Shown here: piece by piece, positions 1 to 64,000 of the stretch
Layout of the letters: each line of letters starts with the position of its first letter
How positions within the stretch are numbered: the stretch's first letter is position 1
Assembly (NCBI RefSeq): GCF_000403135.1
Contig: NZ_AQPN01000116.1
Coordinates: 1 to 64,000 of the forward strand
Length of the DNA: 64,000 nucleotides
Direction: 5' to 3'
DNA from: Arcticibacter svalbardensis MN12-7
GTDB lineage: Bacteria > Bacteroidota > Bacteroidia > Sphingobacteriales > Sphingobacteriaceae
The notes under the pieces: model-generated
Databases searched by the model: none
Told to the model about the DNA's origin: nothing
What the model saw: only the letters and a program-made list of their open reading frames with translations
Position numbers and translations under genes: made by a program

Positions 1-25
1 GCTCTACCAGCTGAGCTACGGAATC
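1..25 (-). tRNA. tRNA gene, 5' part only (isotype unknown)
   Basis: The reverse complement begins GATTCCG, then TA, then a D-arm GCTC-AGCTGGTAGA-GAGC, which is the standard first 25 bases of a bacterial tRNA (7-base acceptor strand, two linkers, 4-bp D stem, GG in the D loop). The anticodon and 3' half lie before the window start, so the amino acid cannot be named. A consensus promoter lies about 60-90 bases upstream on the same strand. Confidence 0.9.
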
Positions 26-82
26 ATACTTTTTCTTGTTCGTTTAAGCTGTTATACAGTCTCCGTTTCCGTTAAAGTGACG

Positions 83-113
83 CAAAGATACAGCTACAGG
101 GTTTACAGTGCAA
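83..113 (-). promoter_or_regulatory. Bacteroidota-type promoter for the tRNA
   Basis: On the minus strand TTG (111-113) is followed after exactly 20 bases by TATCTTTG (83-90), matching the known Bacteroidota primary-sigma pattern (TTTG/TTG, 19-21 bp, TAnnTTTG). The predicted transcript start is near 76, giving a leader of about 50 bases before the tRNA. The rest of the 26-322 gap shows nothing else I can name. Confidence 0.75.
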
Positions 114-322
114 GTATTTCCTAGTCTTTTTTGGTAGTTTTAGTATAAGCACTTCTATTTCAGTTATAAAAAATTTAATTATTGTTTCAATTACATTAAT
201 TAAAAGCAAGAATTAGGCATGTTTTACTAAATATGGCCTTCATGAAGCTGAAGTTGACATTTGCAACTATAGAAACGTTCCTGAATTACAATTCCTCCAA
301 ATTTAGAAAGAACGATAACTAT

Positions 323-611
323 TCAATTGATTGCAAAACTCTGTTCGATCAAGGCTGGTTGTTTAAGTGAAAAGTCATCACCATGATTTAGCAAAATCTC
401 CCCCCTTATTTTTGAGAGCGGATCCATGCCTTCCCTGCCCGAAGTATCAATTGAGAAATTAAGATCGAGAATAATAAGTTCAAGGTCTTTCGTTTTGATC
501 ATTTCCATGGCCAGATCCGTATTATCTTGGCAATACTTCATATCCCGCACTTTTCAAAAGCAACAGTAATGAAGTTCTTACGGCAATATCATCGTCTACG
601 ATTAATATCAT
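323..611 (-). pseudogene. Response regulator receiver fragment, frameshifted and truncated
   Basis: The frame starting at ATG 609-611 reads MILIVDDDIAVRTSLLLLLK...GYEV, a receiver-domain start with the acidic DDD cluster, and hits a TAA after about 29 codons. The next frame continues the same domain: DNTDLAMEMIKTKDLELIIL, then DLNFSIDTSGREGMDPLSKI, with the phospho-acceptor Asp in ILDLNFS. Homology stops after LSKIR and an unrelated tail runs to a stop at 323. Family knowledge: the LNFSIDTSGREG signature is that of NtrC-type regulators of Bacteroidota, which normally also carry an AAA+ and a Fis-type HTH domain; both are missing. One frameshift near 530 and a 3' deletion make this a remnant. 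A stand-alone receiver is unlikely because neither frame is complete. Confidence 0.75.
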
Positions 612-777
612 AAGAGATGTTAATATAGTTATTATTCTTCATGTAATGCTACTGCCGGATATATCGATGACGCTTGTTTTCCAGGATACAGCGAACAAGC
701 AAAAACCAGCATATAGATAAAAATCAAAGAAAGAACAGTGCAATTAAATTAAGAGCTAATTTATCTTAAGAACAAAT

Positions 778-820
778 AAAAAGGGGCTGTTTCTAACGTA
801 TAAGAACAGCCCCTTTTTTT
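778..820. terminator. Bidirectional terminator-like hairpin (copy 1 of a dispersed repeat)
   Basis: A 14-bp perfect stem (AAAAAGGGGCTGTT / AACAGCCCCTTTTT) has a 13-base loop and T tracts on both strands. It lies about 45 bases past the stop of the PhnA-like gene, which it probably terminates. A closely related hairpin with related flanks occurs at 5012-5048, so it may derive from a mobile repeat. Confidence 0.75.
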
Positions 821-866
821 ATTTATTCAAGTAAGGGTTGGTGGACCCTATCTTATTATCAGAAAC

Positions 867-1445
867 TTAAACTGACTTCTTTACAAACTTGGTAAGAATC
901 ACAATGGTATCCCCATTAATTTTTCCTTCAAGTTGTTCAGCATTATCAGATACTAGTCTAACTTTTCGTACCATAGTGCCTTTTGGAGCAATATAGCTTG
1001 TTCCTTTTACATTGAGATTTTGAGTAAGAATAACGTTGTCTCCCGTTGTCAAAAGAATACCATTGGCATCTTTATGAATTACTTTTTCAGCTACCTGTGT
1101 ATCTTCATCATTGGCCCACTCGATAAGCGATTCTTCTAAAAATACAGCGTCAACTGCATCCATTGCCCATTCATTTGAAGTTAATTTCTTCAGTATTTTA
1201 TAGGAAAGAACCTGTACTGCGGGTACTTCACTCCAAATACTGCCTTCAAGACAACGCCAATAATGACTGTTTGAATAATCTCCAGCCTTAATCTGATCAA
1301 AACATTCAGTACAAAGTACCACCTGGTTTTCTACCAACTCATCCTTTTTGGGAGGTACAGTATATGAATATAGGTTATTATCCTGTTTCATGCAAAGTTC
1401 ACAGGTTTGATTACTTCTGTTCTGTAATTGTGTATTTATCGCCAT
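867..1445 (-). CDS. PhnA-like zinc-ribbon protein
   Basis: This 192-residue protein resembles the PhnA family. It has an N-terminal zinc-ribbon-like part with two CxxC pairs (CELC and CTEC), a middle segment rich in Trp and acidic residues, and the typical PhnA C-terminal domain beginning DANGILLTTGDNVILTQNL. The second ATG (codon 17 of the longest frame) is chosen as start because MAINTQLQ fits family N-termini and the preceding 16 codons are hydrophobic and atypical. The name comes from an E. coli phosphonate locus, but PhnA is not needed for phosphonate breakdown and its biochemical role is unclear. It stands alone here with no phn genes nearby. Confidence 0.85.
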   Translation of the reverse strand: MAINTQLQNRSNQTCELCMKQDNNLYSYTVPPKKDELVENQVVLCTECFDQIKAGDYSNSHYWRCLEGSIWSEVPAVQVLSYKILKKLTSNEWAMDAVDAVFLEESLIEWANDEDTQVAEKVIHKDANGILLTTGDNVILTQNLNVKGTSYIAPKGTMVRKVRLVSDNAEQLEGKINGDTIVILTKFVKKSV

Positions 1446-1591
1446 TGGCGGCAAAGTAATTTTAAAAAAGGGGAAAAGGACTATAAAAGTCAAATAATAA
1501 AGCTTAATTATTTACGATTTGGTGTTTGAAAGAAACAACAATGCTGTTTAATGTATTTTACGATGAAAATAATTTGTAGGATATTTACACC

Positions 1592-3232
1592 ATGAAACTT
1601 TTCTACTTTGCTTTTATTGTTTTGCTTGCAACTTCTTGTTCAACGAAAAGAGAAGCTGATATGCTAGTTTACCATGCGAAAGTGTATACGGTTGACGAAA
1701 GCTTTAGTCTAACTGAAGCTTTTGCGGTTAAGGACGGCAAGATTATTGAAACCGGCACATCTGATTTTATTAAGAATTCGTATAAAGCAGCAAAAGAAAT
1801 AGATGCTGGCGGAAAGCCAATATACCCTGGCTTTATTGATGGACATGCACACTTTTTTGGTTACGGATCAAGTTTGCAACAAGTTAATCTGATAGGTACT
1901 AAAAGCTGGCAGGAAGCAGTGGATAGGTTGACTGCCTTTGCTCAAAACAATAAGGAAGGCTGGCTCATCGGGTATGGTTGGGATCAGAATGACTGGGAAA
2001 ATACAAGTTTTCCTGACAATTTGCTACTCAACAAATTGTTCCCAGACCGTCCTGTTTCTCTTTCCCGAATAGATGGACACGCAACTATTGTGAATGATGC
2101 TGCAATAAAAGCTGCAGGTTTAATGCCTGACTTTAAACTTGACGGTGGCGAAGTAGAAACAAAAGAGGGCAAGTTAACCGGTATTCTGATAGATAATGCA
2201 ACAAAATTGGTAGAAAAGGTTATTCCTTCCAGGACAATCAAACAAAAAACGAAAGAACTTCTTGACGCTCAAAAAAACTGTTTTGCTAAGGGATTGACTA
2301 CTGTAGCGGATTGTGGAGTCGATTATGAGGCTATTTCTTTTGTCGATAGCTTGCAGCGAGCCAATCAGTTAAAAATGCGCATTTACATGATGCTCTCTGA
2401 TAAACCAGCTAACTACGATTATTTATTCAAAAATGGGGCGTTTAAGACAGACAGACTTGATGTCAGATCTTTTAAAGTATATGCCGATGGTGCGCTAGGA
2501 TCCCGTGGGGCTTGTTTATTACAACCTTATTCAGATCAGCCCGGCCATTATGGTTTTTTATTAAGTGACAAAGCCCACTTTGCAGAGGTTGCAGAAAAGA
2601 TCTTTGCAAAGGGTTTCCAAATGTGTACACATGCTATAGGCGACTCTGCAAACCGGGAAATATTAACCGTTTATGGGAAGGTTCTTAAAGGTTCAAATGA
2701 CCGGCGTTGGCGAATAGAACATGCGCAAGTAGTCTCTCCTGAGGATTTAAAGCTTTTTAAACAATTTTCTATTATCCCTTCTGTACAATCAACCCATGCT
2801 ACTTCCGATATGTATTGGGCAGGTGAAAGATTAGGTGCAGAACGGTTAAAAGGGGCTTATGCCAATAAACAACTTATGCAACAAAATGGCTGGATTATAT
2901 TGGGTACTGATTTTCCGGTTGAAAAGATTGATCCGCTTATCACATTTTATGCAGCAGTTTTCAGAAAAGACGATAAAGCTTATCCAGCAAACGGTTTTCA
3001 AATGGAAAACGCTTTAAGTAAAGAGGAAACTTTAAGAGGAATGACAATATGGGCTGCAAAAGGTAATTTTGAAGAGAAAGAAAAAGGAAGTCTCGAGAAA
3101 GGCAAATTTGCTGACTTTGTTATCCTAGACCAGGATATAATGACTGCTCAGCCAAAAGATGTGCTGAAAACTAAGGTGCTGAACACATATCTAAACGGTG
3201 AGCAAGTTTTTGAGTTCGAATCTGGTGAATAG
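1592..3232 (+). CDS. Lipoprotein amidohydrolase, YtcJ-like (Amidohydrolase_3)
   Basis: A 546-residue metal-dependent hydrolase of the amidohydrolase superfamily. A lipoprotein signal ends at Cys16 (LLATSC), so it is probably anchored in a membrane facing the periplasm. The N-terminal beta-sandwich part is followed by the metal motif GHAH (residues 84-87), later His residues in CTHAIGD and RIEHAQ, and the C-terminal catalytic Asp in LGTDFPVE. This order is typical of YtcJ-like enzymes, which act on amide or cyclic imide bonds; the substrate is not known. Length is normal for the family. It is flanked by a divergent PhnA-like gene and a long gap, so it seems to be a single-gene unit. Confidence 0.85.
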   Translation: MKLFYFAFIVLLATSCSTKREADMLVYHAKVYTVDESFSLTEAFAVKDGKIIETGTSDFIKNSYKAAKEIDAGGKPIYPGFIDGHAHFFGYGSSLQQVNLIGTKSWQEAVDRLTAFAQNNKEGWLIGYGWDQNDWENTSFPDNLLLNKLFPDRPVSLSRIDGHATIVNDAAIKAAGLMPDFKLDGGEVETKEGKLTGILIDNATKLVEKVIPSRTIKQKTKELLDAQKNCFAKGLTTVADCGVDYEAISFVDSLQRANQLKMRIYMMLSDKPANYDYLFKNGAFKTDRLDVRSFKVYADGALGSRGACLLQPYSDQPGHYGFLLSDKAHFAEVAEKIFAKGFQMCTHAIGDSANREILTVYGKVLKGSNDRRWRIEHAQVVSPEDLKLFKQFSIIPSVQSTHATSDMYWAGERLGAERLKGAYANKQLMQQNGWIILGTDFPVEKIDPLITFYAAVFRKDDKAYPANGFQMENALSKEETLRGMTIWAAKGNFEEKEKGSLEKGKFADFVILDQDIMTAQPKDVLKTKVLNTYLNGEQVFEFESGE

Positions 3233-3666
3233 TTTTATCATATTACTCCCCTATTCTAATAGCCAATACATCCTATGTCTGTTATAATAGACACCATAAA
3301 ACAAGAAAACTTCTTCCATAGCTTACTTTAATTCACAATTTTCGAATAAGATAGAGTTCTAAGACATTTTTTTACAATTTTATGATTTTAAATTTTAAAG
3401 GATCTTCCCTTCCTTGCATTTTTAATAAGATGTGGTCAAATAAATTGCGCTGAAGATATCTTACTGCACTATATGCATTAAAATTCATACTTAAATGTAT
3501 AATAAAAATGACGTTTTTTATTAAAATCAAAGTTTTAGCTGTAAATTATTCTTATTGAAAATCAAACATTTGAGATGTTTTGCTTTTATAAAACCGCTTT
3601 TGGCAGGATTATAGAAACAGGGTGTTCAATCAGATTAATTAGCTCTGAAATATTAATAAGAAAATC
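3233..3666. other. Gene-free gap, nothing recognised
   Basis: AT-rich DNA between the amidohydrolase and the OmpA-family gene. I see no frame with coding character, no strong hairpin and no clear promoter; AAACATTTG near 3560 is a weak -7 candidate. It may hold an upstream leader for the OmpA-family gene. Confidence 0.5.
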
Positions 3667-4992
3667 ATGTTACTAAAAATTACAAAATCTGCAATGATAC
3701 TATCCTTATTAGGGATATCTTCATCTTTATTTGCCCAGGAAATGAGTTCGGATTCTACAACCCGTTTTGATAAGAAATCATTTCGTACCTGGTCAATCGG
3801 TTTAAATGGTGGTATGTTGACACATTATACTCCTTTTAACAGTAAAACTAATGGCGACTTTATGACTCCACAAGAGAGTTGGGGTTATGGTGGTTATATT
3901 AAAAAACAAATTGTTCCAGGATTTGGAATCCAAGCAGACTTTCTTGCTGGTAAATTGAAAGGAATGCGGGCAAACAGTCTTGCTACTCCTGATGCACAGA
4001 ATAACAGTGGATTTAATTCACGTATTGACTGGTCAGCTGCATTAAGTGGTAATTTTACTATTGCGAACTTAAGTTTAAATCAGAAAAGAAACTTTATATC
4101 TCCTTACTTCACAGCAGGTGCAGGATATATGTCCTCTAAAGGAAACGCATATGGGGTTACCGGTGCAACTACAAATGCTTATGATGAAAACTGGTTTATA
4201 CCTGTTGGAGCAGGATTTAAATTAGGCTTATCCAAAGGGGTGAACCTTGACTTAGGTTACAGCGTAAACTTTACGAAAACAAATAACCTTGATGGTGTTG
4301 CAGGTAATGCCAATGATCGTTTTTCATATGCCCATGCTGGTTTAGAGATTGCATTAGGTAAAAAGGGTACTTCACAATTACAAAACTATAGTGCCTTGGC
4401 TGCTTTACGTGAAGAAAGCGCTGCTGAAAGTGCTGATTTAAGAAGCAAATTATCTACTGCTGAACAAAACAGACTTCGTGATCAGGAACAATATGCTTCT
4501 GACATGGGTGATGATGATGCTGATGGTGTTGCTAATAAATTTGATAAATGTCCAGGAACCCCACCTAATACTGTAGTAGATGGTGCTGGTTGTCCTTTAA
4601 AAGCTCCTGCTCCTATTATCAGAGAAAAGATTATTGTAACTGAAGCAGATAAAAAAGTAGTTGGTGAAGCGATTAAAAACTTAGAGTTCGATCTTGGAAA
4701 AGCTACTATCAAAGCTAAATCTTACGAAACTTTAAATCGTGTTGCCAGATTATTAGTAGACAAAGACTTTAGCTTGAAGCTAGCTGGTCATACTGACAAT
4801 TCAGGTTCTATGGCTTTAAATCTTCGTTTGTCTAAAGAAAGAGCTGAATCTGTGAAGGCTTATTTGGTGTCTCAAGGTGCCAATGCTTCTCGTATTGAAG
4901 CGACAGGATATGGTCCAAATCAACCAATATCTACTAATAAAACTGCTGAAGGCCGTCAACAAAACAGAAGAGTAGAATTTACATTGTATTAA
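3667..4992 (+). CDS. OmpA family outer-membrane protein with TSP3-type repeat
   Basis: A 441-residue protein with a Sec signal peptide (about residues 1-23, ending LFAQ) and a Gly/aromatic-rich N-terminal beta-barrel region (about 35-235). A Ser/Ala-rich linker is followed by a thrombospondin type-3 calcium-binding repeat (DDDADGVANKFDKCPGTPP, about 281-300) and a C-terminal OmpA-like peptidoglycan-binding domain (about 335-441) with the core GHTDNSGS, LSKERAESVKAYL and NRRVEF. Family knowledge: such proteins tie the outer membrane to peptidoglycan. A hairpin terminator follows 20 bases after the stop. Confidence 0.93.
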   Translation: MLLKITKSAMILSLLGISSSLFAQEMSSDSTTRFDKKSFRTWSIGLNGGMLTHYTPFNSKTNGDFMTPQESWGYGGYIKKQIVPGFGIQADFLAGKLKGMRANSLATPDAQNNSGFNSRIDWSAALSGNFTIANLSLNQKRNFISPYFTAGAGYMSSKGNAYGVTGATTNAYDENWFIPVGAGFKLGLSKGVNLDLGYSVNFTKTNNLDGVAGNANDRFSYAHAGLEIALGKKGTSQLQNYSALAALREESAAESADLRSKLSTAEQNRLRDQEQYASDMGDDDADGVANKFDKCPGTPPNTVVDGAGCPLKAPAPIIREKIIVTEADKKVVGEAIKNLEFDLGKATIKAKSYETLNRVARLLVDKDFSLKLAGHTDNSGSMALNLRLSKERAESVKAYLVSQGANASRIEATGYGPNQPISTNKTAEGRQQNRRVEFTLY

Positions 4993-5011
4993 TCAAATCT
5001 TAACTATATAG

Positions 5012-5048
5012 AAGGGGCTGTCTCAAAAGTATGAGAACAGCCCTTTTT
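5012..5048 (+). terminator. Terminator-like hairpin after the OmpA-family gene (copy 2 of repeat)
   Basis: AAGGGGCTGTCTCA pairs with TGAGAACAGCCCTT around an AAAGTA loop and is followed by a T tract. Stem, loop and downstream bases resemble the hairpin at 778-820, including a shared ATTCA[AG]GTAAG segment about 20 bases after the stem. Confidence 0.7.
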
Positions 5049-5309
5049 GTTTTTATATATTCAGGTAAGTGATTGTAAATGTTTGCTTATCAGTTTTTTA
5101 CTTTTAATTGAAACCACTCTTTTCTGTTTTAAATTAGATTGTACAGAAACTATTTGTCATTACCGGTTTGAAGGCCTTCATTTCTTTATCGGTAAAGGTT
5201 CTCTTAAAGAGTTAAAAACTAATAGTAACACAATCATTTAGGAGAATCTATTTGTAATCATAAGTAGATTCAATTTCCTTCTGACGTTCAATTTAATACA
5301 TTTGTAGCT

Positions 5310-6209
5310 GTGCCTACTAAAAGAACCAAGATACCAGAGAAGAACCCAATTGTAAAGCAAACAAGGAAAAAAAGTTCAGTTAAAAAGAAAACAAGGAAAG
5401 TATGGCCTTTAGCTTTGAAACTAGTTCTTGCAGGAATTACTCTGGTGCTATTATCTCCATTTTATTATGGGTATGTATTAAAGACAGGAACCTCCACCTG
5501 GCAATGGATTAAGGACATTGGACAAGATAGTAATTACCCTAATTATTATGATTTTGATATCCGAATTCCTAAAAAATATTCCATACATGGTATTGATGTT
5601 TCGTATGCTCAAGGAAAAATAGATTGGCAAAAAGTAAAATCTATGAAGGAAGGTGATGTCTCGATTACTTTTGCTTTTATAAAAGCAACGGAAGGACTTT
5701 TAACCGTTGACCCTTATTTTAAGCGTAACTGGCGGGAAGCTCCTAAGGCTGGAATTGTTTGCGGGGCGTACCATTATTTTCGACCGAAGAAAAGTGGCAA
5801 ACAACAAGCTCGCTTTTTCTTGCAGACAGTAAATGTAGAAAATGGAGATTTGCCAGTTGTGGTTGATGTAGAAACACTTGATGGAAAAGACCCGGCAACC
5901 ATGCGTAAAGAGCTTCATGATTTCATTGTGCATATTGAAGCAAAAACACATGTAAAACCGATCATATATTCAGGTTTAAGCTTTTATCAGGACTACCTGC
6001 AAGGGTATTTTGATGATCATATTTTATGGATTGCTCATTATTATAAAAAAGAACTAAAGACAAGAAACACCAATAACTGGCAATTCTGGCAACATTCTGA
6101 TATAGCCAAAGTTAACGGAATCAATCATGCTGTTGACTTCAACGCTTTCAAAGGAGACCTTGCTGCCTTTCAGAAATTGATAATTAAGTCTGATGACTTA
6201 AACCGTTAA
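5310..6209 (+). CDS. GH25 muramidase, membrane-anchored
   Basis: A 299-residue protein starting at GTG. A very basic cytoplasmic tail (about 1-31, many Lys/Arg) and one membrane helix (about 32-55) precede a glycoside hydrolase family 25 domain from about residue 92. IHGIDVSYAQG carries the family's N-terminal Asp and LPVVVDVETLD supplies the central acidic catalytic pair. The C-terminal WQFWQHSD and VDFNAF are also GH25 hallmarks. The expected role is cleavage of the beta-1,4 link of peptidoglycan on the periplasmic side. TACATTTG at 5297-5304 fits a -7 box only a few bases before the GTG, so the message may be nearly leaderless, but no -33 element is seen. Confidence 0.9.
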   Translation: MPTKRTKIPEKNPIVKQTRKKSSVKKKTRKVWPLALKLVLAGITLVLLSPFYYGYVLKTGTSTWQWIKDIGQDSNYPNYYDFDIRIPKKYSIHGIDVSYAQGKIDWQKVKSMKEGDVSITFAFIKATEGLLTVDPYFKRNWREAPKAGIVCGAYHYFRPKKSGKQQARFFLQTVNVENGDLPVVVDVETLDGKDPATMRKELHDFIVHIEAKTHVKPIIYSGLSFYQDYLQGYFDDHILWIAHYYKKELKTRNTNNWQFWQHSDIAKVNGINHAVDFNAFKGDLAAFQKLIIKSDDLNR

Positions 6210-6341
6210 TCATTTTTAGCCTTCAGATCCACCCCTATTAGGTAACCTCAACGCTATTTATTAGTAAAATTAAATATTATAATTAATTATTTAATTTTGT
6301 AAAAATGACATATTAGTAACATGAGTTAGGTAAAATTGGGT

Positions 6342-7577
6342 ATGATAATACTTCGATTATTCATCATATCAATACTTAGTATAATTGCATATTCCTTATT
6401 AACCCAGTTCTTTTTCTGTACACAATTTAATTTCAGCGCTTCAACATCTTTTTAAGGGAAAACGCTTTATAATCCCTATGATTCATTGCGATCAGGCCAA
6501 TGGTTGAAATGTAATTTTCATGCACATGCAAACGCATGGAAAGGTATAACAAATGGCAAAGGCACAGCCAAAGAGATTAACCATGCATATGATTCGCTAC
6601 ATTATGATGTTCATTGCATATCCAATTACCATTCCATAGATACAACAACAATTAACTCACAAATATATATTCCCGCATATGAACATGGATATAATATCTC
6701 CAAAACACATCAACTGGTGCTGGGGAATAAAAAGGTTTGTTGGTTAGATTATATTTTGCCTCAAACTTTGAGTAACAAACAAGATGTGCTGAATTATCTT
6801 TCTGCTGATACTGGTACACTTGTCATTCTCAATCATCCCAAAATAAGAAATGGGTATCGAAGGGATGATTTTTCTTATCTTACTAACTACCACTGTATGG
6901 AGGTTTTAAATCCGGCAGGAAACTCATTTCCACAATGGGATGCGGCATTGTCAGCAGGAAAACCAATATTTATAGTAGGTGATGATGACTTGCATGACAT
7001 AATCAGCAAAGATCGGCTTGGCAGGATGTGTACATACGTAAAAGTAAAAGAACGCAATCAACATCAGGTATTACATGCACTCAAAAAAGGAAGAGGCTAT
7101 GGAGTACTTATTGGCCCTAACCAACATCCTGATTCTATTCCTAAGTTGAACTATCTGGTATTGAAAAAAGATACCATTCAGCTTCAAATGAATACAGCGG
7201 CCTCAACTATAACCTTTACAGGTCAAAATGGGAAGATCCTTGCATCATTTTCACAAACTGCAAATGCAAAATATGTGATCCATAGTAAAGATCATTATGC
7301 AAGGGCTTCGATTAATTATCCAAATGGAACAAGCATCTATTTAAATCCTGTTTTTTACACAGATTCATATGATTTGGCTCAAACAGCTATTTATCCTGAT
7401 GTTCGAACTACCTTGCTTTATCGTACCATTGGTTTTAGCCTTGCTGGAATCTGGCTATTTGGTGTATTTGTATTTATTCAGGGCAAAAGGACCATTTATA
7501 TTACTCTCCCATTCAATCCTCGTACCATGTTAAAAAACAGATTTAAGAATAGAAAGAAACCTTCCTTACTCAATTAA
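6342..7577 (+). pseudogene. PHP-domain metal-dependent hydrolase gene with in-frame TAA
   Basis: The frame opens at ATG 6342 with a good signal or anchor peptide (MIILRLFIISILSIIAYSLL) and runs to SASTSF. It meets TAA at 6453-6455 and then continues in the same frame as GKTLYNPYDSLRSGQWLKCN without indel. The downstream part holds PHP-like features: FHAHANAW, SNYHSIDT, LNHPKIRN and VGDDDLHD. A C-terminal membrane helix follows (about 6 codons from 7430 on). Restart could occur only at TTG 6486, yielding a protein without export signal. Homologues act on phosphoesters; the substrate here is unknown. GtrA and a GT39-type gene follow at 5 and 3 bases, so it heads an operon. TAATTTTG (6292-6299) is a plausible -7 box. 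Confidence 0.75.
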
Positions 7578-7582
7578 TAAAA

Positions 7583-7957
7583 ATGGAAGTGATAGGAAAA
7601 ATTTTCCTCTTCGGTTTCGTAGGGTTAATTGGTATGTGCATTGACTTTGGACTTACCTGGCTTTTCAAAGAAAAATTAGGAGTCAATAAATATGCGGCAA
7701 ATACTATTGGATTCTCTGTAGCTGTTGTAAACAATTTTATTCTAAATTACATTTGGACCTTTCAGCCTGAAGACAAGAATATTCAAATTTTCTTTTTGAA
7801 GTTTCTTTTGTTTGCAGTCATCGGCCTTGGAATAAACAACTTAATCATTTACTTTTTTAATGAAAAAATTTTAGTCCCCTTCTATTTCTCTAAAGTCTTA
7901 GCCATAGGAATTGTTTTTATTTGGAATTTCACAACCAATAATTTCCTGAACTTTTAG
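7583..7957 (+). CDS. GtrA-like membrane protein
   Basis: A 124-residue protein with four hydrophobic helices and GtrA-family marks: FVGLIGMCIDFGLTWLF at the N-terminus, YAANTIGFSVAVVNNFILN in helix two, and FIWNFTTNNFLNF at the C-terminus. Family knowledge: GtrA proteins are thought to help move polyprenyl-linked sugars across the inner membrane for cell-surface polysaccharide decoration. It sits between the broken PHP gene (5 bp) and a GT39-type transferase (3 bp), which fits a role in supplying a lipid-linked sugar donor. Confidence 0.9.
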   Translation: MEVIGKIFLFGFVGLIGMCIDFGLTWLFKEKLGVNKYAANTIGFSVAVVNNFILNYIWTFQPEDKNIQIFFLKFLLFAVIGLGINNLIIYFFNEKILVPFYFSKVLAIGIVFIWNFTTNNFLNF

Positions 7958-7960
7958 TGC

Positions 7961-9493
7961 ATGAAAATATCCCCGTTAGCAGTTTTAATTCTCATCTGTG
8001 TGCTTGCGCGCATGTGTATAGCCGCCCTGATCGAGTTCGGTAACGATGAAGTGTATTATTTCACCTATGCTTTACATTTGCAAAGTAATTATTTTGATCA
8101 TCCGCCTGGTATTGCATTTTTAATCCGTCTGTCTACTTTAAACCTTTTGTTTCAGAATGAATTCTTTGTACGGTTAGGCCCAATTATATGTTCATGTATC
8201 GGAACTTATCTAAGCTTCAAAATTGGCAATCTGATTAGGAATGAAAGAACGGGTTATTATGCAGCGTTATTATATAATACCAGCATTTATAGTAGTATCA
8301 TTTGCGGTGTTTTTATTCTGCCTGATAGTCCACAGGTAGTCTTTTGGTTATGCGGAATAGGGTTAGCTATAAAAATCATTATTCTTTCACAACAAAAGAT
8401 ACCTATTCCACTTCTGCTTTGGTTATTATTTGGGCTCACTTGTGGGTTTTGCATGATGTGTAAGGTACATGGTATATTCCTTTGGTTTGGATTAGGCATA
8501 TATATTCTTTTGTTTGACAGAAAATTGTTAGGTAAACCTTTGTTATATCTGTCTGCTATTATTTCTATACTGGTTTTCAGTCCTGTGATAATATGGAACA
8601 TCAACAATCAATTCGTAACCTGGAACTTTCATAGTAACCGAATAAATGAATCCGTCAGCTTGATTAATCTTACGACATTCATAAGAGCTTTTTTGGGTCA
8701 ACTTTTTTATAACAATCCGATCAATGTGGTGCTTACAGGAGTTGCTTTATTTCACTTGCGTAAAAGCGCTTTCTTAAATAAAAACATAAGTAGAATCTTA
8801 ATGTGCTTAGGGCTGCCAATTATCATCGCAACCGTATATATTTCTTTATTTAATAACGTTTTGCCTCACTGGAGCGGTCCAGGTTTTCTAACACTAAGTT
8901 TTATTGCTGCAGCTTACCTGGATAAAATTGTCATAACATCACCAAAGCGAGCATCTTTAATTTTAAAGTCAAGCAGCATATTGATTATAACTGTAATGAT
9001 TGCAGGTATTTCTATTATTAACTTTTATCCAGGAACATTAGGAAAAACAAAAGAAAAAGAGTTTGGAAAAAGTGACTTTACGCTTGATATGTGGGGTTGG
9101 AGGGAATTTGGTAAACAATATGCTGTTTTTGTAACTCAGCAAAAGAAATTGAAAACTGATATACCAGAGAAGATTGTATGTAATAAATGGTTTCCGGCAG
9201 CACATATCGATTATTATGTGGCAAGACCACTTCAAAATGAAGTAATTGGTTTGGGTAGTTTGATAAATCTACATCACTATGTCTGGCTTAATCAGTATAA
9301 GTCGGGCTTAAAAAAAGGTGAGAATGCCATCTGCATGATGCCTGGAAACTACCCGGAAGATGTTTGTGAAGTATATAAAAAGTACTTTTCCTCTATTAAG
9401 CTATTAAAAGTGTTTCCGTTATACAGAGGAGGAAAAAGAACAAAGATAATTTGGGTTTATTTGTTATCTGATTATAACGGTAAAAAAGATTGA
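7961..9493 (+). CDS. GT39/ArnT-like membrane glycosyltransferase
   Basis: A 510-residue polytopic protein with about ten or more membrane helices. The N-terminal periplasmic loop has the acidic motif FGNDEVYYFTYALHL and the DHPPG motif (YFDHPPGIAFLI) typical of the ArnT/PMT superfamily, which transfers a sugar from a polyprenyl-phosphate donor to lipids or proteins. The C-terminal 100 residues are a soluble periplasmic region. The acceptor cannot be told from sequence. It is the last gene of the PHP-GtrA-GT39 unit. Confidence 0.88.
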   Translation: MKISPLAVLILICVLARMCIAALIEFGNDEVYYFTYALHLQSNYFDHPPGIAFLIRLSTLNLLFQNEFFVRLGPIICSCIGTYLSFKIGNLIRNERTGYYAALLYNTSIYSSIICGVFILPDSPQVVFWLCGIGLAIKIIILSQQKIPIPLLLWLLFGLTCGFCMMCKVHGIFLWFGLGIYILLFDRKLLGKPLLYLSAIISILVFSPVIIWNINNQFVTWNFHSNRINESVSLINLTTFIRAFLGQLFYNNPINVVLTGVALFHLRKSAFLNKNISRILMCLGLPIIIATVYISLFNNVLPHWSGPGFLTLSFIAAAYLDKIVITSPKRASLILKSSSILIITVMIAGISIINFYPGTLGKTKEKEFGKSDFTLDMWGWREFGKQYAVFVTQQKKLKTDIPEKIVCNKWFPAAHIDYYVARPLQNEVIGLGSLINLHHYVWLNQYKSGLKKGENAICMMPGNYPEDVCEVYKKYFSSIKLLKVFPLYRGGKRTKIIWVYLLSDYNGKKD

Positions 9494-9560
9494 TGTATTA
9501 CATTTCGGAATGACTGTTCAACCGGTATCTAACACCATTCAAGGGTAAAAGCATATTGTA

Positions 9561-10106
9561 TCAAGAATTCTGAAATGATCCTATTCCCCTTACCCTTATT
9601 TTAGTGCTTGCATATGGGGCACCACTAGTCTGCTATACCTGCACACCAGCAACCTTTCCCGCTAATGCTTGCCCTAAAGTGGGGGCGAACAAATTCAAAT
9701 CACTTGATTTAACGCTCGCAATAGAACCTGTTACATCGCTTTTACGAATAGTTTGGTAACCAATGGCCACTACTTCATTCTGCATATTGGCTTGGGGCAA
9801 TAACTTAACATTCAAAACAACAGAATTACTTACCGGATGTTCTTGCGTAATGTAACCTATAAAGGAGAAGACTAGTATTGCGTCTGGGTCAGCACTTATG
9901 GTGTATTTGCCATTAGCATCTGTAGTAATACCTTGAGTAGAGTTTTTAACCCGTACCGTTACACCTGGTAAAGTTTGATTTCTTTCGTCGGTAACTGTAC
10001 CTGATATTGGTGCGGCCTTTATTGATAAGGTGTACGCTTTGGCTTTATAGCTTGTCAATGCAAGCAAAAGCAGTAATAATGAGAGGCCATGTTTAATTTC
10101 AAACAT
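9561..10106 (-). pseudogene. SusC/RagA-type TonB-dependent transporter remnant
   Basis: The first frame codes for 157 residues: a signal peptide, a carboxypeptidase-D-like domain (ISGTVTDERNQTLPGVTVRV, FSFIGYITQE), and the start of the plug (VVAIGYQTIRKSDVTGSIAS, LGQALAGKVAGVQV). It stops at TAG (9633-9635). The same frame continues with recognisable plug sequence QTSGAPYAST and IRVRGIGS, then a second stop (TGA 9561-9563), after which homology fades. Intact SusC proteins have about 1000 residues, so over 80% is lost and no SusD follows. A perfect 9-bp inverted repeat (10086-10109) covers the start codon. Confidence 0.88.
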
Positions 10107-10301
10107 GGCTCAAAGATCATAGGTAATCTTTTTTTTCATATTTTTAAATGTTAACTGTTTACAAATTAGGGATAGGCAGCTGGAAGATCTTAGAGATGAT
10201 TTAAACAGGATATATTAGCCCTATCCAATAGATAATTGAGGATCGAGAAAAAGCCAGATTGACTTTTTTTATTTTACATAGGCTTTTACTTAAAGTGTAG
10301 A

Positions 10302-10309
10302 TAATTTTG
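10302..10309 (+). promoter_or_regulatory. -7 box candidate for a short transcript
   Basis: TAATTTTG matches TAnnTTTG. No TTG is present at the usual distance, so this is only half a promoter. It lies about 50 bases before a 28-codon Cys-rich frame that ends in a terminator. The ten-base word AAGTGTAGAT occurs just before it (10293-10302) and again at 10351-10360. Confidence 0.35.
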
Positions 10310-10358
10310 AAAATTGTTAACGAATAAGATTCTTTTAGCTAATTAAGGTGAAGTGTAG

Positions 10359-10445
10359 ATGAATTGTAAATGTTGCGGCAAAACTAGTTTACCAATTTTA
10401 AGAGAATGCTATATAATGCTTAAATTTATATTAACCCAAATATAA
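10359..10445 (+). CDS. Possible 28-residue Cys-rich peptide (or the body of a small RNA)
   Basis: The frame reads MNCKCCGKTSLPILRECYIM followed by eight more residues, with four Cys in 17 positions. AAGGTGA lies about 12 bases ahead, and the stop codon overlaps the first base pairs of a strong terminator. A -7-like box at 10302 and the terminator at 10444-10473 frame a unit of about 160 bases. I do not recognise the peptide. The unit could equally be a noncoding RNA. Confidence 0.3.
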   Translation: MNCKCCGKTSLPILRECYIMLKFILTQI

Positions 10446-10473
10446 AAGGTCAGACGCTTTGCCTGACCTTTTT
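10444..10473. terminator. Intrinsic terminator
   Basis: AAAAGGTCAG pairs with CTGACCTTTT around a short loop, with T tracts on either strand. It closes the candidate short transcript on the plus strand and lies past the natural end of the YdcF-like gene (TAA 10548-10550) on the minus strand. Confidence 0.8.
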
Positions 10474-10547
10474 ATTTGAATTTAGTCCCATCTTACCAAT
10501 GAGAACGTTATATTATTTGAATGCGACAATGTGACCGCAATACTCGT

Positions 10548-11479
10548 TTATGGATCAAGTGGTTCATCCTGATCTATTTGTAAAGATTCTACTAGCGGAT
10601 AGAATTCTAATTCGGTTTCTGAGATGCGCTTACCCAATTTGTAGGCACATATTTTAATTCCTTTTCACAGCGTTCGGCCATATTTGTAATAAAGTCTGCT
10701 TGGTATTTATCGGTTACAATGTATCCAGGCTTGTCGAACGGTATGCCATACCGGAATATCAACCGGGCATCGTTACGTATATTAGTAGTAGTATGCCGGG
10801 CATGAGGATCAATGATAATTGCATTTTCATGGATATGATGTGCCTTCATCAGATAGATCTTCATTTCAGCAGCCTCGTTATATTTAGTCTTAAAGGGGTG
10901 CACAGCTCCACCGGAAACAACTATAAAAGGTGCCTTACGTTGATTGTATTGTTTAACAGCAAGTCGGCATCTCAACATTCCTTCGCCACTTAAAGGTGTG
11001 GTTAAATTATCCGGTCCTGCACCAGGCACCAGAATATGCGAGTAAGCAAACTTACTCCAGTCAACTGTTTTTACTTTATTAAATGCAGCTTGATTCGTTA
11101 AGGATATCATCGGCTCATAATTGCCGGCATCTTGCCTTTCATTGATCTCTAAATAGGTTAATGCAGCCTGTAAAGCCGGTTCAAAAAACAACGAAGTGTT
11201 TTTAACATCAGCTAAAATAACTGTTGAGCAATCGTACATCAATATGTAATAGGCCTTGTCTTTAATATTAAAACTGATAGAATCTATAGCCGGATAATTT
11301 GGTTTTTTCGCTTCAGCATAGATAGATATAGTATTATTTACAGCAGCAGCATCCTGTTCCCCTGCTTTGATTAGCAGCTCCACAGGTGTAAAACTTTTGT
11401 AGATGTAGGTCTGGCAATGATCAACGTAGTAAGTAAAGGGTATCCTAAACAAATTATCGACGTCAAAGATATTATTCAT
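10548..11479 (-). pseudogene. YdcF/DUF218-like protein gene with C-terminal frameshift
   Basis: The open frame (10607-11479) gives 290 residues with DUF218/YdcF marks: HILVPGAG, FIVVSGGAVHP, AAEMKIYLM, TTTNIRNDARL and YIVTDKYQADF. It ends in an odd tail TNWVSASQKPN. A different frame from about 10640 to TAA 10548-10550 reads KLGKRISETELEFYPLVESL then QIDQDEPLDP, which is the C-terminus I expect for Bacteroidota members, so a one-base indel lies near 10640. The N-terminus is also suspect: there is no signal peptide, and the frame stays open without ATG up to the stop codon of the upstream MscS-type gene. YdcF proteins are envelope-associated with unclear enzymology. Confidence 0.65.
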
Positions 11480-11572
11480 CTCGCTAAAGATGAATAGATA
11501 GGTCGAATGGGATCTCCCGATAAAATAGATTAGCTGCTCTTGAGCTGTATATTCTTTGATACAATAAGTCCG

Positions 11573-13384
11573 TTAACTTTTCTCATCCTTAAATGAGTTA
11601 TCATTCTTATATACACTAGAACCTTCTGGTGGATAAGGAATTGTATTTTTCAAATCGTCGATATAATCAGGATTAAATGCGGGGATGGGCATATCACCTG
11701 CTTCTCGCCATTTTTTAACTTTCTCATGTATTTCCTCTGCTTTTTCAGGTGATGGAGCATGATCCTTGGCAAGGTATAATGTCTGAGATGGAAAAGCAAA
11801 GCCAGTACCACTTTCCGTGATGATATCCATCATGCGTAAATACAAATCTTCCTGAATTTCCAGAAACTGGTCAAAATTAACAGCATGAACATAAGCGAAA
11901 ACTTCCAGTTTAAGGGAGTCAGAACCAATTTCTACAAATCGTACCCTTGCTGGCGATGGATCTACTTTTGGATGCGCGTATAAAACTGAACGCAACTCCA
12001 CAAGAAGATACCTGATTTGATCAGGAGTGGTTTCAAAACGTAAACCAAATGTAGGATGAAACCAAAAGCGGTCGCGATGAGCATAATTTTCAATCATGTT
12101 AGATGAAAACTCACCATTAGGAATAGTAACAATGGTACGATTAAGAGTACGTATACGCGTGGAACGCATTCCAATTTGCTCAACTGTACCCACCACATCC
12201 CCTACCTTACAAAAGTCACCTACTCTTACCGGCTGATCTGCAATAAGTGTTACACTGCCAACAAAGTTTTCTACTGTCTTTTGTGCACCAAGTGCCAAAG
12301 CAATACCTCCAATTCCTAACGCAGCTAAGCCAGTAGTAACATCAAAGCCAAAAGTGCTTAATATCATGATCACACACATGATTACGAGCGCAATCTTAGC
12401 GGCACGTCGTAGAAATAACACAGCAGATACACCCGCCTGATTACCATGTCGGGCTAAGCGCCTCTCTGCGTATCGGGATACAAAATCAACCAGCTGCCAA
12501 ATAAGAAGAAGTACGGCAACGAGTAGTACCACTACGGTTATATCGCTAAAACGCTGACGGACAATGATATAGATTCCTGCTTGTCGACTGCCAATTACAA
12601 ATAGCCAAACTGCTAGATACAAGCGAATCGGAAGGGCGAAAGCAGTAATAATTCCAGAGACAGGCTCAATTCTTGCCTTATGCCAAAAAAGAGGTATTAC
12701 AATAATAGCTGCTTTGGTTATTCCCAAGGCTAGCAGATAGGCCACTATAATGATCAGGAGCATGGCCATCCAGTGTGCTAAGGGAACACCTCGCCATTTA
12801 TTTTCCTCTAATACTTTCGGTGCTAATTTACTGAGAAGAGGTGCAGACGACACTGAATCCAGTTGTAGGGGTATTCGTTGAATAGTTTGTATGGAAAATA
12901 ACCAAATAGGTCCGCCATCTGATCCTTTTGTATTCTCCAATAAAATTTCAAACTTATCTTTGTCAACGGTAGCATCACCAATATGATCAAAATTCTCACC
13001 TAAATTGTCACCTTGCTGTCCTTCCTCCTTATCACTTATCATGGAATAAGGAAATATATTGCCTTTCTGATCGAGTAACTGCTGAAGTCCTTGTGCTTGA
13101 AGCACTCTGTCTTGCTTTCTCTTTAAGGTTGAGTCTATACTAAGGTATAAAGCTGCTTTAGCGTAGTCTTCTTGCGAAACTGCTTTAATAAACCCTTCTA
13201 CAGTTCCCCGGGGGGTACGTCTGCCAAGCGTATCATTGGGCCATGAGGGTTCTTGCTTTACATTTTCAGCTGTATCGTTTAAAAGCAAATTCCCTTGGGC
13301 ATTCGATTGACTTGCAATACATGTTAAAATAAAGCACAGAAATAAAAAGAAGTATTTTGAAAATTGTTTTTTAAAGTATAGCAT
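11573..13384 (-). CDS. MscS-type mechanosensitive channel with N-terminal periplasmic extension
   Basis: About 603 residues from the second ATG (codon 6 of the longest frame; the choice is open). A signal peptide ending SNAQG is followed by a periplasmic domain of about 170 residues and several membrane helices. The MscS core comes next: pore helix with small residues (TGLAALGIGGIALALGAQK), then NFVGSVTLIADQPVRVGDF, VGTVEQIGMRSTRIRTL and TIPNGEF. The soluble C-terminal domain is complete. Family role: pressure-relief channel in the inner membrane. It is complete, unlike its neighbours, and its stop codon lies in the same frame as the degraded YdcF-like gene downstream. Confidence 0.93.
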   Translation of the reverse strand: MLYFKKQFSKYFFLFLCFILTCIASQSNAQGNLLLNDTAENVKQEPSWPNDTLGRRTPRGTVEGFIKAVSQEDYAKAALYLSIDSTLKRKQDRVLQAQGLQQLLDQKGNIFPYSMISDKEEGQQGDNLGENFDHIGDATVDKDKFEILLENTKGSDGGPIWLFSIQTIQRIPLQLDSVSSAPLLSKLAPKVLEENKWRGVPLAHWMAMLLIIIVAYLLALGITKAAIIVIPLFWHKARIEPVSGIITAFALPIRLYLAVWLFVIGSRQAGIYIIVRQRFSDITVVVLLVAVLLLIWQLVDFVSRYAERRLARHGNQAGVSAVLFLRRAAKIALVIMCVIMILSTFGFDVTTGLAALGIGGIALALGAQKTVENFVGSVTLIADQPVRVGDFCKVGDVVGTVEQIGMRSTRIRTLNRTIVTIPNGEFSSNMIENYAHRDRFWFHPTFGLRFETTPDQIRYLLVELRSVLYAHPKVDPSPARVRFVEIGSDSLKLEVFAYVHAVNFDQFLEIQEDLYLRMMDIITESGTGFAFPSQTLYLAKDHAPSPEKAEEIHEKVKKWREAGDMPIPAFNPDYIDDLKNTIPYPPEGSSVYKNDNSFKDEKS

Positions 13385-13522
13385 TATTAAAAAAAACAAA
13401 ACTAATCTATTTTATTTAATATTGATTGTCAATGTTTTGCCATGAAAACATTACCGTAAATATCAAATAGTAGTATATATTGCGTAATTCATCTTGAGCT
13501 TGTTTTGTTAGCCTGTTTCTAT

Positions 13523-14593
13523 TTATTTGAGCCCTTCTAAAATTCCCTGGTAAGCAGCTTTGCGCTTGTAGTTGCTATCAAAAGGAAGTGGCCAATCCGG
13601 ACGGCTATACTCACCAGTGATCCAGGTATCTCCATCTGTTAAATTCCATGTAGTTATACCAAATTGTTGAGCTTTAGGTATTGCATTGTATGTTTTAACA
13701 ATGAACTTATATTTTTCTGCTTGTTGTTGCGCAAGTGAAGAAGTAAAGGTCAGACTTTGATTATTATCCGGATTAACAGCAATATCAAGTTCCGCAATAT
13801 GTACTTTTAATCCTGTTTGAGCAGCCGAATTTATTGCAATAGCCAGATTAGCATCCGATTGATTATACCGGGTATGCATCTGAAGCCCAATACCATTAAT
13901 CGGAATTCCTCTGCTTTTTAAACCATTCACGAGTGCTAGTATCGCCTCACGCTTAACAGCGGAGTATTCATTTCCGTAATCATTATAAAACAATAAGGCA
14001 TCCGGATCTGCCTCATGTGCATATTGAAAAGCTCTGGCTATATAGTCATTGCCCAATTTCTGTTGCCAGATGCTTGCCCTGAGTGTGCCATCCTCATTAA
14101 TCGCTTCGTTCACGACATCCCATCAAGCTACTTTACCTTTGTAACGGCCCACAACTGTCTGAATATATTCTTGAAACATCGCTTCCCATGCCGCTGCATC
14201 ACCTTGATAAGTATCCAGCCATGCTGGAGAGCGATGCCAGATAAGCGTATGACCATGTATACGGATATTATGTTCCTGCGCGAAAGATACAATGTAATCG
14301 GCATCAGTAAAATACCATGCTGTTTGTGAAGATCTGATGCGCGACATCTTCATTTCATTCTCAGAAGTCAAACTGCTCATCTCCTTCTCCACCAATGCCC
14401 TGTAGGCAGCATTGCTTTTCATTAAACCCACATTAACTGCGGCCCCCCATGGAAAAGAAGCACTACTTTTTAATGTTACTCCATCCGATTCTTCGGGAGT
14501 GATATAAGGTATTTTAGTTGCGGTGTTTTCTTTTGAGCAAGCGGCAAATAACAATAGCAGCGTTACTGCGAATAATCGTTTATAAGTTTTCAT
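13523..14593 (-). pseudogene. GH10 endo-1,4-beta-xylanase lipoprotein gene with in-frame TGA
   Basis: The first part (14123-14593) begins with a lipoprotein signal (LLLFAACSKE) and GH10 motifs SENEMKMSRIRSS and IRIHGHTLIWH. It reaches GRYKGKVA and then TGA (14123-14125), where family members have WDVVNEA right after. The same frame resumes with WDVVNEAINEDGTLRASIW, including the acid/base Glu of NEA, and runs intact to a stop at 13523, with the nucleophile Glu in VHIAELDIAV. A single base change such as TCA to TGA explains the lesion. Restart at GTG 14113 would give only the second half. The tail of a GH2 gene overlaps its start by 14 bases, suggesting a former xylan operon. Confidence 0.88.
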
Positions 14594-14780
14594 ATTTGTG
14601 TTGCTTGATTTCTGTGTTACTTATATTTTCTTTCATGGCATTGTTAAAGTTTTGAAGAGTAAAGAATGCCATTTTCTTTATCCCTGTTTCAGACATTAAT
14701 CCCTTACGGTTCCAGAAATTCTGATATACTGGATGTTGTCTCCTTGGAGACCTGAAATCTGTTAAAATCCAAGGGGGCAT
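14580..14780 (-). pseudogene. GH2 beta-glucuronidase/beta-galactosidase C-terminal remnant
   Basis: The 66-residue frame reads PPWILTDFRSPRRQHP, NFWNRKGLMSETGIKKMAFF and TLQNF. This is the conserved C-terminal end of the GH2 catalytic barrel in beta-glucuronidase-type enzymes, which carry PWIL[VY]DFRSPRR, NRKGL and KKKAFYVLQ. The catalytic residues and the other ~500 residues are missing. Homology begins close to DQVDKIM, just before the ATG, so a deletion joined foreign DNA here. Overlap with the xylanase start suggests they were once co-transcribed. Confidence 0.7.
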
Positions 14781-14850
14781 TATTTTGTCGACTTGATCTT
14801 CTTCTCCATTAACAAGCCAACAGTGAACTGATAATTAATTGATTATGTTA

Positions 14851-14888
14851 AAAAAGCTTAAAGAAATTATAAATCTTTAAGCTTTTTT
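14851..14888 (-). terminator. Intrinsic terminator of the serine hydrolase gene
   Basis: AAAAAGCTTAAAGA pairs perfectly with TCTTTAAGCTTTTT around a 9-base loop, with T runs on both strands. It lies about 40 bases beyond the serine hydrolase stop. Confidence 0.8.
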
Positions 14889-14929
14889 TATTGCCCTGTT
14901 GTTTAAGAATGCACCATGTGCTACCGGTT

Positions 14930-16090
14930 TTATTTTATAAAATTGGAATACAAACAGTTTATCGTTTTTCGTAGTACCGCATTAATATCATTACCACCAG
15001 GAAGATAAGCCGGATTACTTCCATTGGTAATTACAACAATACCAAACTTCTCATTTGGCTCAAAAAACATAGCACTGGAAAGGCCATAAGCCGAACCGGT
15101 ATGTCCCATCATTGCTTTACCCTGAATCAGGTCATGCGATCCACGGAGTGCCAAACCATAACCCCCTTCTCCCTCTGATACCTTAGTCTGCATCGTCAAT
15201 GCGCTCTCTTTTGAAATGATCTTTACCCCATTATATTGCCCGTAGTTCATGTGCATCATCATGTATTTTGCCAGATCAGTAGCGGAAATCTTCATACCAC
15301 CTGTAGGCGAAAATACGGGTGTACTGTAACCCATAGTATAGTTTTTGATTAATTCACTACGTGGTTCATAAGCCATAGGTGCTGGAGTTAATTTCCTTGA
15401 CAGAGAATCATACTCATATAAAGTAGCAAATCTTGATTTATCTAAAGAATCCACACAATAGCCTCCGTAAAGTCCCAGTGGATCAAGGACATGACCTTTA
15501 ATATACTGATCGAACCTTTCGCCTGAAGTTTTTTCTATCACAGCACCGATCATATTGTAGTTCAGGTTACAGTATTCGTATCCTGCTCCTGGTGCATAAT
15601 CATTATAACACTTTGCAAAGTCCCTGCTTTTATCCGGATTAATACTATCCAGGTTAAAATAACCCTGACTATCGTTTATACTGGAGGTATGAGACATAAC
15701 CATTTTTAAAGTAATCACGGTATTTGGGAATTTAGGATTTCTTACTTTAAAGCCTACCAGGTTGCTGAAATCATCGCTAAGCGATAGTTTACCTGCCTCA
15801 ACCAGCTGCATAATAGAGGTAGCTGAAAAAGATTTTGATATAGACGCGATTCTAAAGAGTGCATTTTCTTTAAGCACCTTATTGCTTTCAATATCCTGAA
15901 AACCGAAGCAATTGGTATAGATGATCTTGTTATGTTTTACAACGACAACAGAAAGTCCCGCAACATCCAGATCTTTCATAATATCTTTAATTTCAGCCTC
16001 CGCTTTTTTCTTTTGAGAAAAGCTAGAAACCGAAATAGATAACATCAAGATCAGCGTAAAGAAAATTTTTAAGGAAGATAATTTGCCCAT
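14930..16090 (-). CDS. Serine hydrolase, class C beta-lactamase/PBP4*-like
   Basis: A 386-residue exported protein (signal peptide ending about SSFSQ). It contains the three beta-lactamase-fold motifs: SxxK as S83-ISK86 in IASISKSFSA, YxN as YCN in YEYCNLNYNMIG, and HxG in MGHTGSAYGLSS. Family members range from esterases and D-aminopeptidases to true class C beta-lactamases, so antibiotic resistance should not be assumed. It is a single gene with its own terminator and is complete at both ends. Confidence 0.88.
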   Translation of the reverse strand: MGKLSSLKIFFTLILMLSISVSSFSQKKKAEAEIKDIMKDLDVAGLSVVVVKHNKIIYTNCFGFQDIESNKVLKENALFRIASISKSFSATSIMQLVEAGKLSLSDDFSNLVGFKVRNPKFPNTVITLKMVMSHTSSINDSQGYFNLDSINPDKSRDFAKCYNDYAPGAGYEYCNLNYNMIGAVIEKTSGERFDQYIKGHVLDPLGLYGGYCVDSLDKSRFATLYEYDSLSRKLTPAPMAYEPRSELIKNYTMGYSTPVFSPTGGMKISATDLAKYMMMHMNYGQYNGVKIISKESALTMQTKVSEGEGGYGLALRGSHDLIQGKAMMGHTGSAYGLSSAMFFEPNEKFGIVVITNGSNPAYLPGGNDINAVLRKTINCLYSNFIK

Positions 16091-16260
16091 GTTCTAAAGA
16101 TTTAAGACTGAAAGATAATAATTCTTAAATGAATTTGTGCCTGCTGTAAGATGATTATCCAAAGCAAATCACCTCCTATAGCCTGTTTAAATTTAAAAAG
16201 GCTTATACTTGGCATTGGATTAACAGCAGTATTTCGTGATATCCTCAAATAAAAGACAAC

Positions 16261-17394
16261 ATGCCATTTACTTCATTAGGTTTATCGCCCGCTTTATTAA
16301 AAGCATTGGCAGATCAGAATTATACATTACCCACTCCTATTCAACAAGCGGTTATACCCGCCATACTGAATAAAAAAGATATTTTAGGAATTGCTAAAAC
16401 AGGCTCGGGGAAAACAGCTGGTTATGTATTGCCTGTTTTAATGAACCTTCAACATACCATTGAAACAAAAAACAGACATGTGAATGTTTTGGTATTGGTT
16501 CCTACCCGTGAACTGGCTGTACAGGTAAAAGATGTATTTCAGGTTTTCAGTCCATTCCTTACTCATCCCATTAAAACATTAGCTGTTTTTGGTGGCGTTT
16601 CAATAAATCCACAAATGATGGCTTTACAGGGTGTGCATATCCTGGTTGCTACTCCCGGTCGGTTATTGGAATTACTGGATTCAAAAGCAGTACACTTAAC
16701 TGATATTGATACCCTGGTGCTTGACGAAGCAGATAAAATGCTGAATTTAGGTTTCAAGGAAGAGATGACAAGGATTATTGACTTGTTGCCTAAAAAGCGT
16801 CAGAATTTACTTTTTTCTGCTACGCTGACTGATGATATCAAACAGATAAATCAAATTGTATTAAACGACCCGCTTGTTATTAAGATAGATGCTGAGCAGG
16901 ATACGATCGATACCATTACTCAAGTAGGCTACTTAGTACCTGATGAGAAAAAAGGTCCACTGTTACGTTATCTGATTAAAAAGCATGACATGAAACAGGT
17001 TTTGGTATTTGCAGCTTCCACTTACCAAACCGACAATATTGCGGATAAACTTCGCAAAAACGGAATAGATGCCAAAGCTATCCATAGTAAAAAAAGTCAG
17101 GGCGCAAGAACTGAAGCATTACGGGATTTTAAATCAGGAGAACTAAGAGTGTTAGTGGCAACGGATTTAATGGCTAGAGGGATTGATATCAACTTTCTAC
17201 CTTACGTAATTAATTACGAATTACCCCGTTCACCGAAAGATTATATACACCGGATTGGAAGAACCGGACGTGCTGAAGCTCCCGGTGATGCTATATCTTT
17301 AGTAAGCCCTCAAGAATTACATCATTTTGGAATTATTCAAAAAAAGATGGGGAAATTGATTAACACGATTGATAGTGAAAGCCTTGGCTTTTAA
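16261..17394 (+). CDS. DEAD-box RNA helicase, RhlE-like
   Basis: A 377-residue helicase with all core motifs in order: Q motif (LPTPIQQAVIPA), Walker A AKTGSGKT, Ia PTRELAVQV, GG, Ib TPGRLLELL, II DEAD, III SAT, V ARGIDI and VI HRIGRTGRA. It ends soon after motif VI, with no long basic tail, so it is a minimal helicase core. Roles in this family include ribosome assembly and RNA turnover, often at low temperature. It is a stand-alone gene ending in a bidirectional terminator. Confidence 0.93.
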   Translation: MPFTSLGLSPALLKALADQNYTLPTPIQQAVIPAILNKKDILGIAKTGSGKTAGYVLPVLMNLQHTIETKNRHVNVLVLVPTRELAVQVKDVFQVFSPFLTHPIKTLAVFGGVSINPQMMALQGVHILVATPGRLLELLDSKAVHLTDIDTLVLDEADKMLNLGFKEEMTRIIDLLPKKRQNLLFSATLTDDIKQINQIVLNDPLVIKIDAEQDTIDTITQVGYLVPDEKKGPLLRYLIKKHDMKQVLVFAASTYQTDNIADKLRKNGIDAKAIHSKKSQGARTEALRDFKSGELRVLVATDLMARGIDINFLPYVINYELPRSPKDYIHRIGRTGRAEAPGDAISLVSPQELHHFGIIQKKMGKLINTIDSESLGF

Positions 17395-17432
17395 GCTAAC
17401 GTATTTTATATAGGGTTAGAACATAAGCGCAT

Positions 17433-17475
17433 AAAAACTAGCACCTGCCTTCAAAAAGCGGGTGTTAGTTTTTAT
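17433..17475. terminator. Bidirectional terminator between helicase and SDR genes
   Basis: AAAAACTAGCACC faces GGGTGTTAGTTTTT across a 14-base loop, with T tracts on both strands. The two flanking genes converge on it. Confidence 0.75.
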
Positions 17476-17490
17476 GTAGATATTCGAAGT

Positions 17491-18255
17491 CTAAATGAAC
17501 ACTCCTCCTGATACTTCAATTCGTTGCGCATTGACCCATTTGGCATCATCAGAACATAAAAAAGCCACTACACTTCCAATATCATCTGCCCGACCTACCC
17601 GGCCCAAGGCGGTACCACTAGCAATTAGCTTGTTCATCTCTGCATTATCACGCACCATACCACCGCCGAAATCAGTTTCAATAGCTCCCGGAGCAACTAC
17701 ATTCACGGCAATTCCACGTGCTCCAAGTTCCTTGGCCATATATTTAGTTAAGGTTTCAATAGCACCTTTCATCGAAGCATAAGCAGCGAATCCAGGAGTA
17801 CTAAACCGGGCAAGTCCAGAAGAAAGATTGATAATACGTCCACCCTCATTCAGTAAAGGAAGCGCTTTCTGAGTTAGGAAAAATACTCCTTTAAAGTGAA
17901 TGTTCATCAGGAGATCAAACTGCTCTTCAGTGGTCTCCTCGAAAGAAGCGTGGATCCCAATACCAGCATTGTTAATCAAAAAATCAAAATGATCGGCATC
18001 AAAGGAGGTTTTTAATAATTCACCAAGTGATGCAAAAAATGAATCGAAGCTTTTAATGTCTGCTGTATCTAATTGCAAAGCTTCAGCATGAACACCTGCC
18101 TGCTTAATTTCAGCTACAACGGACATTGCTTCTTCTTTTTTACTCTTATAGGTAAGGATTACATTAACCCCTTTTTTGGCAAGACTTAGGGCCATGTCTT
18201 TACCTAAACCTCTACTGCCTCCGGTAACCAGGGCAATTTTTTTATTTAATATCAT
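17491..18255 (-). CDS. Short-chain dehydrogenase/reductase (SDR)
   Basis: A 254-residue classical SDR. The nucleotide-binding motif TGGSRGLG lies near the N-terminus, NNAG in the middle, the catalytic Ser in INLSSGLAR, and YxxxK as YASMK. After that come NVVAPGAIETDF and a C-terminal NAQRIEVSGG. It is cytosolic and uses NAD(P)H; the substrate is unknown, as usual for this family. Monocistronic by context, with a terminator just downstream and a long gap upstream. Confidence 0.9.
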   Translation of the reverse strand: MILNKKIALVTGGSRGLGKDMALSLAKKGVNVILTYKSKKEEAMSVVAEIKQAGVHAEALQLDTADIKSFDSFFASLGELLKTSFDADHFDFLINNAGIGIHASFEETTEEQFDLLMNIHFKGVFFLTQKALPLLNEGGRIINLSSGLARFSTPGFAAYASMKGAIETLTKYMAKELGARGIAVNVVAPGAIETDFGGGMVRDNAEMNKLIASGTALGRVGRADDIGSVVAFLCSDDAKWVNAQRIEVSGGVFI

Positions 18256-18399
18256 ATTTAATTTTCGTTTATTTAAATGATCTAATCTATACTATTTGTT
18301 GCTCTTAAGATATCAGAGTAGGGTAATATTTTCTATCAGGAGGATTTTTTTTACTAACCTTTTTATCGGGTCTAATACTTATTGATCAGATAAAATATG

Positions 18400-18465
18400 C
18401 AATAAGAATCCGGTAAAAGTCCCACTTAAACACGATAAAGTCGGACTCATACTGGATTCTTATTG
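18400..18465. repeat. MITE-like inverted-repeat element, copy 1
   Basis: Two 23-base arms (18400-18422 and 18443-18465) are inverted repeats with three mismatches, separated by 20 bases. The right arm reads GGACTCATACTGGATTCTTA then TTG. A second copy with matching arms lies at 41094-41160. It occupies the 18256-18718 gene gap; I see nothing else nameable there. No transposase is present, so this would be a non-autonomous or relic element. Confidence 0.65.
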
Positions 18466-18718
18466 CTCTCTTATTGCAGTCCTTAAGTGCAGTTTCACTA
18501 AAAGCTAGCCAGGAAACCACGAGTGAGTTCTAATTTTAGCAGAGTTACATCATTTAAAAAGAAGATTAATTATTTCAATGATATTAAATTAAAAAGAAAG
18601 GTCTGAGGTTAAATTTTAAATAAATTAAACTATTTAATTCTTATGAGGTTAAGTATGCAGTAATTTCAGCAAAACAGAATACAGGCTACTATTTCATCAC
18701 TCCAAAAATAAATTTAAA

Positions 18719-19159
18719 ATGAAAACATCTACCTATATACGGTTTAACTTCAATCTTCTTTTAACGACTTTTTTATTACTAAGCTTTTCTCTAAGTTCAT
18801 GCTCTAAAAAAGTAAGATTTGATACTTCTCAAGTGGTTCCTGCGGCGCAGGGATATGTAAAGATAAGCCGGGATGATAATAAAAATTATGCTATTCAGAT
18901 TGAGATTAAAAATCTCGCAGAGTCCACACGATTACATCCCCCAAAAGCTGCTTACGTGGTTTGGATGGAAACCACTGATAATGGAACAAAAAATCTGGGG
19001 AACTTAAAAAGTTCTAGCGGCTTTTTTACCAGCGGACTTACTGGAACTTTAGAGGCCGTAACTCCTTTTAAACCAAAAAGAGTTTTTATAACTGCTGAAG
19101 ATCGTTCAAATATAAATTACCCTGGAACACAGGCTGTACTCAGTACCAAAACCTTTTAA
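18719..19159 (+). CDS. Hypothetical lipoprotein
   Basis: A 146-residue protein with a lipoprotein signal (LLLSFSLSSCSKK) and a mature beta-rich domain of about 115 residues containing AAYVVWMETTDNGTKNLGNL and KPKRVFITAED. That pattern, a single anchored domain that compares predicted and measured terms, recalls the periplasmic part of anti-sigma-factor-like proteins, but no cytoplasmic domain or sigma gene is present. I do not recognise it further. It is flanked by a repeat-containing gap and a convergent GH15 gene. Confidence 0.7.
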   Translation: MKTSTYIRFNFNLLLTTFLLLSFSLSSCSKKVRFDTSQVVPAAQGYVKISRDDNKNYAIQIEIKNLAESTRLHPPKAAYVVWMETTDNGTKNLGNLKSSSGFFTSGLTGTLEAVTPFKPKRVFITAEDRSNINYPGTQAVLSTKTF

Positions 19160-19227
19160 TATTTTGAGTAAGTAAAAGAGATTAAATGGTAGTTTCCGAG
19201 ATAAACTCATACAAAAAACAGTGCTAT

Positions 19228-21054
19228 TTATTGGGTTTTAACATTTTTATTGCGGCTATCGTTTAGTTGGTTATCCAGATTGTAAGCAGCACTTATCAAG
19301 CCCAGATGAGTGAATGCTTGTGGAAAGTTACCTAAATGTTCACCCTGAAAGCCCAGTTGTTCTGAATATAAACCTAAATGATTGGCATAACCCAGCATTT
19401 TTTCAAAGTACAACCGGGCCTTTTCCAGTTGACCCGCTTTTGACAAACATTCTACATACCAAAATGTGCACATGGAGAAAGTTCCTTCATGACTCACAAA
19501 GCCATCAGAGGCTGCAACTTGGGGTCTGTACCGATATACCAGTGAATCAGATACCAGTTCATTTTCAATTCGATCTAATGTAGAAAGCCATCGGGGATCT
19601 ATAGGACTAATGAAGCGGACAAGTGGCATCAGTAAGGCAGAGGCATCTACAGTTTGTGCACCTGGATACTGCATAAAAGCTTTTTTATCTTCATCCCAGA
19701 AATCAGTATATATACTGTTGAAGATCAGGTCACGTTCTGCTTTCCATTTATCATTTAACGGAAATGAGCGCGTCTCTCCAATTTTTATGGCTCTATCAAA
19801 TGCTACCCAGCACAATAATCTGGAATAAAGAAATTTCTTTCTACCACCTCTAACTTCCCAGATCCCTTCATCGGGCTGATCCCAGTTATCGCTTAACCAA
19901 TCAATATGTTTTTCCAGATTCTTCCAAAAGTCGTAGGATATCGGTTCCCCGTATTTATTGTATAAATATACCGCATCCAAGAGTTCGCCGTATATATCCA
20001 GCTGCAACTGACCATAGGCATTATTACCTATTCGCACTGGAGATGACTTTTTATACCCTTCAAAATGATCCAGGATCTTTTCTTCGAGCTGCCTGTGACC
20101 GTCAACAGCATACATAATACCAAGTCGTTTCCCATGCTCTATATCATGGCAGAGTCTTTCAACCCATTGGATAAATGCTCCAGCTTCCTTCGTATATCCC
20201 AGGCGGATTAGACTATACATAGAAAATGAGGCATCTCTGATCCACGTAAAGCGGTAATCAAAATTGCGTTCAGCACCAATGCTTTCGGGTAAGCTGAACG
20301 TTGCTGCTGCAATTATTGAACCATGGTTATAGGAAGTAAGTAACTTAAGAACTAATGCAGAACGATTCACCATATCCTGCCATCTTCCCTGGTAAGTGGA
20401 TTGTGCCATCCAACTTTTCCAGTAATTAACGGTTTCAAACAGACTCTCTGTAATAAAGGATTCAAAATCTCTATCCGGATCATGTTCCTTTTCCACATGC
20501 TCAAGCAGGAAATCGGCTTTTTGGTTAGGAGCTAAAGTGAAATCAGCAGTTACATCTAAACCGGATACGTGTAAAGGGACAGAGCTTACTAATCTTAAAA
20601 CAGTTTCATTTTCTCCAGTGGAAGTAAAAATCACTTCTGTTTTTGATATCTGCTTTACGGTATGTGTGCTTTTTCCATAATTGAAACGGGGCATACATTT
20701 CATGGAGTACTTTACCTCACCTCGAATAGTAGTTAACCTTCTGATGAGTTCTTTACCGTTATAGAGCTCCTCGACGGGCATAAAGTCTGTAATTTCGGAC
20801 ACGCCATCAGGTGAGAGGAACCGTGTTAACAAAAGATTTGTATCAGGAAGATACAATTGTTTTGTTTTCATCTCTGTGAATATGGGTTTTAATTGGAATG
20901 AACCTCCCTTTTCCTCGTCGAGTAATGCAGCGAAAATACTGGGTGAATCGAAGTTTGGGAAACACATGAAGTCAATGGAACCATTTAACCCAATTAAAGC
21001 TACTGTATTCAGGTCACCTACTATTCCGTAATTTTCAATGGGTTGGTAGCTCAT
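19228..21054 (-). CDS. GH15 family glucoamylase/trehalase-like enzyme
   Basis: A 608-residue protein without signal peptide. It begins YQPIENYGIVGDLNTVALIG with NGSIDFMCFPNFDSPSIFA, the GH15 N-terminal beta-sandwich signature. The (alpha/alpha)6 catalytic barrel has FTWIRDASFSMYSLIRLG, QLQLDIYGELLDAVY and EGTFSMCTFWYVECL. Family members hydrolyse starch ends or trehalose in the cytoplasm. A Cache-like membrane protein gene lies 48 bases upstream on the same strand, so they may be co-transcribed. It is full length, in contrast to the other glycan enzymes in this window. Confidence 0.92.
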   Translation of the reverse strand: MSYQPIENYGIVGDLNTVALIGLNGSIDFMCFPNFDSPSIFAALLDEEKGGSFQLKPIFTEMKTKQLYLPDTNLLLTRFLSPDGVSEITDFMPVEELYNGKELIRRLTTIRGEVKYSMKCMPRFNYGKSTHTVKQISKTEVIFTSTGENETVLRLVSSVPLHVSGLDVTADFTLAPNQKADFLLEHVEKEHDPDRDFESFITESLFETVNYWKSWMAQSTYQGRWQDMVNRSALVLKLLTSYNHGSIIAAATFSLPESIGAERNFDYRFTWIRDASFSMYSLIRLGYTKEAGAFIQWVERLCHDIEHGKRLGIMYAVDGHRQLEEKILDHFEGYKKSSPVRIGNNAYGQLQLDIYGELLDAVYLYNKYGEPISYDFWKNLEKHIDWLSDNWDQPDEGIWEVRGGRKKFLYSRLLCWVAFDRAIKIGETRSFPLNDKWKAERDLIFNSIYTDFWDEDKKAFMQYPGAQTVDASALLMPLVRFISPIDPRWLSTLDRIENELVSDSLVYRYRPQVAASDGFVSHEGTFSMCTFWYVECLSKAGQLEKARLYFEKMLGYANHLGLYSEQLGFQGEHLGNFPQAFTHLGLISAAYNLDNQLNDSRNKNVKTQ

Positions 21055-21102
21055 AGGTATTAATTAAATAAGATTTTGCTTCTCAATGCCTATTTACCTC
21101 AT

Positions 21103-21678
21103 TTATTTTAAGGAGGAAGGTGGAACGGAATATTTTACATAAAGTGTTCCTAAACGGTTATTAAATCCCATTATTGGGCTGGTCATAACCAATACACTAT
21201 CATTCAGATTAACCAGATTAGTTCCGTTGCTTCTGAGATCGGTAGATTTACCTATAGTAGAGAATGGCTTTCCTTCATTTTTCTTATCCGTAGAGGATAC
21301 AATTACTCCTTTATCATTCACCACAACAATGCTCTGAAAGTTCTTTTCTTTGACCATTTCATTCATGTAAAGGTTAACCTGGCTGATGTTGCCTTGCATC
21401 ATTTCGGTTCGGATTGCCCAAACAAATGGCTTAGCTAATAATTTAAGGTGCGCTTCATGAGATTGCACTATTTGGGTATTTGCTTGTTCAGTAAGCGTTT
21501 GCCGATCTTTTGCTGCATTTTTCTTTAAGCTGTTGATCTCTATAGTTTTCCATATAAAAATCCCGGAGAGAAGAACCAAGGCAATAACAATAGTTATTAA
21601 AATACCTTTGGCCTTAGGTGATCCAGATCTGACCTGCACTGATTTTTTGCTTTGTGAATCTTCGTTTGACTTATCCAT
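21103..21678 (-). CDS. Single-pass membrane protein with Cache-like sensor domain
   Basis: A 191-residue protein with a cytoplasmic tail rich in Ser/Lys, one membrane helix at about 24-45 (ILITIVIALVLLSGIFIW), a coiled stretch, and an outer domain with FQSIVVVNDKGVIVSSTDKK and TSPIMGFNNRLGTLYVKYS. These resemble the extracytoplasmic Cache/PAS-like sensor fold of chemoreceptors and histidine kinases, but no output domain follows. It may act with an unlinked partner. A 20-bp palindrome (21761-21780) lies about 85 bases upstream. Confidence 0.65.
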   Translation of the reverse strand: MDKSNEDSQSKKSVQVRSGSPKAKGILITIVIALVLLSGIFIWKTIEINSLKKNAAKDRQTLTEQANTQIVQSHEAHLKLLAKPFVWAIRTEMMQGNISQVNLYMNEMVKEKNFQSIVVVNDKGVIVSSTDKKNEGKPFSTIGKSTDLRSNGTNLVNLNDSVLVMTSPIMGFNNRLGTLYVKYSVPPSSLK

Positions 21679-21760
21679 TGCTATTTAAACACGCTGTTTA
21701 TTCAAATGTTTCTCACAAAGAGATATTCTTATGACATACTAAATAGGGTAGAGTTTTCCT

Positions 21761-21780
21761 GAACTAATATGATTTAGTTC
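21761..21780. promoter_or_regulatory. 20-bp palindrome, possible operator
   Basis: GAACTAATATGATTTAGTTC has 7-base perfect arms (GAACTAA/TTAGTTC) and a 6-base centre. It lies upstream of the Cache-like gene on the minus strand and downstream of the VOC gene. The owner is unknown. Confidence 0.35.
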
Positions 21781-21813
21781 TCTAAAATTCCTTTCCAACA
21801 AATTTTACATTCC

Positions 21814-21861
21814 ATAATGAGTTTTGGAGGAACCTCCTGAGGCTCATCCAAAACTCATTAT
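21814..21861. repeat. 14-bp inverted repeat, hairpin without T tract
   Basis: ATAATGAGTTTTGG pairs perfectly with CCAAAACTCATTAT across 20 bases. It follows the end of the VOC-DoxX-GyrI operon by about 55 bases and might act as a terminator or RNA stabiliser, but there is no U tract on either side. Confidence 0.5.
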
Positions 21862-21916
21862 CTATATTCCTTTGCTCATTTTTTATGCTGATTATAGGCG
21901 TATTATTCCATATATT

Positions 21917-22759
21917 CTAGGCATTTTCCAAATCGGCAATAACCAGTTTTTTCATTTGCATCAGTGCACCCATGACCCTTTGTGCACGTTCTGGTTCTTT
22001 TACTAATTCGCCTAACACTTTAGGGATAATTTGCCAGGATATTCCGTATTTGTCTGTTAGCCAACCACACATCACTTCCTTCCCACCATTAGTAGTAAGC
22101 TCATCCCAATAGGTATCAATTTCCTTTTGTGTATTGCATTCCACAACTAAAGAGATGGCATCATTAAATTCGAAACCATGATCAGCGGAACTGTCCATTG
22201 CCATTAGTATATACTGATTGATGTCAAATTGGGCGTGTTTGATATAATTTGTATTTTCACCTTCGCCTTCACTGTATTTTAAAAAACCCTGAATGGTAGA
22301 ATGGGGAAAAAGTTGGGTATAATAATTAACCGCTTCCTTTGCTTTACCTGCGTGGGATGCCGTAAACATGAAAGTTGGAGTGAATTTCTGAGGTGTATCG
22401 GTTCTACTGCCAGTATATAGTTGCCAGGAGACCCCATATTTATCTTGCACCCATCCATATTTTGCACTCCAATTATAGCTATCCAGTGGCATTAGGGACT
22501 TTCCGCCTTCAATTAATTTTTTCCAGTATTGTTCGGTTTCTTCTGGGGTTTCACTGATGACCATAAACGAAATGGATGGATTGGGTGATGAAGATGGTCC
22601 ATCATTCAGCAACATGAACCGTTGTCCACTCAATTGAATTTGAACTACATAGAAGGAGGTATTTAAAATTTTACCTTCACCAAAGGCGTTGATATAAAAT
22701 TCGGCTGCTTCAGCAGTTTTGCCTTTAATCGTCAGGCAGGGATAGATTGAATTGTTCAT
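21917..22759 (-). CDS. PhnB-like protein with two VOC (glyoxalase-fold) domains
   Basis: A 280-residue cytosolic protein made of two homologous halves. Each starts with a strand and helix like YPCLTIKGKTAEAAEFYINA and TASHAGKAKEAVNYYTQLFP, and ends with a W-x-DKYG(I/V)SWQ motif (WVQDKYGVSWQLY and WLTDKYGISWQII). This is the PhnB/3-demethylubiquinone-methyltransferase-like VOC family; function is unassigned in most members. It overlaps the DoxX-like gene by 4 bases, so it is the last gene of a three-gene operon divergent from an AraC-type regulator. Confidence 0.88.
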   Translation of the reverse strand: MNNSIYPCLTIKGKTAEAAEFYINAFGEGKILNTSFYVVQIQLSGQRFMLLNDGPSSSPNPSISFMVISETPEETEQYWKKLIEGGKSLMPLDSYNWSAKYGWVQDKYGVSWQLYTGSRTDTPQKFTPTFMFTASHAGKAKEAVNYYTQLFPHSTIQGFLKYSEGEGENTNYIKHAQFDINQYILMAMDSSADHGFEFNDAISLVVECNTQKEIDTYWDELTTNGGKEVMCGWLTDKYGISWQIIPKVLGELVKEPERAQRVMGALMQMKKLVIADLENA

Positions 22760-23160
22760 AATTGATTGATTTTATTGAAAACTGTTTCAGAATGGCTCTT
22801 TTTTTGAATTTTATGGTAGTAGATATAGGATACCGCTAATATTGCCAATATAATAATTGGAAAGAATGCCATCATCCCAAATCCATCAATAACAGCATGA
22901 GATACACTTGCAAAAATGAAATCGAAGGTAAATCCGGCGTATGCCCATTCTTTTATGCGGCCTTTAAATACAGGAAGTAAAAGTATGGTAGCACCTGCTA
23001 CTTTAAAACAATTTAGCAACACCCTGAAATAATCGGGATAACCTAAATGCGAAATACCACTTTTCGCTTGCTCCGAACCACCAAATATAGCGGGCATTAC
23101 ACCTTCAAATAAAACGATAAGGATGGTTGCTACCCAATAGATAATTTCATTTATTTTCAT
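22756..23160 (-). CDS. DoxX-like membrane protein
   Basis: A 134-residue protein with four predicted helices, beginning INEIIYWVATILIVLFEGVM. It has DoxX-like marks such as YPDYFRVLLNCFKVAGAT and the FKGRIKEWAYAGFTFDFIF segment. The exact role of DoxX-like proteins is unclear, though some are linked to redox or thiosulfate metabolism. It overlaps both neighbours (14 bases with GyrI-like, 4 with VOC), which indicates translational coupling. Confidence 0.85.
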   Translation of the reverse strand: MKINEIIYWVATILIVLFEGVMPAIFGGSEQAKSGISHLGYPDYFRVLLNCFKVAGATILLLPVFKGRIKEWAYAGFTFDFIFASVSHAVIDGFGMMAFFPIIILAILAVSYIYYHKIQKKSHSETVFNKINQL

Positions 23161-23569
23161 ATTCCTTTGTTTTTACCATACAGCGGCATAGGTTCTGGTT
23201 CAGATACCATTCAATGCAGAATCCGTTTGCTGCGATCCTTTCATCGTGTATCAATGTCTGAAAAGCTGTTCCAATGGCGGGGATATCTTTCATGAAATCA
23301 GGTATATCTATATATAAATATTCGCCTTTTGAAATTGTTTTTGTTTCCAGAGAATGTTTGGCTAATTCTCCTTTTTGTACTTCTTCTGCAGCCGCTTTGT
23401 AAATGATGGATCCATCCTGATCGGGCCATGAAAGACCAAAATAGTTGCGATGGATATCATTAGGAAGCAAACGATGCAAAGTTTCATGTGCCTGCTGGAC
23501 ACCATCGGGGAAAGAGCTTGCTGTAATGCAATGGACTTGTATGTCCTCGGTTAATTGGGTTGTGTTCAT
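23147..23569 (-). CDS. GyrI-like/effector-binding-domain small protein
   Basis: A 140-residue protein that resembles the AraC-type effector-binding (GyrI-like) fold without a DNA-binding domain. It has an N-terminal strand with FPDGVQQAHETLHRLLP, a central FGLSWPDQDGSIIYKAAAEE, a G-x-Y segment ISKGEYLYIDIP, and a C-terminal GFCIEWYLN. Such stand-alone domains bind small hydrophobic molecules. It is the first gene of the operon with DoxX-like and VOC genes, and the divergent GlxA-type regulator probably controls it. Confidence 0.7.
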   Translation of the reverse strand: MNTTQLTEDIQVHCITASSFPDGVQQAHETLHRLLPNDIHRNYFGLSWPDQDGSIIYKAAAEEVQKGELAKHSLETKTISKGEYLYIDIPDFMKDIPAIGTAFQTLIHDERIAANGFCIEWYLNQNLCRCMVKTKEYENK

Positions 23570-23648
23570 TTCATTTGTAATTGATAAAGTAAAAATACAA
23601 TGTCTACCACCCTTTTATCGAGTGTAACAACGACATTAAAGGGGTAAA

Positions 23649-23679
23649 TTGCGACATATCCTTTTTATATTTATCTTGG
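23649..23679 (+). promoter_or_regulatory. Promoter for the GlxA-type regulator
   Basis: TTG (23649-23651), a 20-base spacer, then TATCTTGG (23672-23679), one base off TAnnTTTG. The predicted start is near 23686, about 35 bases before the ATG. Confidence 0.55.
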
Positions 23680-23720
23680 TATAAGATAGCGCATTTTTTA
23701 ACCAGTATAGGCATTCTACT

Positions 23721-24704
23721 ATGATTAAAGTTTCTGTATATGTACCCGAAAGTTCGGTAATAGAATCGGTTACGCCCCCATATCGTGTATTTAATAGCGC
23801 CAATGAGTTTTTACAATCGATGGGCAAAGAGCCTTTGTTTGATGTTGAGTTTGTAGGACTGACCAGAAATGTAAAAGTGCTGGATGGTGAATATACCGTT
23901 ACAGTAAAACGTTTATTGAGTGAGGTAGATGAAACTGATCTGTTTATCATTCCTGCATTATTGGGTGACATGGGTAAAGCTGTAGCATTGAACAAAGCCG
24001 CCATTCCTTACATACAAGAACTGCATAAGAAAGGAGCTGAAGTAGCATCTCTTTGTCTGGGTGCCTTTTTATTAGGCGCTACAGGTTTGTTAGATGGAAA
24101 AAAATGTTCCACACACTGGGCTTATTATAATGAGTTTAGATGTATGTATAAGAATATCGAAGTGGTTGATGGTACGATCATTACCGATGAGGGGAGTATT
24201 TATTCGAGTGGAGGTGCTAATTCAATCTGGAATTTGTTGTTATACATCCTTGAAAAATACACGAACAGGGAAATAGCCATATTGGTAGCTAAATTTTTTG
24301 CTATTGATATTGACAGGGACAGTCAAAATGCCTTTGCAATTTTCAAAGGGCAAAAGGCACATGCTGATGAAGCGATAAAAAAGGCGCAGGACTATATTGA
24401 ACAAAATATTGAGGGAAGGATCAGTATTAGCGAACTGGCTGATATCGTAGTGATTAGCCGCCGGAGTTTTGAACGACGCTTTAAAATAGCTACTAACAAT
24501 TCGGTATTGGAATATATACAGCGCATTAAAATTGAAGCTGCTAAAAGGAGCTTTGAAAAAAGTCGCAAGAATATTAATGAAGTTATGTATGATGTGGGTT
24601 ATACGGATATAAAAGCTTTCCGGACAACCTTTAAAAAAGTAACGGGTTTGACACCTAATGAATATAGAAACAAGTATAATTTAATGCGCGTATTAGCAAA
24701 TTAA
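23721..24704 (+). CDS. GlxA-family AraC transcriptional regulator
   Basis: A 327-residue protein with an N-terminal DJ-1/PfpI-like domain (about 1-190). The nucleophile-elbow Cys is in VASLCLGAFLLGATGLLDG and CSTHW follows. The C-terminal AraC HTH (about 225-327) includes ISISELADIVVISRRSFERR, the IKIEAAKR helix and VGYTDIKAFRTTFKKVTGLT. Family knowledge: GlxA-type regulators control nearby genes in response to unknown small molecules. It is divergent from the GyrI-DoxX-VOC operon across 151 bases, so it is the likely regulator of that operon. Confidence 0.92.
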   Translation: MIKVSVYVPESSVIESVTPPYRVFNSANEFLQSMGKEPLFDVEFVGLTRNVKVLDGEYTVTVKRLLSEVDETDLFIIPALLGDMGKAVALNKAAIPYIQELHKKGAEVASLCLGAFLLGATGLLDGKKCSTHWAYYNEFRCMYKNIEVVDGTIITDEGSIYSSGGANSIWNLLLYILEKYTNREIAILVAKFFAIDIDRDSQNAFAIFKGQKAHADEAIKKAQDYIEQNIEGRISISELADIVVISRRSFERRFKIATNNSVLEYIQRIKIEAAKRSFEKSRKNINEVMYDVGYTDIKAFRTTFKKVTGLTPNEYRNKYNLMRVLAN

Positions 24705-24939
24705 TCCTGTTCTCATAAAAGGGTTAGTTTTAGGATTTAATGTTTATTTAAGACTATTTAGCGAAATATTGAGAGGTAATGAAAGCTTTAAGATTTTCAT
24801 TTTACCTATTTTCATGTTAATTAAACCAATGTATCAACTTGATGATAAATATTCCCATAATGGAGACTGGCAACGTTCCCATTTTCGACCTGCTATAAGG
24901 CTGCGGGAACCAACATGTATGCAAATAAAACAAAAAGAA

Positions 24940-24966
24940 ACTGTTTTGGGGACAGCCCCTTTTTAC
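24940..24966. repeat. Half copy of the GGGGCTGT hairpin repeat
   Basis: GGGGACAGCCCCTTTTTAC resembles the right half of the repeats at 778-820 and 5012-5048. The left half is altered to AAACTGTTTT. It is in the long gap after the GlxA-type gene and could serve as its terminator. Confidence 0.45.
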
Positions 24967-25049
24967 TTGTGTAAATATGTTCTTAATATATGGTTACTAG
25001 AAAAATTCCTTTGGAACCAATCATTTATTTGAAGCTAAATCAGCGTATG

Positions 25050-25319
25050 TTAAAGTACCAGAAATACACTGATACTCAATTCATTAGTCAGTCCAGCACT
25101 AAAATTATGATTTGTTGTTTTTTCATAAGCTAACGCGGCGCTTTTTTGGTATTGGTATGAAATATTTGCCAGATCAGCTGATCTATCGAGTCGCTTAACT
25201 GGAAAGAATTCGATGCCCATATTTAATCCTTTTGAAAAGCATTTACTTTTTGGATCATATTCTGAATCCGTTTCCTTTATTGCGATTAATAATTCGTAAA
25301 AATTAAGATAGAGAGTTTA
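25050..25319 (-). pseudogene. Open frame without start, possible gene remnant
   Basis: The minus strand carries an 88-codon open stretch with no upstream ATG. It includes FYELLIAIKETDSEYDPKSK, GLNMGIEFFPVKRLDRSADL, ANISYQYQKSAALAYEK and NHNFSAGLTNELSISVFLVL. The amphipathic, aromatic-ending tail looks like the last strand of an outer-membrane barrel. A frame this long is unlikely by chance in such AT-rich DNA. I cannot name the family. Confidence 0.3.
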
Positions 25320-25484
25320 TATCATTTTTAACCCTATCATAAAAATTGGAAGTATTCATAAACAAATGATTTAGTAACTCTAAAGATGCAAAAGGAGGAT
25401 ATAAATTATAAGAAACTTAAAGATTACTGTAATTTTGGCCAAATAGCAGAAAACAGGCAAACCTCTATTGCATAAAATAGCAGT

Positions 25485-25516
25485 TTTGTTCGTTATAATG
25501 GTTTTAACAAATTTTG
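25485..25516 (+). promoter_or_regulatory. Promoter for the DPP-IV gene
   Basis: TTTG (25485-25488), a 20-base spacer, then AAATTTTG (25509-25516), 7 of 8 to TAnnTTTG. The predicted start is near 25523. Confidence 0.5.
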
Positions 25517-25565
25517 AAAGCATTTAATACATAAAAAGCAAATTTTGAAATACACATACTCACAG

Positions 25566-27761
25566 ATGCCCATCATTAAGACTTCTTATTTAACGTTATT
25601 CTTTGTTGTTTTTATTTTTTATTGTGCTAATGCGCAATTTGGTCAAAAAACTCAGTGGACAAAGGATGGATACGGCTTTTACAGTATTTCAGGAAACGAA
25701 ATCGTACAAAGGGACGTAAAAGATCCTTCAAAACAGATAACAGTACTGAATAACCTGATGCTGACGCCTACAGGTAGCTCAATTCCTCTTCAGGTTCGGC
25801 GTTTTCAGTTTTCTAAAGACGAAAACAAAATCCTAATTCATACCAATACAAAAAAAGTATGGCGTTATGATACACGTGGTGATTATTGGGTATATGACCG
25901 GACAGCGAAAACACTGAAAAAGTTAGGGGATTCTCGTCCTGAATCCTCTCTTATGTTCGCTAAGTTTTCTCCCGATGGTACAAAAGCGGCTTATGTAAGC
26001 GGACATAACCTTTTTACAGAAGAGCTTAGTACAGGAACGATTAAACAGCTTACACAGGATGGAACGGATCGAATGATCAATGGTACATTTGATTGGGCCT
26101 ATGAAGAAGAGTTTGGCTGCAGGGATGGATTTCGTTGGTCAGCAGACGGTGAAAAGATTGCTTACTGGAAGATAGATGCCCGTAGCATTCGAAATTACCT
26201 GATGCTGAATACGACCGATTCTACATATTCATTCACCATCCCGGTCGAATATCCAAAAGCGGGTGAAGATCCAAGTGCCTGCAGGTTGGCAGTAGTTGAT
26301 GTGAATACAGGAAAATCTACACTGATGAATGTTCCCGGAGATCCTATTCAGCACTATATCCCTAGAATGGAATGGAGCTCCAATTCAAATCAGCTTATTA
26401 TTCAGCAGCTAAACCGTAAACAGAATGAAAGCCGGATCTTGTTGTGCAATGCAACAGATGGTTCTTCAAAAGTGATTTATACTGAAAGAGACGCTGCATG
26501 GATTGATATTAAATCACGATGGAGTGCCGATGATCCTACTGGTTGGGAATGGATCAATAAAGGAAAAGAATTTATCTGGGTAAGTGAGAAAGATGGATGG
26601 AGACATCTTTACCGCGTAAACCTGGCAGGCAAAGAAACCCTGATCACTAAAGGTAATTTTGACGTAATCACCATTAGTCTGATAGATGAAAAAGCTGGAT
26701 ATGTTTATTTCATGGCTTCACCTGATAATGCAACTCAAGATTACTTATATCGGATAAGTCTTTCCGGTGGTAAAGCAACACGTATTAGTCCGGCTTCCCA
26801 ATCAGGAACTCATAAGTATGATGTATCCCCTAATGGCAAAATTTCACTTCACTCCTTCAGTAATACCAGCATGAGCACTACCGCTCAGGTTGTCAGTTTG
26901 CCTGAACACCGGGAACTTTTAAGTGGAAATACGACAACAAGTACTAATCTGGCGAAAACAGAGTTTTTTAAAGTCAAAACTGTTGATGGTGTAGAAATGG
27001 ATGGCTGGATGGTTAAGCCGCTTAACTTTGATCCTAAAAAGAAATATCCGGTATTGTTTTATGTGTATGGAGAACCGGCATCTCAAACAGTAACGGATCG
27101 CTTTGGTACTGGTTTGAACAGAGAATATGTAGGAGATATGGCAGCTGACGGATATATTTACATGTCCATTGAAAACCGTGGCGCTCCTGCACCTAAAGGC
27201 AGAGAATGGCGCAAATCTATTTATCGGAAAATAGGAATGCAAAATATTCGTGACCAGGCAATGGCTGCAAAAGAGATTTTGAAATGGCCTTTTGTTGATG
27301 CACAACGAATTGCAGTATGGGGATGGAGCGGAGGTGGATCTTCTACGCTGAACTTAATGTTTCAATATCCAGATATTTACCAAACCGGGATTGCTGTCGC
27401 TGCTGTAGGAAATCAGCTCATGTATGATAACATCTACCAGGAACGGTATATGGGCCTTCCTCAGGAAAACAAAGAAGACTTTATAAATGGCTCACCGATT
27501 ACACATGCAAAAAACCTGAAAGGCAATCTCTTATATGTTCATGGTACGGGTGATGATAATGTGCATTACCAGAATGCAGAAATGTTAATCAATGAATTGG
27601 TTAAGAATAAAAAACAGTTTAGTTTAATGTCTTACCCCAACCGTTCTCATTCCATAAATGAAGGAGATGGAACTTCTGAGCATCTGGCAGAATTATTTAC
27701 ACGTTTTTTAAAGGAACACTGTCCTCCTGGTGCCCGTGCTGTTAGTATCGAACATTTGTAA
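25566..27761 (+). CDS. Dipeptidyl peptidase IV, S9B family
   Basis: About 731 residues from ATG 25566; the longest frame starts seven codons earlier at TTG, but the ATG gives a cleaner signal peptide ending CANAQ. An N-terminal beta-propeller contains FDWAYEEEFGCRDGFRWS with the Glu pair (EE) that binds the substrate amino terminus. The C-terminal alpha/beta-hydrolase domain has the nucleophile Ser in WGWSGGGSST, the Asp in HGTGDDNVH and the His in PNRSHSI. It removes X-Pro or X-Ala dipeptides from peptides in the periplasm. A metallopeptidase gene follows, which suits peptide scavenging. Confidence 0.94.
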   Translation: MPIIKTSYLTLFFVVFIFYCANAQFGQKTQWTKDGYGFYSISGNEIVQRDVKDPSKQITVLNNLMLTPTGSSIPLQVRRFQFSKDENKILIHTNTKKVWRYDTRGDYWVYDRTAKTLKKLGDSRPESSLMFAKFSPDGTKAAYVSGHNLFTEELSTGTIKQLTQDGTDRMINGTFDWAYEEEFGCRDGFRWSADGEKIAYWKIDARSIRNYLMLNTTDSTYSFTIPVEYPKAGEDPSACRLAVVDVNTGKSTLMNVPGDPIQHYIPRMEWSSNSNQLIIQQLNRKQNESRILLCNATDGSSKVIYTERDAAWIDIKSRWSADDPTGWEWINKGKEFIWVSEKDGWRHLYRVNLAGKETLITKGNFDVITISLIDEKAGYVYFMASPDNATQDYLYRISLSGGKATRISPASQSGTHKYDVSPNGKISLHSFSNTSMSTTAQVVSLPEHRELLSGNTTTSTNLAKTEFFKVKTVDGVEMDGWMVKPLNFDPKKKYPVLFYVYGEPASQTVTDRFGTGLNREYVGDMAADGYIYMSIENRGAPAPKGREWRKSIYRKIGMQNIRDQAMAAKEILKWPFVDAQRIAVWGWSGGGSSTLNLMFQYPDIYQTGIAVAAVGNQLMYDNIYQERYMGLPQENKEDFINGSPITHAKNLKGNLLYVHGTGDDNVHYQNAEMLINELVKNKKQFSLMSYPNRSHSINEGDGTSEHLAELFTRFLKEHCPPGARAVSIEHL

Positions 27762-27768
27762 TTTCCAT

Positions 27769-27807
27769 ACCCTAAATCAAGCGATAATTGAGATCTTGAT
27801 TTAGGGT
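27769..27807 (+). terminator. Hairpin after the DPP-IV gene
   Basis: ACCCTAAATCAAG pairs perfectly with CTTGATTTAGGGT around 13 bases, 8 bases past the stop. The T tract is weak (ACACATTTTG), so termination may be partial. Confidence 0.6.
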
Positions 27808-27820
27808 ACACATTTTGTTG

Positions 27821-27851
27821 TTTGAAATCAATAAAAACTAGTATATTTTTG
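27821..27851 (+). promoter_or_regulatory. Promoter for the first M1-type peptidase
   Basis: TTTG (27821-27824), a 19-base spacer and TATTTTTG (27844-27851) match the Bacteroidota consensus without mismatch. The predicted start near 27858 leaves a leader of about 95 bases. Confidence 0.7.
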
Positions 27852-27952
27852 AAATAATAAAATTCTAATTGTTAAAAGAACCCGATTAATAGAGGGTCTT
27901 GTTTGCATTTATTTAATTTCTGAGAATACGCGGTTTTTAATACCTATTTATC

Positions 27953-29611
27953 ATGAAGTCCTTCCTTTCCTTATCGATCATATTGTTTGTAGCTGTTTCC
28001 TTTAGAGTGCATTCACAGGTAAAAGCACCCATACCTGTATTTACACGTAGTGACTCTCTTCGTGGGGAACTGACGCCATTACGAACTTGTTACGATATCA
28101 ATTATTATCATCTGGATGTGAAGGTCAATATTGATGACCGTTTTATAAGCGGCTCAAATGAATTTAAATTTACGGCTACTACTGATTTTAAGCTCTTGCA
28201 GTTTGATTTGTTTGCTAATTTGAAGATTGAACGGATTATGTACAAAGGTAAAGAGCTGCCTTATACACGTGAATTTAACGCCGTATTTGTCACCTTTCCT
28301 ACAGTAATCAATAAGGGCAAAAAGGATTCTTTCCGGGTATTTTATTCAGGATACCCTATTGTTGCCAAAAACGCTCCATGGGATGGCGGCTTTGTGTTCT
28401 CAAAAGATGCATCAGGGAAACCTTTCGTAGCTACAGCATGTCAGGGTGTGGGCGCCAGTATCTGGTGGCCGACTAAAGACCATCAGAGCGATGAAGTCGA
28501 CAGCATGGCCATCAGCATCTCAGTCCCTAATGGATTAAAAGATGTCTCCAATGGTCGTTTGCGCGCAACTAAGAAACTAAAAGATGGATATACCCGCTAT
28601 GATTGGTTTGTAGCCAACTCCATTAATAATTATGATGTGGCAATCAATATTGCCGATTATGCACATTTTAGTGATCAGTACCAGGGAGAAAAAGGAATGT
28701 TAAGCCTTGACTATTGGGTGCTTCCCGAAAATCTTACTAATGCAAAGATCCAGTTTGGAGAAAATGTAAAACCGATGCTTGAGGCATTTGAACATTGGTT
28801 TGGCCCCTATCCATTCTATGAGGATGGATATAAATTAGTAGAGGCTCCACACTTGGGAATGGAACATCAAAGTGCTGTTGCCTATGGAAATGGCTATAAA
28901 AACGGGTACAAAGGACGTGATCTTTCAGGTACAGGATGGGGATTAAAATGGGATTTTATCATTGTGCATGAAAGTGGACATGAATGGTTTGGGAACAATA
29001 TTACTGCAAAGGATATTGCTGATATGTGGATCCATGAAAGTTTTACCAATTATTCTGAATCTTTGTTTGTAGAAAGTCGATATGGTAAACAAGCTGGCCT
29101 TGAGTATGTCCATGGTACCAGAGGTGGAATTGACAATGTAGAACCTATTTTAGGTACATATGGGGTAAATAATGAAGGTTCTGGTGACATGTATGAAAAA
29201 GGTGGGAACATGCTCAATATGATTAGAACGATCATTAATGACGATCAGAAGTGGCTGCAAATTCTTCGTGGTCTGAACAAAACCTTCTATCATCAAACAG
29301 TAACCTATAAACAGATAGTCGATTATATTAATAAGGAATCTGGCAAAAACCTGACAACAGTTTTTGATCAGTACCTGCAGCATGTAAATATCCCTGTTTT
29401 GGAAGTACGTTTTGAAAATGGTAAAATATTATGCCGTTGGATTGCTGATGTAAAAGGCTTTGACATGACAGTAAAAGTAAGAATTAAGGGAGGCCAATAT
29501 CAGTTTATCCAACCTGGAACTACCTTTACAGCAATTGATTTACCAGGGGCAACAAAAGAAAACTTTGAAGCAGATAGCTTTAATTTTTACATAGGAATAT
29601 TAATTGAATAA
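27953..29611 (+). CDS. M1 family metallopeptidase
   Basis: A 552-residue exported protein (signal ending VHSQ). The N-terminal beta domain includes YDINYYHLDVKVNIDDRFIS. The catalytic domain carries HESGHEWFGN near residue 339, which is the HExxH zinc site plus the WFGN typical of M1, and the downstream Glu in WIHESFTNYSES. The exopeptidase motif reads LVEAPHLGMEHQSAVAYGN, where canonical M1 enzymes have GAMEN. Family role: periplasmic aminopeptidase. It lies behind its own promoter after the DPP-IV gene. Confidence 0.9.
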   Translation: MKSFLSLSIILFVAVSFRVHSQVKAPIPVFTRSDSLRGELTPLRTCYDINYYHLDVKVNIDDRFISGSNEFKFTATTDFKLLQFDLFANLKIERIMYKGKELPYTREFNAVFVTFPTVINKGKKDSFRVFYSGYPIVAKNAPWDGGFVFSKDASGKPFVATACQGVGASIWWPTKDHQSDEVDSMAISISVPNGLKDVSNGRLRATKKLKDGYTRYDWFVANSINNYDVAINIADYAHFSDQYQGEKGMLSLDYWVLPENLTNAKIQFGENVKPMLEAFEHWFGPYPFYEDGYKLVEAPHLGMEHQSAVAYGNGYKNGYKGRDLSGTGWGLKWDFIIVHESGHEWFGNNITAKDIADMWIHESFTNYSESLFVESRYGKQAGLEYVHGTRGGIDNVEPILGTYGVNNEGSGDMYEKGGNMLNMIRTIINDDQKWLQILRGLNKTFYHQTVTYKQIVDYINKESGKNLTTVFDQYLQHVNIPVLEVRFENGKILCRWIADVKGFDMTVKVRIKGGQYQFIQPGTTFTAIDLPGATKENFEADSFNFYIGILIE

Positions 29612-29765
29612 TATTCCTATGTAAAAATGAATTCATCAATCGTTTATCTTCTTTAATTGAATAATCACCAATTCGGTAAGGGAAGTAAAACTTACATTTA
29701 ACTATAATTAATATCCTAATCATTTGACTGATAGTTCTGTAAGAGCTGACTTAAGCCCTTTAGAA

Positions 29766-30146
29766 CTAACGGTATTTTAGTGTATCTGCTTTTTCAGAAG
29801 ATTGTACAATTCCAACCAACATACCACTGAATACCTTCATTTGAGGGAGATGAAATAATTCCAGACTAGTAGCTTCCCATTAGCTACTGCTTTGTAAGAA
29901 CCTTCTCCTGATACTTTAAACTGAAGCATATTGGATAACGGGTTAGATTGGTCGTATTGCTTTTACTTTGTTTTCCCATGCTCTGCCATTTACAAATAGC
30001 TCTGCGGAAGGATAACTAGTATAACAATAAACAGGAGTAACTTCACCTTCCCGACCTGGAAATGTCCAGTGAGGCAAGATATGAAGCGTTTCTTTTGCCG
30101 TGTTACACTTACTGCGATATAAGACACCAAAGGAAATCCGGAACAA
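29766..30146 (-). pseudogene. GH2 beta-galactosidase-type remnant (DUF4982 and Ig-like tail), multiply frameshifted
   Basis: One frame (29943-30146) reads YRSKCNTAKETLHILPHWTF then PGREGEVTPVYCYTSYPSAE and LFVNGRAW, the DUF4982 domain of GH2 enzymes, where LHILPHW and ELFVNGKS are hallmarks. It stops at 29943. In other frames the next domain follows: LQFKVSGEGSYKAVANG and then, after another shift, ATSLELFHLPQMKVFSGMLV with QSSEKADTL, ending at TAG 29766-29768. At least two frame changes are needed. The catalytic barrel is absent. The rest of the 29612-30156 gap shows nothing else. Confidence 0.75.
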
Positions 30147-30156
30147 ATCATTTCAC

Positions 30157-30810
30157 CTATCTTGTTATAAACTTGTTAGTTGTCCTGAATTTTAAATAAG
30201 TACCATTTCCAATTTGTCCCGCTTTATGTATAATAATGGCTACGCATGTTTCTTTACCATCCATCTCAAATGAAATACCCGATTTGCTATCATAAACAGT
30301 ATAGTCTTTACCGGCATCTTTATAGCCTTCTGTTTTCTGCACTTGAAATTCTTTCATGATGGTATCCAAAGTAGAAGTGGTATGAATCCCTTCTTTTGTT
30401 TTGAATAGAGGCGACGTTATCCTGATTTGAGCAACCAATGCTTTCGGATCATTCCCCATATCTCTTACCGTATAAATTGATACAGAATGTAAAGTAGAAT
30501 CATGATTACTGTACCAGAGTGCAATAGACTTACCCATTGCCGCATCTCCCCCATCTGGTTTACCTAGTCGTTTGTACACCTCTTCGGCATCTTCATTAAG
30601 AGTGGTTTTTCCTGCAGATTTACCAGGAATTAAAAGCCAATCCTGATCCTTAAATTTCTTTAAGGTATCAACGGGGGATGTTTTGCTGTCAGATTGTGTT
30701 ATAGCAATAGAGCCATCAGCGCTTTCTTTTGCTTTCTTATCAGAGGTACAGGCCAAGAAACTTGCACTTACTATAAATACTACTGAAGCTACTTTAATTA
30801 CGTTCGTCAT
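30157..30810 (-). CDS. Hypothetical lipoprotein
   Basis: 217 residues from the internal ATG (MTNVIKVASVV), chosen because it gives a clean lipoprotein signal ending FLACTSDKK; a longer frame begins ten codons earlier. The mature protein has DWLLIPGKSAGKTTLNEDAE, KRLGKPDGGDAAMGKSIALW and YDSKSGISFEMDGKE, with the look of a small periplasmic beta-rich protein. The GKSAGKT stretch is not a real P-loop context. I do not recognise the family. The upstream DUF6702 gene is on the same strand, 54 bases away. Confidence 0.7.
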   Translation of the reverse strand: MTNVIKVASVVFIVSASFLACTSDKKAKESADGSIAITQSDSKTSPVDTLKKFKDQDWLLIPGKSAGKTTLNEDAEEVYKRLGKPDGGDAAMGKSIALWYSNHDSTLHSVSIYTVRDMGNDPKALVAQIRITSPLFKTKEGIHTTSTLDTIMKEFQVQKTEGYKDAGKDYTVYDSKSGISFEMDGKETCVAIIIHKAGQIGNGTYLKFRTTNKFITR

Positions 30811-30894
30811 TTTAGATCTAATGTTTATATGAAACATCATTTGTGAATGATAGTTTACGCTAACGTTCCGACAACCAAAATAACGTCCTCCTTG

Positions 30895-31368
30895 CTAAAA
30901 AACAAAAGAAGCCCTATCTTCAGGGTTATCCAGTTTAGTACTTTTTCTATTTCCACCGATAATAACATGAATCATATTGATCTGCTCAGCGTGCAGCTCA
31001 TAAAGCAGGTTATCTTGCACCCTTATTTTATTCACGTGCCCTACTCCTTTTACTTCCAGATAAGCCCATGCCGCATCTTCCTGAATTTCAAAACCGACGT
31101 AAGATAGGTTTAGCAATTTTCCATCTGCAACAATTTCAAGATGTTTCTTAACATAATCTCCTAAATACTGATCAACCAACTTCTTGTCAGATGTCTTATT
31201 GATATCCAGCTTTACCTTATATTGCTTGTTTAATGCGCTCTCCACATCATCAAAAAACATGCGACAGCTTACTTCTATCGATTTAGATTTATTATTATGC
31301 TTTATTTCAGTTACACTGACATAAAAGGGATGAAATAACAATAGGAATGATATAATTAATTGTAACAT
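30895..31368 (-). CDS. DUF6702 family periplasmic protein
   Basis: A 157-residue protein with a short N-terminal signal (LQLIISFLLLFHPFYVSVTE) followed by HPFYVSVTEI, SIEVSCRMFFDDVESALNKQ and EIVADGKLLNLSYVGFE, the typical pattern of DUF6702 in Bacteroidota. Function is unknown. The family is often next to a HupE/UreJ-like gene or an M1 peptidase gene, as here, where it is divergent from HupE/UreJ-like across 59 bases. Confidence 0.75.
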   Translation of the reverse strand: MLQLIISFLLLFHPFYVSVTEIKHNNKSKSIEVSCRMFFDDVESALNKQYKVKLDINKTSDKKLVDQYLGDYVKKHLEIVADGKLLNLSYVGFEIQEDAAWAYLEVKGVGHVNKIRVQDNLLYELHAEQINMIHVIIGGNRKSTKLDNPEDRASFVF

Positions 31369-31427
31369 TTAGAATATTTTATAAAAATTTCATTGCAAAT
31401 GAAATGATAAATTAATAGAATTGCAAA

Positions 31428-32015
31428 GTGCAGGACTTTAATTTATATTTTTCCTTCGGCTGGCAACATATATGCGACTGGAAAGGATACGATCATATCC
31501 TCTTTATAACCGCATTATGTGGGATCTATTTACTGAAAGAATGGAAAAAAGTATTGATACTCATTACTGCTTTCACCATTGGGCATTCCCTTACTCTAGC
31601 CTTAAATGTGTTAGATCTCATACATGTGAATACATCCATCATTGAATTTCTAATACCAGTTACTATAGCATTGACCTGTATGCTGTCTATCCTGAATACA
31701 AACCAGACTTCAACACTAAAAATTAATTATATAGCAGCCCTATTCTTTGGGTTAATTCATGGTCTTGGATTTTCAAGTTACCTGAAAAGTTTACTAGGAA
31801 GCAGTGATGCCGTTACGGGCCCCTTATTTTCTTTTAATCTGGGACTTGAATTAGGACAACTCTTCCTCGTTATTCTAATTCAATTACTCACCTTTTTAAT
31901 AGTATCCGTTTTAGGCATATCCAGGCGAGACTGGAAATTATTTCTATCATCAGCTATATTTGGTATAGCCTTTATCATGTGTATCGAACGTTTTCAGCTA
32001 ATTAATATCGAATGA
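31428..32015 (+). CDS. HupE/UreJ-like membrane protein
   Basis: A 195-residue protein with about six helices, starting at GTG. It has GWQHICDWKGYDHILFITAL with the conserved Asp-His of the family, FTIGHSLTLALN, FGLIHGLGFSSYL and LFSFNLGLELGQL. HupE/UreJ proteins are linked to nickel or other metal uptake; this subfamily is often annotated HupE/UreJ-2. It overlaps the next M1-type gene by 4 bases (ATGA), so the two are translated together, an unusual pairing of a metal permease-like protein with a zinc peptidase. Confidence 0.82.
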   Translation: MQDFNLYFSFGWQHICDWKGYDHILFITALCGIYLLKEWKKVLILITAFTIGHSLTLALNVLDLIHVNTSIIEFLIPVTIALTCMLSILNTNQTSTLKINYIAALFFGLIHGLGFSSYLKSLLGSSDAVTGPLFSFNLGLELGQLFLVILIQLLTFLIVSVLGISRRDWKLFLSSAIFGIAFIMCIERFQLINIE

Positions 32016-34336
32016 TTAAAATCTTATTCACAGCCCTACTTTTCATTACAGTGATGGATCTAAGCGCTCAAACAGACCGAAACCCTGGCTCCAACCATGG
32101 AAACAAGTTCGAGCAGCTGGAAACCATTCTGCCAAGCCCTAATAGCTACCGTTCAGCATCAGGTGCTCCCGGTCCCAACTATTGGCAACAAAGAGCTGAT
32201 TATGAAATCAGTGCTACGCTGAATGACGAAACCCAGCGTTTGGATGGCTCTGAAACCATATCCTACTATAATAACTCCCCTGACCCCTTAACTTATTTAT
32301 GGTTGCAATTGGATGAAAACCAGCACAGTAAAAATGCTGAAAGTGCAAAGTTCGATGGAAGTAAAATACAGGAAAAGATGGGAATGAAGCAACTTCAGGA
32401 CATCATGGGGCATAATCTTGATCTTGGTAATCACATCGTGAGTATAAAAGATGCAACAAACAAAGCGCTGACCTATACCATCAATGAAACCATGATGCGA
32501 ATTGAATTACCTGTTACACTGCTTCCTGGTCAGAAGTTCCGTTTCCACATTAACTGGTGGTACAATTTATCCAATCGCCTCACTACAGGAGGTCGAGGTG
32601 GATATGAATACTTCCCCGACGATGATAACTATCTGTATACCATCACCCAATGGTATCCCCGAATGGCGGTTTACAGTGATTTTCAGGGTTGGCAAAACAA
32701 ACAATTTACAGGAAGAGGTGAATTCGCTTTAGCATTTGGTAACTTTAAAGTCAGCCTCAACGTCCCGGCCGATCATATTGTAGGAGCTACCGGAGAATGC
32801 GCAAACTACGCAGAAATACTTACCGCCGAACAATCCAAAAGATGGCAGCAGTCGCAAATTTCCAAAGAGCCAGTCGAAATAGTGACCCTTTCTGATGCTA
32901 AAAAAACAATGCAGCAACATTCCAAAAGCAAGAAAACCTGGGTGTTTCATGCTGAGAACGTAAGGGATTTTGCATTGGTATCCTCCCGCAGATTAGTATG
33001 GGACGCCATGGCTACAAATATTGAAGGTGGCAAAAAAGTGATGGCTATGTCTTATTACGGTCCCGAAGCCTATCCTCTTTACCGCCGTTACTCCACAAAG
33101 CTGGTGGCGCATACCCTTAAAAGTTATTCCAAACACACCTTCCCTTACCCATATCCTACTGCCATTTCTGTTGAAGCATCTAACGGAATGGAATATCCCA
33201 TGATCTGTTTTAACTATGGCCGTGCCGAAAAAGATGGAACCTATAGTGAGGCAACTAAAAATGGGATGACCGGTGTAATCATTCATGAAGTTGGTCATAA
33301 CTTTTTTCCAATGATCGTCAACTCTGATGAACGCCAATGGAGCTGGATGGATGAAGGATTAAATACTTTTTGTCAATTTATGGCCGAACAGGAATGGGAT
33401 AACCATTATCCATCTCAACGGGGACCTGCACATAAGATTGTCGACTATATGAAGCTTCCCAAAAATGAACTGGAGCCTATCATGACCAACTCTGAAAACA
33501 TTGTCCGTTTCGGTCCCAATGCCTATGCAAAACCAGCATCTGCATTAAATATATTGAGGGAAACAGTGATGGGAAGACAATTATTCGATTACGCCTTTAA
33601 AACCTACGCGAAACGATGGGCTTTTAAACACCCTACACCTTCTGATTTCTTTAGAACCATGGAAGATGCATCAGCAGTTGACTTAGATTGGTTTTGGCGT
33701 GGCTGGTTCTATGGCACAGATCCGGTGGATATCTCCATCGACAGCGTTAAACTTTTCCGCGTAGCCCAAAGTGCGGATACAGAAAGTCTAAACAACCGTA
33801 AAAAAGAAGAAAGGGACAGGCAGAATATTAGCAGCATCCGCAATAAAAGTGAGGGACAAAAGTTTACACTTGAATCAGACAGTTCACTTCAGGATTTTTA
33901 TACCACGTATGACCGTTTTGCAAGCACACCCTCCGCAAAGCAAGCCTATGATGAGCTTTACAGTAAGTTATCACCAGAAGAGAAAAAACTGTATGATAGT
34001 AATAATTATTTATATCAGCTTTCATTCAGCAATATAGGAGGCTGCGTCATGCCAATCATCCTGGAATGGATCTATACCGATGGAACCACAGAAACAGAGA
34101 AAATCTCTGCCTATATCTGGAGAATGAATGAACAAAACGTAACAAAGGTATTTGCTAAAACTAAAGAAGTGAAATCAATACGTCTTGATCCTTACCGCGA
34201 AACAGCAGATATTGATGAAAGTAACAATAGCTGGCCACGGGAGTACCAACCCTCTCGTTTTGAACTTTTCAAACAACAAACTTTGCCAAGAGGATCAACT
34301 GAAGGTGGCAATCCTATGCAAAGAAAAGTAAATTAA
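32012..34336 (+). CDS. M1 family metallopeptidase (second copy)
   Basis: A 774-residue exported protein (signal ending LSAQ). It has the N-terminal domain with DYEISATLNDETQRLDGSET and YLWLQLDENQH. The zinc site is HEVGHNFFP near residue 425 with the third ligand in WMDEGLNTF. Beyond that, a C-terminal extension of about 200 residues includes DWFWRGWFYGTDPVDISID. It differs from the first M1-type gene in length and motif (HEVGHNF against HESGHEW), so it belongs to another subgroup. It is coupled to the HupE/UreJ-like gene. Confidence 0.9.
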   Translation: MIKILFTALLFITVMDLSAQTDRNPGSNHGNKFEQLETILPSPNSYRSASGAPGPNYWQQRADYEISATLNDETQRLDGSETISYYNNSPDPLTYLWLQLDENQHSKNAESAKFDGSKIQEKMGMKQLQDIMGHNLDLGNHIVSIKDATNKALTYTINETMMRIELPVTLLPGQKFRFHINWWYNLSNRLTTGGRGGYEYFPDDDNYLYTITQWYPRMAVYSDFQGWQNKQFTGRGEFALAFGNFKVSLNVPADHIVGATGECANYAEILTAEQSKRWQQSQISKEPVEIVTLSDAKKTMQQHSKSKKTWVFHAENVRDFALVSSRRLVWDAMATNIEGGKKVMAMSYYGPEAYPLYRRYSTKLVAHTLKSYSKHTFPYPYPTAISVEASNGMEYPMICFNYGRAEKDGTYSEATKNGMTGVIIHEVGHNFFPMIVNSDERQWSWMDEGLNTFCQFMAEQEWDNHYPSQRGPAHKIVDYMKLPKNELEPIMTNSENIVRFGPNAYAKPASALNILRETVMGRQLFDYAFKTYAKRWAFKHPTPSDFFRTMEDASAVDLDWFWRGWFYGTDPVDISIDSVKLFRVAQSADTESLNNRKKEERDRQNISSIRNKSEGQKFTLESDSSLQDFYTTYDRFASTPSAKQAYDELYSKLSPEEKKLYDSNNYLYQLSFSNIGGCVMPIILEWIYTDGTTETEKISAYIWRMNEQNVTKVFAKTKEVKSIRLDPYRETADIDESNNSWPREYQPSRFELFKQQTLPRGSTEGGNPMQRKVN

Positions 34337-34346
34337 ATATAGCATG

Positions 34347-34386
34347 CATAAAAAAGTCAATCCCTATATGGAACTGCCTTTTTTAT
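34347..34386 (+). terminator. Probable terminator after the second M1-type gene
   Basis: ATAAAAAAGTCAATCC faces GGAACTGCCTTTTTTAT with a few mismatches and ends in a T run. Pairing is imperfect, so confidence is moderate. Confidence 0.4.
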
Positions 34387-34432
34387 TCATATTACCGAAT
34401 TACATGAACCGTACAAACCGTAATTCCCTACA

Positions 34433-35197
34433 CTATGATTCCTCTTTAGTATAGATAGCCTTACCGTAATAATTTTGAAGATTCGCTTCATAAGATTCAC
34501 TTATTTGCTCATCAGGCTGATATTCAGGACTATTCTTAACATGATCTACCGTACAGTTGACCATCACTGTTGAGGTATACCAATTTATATCTTTTACCCA
34601 TTTAGGCGATATCAAAACCTTTTTCCCAGGAAACCAACTTCCCGTATCAACAACCATAAATACAAGGTTCCAGTTGCTGTCATCAAATATAAAGTCCACA
34701 ACATCACCTATTTCCCCATCACTTGCCTTAATGTTATACCCCTTTACGTTAGCTGTACTACGTAAGTTCGAATCATATTCTGAGGTATCATTAACGGGAA
34801 CCTCATTTTCTTTTTCTATTTCCTCTCCCATTGATATAGGGAAAGACGAAGCCATTCCCGAAAGTCCCATCCCACCCCAGTAACTTCCCCAGGTATAATG
34901 TTTATATAATTCAATTTCATGCTGACGGGATACTGGTTTTTCGGTATCAGTGGTTGGACTATTTTTTACCTGATCCATCGTTAGATTCACAAAAAATGTT
35001 TCAAGCTCCCAATTTGGTGTTATTACTGCCTCAGGTGAAATTAATACCTTTCTTCCCGAAAGCCAATTCCCTGTATCCACAATTAAATAACGGATCGTCC
35101 AGGTTTTATCGTCAAAATAAAACTCCTTAACCGTTCCTATTTCTCCATCAGTAGCACCAATGGTAAAACCTATTAAACTTTTAACGCTGCGTTTCAT
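34433..35197 (-). CDS. Protein with two PRC-barrel domains
   Basis: A 254-residue protein made of two homologous PRC-barrel halves. The first (about 5-75) reads LIGFTIGATDGEIGTVKEFY, VDTGNWLSGRKVLISPEAV. The second (about 150-225) reads NVKGYNIKASDGEIGDVVDF, VDTGSWFPGKKVLISPKWV. Each is followed by a similar VNLTMDQVKNSP or VNCTVDHVKNSP tail. No signal peptide. PRC barrels bind other proteins or RNA, as in RimM or photosynthetic reaction centres; stand-alone doubles like this are often linked to stress. A single gene. Confidence 0.88.
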   Translation of the reverse strand: MKRSVKSLIGFTIGATDGEIGTVKEFYFDDKTWTIRYLIVDTGNWLSGRKVLISPEAVITPNWELETFFVNLTMDQVKNSPTTDTEKPVSRQHEIELYKHYTWGSYWGGMGLSGMASSFPISMGEEIEKENEVPVNDTSEYDSNLRSTANVKGYNIKASDGEIGDVVDFIFDDSNWNLVFMVVDTGSWFPGKKVLISPKWVKDINWYTSTVMVNCTVDHVKNSPEYQPDEQISESYEANLQNYYGKAIYTKEES

Positions 35198-35506
35198 GTA
35201 TTCTATTTATTAAATGATCTAATGCATATTGAAAATTCTGGCATCATTTAAAAAAAAGAAAAATTTAATTGCTTTAGTAGCAATAAATACTTTCCATAAA
35301 CATTCAGAATCTACAATAAGTTCAAATAGATAACACAGGAAGACAAAAATGGTTCATTCAAATAAGATAAAAGCAATTATAAAATTAAAACTAAAAGCTT
35401 TTTACACACTGTAGTTGGTAAAATTCTTATTATAGCGCAGGAAATTATGATATTTTTTTTTATTTAATTAAATCGTTTCAATAGGAAAATTCAAAAAATC
35501 ACAAAA
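35198..35506. other. Gene-free gap, nothing recognised
   Basis: AT-rich stretch between the PRC-barrel gene and the SulP terminator. No coding frame, strong hairpin or consensus promoter is visible. Confidence 0.5.
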
Positions 35507-35543
35507 TGAAAAAGCGGCATGACTCAAATGATAGCCATACCGC
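35507..35543 (-). terminator. Intrinsic terminator of the SulP gene
   Basis: On the minus strand GCGGTATG pairs with CATGCCGC (one G-T wobble) and is followed by a T run. It lies about 100 bases beyond the SulP stop. Confidence 0.65.
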
Positions 35544-35646
35544 AAAGTGGTAATAGTAATATTGTAATTATCAGAAATTTATCAAAACTTGAAAGCATTG
35601 AAAAACAAATTCAATCTTTTTAAAACCGATAATCAACGGAACAGGA

Positions 35647-37191
35647 TTATATCATTTTGTCAGTAGCAACATGATAGGTAGGATCTTCTAGAATGCTCAC
35701 CTCTATAACTTGATCTGCATTCTTAAGCAAGATTCGGCAATCATCACTCAAATGCCTTAAATGAAGCTTCTTATTTATTTTTCGATACCGCTCGGTCAGC
35801 TTGTTTAAAGCTTCAATTCCCGACATATCAGCAACCCTACTTTCTTTAAAATCGATAACCACCTCATCAGGATCGCCCAAAACATCAAATTTTTCATTAA
35901 AAGCGGTAACAGAACCAAAAAATAAGGGACCATAGATCTCATAATGCTTAATTCCACTATCATCCACATACTTTCTTGCCCTGATGCGCTTGGCACTTTC
36001 CCATGCAAAAACAAGGGAGGAAATAATCACACCTATCAATACCGCTAAGGCTAGATTATGCAATAACACGGTTATTCCAGCCACTACTACGATAACAAAA
36101 ATATCATGTCTTGGCATTTTACCAACCAGCTTAAAGCTCGCCCACTCAAATGTTCCTATGGAAACCATAATCATCACACCTGTTAGAGCAGCCATAGGCA
36201 TTCTTTCTATCAGAGGTGCGCCGAACATAATAAAAACCAGCAACATCACTGCCGCAACAATTCCAGATAAACGAGCTCTGGCACCAGAGGAAATATTGAT
36301 CAAACTTTGACCAATCATTGCACATCCACCCATGCCGAAGAACAATCCGCTTAATATGTTCGCACTACCCTGTGCTACACATTCTTTATTGCCACTTCCA
36401 CGCGTTTCGGTAATCTCATCAATCAAGTTTAGGGTAAGCAAACTCTCAATTAAACCAACCCCTGCCATGATAGCCGCATAAGGGAAAATAATTTTCAATG
36501 TTTCCAAACTATAAGGAACAGCAGGAATATGAAACGGAGGGAAACCACCACTTATAGAAGCAATATCCCCTACCGTTTTGGTGTCGATATTAAAACCAAC
36601 TACGATTAAAAATACAACAACTATTGCCACCAGTGAAGCTGGCACTGCTTTGGTGAAACGGGGCAAAATAGCTATTATCGCAATAGTTAAGGCTACCAAT
36701 CCCAGCATCAGGTATAGAGCCTGACCACTTAACCAAACTTGCTCCCCGTTCACTACAGTTTTAAATTGAACCAGCTGTGATAAAAATATAATGATTGCTA
36801 GACCATTTACAAAGCCAAACATCACAGGATGAGGAACCAGACGGATTAATTTTCCGAGTTTTAAAAAGCCCACTATCATTTGAATCAGCCCTGCCATTAC
36901 AACAGTAGCAAATACATATTCAATCCCATGTGTTTTCGCTAATGCTACAATTACTACTGCAATTGCACCTGTAGCACCTGAAATCATTCCCGGACGGCCA
37001 CCTATTATTGCAGTAACCAATCCCATCATGAATGCTGCATATAAACCAACCAAGGGAGGCAGACCTGCTATTATAGAAAAAGCGACAGCCTCTGGTATTA
37101 AAGCCAATGCAACGGTAAGTCCCGCAAGTATTTCAATTTTATAATCAATCTTCTGTTTTATGTCAAACAGGCGCAAGTATACTCTTCTCAT
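35647..37191 (-). CDS. SulP family anion transporter with STAS domain
   Basis: A 514-residue inner-membrane transporter. The transmembrane part (about 1-400) starts with DYKIEILAGLTVALALIPEA and has the SulP motif AFMMGLVTAIIGGRPGMISG; VNGLAIIIFLSQLVQF follows. A cytoplasmic STAS domain (about 415-514) contains EVVIDFKESRVADMSGIEAL. Family substrates include sulfate, bicarbonate and other anions; no neighbour points to one. No carbonic anhydrase or sulfate-assimilation gene is adjacent. A consensus promoter lies about 112 bases upstream and a terminator follows. Confidence 0.93.
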   Translation of the reverse strand: MRRVYLRLFDIKQKIDYKIEILAGLTVALALIPEAVAFSIIAGLPPLVGLYAAFMMGLVTAIIGGRPGMISGATGAIAVVIVALAKTHGIEYVFATVVMAGLIQMIVGFLKLGKLIRLVPHPVMFGFVNGLAIIIFLSQLVQFKTVVNGEQVWLSGQALYLMLGLVALTIAIIAILPRFTKAVPASLVAIVVVFLIVVGFNIDTKTVGDIASISGGFPPFHIPAVPYSLETLKIIFPYAAIMAGVGLIESLLTLNLIDEITETRGSGNKECVAQGSANILSGLFFGMGGCAMIGQSLINISSGARARLSGIVAAVMLLVFIMFGAPLIERMPMAALTGVMIMVSIGTFEWASFKLVGKMPRHDIFVIVVVAGITVLLHNLALAVLIGVIISSLVFAWESAKRIRARKYVDDSGIKHYEIYGPLFFGSVTAFNEKFDVLGDPDEVVIDFKESRVADMSGIEALNKLTERYRKINKKLHLRHLSDDCRILLKNADQVIEVSILEDPTYHVATDKMI

Positions 37192-37309
37192 ATAGTAAAT
37201 GAATTTGAAATGGTAAAAGGAAAAAACTAGTTTTGAAAAATTAACAGAACTTATGGAAAGTTCAAGGTGGTGTAACAGGACTCTTGTAAATACTTTTCTT
37301 CATTAATTG

Positions 37310-37339
37310 CAAAGTTAGAAATTTTTAATTTAATTTCAA
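37310..37339 (-). promoter_or_regulatory. Promoter for the SulP gene
   Basis: On the minus strand TTG (37337-37339), a 19-base spacer and TAACTTTG (37310-37317) match the Bacteroidota consensus. The leader would be about 110 bases. The rest of the 37192-37542 gap shows nothing I can name. Confidence 0.7.
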
Positions 37340-37542
37340 TCAAAGCATGTAATACAAAAAAGATCGAACCATTAAGTCCTTCGTTTTAATTGTTATTCTT
37401 TAATCCCACTTCAGCCTATTGATATCCCCATTCCCTTTTATATGATTTACAAATTTGTGTCTTTAGCAACATAAACTTTTGTAAACATAATTAATGAACA
37501 TAATTAAATTATAAATCGAAATTTGTTCATCCTTTTTTCTGC

Positions 37543-38318
37543 ATGTATTTAGTGCTTTGCAGTAATCAGGTGGCATCAGCACCATATCCTGATATTCCTG
37601 AAGTTGTTCATAAAGCAACGAATGCTATGATGGAAGCAGCACGTGTGCAATCTGATATTGCCTGGTTGAAAGCAGTTCCAATCATCGAAAAAGAAGCAAA
37701 AGAAGGCAAACCTTATGTTCCATTTGCTGGACGTCCAACCGATCTTCTTCAATCAGAAATTGTTGCATTTTTTCCAGATGCTGAAGGCGGTGGCACTTAC
37801 TCTTTTGGTGGTCGCGGTGAAACTTATGTTGGCCGCAGGGATGATGCTATGGGAGGAAATCCAATAGGAAATATCATGATCGACCATGTTTCCGCAAGCT
37901 GGGGACTGGATGAAAATATGTCTATGTACCACCATATGTATAAAGACAGTACCGTTAAGGCAGAGATTAAACTGGGAACAGTTAACATCACCATTCAAAA
38001 CTCGATCTGCTATGAAGCCCTTGATACCTTGGAACCATGCGTTCGTAAGTACACTGGGTGGAGAAAATTGTGCCTTCATACGTAATTTATGGGCTGATAA
38101 TGCTGGATGTATTCCTTCAATCGGATGGAATGGTATTTTCAAATTTACCAATAACGTTGTATTTAACTGGGTAAACCGCTCAACAGATTACCTGCAACGA
38201 ACTTTAAAATTCGTAGATTTACCTGTTGATTCATAAAAAGGAGGAATACATTAATGACATTAGTCAGGTTGGTAGATACCCGGTTTATAAGGGATCTCCT
38301 TATGTAGATGCAGATCAT
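37543..38318 (+). pseudogene. Pectate lyase gene remnant (internal deletion plus frameshifts)
   Basis: The first frame (37543-38085) has a family-like N-terminus with KAVPIIEKEAKEGKPYVPF and EIVAFFPDAEGGGTYSFGGR. It then jumps straight to RRDDAMGGNPIGNIMIDHVS and ASWGLDENMSMYHHMY, omitting about 100 residues that normally lie between the GGRG motif and this region. Near 38030 the reading switches frame to GGENCAFIRNLWADNAG and NGIFKFTNNVVFNWVNRSTD. It then stops, and a third stretch EEYINDISQVGRYPVYKGSP is visible up to about 38318. Three frames and one large deletion make it nonfunctional. Confidence 0.82.
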
Positions 38319-38350
38319 TTTTTAGTACTCCTACTAATTCTTAAACCTAG

Positions 38351-40969
38351 ATGAGTAAATTTCTCTTTTTTACATTCGTCATGCTGATTTATGGCTTCAG
38401 TACCTCAGCACAATCACAACGTTCCGTACATGGAGTAGTGCAGGATTCCTTAGGGATAACATTACCCGGATCATCCGTAAAACTAATTTCTAAATTAGAT
38501 TCTATTTATACCGCAACTGATCAGAACGGAAAATTTTCATTTCCCACAATCAAATCATCCCAATTTACGCTTACCGTAAGCTCCATCAGCTTTAAAACGT
38601 TTATCCGGGAATACACAACAGACAAGAAAAAGAACACGGTTACACTTCCCATTATCCATTTGAAAGATTCTTTCAACCAATTGAACGAGGTCGTGATCAA
38701 TGTCATCACTCCTGTGGTTATCAAGGAAGATACAGTACAATATGACGCCCGTGCATATCCTGTACGCGAAGGAGATGCTGTAGATGAAATAGTAAAACGC
38801 CTCCCCGGAATGGAAGTAGACAAAGATGGAAACGTGAAAGCACAAGGCGAACCCGTTACACGAATCCGTTTAAACGGAAAGGACTTTTTTGGTGATGAAG
38901 CCTCTGCGGCACTTCAAAACCTGCCTGCAGATATTGTAAAAAATATCCAATTAATAGATGACTATGGAGAAGAGGCAAACATCTCCGGAATTAAGAGTGG
39001 TGAGCCGCAAAAGATCATCAATATCAACACAAAAGAAGACAAAAGGAATGGTTATTTTGCTCGCGCAGAAGCGGGTATGGGTTCCGCAGACCGGTATAAT
39101 GGCCGGATCAGAGCTAACCGTTTCAAGGAAGATCAGCAGGTTTCCTTAGATGTAACCAATAATAACACATCCCGAAGATCAAAAGGGACAACAGAAAATA
39201 CAGCGGCAATGCTGAATTATCGTGATAACTGGGGAACGAAAGTAGAAAGTTACGGAAGCTACCGTTTTAGAAAGGATGACAATAATACATTAGAACAGAA
39301 AGTAACTGAAAGTGCATTTGAGGATTATACCCGCTATGAGTATGATAATAGTAACAACAATAGCAGAAATTTTGATCACGGATTATTCTGGAACCTGGAA
39401 TACAGGCCCGATAGCGCCAATTACTTCAAACTAAAGCCCCGTGCCTCCTATCAATTGGGAAGTACATCAAGTACAGGATCAACCATTACAGAACTTTTAT
39501 CAGCTAGATCATTGCGACAAAGAAATTCTGCAGCCTCATCCACTTCCTCATCCTTTGGCACCGAACTATATTACAACCACAAGTTTAGTAAAAAGGGTAG
39601 AAACCTGAGTATAAGCACAGAGATCAACAGCGCACATGGAGATAATTCCAGCGACCTCAAAAATGACTATACCAATACCGATTCAGTTGGGAATACTACT
39701 CTGGAAAAACAATATCAATATCGCAACAATAATAACAAGAATACCAATGCCCGCTTAAGAATGGCCTATATTGAACCATTCAACGATAGATCAATGATTG
39801 AGATCAACTATCAATGGAACCGCAGCTCTACTAAAACTGTCAGAAATACCATGGATCTGGATCCCGTAACTGCAGAACAGGTTTTAAATCAAAATCTAAG
39901 TAATGATTATAATTACCAGTTTATCACCAACCGTGCAGGACTGAATTTTCGCCATATTGATACCAAACTAAACTATTTTGCCGGAGTTGCTGTGATGCCT
40001 TCTGTGCTAAAAGGCCAGGATTTAACCAGGGATAACGAAACTTTAAAAAAGACATTGAACTGGATCCCAAGTGCCCGTCTTGTTTATAAATTCTCCAAAA
40101 AACAATCCTTTACCGCCCGCTATCATGGTCGAAGCAATCAACCCGGATTCCGTCAGCTGCAGCCCATTACAGATAATTCAAACATACAGAATGTGCTTGT
40201 CGGAAACCCGGATCTTAAACCTGAGTTTACAAATAGTTTAGGCATGGAGTATAAACAAACAGATTGGACGTCCGGATTTGTCATGAACTCACGTGTAGAC
40301 TTCAACCAGACGAATAATAAAATTGTAACAACTAAAGTAATTATTCCCGATAGTATCAAGCAGATTTCTTCCTATATCAATACCGACGGTTTCTACAATG
40401 CCCGGGCGGAATACTCATTTGCCAAGCCCTTCTCGAACAGGCAATTTACGCTGACTTATTCTGGCGGATCAAACTTCAGCAATAACATTGCTTTCACTAA
40501 CAATGACAGGATCACAGGTAAGAACCTCCAGTTAAACCAGGGACTGAAGTTCAGGTTAGACATTCAGGATAAAATGAATGCCGAAATAAACACCTCCTTT
40601 TCCTACAATCAAACCCGTTATAGTTCCGGATCGCTCTCAGACAGAGAAACCCGCACCTATAGCATGGGATTAGCAGGAAGAACCTATTTCCATAAGGATC
40701 TAACACTTGGGTATAACTTTTCCAAAGATTACAATACCGGGTTTAATGCTAATGCCACCAACCCTACCCTTTTAAATTTATACCTCGATTATCGTTTTTT
40801 AAAAGGCAATGCAGCTAATGTCCGTTTTCAAGGATACGACATCCTGAACCAGAATACCGCAATATCACGTGATGTTTTCGACAATGTAATAGTGGACTCT
40901 CAGAGCAACAGGCTTGCGCGGTACTTTATGCTTACGTTCCAGTATCGGTTACAACACTTCGGAAGCTAA
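38351..40969 (+). CDS. TonB-dependent receptor-like outer-membrane beta-barrel protein
   Basis: An 872-residue exported protein (signal ending STSAQ). The N-terminal carboxypeptidase-regulatory-like domain (about 25-110) includes GVVQDSLGITLPGSSVKL. A plug-like region has DAVDEIVKRLPGMEVDKDGN, RIRLNGKDFFGDEAS and LPADIVKNIQLIDDYGEEAN. The rest is a long barrel of aromatic beta strands ending YFMLTFQYRLQHFGS. This type is common in Bacteroidota without a SusD partner and its cargo is unknown. It starts 33 bases after the pectate lyase remnant but need not be related. No disruption is visible. Confidence 0.88.
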   Translation: MSKFLFFTFVMLIYGFSTSAQSQRSVHGVVQDSLGITLPGSSVKLISKLDSIYTATDQNGKFSFPTIKSSQFTLTVSSISFKTFIREYTTDKKKNTVTLPIIHLKDSFNQLNEVVINVITPVVIKEDTVQYDARAYPVREGDAVDEIVKRLPGMEVDKDGNVKAQGEPVTRIRLNGKDFFGDEASAALQNLPADIVKNIQLIDDYGEEANISGIKSGEPQKIININTKEDKRNGYFARAEAGMGSADRYNGRIRANRFKEDQQVSLDVTNNNTSRRSKGTTENTAAMLNYRDNWGTKVESYGSYRFRKDDNNTLEQKVTESAFEDYTRYEYDNSNNNSRNFDHGLFWNLEYRPDSANYFKLKPRASYQLGSTSSTGSTITELLSARSLRQRNSAASSTSSSFGTELYYNHKFSKKGRNLSISTEINSAHGDNSSDLKNDYTNTDSVGNTTLEKQYQYRNNNNKNTNARLRMAYIEPFNDRSMIEINYQWNRSSTKTVRNTMDLDPVTAEQVLNQNLSNDYNYQFITNRAGLNFRHIDTKLNYFAGVAVMPSVLKGQDLTRDNETLKKTLNWIPSARLVYKFSKKQSFTARYHGRSNQPGFRQLQPITDNSNIQNVLVGNPDLKPEFTNSLGMEYKQTDWTSGFVMNSRVDFNQTNNKIVTTKVIIPDSIKQISSYINTDGFYNARAEYSFAKPFSNRQFTLTYSGGSNFSNNIAFTNNDRITGKNLQLNQGLKFRLDIQDKMNAEINTSFSYNQTRYSSGSLSDRETRTYSMGLAGRTYFHKDLTLGYNFSKDYNTGFNANATNPTLLNLYLDYRFLKGNAANVRFQGYDILNQNTAISRDVFDNVIVDSQSNRLARYFMLTFQYRLQHFGS

Positions 40970-40996
40970 TCCCTTAATTTTCGAAATCAATTAACC

Positions 40997-41089
40997 GGTA
41001 TTCGCTTTCGTAGAATATATCCGCTTAAGAACGGAGCATCATTTAAAATGTATTATTTATATGGTATTCGCTTTCTTCAAAGCAAATAC
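40997..41089. repeat. Direct repeat and hairpin downstream of the barrel gene
   Basis: GGTATTCGCTTTC occurs at 40997-41009 and 41063-41075. The second copy begins a hairpin (GTATTCGCTTT/AAAGCAAATAC around CTTC, 41064-41089, one mismatch). It directly precedes the MITE-like element, so the whole 40970-41160 stretch looks repeat-derived. Confidence 0.5.
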
Positions 41090-41093
41090 GAAC

Positions 41094-41160
41094 TAATAAA
41101 AATCTAGGTTAAGTCCGACTTAAAAGACCCTACAGTTGGACTTATACTGGATTCTTACTG
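41094..41160. repeat. MITE-like inverted-repeat element, copy 2
   Basis: The right arm (41138-41160) reads GGACTTATACTGGATTCTTA then CTG and matches copy 1 (18443-18465) at 21 of 23 bases. The left arm (41094-41116) is more decayed, 17 of 23 to its partner. Similarity to copy 1 continues past the right arm (GCTSTCTTATTG). Confidence 0.65.
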
Positions 41161-41356
41161 CTGTCTTATTGGAATCTGTAATACAGAGATTACAGGAAAA
41201 ATAAATTTCTAGTTTTTTCTATACGCGAGTTCTTTTACTATACTTGTGCGTCAAATTAGAGCTATAAAGGTTCATGATTTGATACCTACCAATTCGAAAC
41301 AATAGACCTAATATTCAATCTTATACCCAATGGCCAGACTCCAATTATTAAAATGA

Positions 41357-41392
41357 TTTGGAATGAATATTTATATATCGTAATATTGCAAT
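41357..41392 (+). promoter_or_regulatory. ACR3 promoter with ArsR-like dyad
   Basis: TTTG (41357-41360), a 20-base spacer and TAATATTG (41381-41388) form a near-consensus promoter. A 6-4-6 dyad ATCGTA-ATAT-TGCAAT (41377-41392) overlaps the -7 box and resembles the dyad ahead of arsR (TTCGTA-TATT-TACGAA). This placement suits repression. It also shows that the gene must start at ATG 41413 and not at the ATG at 41353. Confidence 0.55.
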
Positions 41393-41412
41393 GTACAATT
41401 ATCCATTACATT

Positions 41413-42489
41413 ATGTCTGCATCAAATTGCGCACCCGCAAGTGAAAGAAAAAAGTTAAGCTTTTTAGACCGTTACCTTACCCTTTGGATTTTTATGGCTA
41501 TGGCTATTGGTGTGTCTATTGGGTTTTTTATTCCCTCCTCATCAGGCTTTATCAATTCTTTTTCCAGTGGCACAACCAATATTCCACTTGCGATAGGACT
41601 AATTTTAATGATGTATCCCCCATTAACAAAAGTAAAGTATGACAAGATGGGCGAGGTATTTAAAGATACCAAGGTATTAAGTGTATCGTTAGTCCTTAAT
41701 TGGATAGTTGGTCCATTATTGATGTTCTTTTTGGCCATCACATTTTTGAGGGACTATCCTGAATATATGGTTGGCTTAATCCTGATCGGTTTGGCACGAT
41801 GTATTGCAATGGTAGTAGTCTGGAACGAACTTGCAGAAGGAAACAGGGAATATGCAGCTGGATTGATTGCTTTGAACAGCATTTTTCAGGTCTTGTTCTA
41901 CAGCGTATTCGCCTACATCTTTATCACTATACTTCCACCCTATTTTGGTCTACAGGCATTAGACGTCAATATTACGATTGCTGAAATAGCAAAAAGTGTA
42001 GGGATTTATCTTGGAATTCCTTTCGCCATGGGTATAATCAGCAGATTTACATTGATTGCGCTGAAAGGAGAAGATTGGTTTCAAAACAAATTTATACCCT
42101 TTATTTCACCCATTACACTTGTGGCTCTGCTTTTTACCATAGTGGTGATGTTTAGTTTGAAGGGAGAATTAATCGTACAAATTCCTATGGACGTAGTAAG
42201 GATCGCCATTCCGCTTGTAGTATATTTTTCAATTATGTTTGTGCTTAGTTTCTTTGCTGGAAGATATTTTGGCGCCGATTATTCTAAGAGTGCTTCAATT
42301 GCCTTTACCGCAACAGGAAATAATTTCGAATTGGCTATAGCAGTCGCTATTGGGGTATTTGGAATTAACTCAGGACAAGCCTTTGCAGGAGTAATCGGGC
42401 CTTTGGTTGAAGTGCCAGCTTTGATTGCGTTAGTGAATCTGGCTTTCTGGTTTAGAAAGAAATATTTTAAAACTGCGCCTATCGTCTAA
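41413..42489 (+). CDS. ACR3-type arsenite efflux transporter
   Basis: About 358 residues with ten predicted helices ([20 protein letters not shown] start). The helix-4 Cys is in [20 protein letters not shown], and the ACR3 Glu motif is in [20 protein letters not shown]. Family knowledge: ACR3 exports As(III), and sometimes Sb(III), across the inner membrane with proton exchange. The start is set by the promoter just upstream. A broken phosphoesterase gene separates it from the arsR unit. Confidence 0.93.
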
Positions 42490-42641
42490 ATTAAAATCAG
42501 AAATTATACTTACACCTTTTAGTTGGCTAGGGTATCTGTATAGGCTTCGTTCTGCTAGCTTAATCAGATATAGCCGTAAAGCAAGAAATACAATTAGTAT
42601 AATTGCCTGAATCAGTTGTACAATGAATTAAAATTAACGAT

Positions 42642-43378
42642 ATGAAAATTGCTCTTTTCTCTGATATACATGCTAATATTCTTGCCTTTGAAGCCATGTT
42701 GCTGGATATGGACAGCCAAAAGCCTGATACTGCTTATTGCCTTGGTGATTTAGTAGGTTATAATATATGGCCCAATGAAGTTATTGCAGAGATCCGCAGA
42801 CGTGGAATAGCTACATTGATGGGTAATCACGATGAGAAGGTTGAAAAGATAACCACAACAGCACAGAGTCTGCAGGAGCAAGGAAAAGACTATGCGTATC
42901 ACCTGATAGATCAGGCAGGCAGAACATATTTAAAACCCTTCCTGCACATATAAGATTAGAATACAGGTTAAGCAATGGTCAGATAAATCTGGTATTTACT
43001 CATGGAAGTACCAGAAAGATAGATGAATATGTTTTGGAGGATACAGATGAAAATGATGTCCTGGATATGATGCAGGAAGCAAATGCAGATTTACTTTTCG
43101 TTGGTCATTCTCACAAACCTTATCACCGGATCCTGAAAACTACTGATGGAAGGTTCAAACATATCATTAATCTTGGCTCGGTAGGAAAACCAAAAGATAA
43201 AGATCAAAGGGCTTGTTATGTTTTGTTAACAATTCATGCAAACAGTTCGGTATGGGAAAAAGATAGCATCCACGTTGAATTTAGAAGAATTGAATACGAT
43301 GTGGAAACAGCTGCAAAGGCCATCGAATCCAGTCCTCTACCTAATGAATTTGCTAAAGCCCTAAGGCTGGCAAAATAA
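42642..43378 (+). pseudogene. Calcineurin-like phosphoesterase gene with single-base frameshift
   Basis: The first frame (42642-42953) carries metal motifs ALFSDIHANILAFEAML, LGDLVGYN and LMGNHDEKV. It goes off frame after GRTYLK. Adding one base in the A run at 42932-42935 restores LPAHIRLEYRLSNGQINLVF, THGSTRKIDEYVLED and the second half (43034-43378) with VGHSHKPYHRIL and INLGSVGKPKDKDQ. The repaired protein is about 245 residues, the normal length of the family, which hydrolyses phosphoesters. Lesion position suggests slippage or a sequencing error in a short homopolymer. Confidence 0.85.
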
Positions 43379-43429
43379 AAACGTACATCGATACTATTAA
43401 AGATAATAATAAACCGATAAAGATTATTA

Positions 43430-43445
43430 TTCGTATATTTACGAA
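43430..43445 (+). promoter_or_regulatory. ArsR operator candidate at arsR
   Basis: TTCGTA-TATT-TACGAA is a perfect 6-4-6 dyad 15 bases before the arsR start codon and overlaps a -7-like TATATTTA. ArsR-family repressors bind such dyads, so autoregulation is likely. Confidence 0.6.
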
Positions 43446-43460
43446 CAGCTAAAAATAAAA

Positions 43461-43766
43461 ATGCCCATAATTAGTAAGTCCGATTATTTCACTAAAGAGC
43501 AAGAGCAAACAGCAAGGTTTGCTAAAGCACTGGGGCATCCTATAAGAATAGCCATTTTACAATTGTTAGATTCGAAATCTTGTTGTTATCATGGTGATAT
43601 GGTAGAAGAACTTCCAATTGCAAAGTCAACTTTGTCTCAGCACCTGAAAGAACTTAAAAATGCTGGACTCATTCAAGGCAACATTACTCCTCCCACAATT
43701 AAATACTGTATTAATCACCCAAATTGGGAACTGGCTAAAAAATTATTGAACAATATATTGAAATAG
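43461..43766 (+). CDS. arsR: ArsR family metalloregulator
   Basis: A 101-residue winged-helix protein. The HTH contains FAKALGHPIRIAILQLLDSK and PIAKSTLSQHLKELKNAGLI. CC in SKSCCYHGD sits just before the recognition helices, a plausible metalloid-binding Cys pair; a classical CVCDL is absent, so the metal site differs from E. coli ArsR. It heads the operon of a CxxC redox protein, permease, ArsF- and ArsG-like genes and has a perfect dyad in its own promoter. Confidence 0.85.
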   Translation: MPIISKSDYFTKEQEQTARFAKALGHPIRIAILQLLDSKSCCYHGDMVEELPIAKSTLSQHLKELKNAGLIQGNITPPTIKYCINHPNWELAKKLLNNILK

Positions 43767-43785
43767 ATTTTTTTTGATTGCCATG

Positions 43786-43823
43786 TTCGTCGTTTTGCGA
43801 ACTACGAACATTGCCTAACTTTA
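43786..43823 (+). promoter_or_regulatory. Second ArsR-like dyad and promoter before the CxxC protein
   Basis: TTCGTC-GTTT-TGCGAA (43786-43801) repeats the 6-4-6 layout, with a further TTCGT/ACGAA pair out to 43809. TTTG (43794-43797), 18 bases and TAACTTTA (43816-43823) make a plausible promoter, so the downstream genes may be transcribed separately from arsR but under the same repressor. Confidence 0.5.
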
Positions 43824-43837
43824 TAAATTATTAGACT

Positions 43838-44074
43838 ATGAAACAGATAAAAGTATTGGGTCCGGGTTGTGCAAAATGCAAAACCACCTACAACAATGTG
43901 CTAGAAGCTTTGAAGCAAACAAGTATTGAAGCGGAAGTAATTAAGATTGACGACATTGAAGAAATGATAAAGTACAATGTACTTACCACACCTGTCTTGC
44001 TAATTGATGATAAAATCGTTGTAAAAGGTCGGGTAGCTGAAGTCAATGAAATAAAAAACATATTACTACAATAA
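43838..44074 (+). CDS. Small CxxC redox protein, ArsE/MTH895-like thioredoxin fold
   Basis: A 78-residue protein. The active site is GCAKC in IKVLGPGCAKCKTTYNNV; the TTPVLLIDDKIVVKGRV segment with cis-Pro is typical of thioredoxin-like small proteins of the TM0996/MTH895 type. In arsEFG-type operons the first protein has this form and works with ArsF in reducing nitroaromatic arsenicals; I infer that role from context. It lies between arsR and an ArsP-like permease. Confidence 0.75.
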   Translation: MKQIKVLGPGCAKCKTTYNNVLEALKQTSIEAEVIKIDDIEEMIKYNVLTTPVLLIDDKIVVKGRVAEVNEIKNILLQ

Positions 44075-44128
44075 ACTGAACCTGAAAGCAATTTTTAATA
44101 GAAATGAAATTCATTACCCTTATTAATC

Positions 44129-45106
44129 ATGTTTGACTGGTTACAAGACTTTGCAGACTGGCTTATTTATGCAGTCCTTGGCATATCGGCTCAAAGCCAT
44201 TTGGGCGAGGCTTTAGACTTCTTTGTCCTTGACACGATCAAGATCTTCATTCTGTTGATATTCATCACCCTATTCATGGGCATTATCAATTCTTATTTCC
44301 CCATTGAAAAGGTCAGAGATTTTTTAACTAAACGGAAATGGTATGGCCTGGATTATTTTGTGGCCTCATTATTTGGAACAGTCACACCATTTTGTTCTTG
44401 CTCTTCCGTACCCTTATTTATCGGATTTGTAAAAGGCGGTATTCCCCTTGGAGTAACTTTAGCTTTTCTTATTTCTTCGCCATTGGTTGACGCTGTTACC
44501 GTTGCCATGTTTATTGGCATGTTCGGTTGGAAGACTACCCTGATTTATGTGGTAAGTGGCATTATTTTATCCATGATTGCAGGGTTTGTACTTGGTAAGA
44601 TGAAACTGGAATCCCTGATGACTGATTGGGTGAAAGAATTATTAAAAAACAAACAGATAGCCGATAAAGAACAGGATGAAACGCACTTAAGCTTTATCCA
44701 GCGGTTTCCAGCCATTATCAAAGATTCATTAGGGATTGTTAAAGGCGTTTCTTTGTACATAGTTGGTGGTATTGCAATTGGAGGCCTAATGCACGGTTTT
44801 ATTCCCACTGGATTCTTCGAAGCTTATATCAGTAAAGAAAATCCTTTTGCCGTACCGCTTGCAGTAATTATAGGCGTACCGATGTACAGTAATACAGCTG
44901 CAATACTACCTATCATGCAGGTTTTGGTAGCAAAGGGCATTCCATTGGGAACAGCTATTGCTTTTTCCATGGCAGTTGTGGGGCTATCCATTCCTGAAGG
45001 ACTTTTACTAAAAAAAGTGATGTCAACTAAAATGCTTCTCATCTTCTTTGCGGTCGTAACTATTTGTATTATCATCTCAGGCTATTTATTCAATATCATT
45101 CTATAA
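44129..45106 (+). CDS. Permease of the ArsP/DUF318 family
   Basis: A 325-residue protein with about eight to ten helices. The Cys-rich motif TPFCSCSSVPLFIGF is the ArsP/DUF318 hallmark. Next come SSPLVDAVTVAMF and a second half-repeat GVPMYSNTAAILPIMQVLVA. Family knowledge: ArsP exports trivalent organoarsenicals such as methylarsenite and roxarsone(III), but other DUF318 proteins have no known substrate. The operon context (ArsR, ArsE-, ArsF- and ArsG-like) supports organoarsenical efflux. Confidence 0.85.
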   Translation: MFDWLQDFADWLIYAVLGISAQSHLGEALDFFVLDTIKIFILLIFITLFMGIINSYFPIEKVRDFLTKRKWYGLDYFVASLFGTVTPFCSCSSVPLFIGFVKGGIPLGVTLAFLISSPLVDAVTVAMFIGMFGWKTTLIYVVSGIILSMIAGFVLGKMKLESLMTDWVKELLKNKQIADKEQDETHLSFIQRFPAIIKDSLGIVKGVSLYIVGGIAIGGLMHGFIPTGFFEAYISKENPFAVPLAVIIGVPMYSNTAAILPIMQVLVAKGIPLGTAIAFSMAVVGLSIPEGLLLKKVMSTKMLLIFFAVVTICIIISGYLFNIIL

Positions 45107-45125
45107 ACCTTTAGAAATTACTATT

Positions 45126-45536
45126 ATGAAGAATTTAAGTGTTACCATGTTTGCTATAGTTGCATTTTTGCTTGTTTCTTATACGATAAAAGCACAACAA
45201 AAAAAACAACCAGTTGCTGTAAAAAAAGCAACTATCGAAGTGATTCAGTTTCATTCAGAGTATCGTTGTATGACCTGTCATAAAATTGAAGACCTCACTA
45301 AGGCCACCTTGGCCAGTAGTTTTAAGACCATCCCTTTCAGGTTAATCAATGTAAGTGACAAGAGCAATGCAAAAATGGCGAATCAGTTTGAGGCTGCTGG
45401 TACTGCCTTATTTTTATACAATCCATCAACAGGTAAAAAACAAGACCTGACCAGTTTTGCCTTTATGAAAGCTGGAAATAAAAAAGCATTTGAAGCAGAA
45501 CTTAAAAAATATATAACGGAATTCATTAAAGGTTAA
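45126..45536 (+). CDS. ArsF-like exported protein (nitrophenyl-compound reductase family)
   Basis: A 136-residue protein with signal peptide (ends about TIKAQ). The mature domain begins VEVIQFHSEYRC-like residues (IEVIQFHSEYRCMTCHKIED) with one CxxC (CMTC), then FRLINVSDKSNAKM and GTALFLYNPSTGKKQDL. This agrees with the ArsF family, which pairs with ArsE to reduce aromatic nitro groups on arsenicals. CMTCH looks like a heme motif but there is no cytochrome context. It is 2 bases from the ArsG-like gene. Confidence 0.75.
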   Translation: MKNLSVTMFAIVAFLLVSYTIKAQQKKQPVAVKKATIEVIQFHSEYRCMTCHKIEDLTKATLASSFKTIPFRLINVSDKSNAKMANQFEAAGTALFLYNPSTGKKQDLTSFAFMKAGNKKAFEAELKKYITEFIKG

Positions 45537-45538
45537 TA

Positions 45539-46261
45539 ATGGATTGGTTAAATAACCTGGCACAAAATGGGGACACGCCTATATTTGCCGCTTTTGGCTT
45601 GGGCTTGTTAACGGCAATCAGTCCTTGCCCTTTAGCAACCAATATTACTGCGACCGCATATATCGCTAAAACCATTACCAGTAAACGCAAAATGCTGCTT
45701 AGCGGATTATTATACACCTTGGGTAGAATGTTTACCTACACCATATTAGGAGCTTTAATTTATTTTGGAGCCAGTAAGTTTCAGGTAGCAAAATTATTCC
45801 AAGGTAATGCAGAAAAGTTTATTGGTCCGGTCATGATATTGATCGGGCTGATTATGCTGGATGTCATTACACTAAATTTTCTATCAAAGGGCAATTTAAC
45901 GCAAAAACTCTCCGATAAATTTAAAGACAAAGGGATGCTAGGGTCTTTTCTACTAGGGTTGGTATTTGCTTTGGCTTTCTGTCCCTATAGCGGTGCTTTA
46001 TTTTTCGCCATGCTTATCCCAATGACTTTATCCGCTTCAGCAGGTATGGCATTACCCGTTGTATTTTCAATAGGCACAGGCTTGCCTGTTATTTTCTTTG
46101 CTTACGTAATTGCTTTTAGCATCGGAAAATTGGGCAATTATTTTAAAGCCATACAAAAAGCAGAAAAAGTGATGCGTATGGGGGCAGGTATCACATTTTT
46201 AATAGTAGGCCTGTATTACCTGAATATTTATCTTAAAATAATTAATTTAAGCCCATACTAG
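45539..46261 (+). CDS. ArsG-like efflux permease (DsbD/CcdA superfamily)
   Basis: A 240-residue protein with six helices. It has FAAFGLGLLTAISPCPLATN and LAFCPYSGALFFAMLIPM, the paired Pro-Cys motifs of the CcdA/DsbD-like fold. ArsG exports aromatic aminobenzyl arsenicals in known arsEFG systems. Position after ArsF-like supports this. The alternative is a thiol-disulfide electron carrier, which the fold would also allow. Confidence 0.8.
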   Translation: MDWLNNLAQNGDTPIFAAFGLGLLTAISPCPLATNITATAYIAKTITSKRKMLLSGLLYTLGRMFTYTILGALIYFGASKFQVAKLFQGNAEKFIGPVMILIGLIMLDVITLNFLSKGNLTQKLSDKFKDKGMLGSFLLGLVFALAFCPYSGALFFAMLIPMTLSASAGMALPVVFSIGTGLPVIFFAYVIAFSIGKLGNYFKAIQKAEKVMRMGAGITFLIVGLYYLNIYLKIINLSPY

Positions 46262-46313
46262 ATCATTTAGTTTATTGAAGGATCTGAAAGCAATATCCTT
46301 TAGCTGTAGTTTG

Positions 46314-46353
46314 AAAAAGAAGACCGGATAATTTGTTTATCGTCCTTTTCTTT
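46314..46353. terminator. Possible bidirectional terminator after the arsenic operon
   Basis: AAAAAGAAGACCGGATAA faces TTTATCGTCCTTTTCTTT with some mismatches around a short loop, between two converging genes. Confidence 0.35.
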
Positions 46354-46364
46354 ATGATAAGGAA

Positions 46365-47162
46365 CTAAAGAAAAATTTCCCTTCCTGTCTGATTATAAAA
46401 GACATGTCCCTTACATTGATTTTTTAAGATGACATAGCTGTCTATGCCCGTACAATGGCATACGAAGATGTCATCAATATTCATTTCATTAAAGTAAGCG
46501 GATATGTTTTCTGCATCAGCCGTTTTCGCATTTTTTAAATGTAGGCCACCTATAACTCTTTGCACTGGAAGGTGAAATAAATCAGACGCACTTTTAATGA
46601 TATTGGAAATTCCCCGATGTGAACAACTACTTACAATAGTTAGCTTTCCATTGTTGATTAGAGTTAAGAATAATTCATCCTCGAAAGTGTCGGGGTACCT
46701 GCCCTGCTCATCTACAATGCTCATATCATGAAAATGAACGTCATGAGGATAATGGATTTTGATTTCAGGAACTATAAATAATCCTTCATCCAGCTCGGTT
46801 AAGTGATCGATATAATGAACTCTTTCTGATGATGAAAGTAGTGCAGCATCTATCCCTATATATCTTTCTCCGTGATACTTCTTCAATAGCGCTTCTCTTT
46901 TCAGGTAAATTGGGGCATGGTCATTTTCCTGAAGGAAGTACTTAAGTCCTCCGGTGTGGTCATAGTGGCCATGACTTAAAACCAAGGCATCAACCTCTGT
47001 GATAGAGATCCCCAGTTGCTTTGCATTTTTTAAAAAAACAGCAGTCTGACCACAGTCAAAAAGGATCTTTTTATTTTCTGATTCAATATAGAAAGATAAA
47101 CCATGTTCGGCAAGTAGACCTGATCTGTCGGTCATATTTTCAATAAGCGTAACTATTCTCAT
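46365..47162 (-). CDS. MBL-fold metallo-hydrolase
   Basis: A 265-residue cytosolic enzyme. The metal motif is LSHGHYDHTGGLKYF (HxHxDH), preceded by KKILFDCGQT and followed by SSCSHRGISNIIKSA, GGLHL and FVCHCTGIDSY. This is the subgroup related to archaeal dihydropterin ribofuranosyl aminobenzene phosphate synthase-like proteins. It is divergent from the DUF134-NifX genes across 83 bases and shares their two-operator control region. Similar MBL proteins travel with DUF134/NifX-like genes in anaerobes, so it is probably part of the same system. Confidence 0.85.
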   Translation of the reverse strand: MRIVTLIENMTDRSGLLAEHGLSFYIESENKKILFDCGQTAVFLKNAKQLGISITEVDALVLSHGHYDHTGGLKYFLQENDHAPIYLKREALLKKYHGERYIGIDAALLSSSERVHYIDHLTELDEGLFIVPEIKIHYPHDVHFHDMSIVDEQGRYPDTFEDELFLTLINNGKLTIVSSCSHRGISNIIKSASDLFHLPVQRVIGGLHLKNAKTADAENISAYFNEMNIDDIFVCHCTGIDSYVILKNQCKGHVFYNQTGREIFL

Positions 47163-47173
47163 TTGTACATATT

Positions 47174-47234
47174 AATAATAATGAGCAAATGTTCAAAATA
47201 ATATTTGCATTATGAGCATTTGTTCATTATTATT
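47174..47234. promoter_or_regulatory. Divergent control region with twin palindromic operators
   Basis: An 18-base inverted repeat (47174-47191 and 47217-47234, one mismatch) holds two copies of a 14-base site: TGAGCAAATGTTCA (47183-47196) and TGAGCATTTGTTCA (47213-47226), 30 bases apart, i.e. three helical turns. Each is itself a TGARCA/TGTTCA dyad. For the DUF134 gene, TTTG (47204-47207), 20 bases and TATTATTG (47228-47235) form a promoter, and the second site lies in its spacer. The DUF134 protein is the obvious binder. Confidence 0.7.
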
Positions 47235-47245
47235 GTATAATTAAT

Positions 47246-47650
47246 ATGGCAAGGTTAAAGAAATCAAGGGTAATACAAAGGGCTCCATCATTTTTAGGTT
47301 TTAAGCCCTTCGGGGTTCAAAAACTTTCAGGTGAGGATGTGATCCTTCATCTGGAAGAATATGAATCTGTTAAACTTTGTGATTATGAAAACCTTACGCA
47401 TGAGCAGGCAGCTAAAATCATGAATGTATCGCGGCCTACTTTCTCTAGAGTGTATCAAAGCGCAAGAAATAAAATTGCAAAGGCATTTGTTGAAGCGTCA
47501 AGCATTCTTTTGGAAGGAGGAAATTCAGTAGTCGGTATCCTGTGGTATTCCTGTCCTGTGTGCGAGCTTAACTTTTCTTCTATTATAGATGAACAGCCTG
47601 TCTGCCCCTTTTGCCTTTCAGAACATGTATGTAAAGTTGACGAACAATGA
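47246..47650 (+). CDS. DUF134 family HTH/zinc-ribbon regulator
   Basis: A 134-residue protein with N-terminal RAPSFLGFKPFGVQK, the DUF134 entry motif. An HTH follows (LTHEQAAKIMNVSRPTFSRV, YQSARNKIAKAF). At the C-terminus, two CxxC pairs (SCPVCELNF and VCPFCLSEHVC) look like a zinc ribbon. DUF134 proteins are often next to NifX-like proteins and P-loop ATPases of the orange-protein system in anaerobes. Here it overlaps the first NifX-like gene by 4 bases and follows the twin operators, so it is likely an autoregulator. Confidence 0.9.
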   Translation: MARLKKSRVIQRAPSFLGFKPFGVQKLSGEDVILHLEEYESVKLCDYENLTHEQAAKIMNVSRPTFSRVYQSARNKIAKAFVEASSILLEGGNSVVGILWYSCPVCELNFSSIIDEQPVCPFCLSEHVCKVDEQ

Positions 47651-47988
47651 TTATAGGAATAGCCATTCAGGAGAATGTATTATACTCGCGGATACATAGA
47701 CAATTTGGCCGATGTCCCTGGTTTGCCATTTATGACAGCAGTTCTGATGAACTTACGTATGTAAAAAATGCGGAACAGGATAGTGTGAAAGATGCAGGAT
47801 TAAACGTTGCTTCTATGCTGATAGCAGAGGGGGTTACTAAAGTAGTGGCTGGTCGTTTTGGTATCCTGACAGCAGATTATTTAAGAGAGCAACGAGTGCA
47901 AATGATTATTCCACTGAAGGATGAAATGACACTGGAAGGTCTTCTGGAAAATATTAATCCGGCTAGAGTAAGTAAACAAAAATTATAG
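47647..47988 (+). CDS. NifX/NafY-like dinitrogenase cofactor-family protein 1
   Basis: A 113-residue protein of the dinitrogenase iron-molybdenum cofactor-binding family: MIIGIAIQENVLYSRIHRQF, GRCPWFAIYDSSSDELTYVK and VASMLIAEGVTKVVAGRFG. No nif genes are in the window, so nitrogen fixation is not implied; stand-alone members such as the orange protein bind Mo-Cu clusters. Overlaps DUF134 by ATGA and lies 2 bases before the second NifX-like gene. Confidence 0.85.
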   Translation: MIIGIAIQENVLYSRIHRQFGRCPWFAIYDSSSDELTYVKNAEQDSVKDAGLNVASMLIAEGVTKVVAGRFGILTADYLREQRVQMIIPLKDEMTLEGLLENINPARVSKQKL

Positions 47989-47990
47989 AT

Positions 47991-48380
47991 ATGAAAATAG
48001 CAGTTGCAGTTTTAGGAACTACGGTTTCTGAGCATTTTGGAAGTGCAGAATCAATCAGGATATTTAACCTGGATGCTGAGAACAATATTACAGAGACTGA
48101 AACGATACAGGGTTCAGGTGAATGTGGATGTAAATCAGGAATGGCTGGAATTTTGGCAGAGCGGGGCGTAAAGGTATTACTAGCAGGAAATATGGGTGGA
48201 GGATCACATACGCTGTTGGAGCGAAATCATATAGTAGTTTATAGGGGCTGTTCAGGCGAGGTGGCGTTAGTATTGGATAATTTCCTTAACGGTAGCTTAA
48301 CTGATCAGGGAGGTAACTGTGCTGAACATGATGATCATCATCACCACGAAGGACATGAATGTAACCATCATCATCAATGA
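47991..48380 (+). CDS. NifX-like protein 2 with His-rich metal-binding tail
   Basis: A 129-residue protein of the same fold as its neighbour (MKIAVAVLGTTVSEHFGSAE, ILAERGVKVLLAGNMGGGSH). It has an extra Cys pair (GECGCKSGM) and a tail of about 20 residues very rich in His, Asp and Glu (CAEHDDHHHHEGHECNHHH) after NGSLTDQGG. The tail resembles metal-storage tails of nickel and zinc chaperones. Overlaps the thioesterase gene by 4 bases (ATGA). Confidence 0.85.
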   Translation: MKIAVAVLGTTVSEHFGSAESIRIFNLDAENNITETETIQGSGECGCKSGMAGILAERGVKVLLAGNMGGGSHTLLERNHIVVYRGCSGEVALVLDNFLNGSLTDQGGNCAEHDDHHHHEGHECNHHHQ

Positions 48381-48790
48381 TCACTTGTATAACTAAATTG
48401 AGGGTTCAATATTGCGATACAGACCAGATGGGGTTTGCTCATCACTCTAACTATGTGAAATATTTTGAGCTGGCCAGAATGGACTTGCTGCGAAATATAG
48501 GAATTTCCTATTTCTCTATTGAAGATGCAGGTTTTATCATGCCTGTAGTGGATGTTAGGATACACTATAATAATCCTGCTTTCTTTGATGATGAACTGGT
48601 GATTGAAACACAGCTTCCTGATCCAACGGGAGCAAAAGTTGTCTTTCATTATAAAGTACACAATCAAGAAGGAAAGCTGATCTGTCAGGGAGAAGTGGCA
48701 CTTGCGTTTGCCAGTAAGGAGAGTAAAAAGGCTTGTCATCCTCCAGTTTTTTTTATGGATGCAGTTCATGGTGCTGAGGTTTCGGTTTAG
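48377..48790 (+). CDS. Acyl-CoA thioesterase, YbgC/4HBT family
   Basis: A 137-residue hot-dog-fold enzyme. The catalytic motif is QYCDTDQMGFAHHSNYVKYF (D-x-D-x-x-G-x-x-x-[HN]), with FELARMDLLR and VVDVRIHYNNPAFFDDELVI. It cleaves acyl-CoA thioesters, possibly short-chain or aromatic. It is the last gene of the DUF134-NifX unit and is translationally coupled to the His-rich protein; why a thioesterase is coupled to it is not clear. Confidence 0.88.
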   Translation: MITCITKLRVQYCDTDQMGFAHHSNYVKYFELARMDLLRNIGISYFSIEDAGFIMPVVDVRIHYNNPAFFDDELVIETQLPDPTGAKVVFHYKVHNQEGKLICQGEVALAFASKESKKACHPPVFFMDAVHGAEVSV

Positions 48791-48921
48791 TTATAGGTGC
48801 TAAGAAAATTTCCACATCCTGAGATGTTCAAAAAAAAGAATAATACTAAATCCTGAAGTATGGAAAGATTAGAGCGGCAACAATCTATATACGCTGGAAC
48901 TTCTTTATTCCTTCAAACTTG

Positions 48922-49128
48922 TTACAAGGGACCATTTTCAGTATAAGAAGGAACTTTTAAGGCACAGAGTACTTTTTCTAAGGGACAAAAATTTGTAACA
49001 GAAGACTGAAGTAAATTAAACCCGATAAATGCAGCCAGCCATAGCCAGTTCGTGCTGATAGTGAGGGCCAATAAAGTGCTGATTAAAACAAGTGAGCCGG
49101 CAACGGCTCTGATAATACGTTCTCTCAT
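48922..49128 (-). CDS. DUF2892 (YgaP-like) small membrane protein
   Basis: A 68-residue protein with two helices: MRERIIRAVAGSLVLISTLL and WLWLAAFIGFNLLQSSVTNF, then CPLEKVLCALKVP with two Cys. This is the membrane domain found at the end of the rhodanese YgaP and as small stand-alone proteins. Cotranscribed with an RND pump (23 bases downstream of it), a common arrangement in Bacteroidota. Confidence 0.88.
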   Translation of the reverse strand: MRERIIRAVAGSLVLISTLLALTISTNWLWLAAFIGFNLLQSSVTNFCPLEKVLCALKVPSYTENGPL

Positions 49129-49151
49129 TTTGATATTTTTAATAGTTAAAA

Positions 49152-52100
49152 TTATTGAATTGTTTTCCTCATCATTTTATAATATAGAAGGGGAACAACA
49201 AGCAGGGTGAGAAATGTGGATGTAATCGTCCCTCCCATCAAGGATATCGCTAAGCCTTGAAAGATAGGATCAAATAATATAATTACTGCACCCAGGGCAA
49301 CTGCTCCGGCTGTTAATAGGATTGGCGTAGTCCTAACTGCTCCCGCCTCGATTATGGCTTGCTTTAACGGAACACCCTCCTTTAAACGAATATTGGTAAA
49401 GTCAATTAATAAAATGGAATTTCGAACCATCACTCCTGCTAGTGCAATAAAGCCGATCATAGATGTTGCTGTAAAATACGCATTGAACATCCAGTGACCT
49501 AAAACAATGCCAATTAATGATAATGGAATAGCGGCCAGCATAACTAAGGGTACTGTAAAGTTTTGAAACCAACCTACAATTAAAATATATATCATGATGA
49601 TTACCACCGCAAAGGCAATCCCCAGATCACGGAATACTTCATACGTAATTTGCCATTCGCCATCCCATTTTAAGCTGTAATTATCTTCCATCTCTGGTGG
49701 ATGGGTATACTCTTCATTTAGTGAATAACCTTTAGGTACTTTCACTGATCCTAGCTGATCTGAGATTGCAGAGATCGCATAGGAAGGACTTTCCAGGTCA
49801 CCAGCCATATCTGCTAACACATAAACAACCTCTTTCTGATTTTTACGATATATACTTTTTTCTTTGATTCGCTTTGTTACAGTAATCAAATCTTTAATTG
49901 GAACCGCATTGCCTGCTATACCAATTACATTCAGGTCAAGTATATCGTCTAAGCTTGATTTATCTGCATCGCTCAATTGTAAGCGAATAGCGGTTTGATT
50001 GAATGAAGAAGGTTGTGCTATATTTCCTACTGTCATGCCAGATAAAGCTCCGTTAACGGTTGCCACGATTTGTGCGGTAGCGATGCCATAATGCATGGCC
50101 TTTTCTTTGTTCACTTCAAAATTATACTCCGGCTGATCTGCTTCAACCATCCAGTCTACATCTACCACATCATTGGTATGATTAACTATACCTTTCAGTT
50201 GATCGGCAATTTTGATTTGCTCTTTATAATTGGGGCCATAAATTTCTGCTACCAGCGTGGACAGTACTGGAGGACCTGGTGGCACTTCTACAATTTTAAC
50301 ATTGGCATTATATTTTTTAGCGATCTTTTGTATCGGGATCCGCATCTCTTTAGCAATAGCATGGCTTTGCAAACTACGGTCTTCTTTAGCGACAAGGTTT
50401 ACTTGTATATCAGCCACATTATTGCCCCGTCTTAAATCGTAGTGACGTACTAATCCGTTAAAGCTAATAGGTGCAGATGTGCCGATATAAGACTGATAGC
50501 TAGTCACTAGAGGCTGACTGGAAACATAACTGGCAATATCCTTTGCTACAGCTTGTGTTTTCTCTAAAGTTGTTCCCTCAGGCATATCAATGATGACCTG
50601 AAATTCATTTTTATTGTCAAAGGGCAGCATTTTTACCGCAACGGCTTTAGTGTAAAACATGGAAAGTGTAAGCAGTAATACCGCCACGATACTCAGGATA
50701 GTAGTCCATCGTTTTTTACGAGATTCCAATAGCGGCGAAATAAAAGAACGGTAGATCTTATAAATGCGCGAATCTTCTAATACTTCCGCTTTGCTTTCTT
50801 CATGAACAGCACCCTTTTTTTCTTTTTCACGAAGGAATATATAACCCAGATAAGGGGTTAGCGTTAATGCGACAATCAGTGATAAAAGCATGGCTATGGA
50901 GGCACCAATTGGCATCGGGCTCATATAAGGACCCATCATACCTGATACAAAAGCCATAGGCAATACCGCAGCGATTACGGTGAATGTGGCCAATATAGTG
51001 GGGTTACCAACTTCATTTATAGCGTAGATGGCTGCCTTTAATGGTGGGAGCTTTTTCATTTTAAAATGCCGGTGCATGTTTTCCGCTATGATAATAGAAT
51101 CGTCAACCACAATACCCGTGATAAATACCAAGGCAAAGAGGGTAATTCGGTTCAGCGTATAATCCATGAAATAATAGGCAAACAAGGTCAGGGCGAATGT
51201 TACCGGAACGGATAAAAACACAACCAATCCTCCCCGCCATCCCATAGCGAGCATGACAAACAGCGTAACAACGACAATAGCTATAAACAAATGGAATAAC
51301 AATTCAGATACTTTATCAGATGCTGTTTCCCCATAGTTCCTTGTCACCGTTAGATGCACATCATCAGGTAAAAGTTCCTTTTTAAGATGTTCAACTTTAT
51401 TCAGGATCTGTTCAGAAAGCTTCATGGCATCTGCACCTTTCTTCTTGGCAACAGACAAGGTTATAGCCGGGTAATTTGATTTAAACGCCTGAGCATTTTT
51501 AGCATCGGCCTTTCCATAACCAAATAAAACATATTGATTGGGAGTTTCAGCACCTTCCTCTACATGAGCGATTTGCTTTAGATAAACAGGTTGTTCCTGG
51601 TTAATGCCTACAACCAAATTGGCCACGTCATCTGAGCTACTTAAAAAATTGCCGGTTTCAACTGAAAATGCGGTATCATGCATTAAAAGGTCGCCACTAT
51701 GCAGTTGTAGATTGCTTCCCTGAATCTGTTTGCTGAGGGATAAAAAATCAACACGGTTTGCGGCCATCTTATTTTTATCCAGTACTACTTTTATCTCCCG
51801 GCTACGACCACCTAAAACAGTGATATCCGAAACATCAGGAATTTTCTTAATTTCATTGTTCAGTTGCTGCCCGATTTGTTTCAGCTGATAATCATCTACT
51901 TTATCGCTCCATAATGTTAAACCAAGTACCGGTACATCATCTATGGCTCTGGTCTTGATCAATGGAAGTGTCACCCCCTGAGGCATTTTATCCATATTTT
52001 TCATCAGCTCACTATAAAGCTTCACCAGAGAGCGTTCAACATCTTCGCCCACATAAAACTGGACGATCAGCATTGCCTGTCCCTGCATGGAAGTAGAATA

Positions 52101-52355
52101 CACATATTCTACACCTTTAACATTAGAGATCATTTTTTCTAAAGGGGCAGACACTTTAGTCTCTACATCTTTAGGAGAGGCGCCAGAATAACCGATAAAT
52201 ATATCCGCCATCGGTACCTGTATCTGAGGTTCTTCCTCACGAGGTATTAAAAAAGTACTGTAGCCACCTATCAATAAAAAAGCAAACATGAGCAATATGG
52301 TGAGTTTAGACTGTAAAAATGCCTTTGCTATGTTTCCAGAAAATCCGTTTTTCAT
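49152..52355 (-). CDS. RND efflux permease (AcrB/MdtB superfamily)
   Basis: A 1067-residue inner-membrane pump with twelve helices in two halves. The N-terminal helix starts NGFSGNIAKAFLQSKLTILL, and the proton-relay Asp pair is in TGIVVDDSIIIAENMHR of helix 4. The large porter loops and the second half (SLIGIVLGHWMFNAYFTATS, RTTPILLTAGAVALGAVIIL) are complete. It works with the adaptor and TolC genes 5 and 15 bases upstream; the substrate is unknown. Lies between DUF2892 and the adaptor. Confidence 0.95.
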   Translation of the reverse strand: MKNGFSGNIAKAFLQSKLTILLMFAFLLIGGYSTFLIPREEEPQIQVPMADIFIGYSGASPKDVETKVSAPLEKMISNVKGVEYVYSTSMQGQAMLIVQFYVGEDVERSLVKLYSELMKNMDKMPQGVTLPLIKTRAIDDVPVLGLTLWSDKVDDYQLKQIGQQLNNEIKKIPDVSDITVLGGRSREIKVVLDKNKMAANRVDFLSLSKQIQGSNLQLHSGDLLMHDTAFSVETGNFLSSSDDVANLVVGINQEQPVYLKQIAHVEEGAETPNQYVLFGYGKADAKNAQAFKSNYPAITLSVAKKKGADAMKLSEQILNKVEHLKKELLPDDVHLTVTRNYGETASDKVSELLFHLFIAIVVVTLFVMLAMGWRGGLVVFLSVPVTFALTLFAYYFMDYTLNRITLFALVFITGIVVDDSIIIAENMHRHFKMKKLPPLKAAIYAINEVGNPTILATFTVIAAVLPMAFVSGMMGPYMSPMPIGASIAMLLSLIVALTLTPYLGYIFLREKEKKGAVHEESKAEVLEDSRIYKIYRSFISPLLESRKKRWTTILSIVAVLLLTLSMFYTKAVAVKMLPFDNKNEFQVIIDMPEGTTLEKTQAVAKDIASYVSSQPLVTSYQSYIGTSAPISFNGLVRHYDLRRGNNVADIQVNLVAKEDRSLQSHAIAKEMRIPIQKIAKKYNANVKIVEVPPGPPVLSTLVAEIYGPNYKEQIKIADQLKGIVNHTNDVVDVDWMVEADQPEYNFEVNKEKAMHYGIATAQIVATVNGALSGMTVGNIAQPSSFNQTAIRLQLSDADKSSLDDILDLNVIGIAGNAVPIKDLITVTKRIKEKSIYRKNQKEVVYVLADMAGDLESPSYAISAISDQLGSVKVPKGYSLNEEYTHPPEMEDNYSLKWDGEWQITYEVFRDLGIAFAVVIIMIYILIVGWFQNFTVPLVMLAAIPLSLIGIVLGHWMFNAYFTATSMIGFIALAGVMVRNSILLIDFTNIRLKEGVPLKQAIIEAGAVRTTPILLTAGAVALGAVIILFDPIFQGLAISLMGGTITSTFLTLLVVPLLYYKMMRKTIQ

Positions 52356-52360
52356 CTGAT

Positions 52361-53476
52361 CTAATTATTTACTTTGATTGCAGAACCATTGAATAAGCGG
52401 CCATCTGCACTACTGATATATTTCTCCCCGGGAGCCAATCCGCTTAATACTTCTACTTGATTTCCTGTTGTTTTTCCAAGTCGCACCCAACGCAAGAGAG
52501 CTGTATTGCTACTACTAATTGTATATAAACCTGTCAGCTGATCTTTATTTTCAATACAGGAGAGCGGAACCATTACCCTAACATCTTTTACCTGGGCGGT
52601 ATTTTTTACAGCAATAGATACATTGGCATACATGCCTGCATACAAACCTTGCTTTTTTTGATCAGGGATCTGCACCTTGACTACATATTGGCCACCAGTA
52701 AATTGTGATGATTGATTAATCTGGCTAATTGTTCCTGCAATTACCTTATTTGCCGCTTGGATACTGATAGTAGCTGCTTCTCCTTGATGAATTTGGCTAA
52801 TTACATTTTCAGGAACAGATGCACTAACCTGGTAACTTCCGTTTTGCTCAATGGTTAATAGGGGCATTCCAGGACTAGCCATACTACCTTCATCAGCTAA
52901 CTTCTGTGTTATAATGCCTGCAAAGGGAGCTGTTAAGTTGGTATACTTGAGCATGGCATTGACTTCATTACGCATTTGCTTTGCGCCCTCCAGTCTTGAT
53001 TTTGCAGCCAAGTATTGGAGCGTTACATTGTCAAGCTCCTTTGCAGATGCACTTTGCTGTTTGTATAATGCAGTAAAACGTTCATGATCTTTTTGTGCGT
53101 TTTTAAATGCAGCTTCTGCTTCAGCAATCATCGCAGTCGTTTGTCCCTTTTTAGCCTGGATATCCTGATTGCTGATTGTTACCAGTAACTGACCCTTACT
53201 CACCTGATCACCCACCTTTACGTTCAGCTTAGTGATATACCCCATCACCCTTGTACTGATATTTGCGGATTGGACTGCCTCAACCTGACCGCTTACTTGT
53301 ATGGAATTTTGCTGTCCGGCAGATGATGATGAAGATCCAACAGTTACCTGTATCGCCATTCCTGAATCTTTTTTTTCTGCTAATTCCTTATCGCTAGAAG
53401 AGCAGGCGCCAAGTAGCAATAATCCTGTACCAATGCAAACTACTGCAGTCTGGTTTAATTTAATTCTTATATTCAT
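52361..53476 (-). CDS. RND periplasmic adaptor (HlyD/AcrA-like lipoprotein)
   Basis: A 371-residue lipoprotein (signal ending LLLGACSSSD). It has the lipoyl/barrel-hairpin order of membrane-fusion proteins: QVEAVQSANISTRVMGYITK, VKVGDQVSKGQLL, a coiled hairpin (about 95-165), TNLTAPFAGIITQKLADEGS and the C-terminal barrel with VEVLSGLAPGEKYI. It bridges the RND pump and TolC in the periplasm and sits between them in the operon. Confidence 0.93.
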   Translation of the reverse strand: MNIRIKLNQTAVVCIGTGLLLLGACSSSDKELAEKKDSGMAIQVTVGSSSSSAGQQNSIQVSGQVEAVQSANISTRVMGYITKLNVKVGDQVSKGQLLVTISNQDIQAKKGQTTAMIAEAEAAFKNAQKDHERFTALYKQQSASAKELDNVTLQYLAAKSRLEGAKQMRNEVNAMLKYTNLTAPFAGIITQKLADEGSMASPGMPLLTIEQNGSYQVSASVPENVISQIHQGEAATISIQAANKVIAGTISQINQSSQFTGGQYVVKVQIPDQKKQGLYAGMYANVSIAVKNTAQVKDVRVMVPLSCIENKDQLTGLYTISSSNTALLRWVRLGKTTGNQVEVLSGLAPGEKYISSADGRLFNGSAIKVNN

Positions 53477-53485
53477 GTAAATAGT

Positions 53486-54829
53486 TTATTTAGTAGTGGA
53501 TGTAGTTAAAAATTGGACGTATGCTTTAGTCACATTAGACGTAAAGACAGCTTGTGCTAAATCAAATTTCTGTTGTGAGAGTTGAGATTCTGCCATCAAC
53601 ACATCTGTAGTGTTTTCCAGTCCCTGCTGATAGCGGTTTTGTAAAATCCGTAAAGCTTCTGAAGATTGTTCAATTGAGGCCATTAGCTGAAGGATTTCGT
53701 ATTTGGCATCTGCCAGGGCCCGGAGAGACTTATCCAAATCCAACTGACTTTGTTCCTTTTGCTGAGCGAGTTGGATGCTGAGCTTATCACGCTCTAACCT
53801 TTGCGCCACAATGGTGTTTTTAGTCTTGCCCCCTTTAAAGATGTCCCATGATAGTTGCAGTCCCGCAAAATAAGAATGTGCTCCAAAACCAGTGAGCTGA
53901 CTGTCATTATACTGATAATTGCCAAAAGCATTCAACTTTGGCAGGTAACTCATCCGGGTTGATTTAATCATCAGATTGGAAGATTCAATCGCTTTTTGCA
54001 TGGCCATAAAATCTGCTCTTGAAGAATCAATTTGTTGATTTGTATTACTTTCCTGTATTTGATCGTTAGATTGGGAACTGGTTTTGTAGATCAATCCCGT
54101 TTTTTTGCCCATTAATAAACTAAGGTAATCCGAGGCGTTACTGATTCCACTTTTAGATTTGGAAAGGTTGCTTTCCAACGTTGTAACATGAACCCGAGCA
54201 TTCAACACATCTGTTTTTTGGATTAGACCCTGTTTGAAATGATTATCAGTAAAGTTGTAAACAGATTTTACAGTTTTCAATGCATCCTCTAAAACTCGGG
54301 AAGCCTCAAACGCTAATTGCAGTTGCAGGTAGGCCTTTTGCACTTCAAAAGTTAAGTATTCTTTCGTACGAAGTGTTTTGAACTTATAAAGCACTGTTTG
54401 TTTTTCTGCCCCTTTTCTTTTGTACAGTAAATCCAGATTGATCAGGGGTTGCTGTACTTCGAGCTTACCCATAAAATCAGTGGTACCGGAAGGATGATTT
54501 AGCAAGTCGGGATTGAAATCGTTTTGTGTAATGGTTCTTTGTTGCAGATTAAAACCAAAAGCGTTAAGTGGATTATCTGTGCTCATTGCGGAATAAGACG
54601 CAGTAACCTGAGGCAAAAAAATAGCTTGAGTTTGTTTATATTTAGCTAAAGCAATATTTTCATCCAGCTCAGATGTTTGAAGATCTTTATTTGCAGCTAA
54701 TGCAGCAGTAATGGCTTCATTTAAGCTTAAATTTGTAGTGATTTCCTGTGCTGTAGTTTTTGTACTGAACGCATTTGAAAGCACAATACAGATAACAGCT
54801 ACCAGATTCAAATATTTTTTTCTGTTCAT
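53486..54829 (-). CDS. TolC family outer-membrane efflux protein
   Basis: A 447-residue protein with signal peptide (NAFSTKTTAQ). Two TolC repeats each carry long amphipathic helices: TNLSLNEAITAALAANKDLQ and GLIQKTDVLNARVHVTTLES in the first, SQLDLDKSLRALADAKYEI and QGLENTTDVLMAESQLSQQK in the second. It forms the outer-membrane channel for the RND pump. First gene of the operon, directly behind a Crp/Fnr-like palindrome. Confidence 0.93.
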   Translation of the reverse strand: MNRKKYLNLVAVICIVLSNAFSTKTTAQEITTNLSLNEAITAALAANKDLQTSELDENIALAKYKQTQAIFLPQVTASYSAMSTDNPLNAFGFNLQQRTITQNDFNPDLLNHPSGTTDFMGKLEVQQPLINLDLLYKRKGAEKQTVLYKFKTLRTKEYLTFEVQKAYLQLQLAFEASRVLEDALKTVKSVYNFTDNHFKQGLIQKTDVLNARVHVTTLESNLSKSKSGISNASDYLSLLMGKKTGLIYKTSSQSNDQIQESNTNQQIDSSRADFMAMQKAIESSNLMIKSTRMSYLPKLNAFGNYQYNDSQLTGFGAHSYFAGLQLSWDIFKGGKTKNTIVAQRLERDKLSIQLAQQKEQSQLDLDKSLRALADAKYEILQLMASIEQSSEALRILQNRYQQGLENTTDVLMAESQLSQQKFDLAQAVFTSNVTKAYVQFLTTSTTK

Positions 54830-54845
54830 TAACTTATATTTGAAA

Positions 54846-54890
54846 CAAAAGTACCTTGCTTATAAGATGGAATCAGTAACATATGTTACT
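54846..54890 (-). promoter_or_regulatory. RND operon promoter with a Crp/Fnr-type activator site
   Basis: On the minus strand TACTTTTG (54846-54853) is a full -7 match with no -33 TTG. Instead, the perfect 16-bp palindrome AGTAACATATGTTACT (54875-54890) lies 21 bases upstream, centred 29.5 bases from the -7 box start, which is about -41.5 of the expected start. That is the class II activator position for Crp/Fnr-family proteins. Confidence 0.7.
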
Positions 54891-55033
54891 TAGGCTTCCA
54901 GAGCTTAAAGAAGAGTAAGAAAGGTTTCAAATACAGAGATTACTAGCGTGTTAAGAGAAAATCTTTAACCGACGTTTTTATCAGAAGGGTAAATGCGAAG
55001 GAGCTGGTGTATACTAACCCATTAAGAACATTA

Positions 55034-56311
55034 CTATAGAACTTTAGTAATCATTATTTTATCAATACGGGTTCCATCCATATCCACAACTTCTAAATCA
55101 AACTTATTCCATCTGATCGTTTCACCTGTTACCGGATAATGATGAAGATTTTCCAAGATCAATCCTCCCAAAGTGGTAAATCCTTCGGGATCTTTTTCGT
55201 CTCTTATACCAAAGTAGTTTATGAATTCATAATAAGGATATTGGCCATCAGCTAACCAGGAGGTGTCATTACGTTGAATGATTTCTAAATCATCCACTTT
55301 TACATCGGTAGACATGTCACCTAAAAGCTCCTCCACGACATCCGTTATCGAAAGCGCACCTTGTATGGATCCATATTCATCTACTACAATAACCATATGA
55401 ATTCTATTTTTCTTGAACTTTTCAAGAACTTTATAGGCAGGCATATTTTCTTGTACGTATTGTGGCTTTTCTATAATGCTATTCAAGTCGAAGTTGGATC
55501 CTGAAAAGCTTGATGTAAAAATATCATTTACTGATACAAGTCCTATCAGGATATCAGGAGACTTATTAATTATTGGATATATAGTATGAGGATTTGCTTC
55601 AATTTTACTTTTTATTTCTGCGATATCGTCATTTATGTCTAAAAATGTTAATTCGGAACGATGCGTCATGAGTTCACCTGCTTTCCGGTCTCCTAATGCA
55701 AATACCCGGTTGACTATATCCTCTTCAATTTCCTGGATTTCCCCGACACTGGTACTATCCGCAATAATTGATTTAATTTCTTCCTCAGTTATAATTCCAT
55801 CCTGCTTTTCCCTAATACCTATAACCCCCAGAACTAATTCGCTACTTTTTGCTAAGAGCCATATAAAAGGTTTAGTAATTGCGGAAAGAATATTCATGGG
55901 ACTGGCAACCAGCATAGATATAGATTCCGGAAATGCCAATCCTATCCGTTTAGGAATTAATTCACCAAATACGATAGAAAAATAGGTGATAATGAATACG
56001 ATAAAAATTACGGAAAGCGTATGAGCGTAAGGAGCCAAAAATGGAATTTGGTTTAAGTAGAAGATAAATTCAGCAGTTAATTTTTCACCACTAAAAATAC
56101 CGGTTAGAATTCCTATAAGAGTAATACCTAATTGAATTGTAGACAAAAATGTATTCGGGTTACCTGCAAGTTCAAGTGCTTTGCGTGCATTTTTATTCCC
56201 TTTGTTTGCCGCACTCTCTAATGTAAATCTCCGGGAGGACACCAATGCGATCTCACTCATGGAAAAAACGCCATTTAGTATGATCAGCAAAGCAATTATT
56301 AAAATTTCCAT
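55034..56311 (-). CDS. CorC/HlyC family membrane protein with DUF21 and CBS domains
   Basis: About 425 residues from an internal ATG (MEILIIALLIILNG), preferred because the upstream part is extra hydrophobic sequence. DUF21 (about 1-175) has VSSRRFTLESAANKGNKNA and FGELIPKRIGLAFPE. A CBS pair (about 205-325) includes VNRVFALGDRKAGELMTHRS and VVDEYGSIQGALSITDVVEE. CorC_HlyC C-terminal domain (about 340-425) has FTTLGGLILENLHHYPVTGE. Family roles: magnesium or cobalt efflux or resistance; the hemolysin name is historical. Confidence 0.9.
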   Translation of the reverse strand: MEILIIALLIILNGVFSMSEIALVSSRRFTLESAANKGNKNARKALELAGNPNTFLSTIQLGITLIGILTGIFSGEKLTAEFIFYLNQIPFLAPYAHTLSVIFIVFIITYFSIVFGELIPKRIGLAFPESISMLVASPMNILSAITKPFIWLLAKSSELVLGVIGIREKQDGIITEEEIKSIIADSTSVGEIQEIEEDIVNRVFALGDRKAGELMTHRSELTFLDINDDIAEIKSKIEANPHTIYPIINKSPDILIGLVSVNDIFTSSFSGSNFDLNSIIEKPQYVQENMPAYKVLEKFKKNRIHMVIVVDEYGSIQGALSITDVVEELLGDMSTDVKVDDLEIIQRNDTSWLADGQYPYYEFINYFGIRDEKDPEGFTTLGGLILENLHHYPVTGETIRWNKFDLEVVDMDGTRIDKIMITKVL

Positions 56312-56515
56312 CTTCAAAAGTACGGTTATGAATGGTAAAAATGGGTAAAACCCATTTAAAGCGTATATCAATATAAGGATGCTATCAAAAAGACAGCATT
56401 CATCTGATGATCTTGTTTTGTATTTGGTATAGTTGGTATGTTTATTGCATAAATTGATTAACCTTAATCAAACAATGACACCGGCAAAAAAAAGCCAATA
56501 TTAATTTCTTAAATA

Positions 56516-57262
56516 ATGAAAAATCTCTCACTCTTATTATTACCACTAATATTACTTGTATCCTGTACCAAAGATGACCTTACACCTACTATAGTAATTG
56601 ACAAAAAAGCAGTTGAATTAAAGTATGATGGTCAGTATCAATTCAAAATATCCCATGGTTCAGAAAGTATTGATGCTTCTTCATTAATTTGGACATCAAG
56701 CGATGAAACTGTAGGAACAGTAAGTTCATTAGGATTATTCGAAGCCAATAGAATAGGTACTACAACAATTAAAGCAAAGGGTACTGGCATAAATGTATCC
56801 TCTGAAATAACCATTACTCCTTATAGTACATTATTTAATGAGCCTGTTTTGGGTTTCGGTGAGACCCTGCCCTACATAAAAAGCAAAGAAGCTAGAACTT
56901 TAAATACTGAAGTATCAGATGGTTTACTTTATAATGGAGAAAATTCTAAAATAAGAAATGTGATGTATCTTTTTGAAGGAAGTGTACTGAAAAGCTCTAT
57001 TGTTTTACTTGCTAACACCGATGCTGTTTCAGCAGAGGCAGTTAGCTTTTTAATGGAAAGATATACTTACTTAGACGAAAGCAATGGTATTCATATATTT
57101 ACTAATAATAAAGTTGCTGCGGGGTTAAGTAATGATGATAATTTAGGATTAAACATTATATACATAAAAAATACGTCTACATTTTCTAGTATTGCCGCAA
57201 TAAAAAAAGCTTTTAATAATCAAATTAGTGGTGCAAAGATGAAAAAATTGAAGCTTAATTAA
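56516..57262 (+). CDS. Lipoprotein with bacterial Ig-like (BIG_2) domain
   Basis: A 248-residue lipoprotein (LLPLILLVSCTKDD). The Ig-like domain at about 25-105 reads VIDKKAVELKYDGQYQFKIS, SSDETVGTVSSLGLFEANRI and GTTTIKAKGTG. A further domain of about 135 residues has no family I recognise (SKEARTLNTEVSDGLLYNGE). TTG (56413-56415), 21 bases and TATGTTTA (56437-56444) form a possible promoter. A single gene. Confidence 0.75.
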   Translation: MKNLSLLLLPLILLVSCTKDDLTPTIVIDKKAVELKYDGQYQFKISHGSESIDASSLIWTSSDETVGTVSSLGLFEANRIGTTTIKAKGTGINVSSEITITPYSTLFNEPVLGFGETLPYIKSKEARTLNTEVSDGLLYNGENSKIRNVMYLFEGSVLKSSIVLLANTDAVSAEAVSFLMERYTYLDESNGIHIFTNNKVAAGLSNDDNLGLNIIYIKNTSTFSSIAAIKKAFNNQISGAKMKKLKLN

Positions 57263-57406
57263 TAGTTAATGTTGTTTTACGGATTGTAAAGATTGACTAA
57301 CAGCATAAGTTGTGCCATTGATCTTTCTTCCCTTACTTGATGAATAAATTCCCCTAAAATACTATAACCGCTATTTCTAAGAACTCTAAATATAATTTAG
57401 TCCTAT

Positions 57407-57550
57407 ATGATGAAGTTTGATAACATGGAAAAACTTTCAGCTACTCAGTCAACCCGTTTAAGAAACATAGCCTTGTTTCTTTTAATGATCGTCTTAATTG
57501 TATTGGTTGCTCATGAAGGTTATGATTTTGGCCAGTGGCTGAAGAAGTAG
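57407..57550 (+). CDS. Small single-pass membrane protein (47 residues)
   Basis: The frame reads MMKFDNMEKLSATQSTRLRN, then one membrane helix IALFLLMIVLIVLVAHEGYD, then FGQWLKK. An internal Met7 is an alternative start. The composition (charged N-terminus, clear helix, charged end) is convincing for a real small protein, but no homologue comes to mind. It converges on the Crp/Fnr gene, ending 14 bases from that gene's stop codon, within the 57263-57564 gap. Confidence 0.5.
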   Translation: MMKFDNMEKLSATQSTRLRNIALFLLMIVLIVLVAHEGYDFGQWLKK

Positions 57551-57564
57551 CTTCATTTTTTATT

Positions 57565-58185
57565 TCAAAGGGATAAGATTTCAATCATATCCTTACAGTA
57601 GACTTTGCCTTTTGCAATGACCAGCTCCCCTTTGTCATGCATCACACGCATGGTTCGAATAACCGTTTCCACCCGTAAACCTGTCATATCTGCAATTTGC
57701 TGTCTGGTTAATTTGAGTTGAGTTCCATCCGTATAAAAGTTCTTGTTTTCGGATTTTAGATAATTTAGTAGAGTAGCAATTCGGTGTTCCGGACTATGAG
57801 AGGAAAAAGACTTAATAATTAAAAATTTAAATCGTAGTCTTTTAGCGAGCAATTTGGTAAAGGCCAAACTTATTTCACCATTTTCTTTGATCAGTTTAAG
57901 AAATTTGGATTTTGATAACCGTATCACTAAACTTTCTTCATCAGTGATGGCTGTTGCAGCATAAGTCCCATCATCAAAGATTGGAATTTCACCAAAAGAT
58001 TCTCCTGGCTCAACAAGGGTGTGAATAAATTCCTTACCATCATTATCTACATTCACCCATCTGGCTTTACCACTTACCAGTTGATGATAATAGAAACATG
58101 ACTGACCTTCAGCAAAAATCGTTTTCCCGATACCGAATTTTTTATATGTGGCTCCCCAAACCAGCAACAAGTTAATATCAATCAT
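57565..58185 (-). CDS. Crp/Fnr family transcriptional regulator
   Basis: A 206-residue protein with an N-terminal cyclic-nucleotide-type sensor barrel (FAEGQSCFYYHQLVSGKARW, FGEIPIFDDGTYAATAITDE) and a C-terminal winged HTH (LKLTRQQIADMTGLRVETVI, RTMRVMHDKGELVI). It lacks the N-terminal Cys cluster of true FNR, so it should not hold an oxygen-sensing 4Fe-4S centre; heme or ligand sensing in the NnrR/DNR style remains possible. Divergent from the nos cluster by 247 bases, so it is the probable regulator of that cluster. Confidence 0.92.
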   Translation of the reverse strand: MIDINLLLVWGATYKKFGIGKTIFAEGQSCFYYHQLVSGKARWVNVDNDGKEFIHTLVEPGESFGEIPIFDDGTYAATAITDEESLVIRLSKSKFLKLIKENGEISLAFTKLLAKRLRFKFLIIKSFSSHSPEHRIATLLNYLKSENKNFYTDGTQLKLTRQQIADMTGLRVETVIRTMRVMHDKGELVIAKGKVYCKDMIEILSL

Positions 58186-58355
58186 TATGTATAAAAGGTG
58201 ATTTAAAACTATGAAAAAATAAAATGACTTAAATTTTCCTGTTATGTCAAGCTATATATACAGAAATCAATGTTTAATCGAGAATCAGGCATATGTGCCT
58301 GCACACTCAACAATCATGCCTCAAAATGTAATCACAACGTAAATATTTATTTCTC

Positions 58356-58402
58356 TTTATGATTCAACGCATAAAAAAACGAGAAATGACTGAGTAGTTT
58401 TG
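58356..58402 (+). promoter_or_regulatory. nos cluster promoter with a dyad at the activator position
   Basis: TAGTTTTG (58395-58402) is a full -7 match without a -33 TTG. The dyad TTTATG-N8-CATAAA (58356-58375) is centred at 58365.5, i.e. 29.5 bases before the -7 box, the same spacing as the palindrome at the RND operon. Its sequence differs from that one. A further near-palindrome CAGGCATATGTGCCTG lies at 58286-58301. Confidence 0.55.
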
Positions 58403-58432
58403 TTTACAAATCACAGATCAAATATACATCTT

Positions 58433-58930
58433 ATGAAAAAACTTATCATACTCAGCGTTTTGGTTCTTTTTATAACAATCATCGCTTCATGCGGAGGTAG
58501 TAACAATTCTGGAACTTCATCTGATTCAATTGCAAATGCAGGAGGAGCAGCTGCTAATGAAGATGGAACAGAAAACCCGTCATATGATCCTAAGAGAGGA
58601 GAAGGAAAATTTTCGAGTGTCGATTTAGGCACTTCACTTGATGCGGCCAGAGCTGAAAGCGGCGATAAAGTTTACCTCGTTAAGTGTGGTGCTTGTCATA
58701 AACTGACAGATGAAAAACTAGTTGGACCGGGATGGGCAGGTGTTACCACTCGTCATGCTCCCGAATGGATTATGAATTTTATTACAAATACGGATGCCAT
58801 GATTGATAAGGATCCTAAGGCTCAGGCTCAACTTGAATTATGTCTTGTGCGGATGCCTAATCAAAATTTATCTGATGACGATGCAAGAAACCTGCTTGAG
58901 TTTATGCGTAAAAATGATGGTGTTAAATAA
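58433..58930 (+). CDS. c-type cytochrome lipoprotein of the nos cluster
   Basis: 165 residues from ATG 58433, the start that gives a clean lipoprotein signal (LFITIIASCGGS). A Gly/Ser/Asp-rich linker precedes a class I cytochrome c domain with CGACH in VKCGACHKLTDEKLVGPGW; the Met ligand is probably in LVRMPNQNLSDDDARNLLEF. Family knowledge: cytochromes here feed electrons to NosZ or to the nos assembly proteins. First gene of the cluster, 67 bases before nosZ. Confidence 0.88.
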   Translation: MKKLIILSVLVLFITIIASCGGSNNSGTSSDSIANAGGAAANEDGTENPSYDPKRGEGKFSSVDLGTSLDAARAESGDKVYLVKCGACHKLTDEKLVGPGWAGVTTRHAPEWIMNFITNTDAMIDKDPKAQAQLELCLVRMPNQNLSDDDARNLLEFMRKNDGVK

Positions 58931-58997
58931 TTTTTCCTTTTGAATAGAAACCCAGGGCAATGATATTCATATGCTCAAATAATCCGATAAGTCAAAA

Positions 58998-61010
58998 ATG
59001 ATACTAAACAAAAACAAGGTACTTGGACTAGCTGCCCTTGCACTGTTATTTAGCATGAATGCATGCAAGCCAAAAAATGCAGGATCCGTGGTAAGCGGAG
59101 ATGCTGCTGCCCAAACCTATGTTGCTCCTGGGAAATACGATGAATACTACAATTTTGTTTCGGGTGGGTTCAACGGACAGGTTAGTGTTTACGGATTACC
59201 GAGTGGACGACTTCTGAAATTGATACCTGTTTTTTCAGTATTTCCAGAAAATGGTTATGGTTATTCCGAAGAAACGAAACCAATGTTGAATACTTCACAT
59301 GGAATGATTCCCTGGGATGATCAGCATCACTTAGACTTGTCGCAAACAAATGGTGAGATTGATGGTCGATGGTTGTTTGCAAATGCTAATAATACACCTC
59401 GAGTGGCAAGGATTGATTTGAAAACTTTTCATACGAACGAAATTATTGAACTCCCTAATAGTGCAGGGAATCACTCCTCTCCTTTCATAACTGAAAATAC
59501 GGAATATGTGATTGCAGGTACGCGGTTTAGTGTTCCACCAGATGATAAAAATGGAGATGTTCCGATCAATAGTTATAAGAAAAATTTCAAAGGTACTATT
59601 AGCTTTATTAGTGTAGATAAAACTAGTGGAAATATGGATATTGCCTTTCAATTGCAATGCCCTGCTGTGAACTTCGATTTGAGTCATTCAGGAAAAGGGG
59701 TATCAAGCGGATGGTTTTTCTTTAGCTGTTATAATACAGAACAAGCAAATACCTTGTTGGAAGTTAATGCTTCTAAGCGCGATAAGGATTTTATTATGGC
59801 AGTAAACTGGAAAAAAGCAGCTGAATTAATTAAAGCTGGTAAAGGAAGGAAACAAGCTGTCAAATATGCAAGTAATCGTTATAATGAAAAAACACAGACT
59901 GCAACCTCTACTATCAAGACTCAGGTAACTGTTTTGGATGTGAAGGATTTCCCTGGATTGGTTTATTTTATTCCTTGTCCTAAATCTCCGCATGGTTGCG
60001 ATGTTGACCCTTCAGGAGAGTATATCGTTGGTAGTGGTAAATTGGCCGCTTTGGTTCCTGTGTTTAGTTTTTCTAAAATTCAGAAAGCAATAGCAAGCAA
60101 AGCATTTGCTGGTACTTATGATGGGATTCCGGTAATTAAGTATGAAGCCGCATTGTATGGTGAAGTAAAAAAACCAGGATTAGGCCCATTACATACAGAG
60201 TTTGATGATAAAGGCAATGCTTATACCACCATGTTCGTTTCAAGTGAAATTGTAAAATGGAGTCTTAAAGATTTAAAGGTATTGGATCGTCATCCAGTAT
60301 ACTATTCTCCGGGTCACTTAATGATTCCAGGTGGAGATACACGGAAACCTACTGGAAAGTACCTGGTTGCCTACAACAAAATCACCAAAGATCGTTTTTT
60401 ACCTACAGGGCCTGAATTAGCTCAAAGCGCACAGTTGTTTGATATTAGCGGTGACAAAATGAAACTACTTTTAGACTATCCTACAATCGGTGAGCCTCAT
60501 TACGGTCAAGCGGTTAAAGCGAGTGTGATCCGTGATCAGTCTGTCAAGTTCTTCAAAATAGAGGATAATAAAAACCCATATGTATCTATGGGAGAAGGTG
60601 CTACCAAGGTAGTTAGAGAAGGTAAAAAAGTACATGTATATATGACTGCGATTCGCTCCCACTTGACTCCTGATAATATTGAAGGGATTAAAGTTGGTGA
60701 TGAAGTATATTTCCATGTCACCAATATTGAACAGGATTGGGATGTACCACATGGTTTCGCCATTAAAGGTGCTAAAACAGCGGAATTACTTATACTACCT
60801 GGTGAAACGGCAACACTAAAATGGCTTCCAGAACAAGCTGGCATGTATCCATTCTATTGTACTGATTTCTGTAGTGCTTTACACCAGGAAATGTCCGGTT
60901 ATGCCAGAGTATCTCCTGCAGGTAGTAATGTTCCATTAACCTTTAGTACTGGTACCAATATGCCTAAAGAAACAAATACCGTTGAAACACAAAATACGGC
61001 TTCAAATTAA
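58998..61010 (+). CDS. nosZ: Nitrous oxide reductase NosZ, clade II type
   Basis: A 670-residue enzyme that reduces N2O to N2 in the periplasm. It has a Sec-type, lipoprotein-like signal ending near Cys23 (LFSMNACKPKN), not a twin-arginine signal; this and the gene order mark it as clade II. The seven-blade propeller carries CuZ His residues (WDDQHHLD near 107-114, DLSHSGKG, CPKSPHGCDVD, LGPLHTEF). The C-terminal cupredoxin has the CuA site FYCTDFCSALHQEMSGYARV: C621, C625, H629 and M632. All key residues seen are present. A hairpin terminator follows the gene. Confidence 0.95.
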   Translation: MILNKNKVLGLAALALLFSMNACKPKNAGSVVSGDAAAQTYVAPGKYDEYYNFVSGGFNGQVSVYGLPSGRLLKLIPVFSVFPENGYGYSEETKPMLNTSHGMIPWDDQHHLDLSQTNGEIDGRWLFANANNTPRVARIDLKTFHTNEIIELPNSAGNHSSPFITENTEYVIAGTRFSVPPDDKNGDVPINSYKKNFKGTISFISVDKTSGNMDIAFQLQCPAVNFDLSHSGKGVSSGWFFFSCYNTEQANTLLEVNASKRDKDFIMAVNWKKAAELIKAGKGRKQAVKYASNRYNEKTQTATSTIKTQVTVLDVKDFPGLVYFIPCPKSPHGCDVDPSGEYIVGSGKLAALVPVFSFSKIQKAIASKAFAGTYDGIPVIKYEAALYGEVKKPGLGPLHTEFDDKGNAYTTMFVSSEIVKWSLKDLKVLDRHPVYYSPGHLMIPGGDTRKPTGKYLVAYNKITKDRFLPTGPELAQSAQLFDISGDKMKLLLDYPTIGEPHYGQAVKASVIRDQSVKFFKIEDNKNPYVSMGEGATKVVREGKKVHVYMTAIRSHLTPDNIEGIKVGDEVYFHVTNIEQDWDVPHGFAIKGAKTAELLILPGETATLKWLPEQAGMYPFYCTDFCSALHQEMSGYARVSPAGSNVPLTFSTGTNMPKETNTVETQNTASN

Positions 61011-61018
61011 CATTAAAT

Positions 61019-61076
61019 AAAGAGAGATGGATAAACATGCAACGACATAATTGCATTTATCTTTCTCTCTTTTTTA
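61019..61076 (+). terminator. Strong hairpin with T tract between nosZ and nosL
   Basis: The left arm (61019-61042) AAAGAGAGATGGATAAACAT then GCAA pairs with the right arm (61051-61072), TTGCATTTATCTTTCTCTCT then TT, with a small internal loop and a two-base bulge, and T6 follows. It looks like an intrinsic terminator or attenuator 8 bases past the nosZ stop, before nosL. Confidence 0.75.
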
Positions 61077-61086
61077 CGATTATGTT

Positions 61087-62106
61087 ATGAAAAATATTAG
61101 AATTACAACAGAAGTCAGAGCATTACTTTTAGTATGTGGACTTGGTTTAATAGCTGTTTTATTTACTCCAATATGGCGAATAGATTTAGATGCTCCACAA
61201 TATCCCGAAGGGCTGCAGATGTTTATTCATGCGAATAAACTATCTGGAAATGTAGATATCATAAACGGGTTAAATCACTATATAGGCATGAAAACGCTCC
61301 ATGCAGAAGATTTTGTAGAATTTAAAGTGCTGCCTGGTATAATTATCTTTTATGCTTTATTATTTTTAGCTGTCGCCTATTTTGCAAGAAGGAAATGGAT
61401 GTATGTTCTATTTGCTCTTTTTGTCGGCTTTGGTGCTCTGGCTATGGTTGATTTCTGGAGATGGGAATATGATTACGGCCATAATTTAAATCCGGATGCG
61501 GCTATTATCGTTCCTGGAATGGCTTATCAGCCACCTTTAATCGGGTTTAAACAATTATTAAACTTTGGAGCCTACTCAATTCCAGCGACTGGAGGATTTA
61601 TATTTATTGCTGTAGGCGTTATTTTATTGGGTTGCGTGATCTATGAATGGAAGAAAGGAAAACGGTTAGCTACTAAAACCAACGTAATGGCCGTAAGCGC
61701 TGGATTATTTTTCTTATTAATTACCAGTTGTAATACAGAACCCTTGCCTATTCGAATTGGAAAGGATAATTGCGACTTTTGTAAAATGACTATCAGCGAT
61801 AATAGGTTTGGCGCTGAAATAGTGACTAAAAAGGGGAAAACTTATAAGTTTGATGATGAGCATTGTATAGTCGGTTTCATTAATGCAAAGACCGTTACTC
61901 AACCGGAGATACATGCTGTTTATTTTACTAATTTTCTTCACCCACATGATTTAATAAAAGTGGAAGACGCTGTGTTTTTACAAAGTCCTTCTTTGAAGAG
62001 TCCAATGAACGGAAATATAGCTGCCTTTAGTAATGAAGACAGTTTAATTAATGCATTGCCCAAATTTAGAGGGAACAAGATATCCTGGGAGGATATGCAA
62101 AAGTGA
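61087..62106 (+). CDS. nosL: NosL fused to an N-terminal membrane domain
   Basis: 339 residues from ATG 61087; a longer frame from TTG 61051 begins inside the terminator hairpin and is unlikely. The first about 200 residues have four helices with WRIDLDAPQYPEGLQMFIHA and FWRWEYDYGHNLNPDAAIIV. Then an internal stretch VMAVSAGLFFLLITSCNTEP looks just like a lipoprotein signal, followed by NosL: GKDNCDFCKMTISDNRFGAE with the Cu(I) site CxFCxM, and FDDEHCIVGF. NosL supplies copper to NosZ. Overlaps nosD by 4 bases. Confidence 0.85.
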   Translation: MKNIRITTEVRALLLVCGLGLIAVLFTPIWRIDLDAPQYPEGLQMFIHANKLSGNVDIINGLNHYIGMKTLHAEDFVEFKVLPGIIIFYALLFLAVAYFARRKWMYVLFALFVGFGALAMVDFWRWEYDYGHNLNPDAAIIVPGMAYQPPLIGFKQLLNFGAYSIPATGGFIFIAVGVILLGCVIYEWKKGKRLATKTNVMAVSAGLFFLLITSCNTEPLPIRIGKDNCDFCKMTISDNRFGAEIVTKKGKTYKFDDEHCIVGFINAKTVTQPEIHAVYFTNFLHPHDLIKVEDAVFLQSPSLKSPMNGNIAAFSNEDSLINALPKFRGNKISWEDMQK

Positions 62107-63332
62107 AGTTTCTTTTATTCATCATCCCCTTACTGATTTGTTACTCTGCAAAGGCAAAAACAATACATGTTGGGTCGAAGTGGAAATATAAAAATGTAAC
62201 TGCGGGTATTCAGGCGGCTGAATCTGGTGATACCGTGCTTGTGGATGCAGGTCATTATAAAGAAAAAAATCTGATTATCCGAAAAAGCATCGTCCTGAAA
62301 GGATTGAACTATCCTGAATTAGATGGAGAAAGTAAATATCAAAACATTTCTGTATTTGCTAGAGGGGTAGTGATAGATGGTTTAAAAATTACGCATTCAG
62401 GAATCTCAAGTTTAGAAGATTTAAGTGGTATCAAGATCTACGATGGTCATGATGTAAGTGTAAAGAACAATTTTCTAGAGGATACTTTTTTTGGCATTTT
62501 TATTGAAAAAGGCGAGAATTGTACAATTGAAAACAACAAAATTACAGCCTTCAATAAGACAGAGCAGCAAAGTGGCAATGGCATTCACTGCTGGCAGGCC
62601 AAGGGAATACGCATCATTGGCAATACGGTTACAGGTCACAGAGATGGAATTTATTTCGAATTCGTAAATAAATCTTTTATCAGGGGCAATACTTCCACTT
62701 CTAATATCAGATATGGTTTACATTTTATGTTTTCGAACGACGATACTTATGTTAGTAATACATTCAGTAATAACGGATCAGGAGTGTCTGTAATGTTTTC
62801 CAATAGAATCAGAATGTTAAATAATTCCTTTAAAGAAAACTGGGGAGATGCTGCTTATGGCATATTGCTTAAAGAGATTTCGGATGGATATATGGAAGGA
62901 AATCGCTTCACAAAAAACACCACTGCAATTTATATGGAAGGTGCCAATCGGATTCACATGAAAAAAAATACTTTCCAAAACAATGGATGGGCATTAAAAA
63001 TTCAGGCCAGTTGTATGGGTGTAGTGTTGGAACGTAATAATTTTATTGGTAATACATTTGATGTAGGTACAAACGGTTCATTGGTGCTGAATACGTTTAA
63101 GAATAATTATTGGGATAAATATGAAGGTTATGACCTGAATAAAGATCGTATAGGGGATATTCCCTACCGTCCGGTTAGTATGTTTTCTATGATAGTGGAA
63201 AAATATCCGACGGCTATGATCTTGTTTAGAAGTTTTATTACCACTCTTTTGGATAAAACAGAGAAAATATTGCCTAGCCTAACTCCAGAGAATTTAAAAG
63301 ACAATGCACCTTTAATGAAAAAAGCTTTTTAA
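62103..63332 (+). CDS. nosD: NosD, nitrous oxide reductase maturation protein
   Basis: A 409-residue exported protein starting at GTG within the nosL stop (GTGA). Signal peptide ends about SAKAK. The body is a right-handed beta-helix of repeated short strands (KNNFLEDTFFGIFIEKGENC, GNTVTGHRDGIYFEFVNKSF, NDDTYVSNTFSNNGSGVSV), the NosD/CASH fold, ending with the NosD-specific NYWDKYEGYDLNKDRIGDIP. It works with NosF and NosY in assembling the CuZ centre. 5 bases before nosF. Confidence 0.93.
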   Translation: MKFLLFIIPLLICYSAKAKTIHVGSKWKYKNVTAGIQAAESGDTVLVDAGHYKEKNLIIRKSIVLKGLNYPELDGESKYQNISVFARGVVIDGLKITHSGISSLEDLSGIKIYDGHDVSVKNNFLEDTFFGIFIEKGENCTIENNKITAFNKTEQQSGNGIHCWQAKGIRIIGNTVTGHRDGIYFEFVNKSFIRGNTSTSNIRYGLHFMFSNDDTYVSNTFSNNGSGVSVMFSNRIRMLNNSFKENWGDAAYGILLKEISDGYMEGNRFTKNTTAIYMEGANRIHMKKNTFQNNGWALKIQASCMGVVLERNNFIGNTFDVGTNGSLVLNTFKNNYWDKYEGYDLNKDRIGDIPYRPVSMFSMIVEKYPTAMILFRSFITTLLDKTEKILPSLTPENLKDNAPLMKKAF

Positions 63333-63337
63333 CAACT

Positions 63338-64000
63338 ATGATTATTGCAACTAATATAACCAAGCAGTTTGGTAAATTAAAGGCACTTGATAATGTATCC
63401 ACTAGCTGCAAGGAAGGTGAATGTATCGCTTTAATTGGTCCTAATGGATGTGGTAAAACAACTTTAATTAAGTCCATTCTTGGAATGGTGGTGCCCGACA
63501 GCGGGGTCATTACATTTAGGGGAAAGGATATTAAAAATCAATGGGAATATCGGGATGAGATTGGCTATATGCCTCAAATTGGTAGATATCCGGACAATAT
63601 GACTATCGGACAGGTATTGGATATGATAAAAAATATCAGGAATAAAAAAACCGCATTGGATGAAGATCTTATTGAATCCTTTCTGCTGCGTGAGATACTG
63701 GATAAAAGAATGAAAACATTATCGGGTGGAACACGGCAAAAGGTAAGTGCAGCTCTGGCCTTCCTATTTAATCCGGCCGTCCTTATCCTGGATGAACCTA
63801 CAGCTGGACTTGATCCATTGGCTTCTGAAATATTAAAGGAGAAAATCATTAAAGAAAAGGGTAAACTTATTTTAATCACTTCTCATATATTGAGCGAATT
63901 GGACGATGTAGTGACCCGAATCATCTATATGCAGGATGGAAAGCTACTGTTTAATAAAAGCATTGAGGACCTGAAACAAGATACCGGAGAAGTAAAATTA
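63338..64000 (+). CDS. nosF: NosF, ABC transporter ATPase (cut by window end)
   Basis: The frame is open from ATG 63338 to the last base: 221 codons without a stop. Walker A GPNGCGKTT, signature LSGGTRQKVSAAL, Walker B LILDEPTAGLDP and switch His in LITSHILSELDD are all present. It powers the NosFY part of the copper-centre assembly machinery. Only a short C-terminal piece should be missing; nosY is expected next, outside this window. Confidence 0.93.
   Translation, partial: MIIATNITKQFGKLKALDNVSTSCKEGECIALIGPNGCGKTTLIKSILGMVVPDSGVITFRGKDIKNQWEYRDEIGYMPQIGRYPDNMTIGQVLDMIKNIRNKKTALDEDLIESFLLREILDKRMKTLSGGTRQKVSAALAFLFNPAVLILDEPTAGLDPLASEILKEKIIKEKGKLILITSHILSELDDVVTRIIYMQDGKLLFNKSIEDLKQDTGEVKL

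Follow-up and report, generated by a model that had tools for sequence, protein, structure and literature searches.

One of the nearest known counterparts of the operon studied here is the orange-protein (ORP) complex of Desulfovibrio, whose proteins are Orp3, Orp4, Orp5, Orp8 and MrpORP, with sigma54-dependent promoters (PMC6345978). The NifX/ORP family also contains IssA, which stores thioferrate in Pyrococcus and whose functional C-terminal tail is described as cationic (PMC6345978). DUF134 genes have been annotated beside such genes, as in Peptoclostridium, where the order is DUF134-NifX-ATPase-ATPase-MrpORP. Within the Bacteroidota, at least five other genomes (G658, G1062, G1115, G1142 and G1151) carry operons with DUF134, NifX, MinD, MinD, YbgC and MBL genes, and in some of them another gene lies in between. 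Longer stretches of these genomes show operons of DUF134, NX genes, often DUF5320, a MinD pair and sometimes a third MinD/Mrp-like gene, followed by YbgC and MBL. No function for DUF134, UPF0251 or COG1342 was found among the open-access papers covered by the analysis.

The locus analysed here lies in the window, that is, the whole stretch of 64,000 nucleotides that was analysed, from a genome of 4.69 Mb in 149 contigs. Its genes and predicted regulatory elements are as follows.

46365..47162, minus strand: MBL-fold hydrolase of the Tm1679 / 2p4z type, motif SHGHYDH (Pfam Lactamase_B, 64.4 bits, cut-off 22.7)
47182..47195, no strand: predicted operator 1, TGAGCAAATGTTCA, MBL-proximal, a perfect match to TGARCANNTGYTCA
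47205..47207, plus strand: TTG, candidate -33 element for transcription of DUF134, lying 8 bases ahead of operator 2
47213..47226, no strand: predicted operator 2, TGAGCATTTGTTCA, a palindrome before the DUF134 operon
47228..47235, plus strand: TATTATTG, candidate -7 element, one mismatch to the consensus TAnnTTTG
47246..47650, plus strand: DUF134 protein, predicted regulator, with a sigma-region-4-like HTH (SRPTFSR recognition helix) and a Cys4 knuckle (Pfam DUF134, 80.1 bits, cut-off 27)
47647..47988, plus strand: NX1, NifX-like protein (Nitro_FeMo-Co, 47.9 bits, cut-off 26.3)
47991..48380, plus strand: NX2, NifX-like protein with CGC, GCSG and a Cys/His tail (Nitro_FeMo-Co, 65.9 bits, cut-off 26.3)
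48377..48790, plus strand: YbgC/FadM-type hotdog thioesterase (TIGR00051, 91.7 bits, cut-off 68.7)

The gene families agree with those named in a preliminary description of this DNA (MBL, DUF134, two NifX-like, YbgC), each being recognised by a curated model above its cut-off, and the reading frames lie exactly in 46365-48790. The same description spoke of five tightly packed genes; four are packed on the plus strand (DUF134 and NX1 overlap by 4 bases, NX1 and NX2 are 2 bases apart, NX2 and YbgC overlap by 4), and five is reached only by counting the divergent MBL gene.

The closest PDB relatives of the MBL protein were 2p4z (E 4e-46) and 3h3e, which is Tm1679 (E 3e-42). The structural model of the DUF134 protein has a confident HTH. 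This resembles sigma region 4 and the DNA-binding domain of DeoR, the E-values of the fold matches being weak. Cys103, Cys106 and Cys120 are conserved, and the Cys knuckle is retained by most family members. AlphaFold predicted a confident core and a disordered tail for NX2, and its best PDB fold matches were PH0822, TM1816, MJ0327 and the D. gigas orange protein (2wfb), with NifX of NifEN-NifX lower down. The His-bearing tail that had been reported on one NifX-like protein is the C-terminus of NX2, CAEHDDHHHHEGHECNHHHQ, with nine His and two Cys; its composition is rich in His, Cys and acidic residues. The HFGHC motif of its relatives reads HFGSA in the window NX2, so that its chemistry may differ from theirs. 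The YbgC active-site region (YCDTDQM...HHSNY), including the active-site Asp region, is kept among relatives.

Comparison with the ORP complex revealed a partial likeness. The window encodes a single-domain NifX-type protein like Orp8, with Nitro_FeMo-Co found twice above its cut-off; NX2 matches the D. gigas ORP (2wfb) in fold; and elsewhere, DUF134 and NifX genes have MinD-type Fe-S ATPase genes as neighbours, joined in Peptoclostridium by MrpORP. In contrast, paired Orp3/Orp4-type MinD ATPases with ferredoxin motifs are absent from both the locus and the genome, and the five named ORP proteins include neither YbgC nor MBL. MrpORP is lacking in the window as well: its model (cut-off 450) gave 22.5 bits for NX1 and 46.6 bits for NX2, and the three PF02579 matches of the genome are NX1, NX2 and NifB. 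Control also differs, with sigma54 in the Desulfovibrio operons and a DUF134-type operator in the window. Since the locus matches the Orp8-like part only, it was not filed as an ORP complex. IssA is likewise a NifX/ORP-family protein with a C-terminal tail, but the cationic character of that tail sets it apart from the one in NX2. NX1 and NX2 have their fold and Pfam family in common with NifX, NafY and the NifB C-terminal domain, whereas the module is not encoded together with nif genes. A metal- or metal-sulfur-related role, as first proposed, is probable from the NifX/orange-protein fold and the Cys/His-rich character.

The locus also resembles the Bacteroidota MinD operons, which contain the same families with DUF134 first and YbgC and MBL downstream; several of them carry either the same kind of palindrome or the TGAGAA variant. 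The window differs from them in having lost the ATPases and DUF5320, and in having a divergent MBL gene with its own operator. The MinD-type ATPase of the complete operon L087 was used as a query against genomes G000, G002, G552 and G705, and no MinD/ORP-type ATPase was found genome-wide in any of the four; the weak partial matches were judged by length to be Mrp-like (~367 aa) and ParA-like (~269 aa) proteins. An ATPase encoded elsewhere in the window genome was thus rejected, and the observation that the ATPases are missing applies to the neighbourhood and to the genome. The preliminary description had read the thioesterase as coupled in place of the ATPases and the module as distinct from those described. 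Neither reading was supported: YbgC and MBL are ordinary members of complete, MinD-containing operons in at least five Bacteroidota genomes, and the window therefore holds a reduced, ATPase-less form of that kind of operon.

Of 395 genomes sampled from the phylum, 101 gave a DUF134 (PF02001) match with an E-value of 1e-6 or better; at E 1e-8, the family was present in 7/395 genomes of the class and in 80/149 relatives of G705. Full-length matches within the window's own family of 301 were restricted to G000 and G002. G002, another species of the same genus, carries an operon of the same four genes in the same order, DUF134-NX1-NX2-YbgC, amid unrelated neighbours (NX1 51% and YbgC 72% identical to the window copies), and locus L018 of the distant Bacteroidota genome G705 has it reordered as NX2-DUF134-NX1-YbgC. 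These copies led us to reject a chance gene cluster. No MBL relative was found in G002 at E 1e-15, so MBL is not an obligatory member. A search of plasmids returned no close relative of the module.

Gene neighbourhoods were compared for 64 DUF134 loci. YbgC occurred within 6.5 kb of DUF134 in eight, on the same strand in all eight, and with about two YbgC genes per genome we estimate, without a formal test, that chance would give well under one such locus. The MBL family was near DUF134 in 6/64 loci. In Salinivibrio (Gammaproteobacteria), a thioesterase of the PaaI family comes directly in line after DUF134-NifX. Other neighbours were named from their sequences: TusA-, DsrE- and HdrA-like genes adjoin the module in L018, a methionine gamma-lyase-like gene is near 10 of the 64 loci, and a CoA-disulfide-reductase-like gene is among those that recur or adjoin a module.

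The MBL gene and the DUF134 operon have a common control region, as initially described; it is 83 bp long and contains two perfect palindromes. The palindrome TGARCANNTGYTCA occurs twice in the window, against 0.03 expected per window from shuffling, and at three places in the whole genome, two of them in this control region and the third inside a gene on contig C12. TGAGCAAATGTTCA also sits 33 bases before DUF134 of G002, despite the different neighbourhood. The preliminary description made no mention of this operator, which is the strongest evidence for one unit. That the genes form one co-regulated unit conserved outside a single species, as had been suggested, agrees with the operator and with the operons of G002 and L018.

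The site was then sought across the family, with no more than one mismatch to TGARCANNTGYTCA, in upstream regions of at most 200 bases taken from 110 distinct DUF134 genes. It was present in 51/110 of these upstream regions versus 2/549 upstream regions of other genes from the same loci, and the expectation in DUF134 upstreams from shuffled sequences was 0.15. A control with permuted half-sites gave one near-identical permutation that also scored high (47), but this control is not independent because that permutation differs only in the position of R; the comparison with the 549 upstream regions is preferable. Four further DUF134 genes are preceded by the variant TGAGAATATTCTCA. Where NX2 precedes DUF134 (L018 and L173), the site lies before NX2. 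In L085, L090, L092 and L094 it falls at the start of the reading frame as called, which suggests that the start codons were called too early. The operator is therefore not universal among the sampled DUF134 genes: nearly half had no matching site nearby, notably in one small-genome family and in the Draconibacterium group behind aroC. Outside the Bacteroidota, related palindromes were found before DUF134 in Roseburia (TTATTGACATATGTCAATAA) and Treponema.

A scan of 31 whole genomes with the 20-base TTATGARCAWWTGYTCATWA, one mismatch allowed, returned 22 distinct sites, of which 21 are DUF134 promoters and one lies before a gene for DUF5320, a recurrent partner. In 19/51 sites a Bacteroidota -7 box (TAnnTTTG) starts one base after the palindrome, against a background of 0.003 per position, and TTG is found eight bases before the palindrome in 16/51, its commonest position. 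The palindrome thus occupies the -33/-7 spacer and touches the -7 box, placed as a repressor site would be. The promoter of the DUF134 operon accordingly contains a conserved operator, as expected of an autoregulatory repressor, and together with the upstream counts and the genome scan this indicates that DUF134 is probably a dedicated autorepressor.

The operator letters vary with residue x of the SRxTFxR motif in DUF134. With Gly, both halves read TGAGCA in 10/10 cases; with Thr or Ser, both halves read TGAACA in 32 and the halves are mixed in eight, TGAGCA on both halves being found in 0/40; with Ala, TGAGAA occurs in 4/6. The Gly/TGAGCA switch is one independent event on the tree, so the covariation supports direct reading of the site by DUF134 and is no proof of it. 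Clear-cut as the table is (Gly 10/10, Thr/Ser 0/40), a single independent pair on the tree led us to drop it as independent proof.

We conclude, with a probability of roughly 0.68 for the two parts as one joint claim, that the locus is a reduced, ATPase-less operon of the DUF134/NifX/MinD (orange-protein) type, in which DUF134 would act as dedicated repressor of its own operon and of the divergent MBL gene. Alternatively, the palindrome could be bound by another regulator, for instance the ArsR/SmtB-type ArsR encoded at 43461-43766, with another role for DUF134. TGARCANNTGYTCA resembles ArsR/SmtB operators, and arsR with its ars gene set is only 3.5 kb from the operon, but a different palindrome, TTCGTATATTTACGAA, lies upstream of arsR and the DUF134-type palindrome is absent there. 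Moreover, the site accompanies DUF134 through 21 genomes, ArsR was not among the recurrent neighbours in the 64 loci, no TTATGARCAWWTGYTCATWA site was found in whole-genome scans of four congeners that lack DUF134, and the operator letters shift with the DUF134 recognition-helix residue. ArsR is therefore quite unlikely to be the owner of the operator. It is also rather improbable that DUF134 binds the palindrome as an activator of the operon: its HTH resembles sigma region 4, a fold that activators use too, but a protein bound to a palindrome that fills the -33/-7 spacer and touches the -7 box would block RNA polymerase.

The functions of the other proteins admit alternatives of their own. 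NX1 and NX2 could be FeMo-cofactor chaperones for a nitrogenase encoded elsewhere, as they belong to the Nitro_FeMo-Co family, with a fold match to NifX of NifEN-NifX, and contig C90 of the same genome carries genes reading as nifV, ferredoxin, nifB, nifN and nifE, with NifD/K-type genes beside them (the names rest on sequence and on matches to PF00148 and PF02579). The initial remark that nif partners are missing is hence true of the locus and not of the genome. Yet nitrogenase-type genes were not found in G002 or G705, both of which carry the module, and the congener G003 has such genes and no DUF134 relative, indicating that the module is independent of nif. The whole-genome scan found no operator at the C90 nif genes, and ORP/MTH1175-type proteins were the best fold matches, ahead of NifX. 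The nitrogenase link was rejected on the independent occurrence of module and nif genes, and a chaperone role of this kind appears very remote. Less improbable, but still unlikely, is that YbgC is a passenger, such as a housekeeping acyl-CoA or DHNA-CoA thioesterase that came into the operon by chance. It scores with the MenI model and with the tol-pal YbgC model TIGR02799 (83.9 bits, cut-off 141.35), below the cut-off in both cases, and G003 keeps a lone YbgC 72% identical to that of the window without the module. Against this, the same-strand linkage recurs in 8/64 loci, YbgC also ends MinD operons, and Salinivibrio has a different hotdog family (PaaI) in the same place; a second YbgC on contig C15 (39% identical), with counterparts in congeners, is a better housekeeping candidate.

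Under the autorepressor reading, DUF134 would bind the palindrome TTATGARCAWWTGYTCATWA between the -33 and -7 elements and repress its own operon together with the divergent MBL gene. Repression might then be lifted by a signal (metal, sulfide or redox) that reaches DUF134 either through its Cys4 knuckle or by way of cluster-loaded NifX proteins, a step to which we give even odds at best. As judged from their family, and again with a chance of about one half at most, NX1 and NX2 may be small proteins of the NifX/ORP fold that carry or buffer metal ions or a metal-sulfur cluster, with the Cys/His tail of NX2 supplying extra ligands. From the gene context, YbgC and MBL could be accessory hydrolases whose substrates are CoA- or thiol-linked intermediates in the linked sulfur chemistry, which is at best about as probable as not. 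Lacking MinD-type ATPases, the form of the operon in the window would not load target proteins at the expense of ATP but would instead buffer clusters or sense them.

What is new here is the predicted operator and the predicted regulator function of DUF134, the kind of operon being already known. More broadly, we favour, with some reserve, the view that DUF134/UPF0251 proteins are widespread dedicated autorepressors, with a sigma-region-4-like HTH and a Cys4 sensor knuckle, acting on CATATG-centred palindromes in which one recognition-helix residue would read a half-site letter, and that they control NifX/ORP operons by metal or sulfide state. If this prediction from sequence is true, the variants of the palindrome that precede DUF134 in Roseburia (TTGACATATGTCAA) and in Treponema would carry the autorepressor reading beyond the Bacteroidota. 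As YbgC and MBL belong to the system, their substrates become a question of metal-sulfur or thiol chemistry. DUF134 genes often adjoin NifX/orange-protein-type genes, and the operator points to a function for this uncharacterised family; being conserved and nearly private, it would allow the regulon to be called in site-bearing genomes and may provide a handle on the signal to which these operons respond.

The arsenic-type gene set of the window adjoins the DUF134 module, and a set whose sequence reads as nitrous-oxide reductase genes lies further on:

42642-42953 and 43034-43378: two ORFs that apparently make up one metallophosphoesterase-like protein (42642-43378), which may reflect either a disrupted gene or an error in the sequence
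43430-43445: palindrome TTCGTATATTTACGAA, upstream of arsR and distinct from the DUF134 operator; a candidate ArsR operator
43461-46261: arsenic-type set, with ArsR, an ArsE-like thioredoxin, an ArsP-type permease, ArsF and ArsG
57565-58185: Crp-type regulator, near the nitrous-oxide reductase set
58400-63332: nitrous-oxide reductase set, with a cytochrome-like protein of small size, NosZ, a 351-aa protein in which a membrane region is apparently fused to a NosL-like domain, and NosD

Elsewhere in the genome, contig C90 carries a nif cluster (locus L019, bases 22000-41500, and beyond), in which genes read from their sequences as nifV, nifB, nifN and nifE are joined by additional NifD/K-type genes and accompanied by PFOR-like and molybdate-transporter-like genes. 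Among the other family members tested, nitrogenase-type genes were found only in the congener G003. This congener also encodes a YbgC 72% identical to that of the window (contig C264, L258), which stands alone, with no DUF134 or NifX genes adjoining.

The scan of 31 genomes with the 20-base operator form detected a single operator that is not at a DUF134 gene (L222, G1133:C530); it lies upstream of a glycine-rich DUF5320 gene and immediately followed by a TATATTTG box.

In Draconibacterium and relatives (L004-L015), a gene whose sequence reads as chorismate synthase (aroC) lies 1-2 bases ahead of DUF134, and no matching palindrome was found near DUF134 at these loci; these aroC-linked genes are the same family in a different setting. 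In 10 of the 64 loci compared (e.g. L016, L086, L093, L165, L176 and L181), a gene near DUF134 encodes a 393-aa protein that reads as a methionine gamma-lyase-like PLP enzyme of Cys/Met metabolism, a hint of a sulfide or thiol link.
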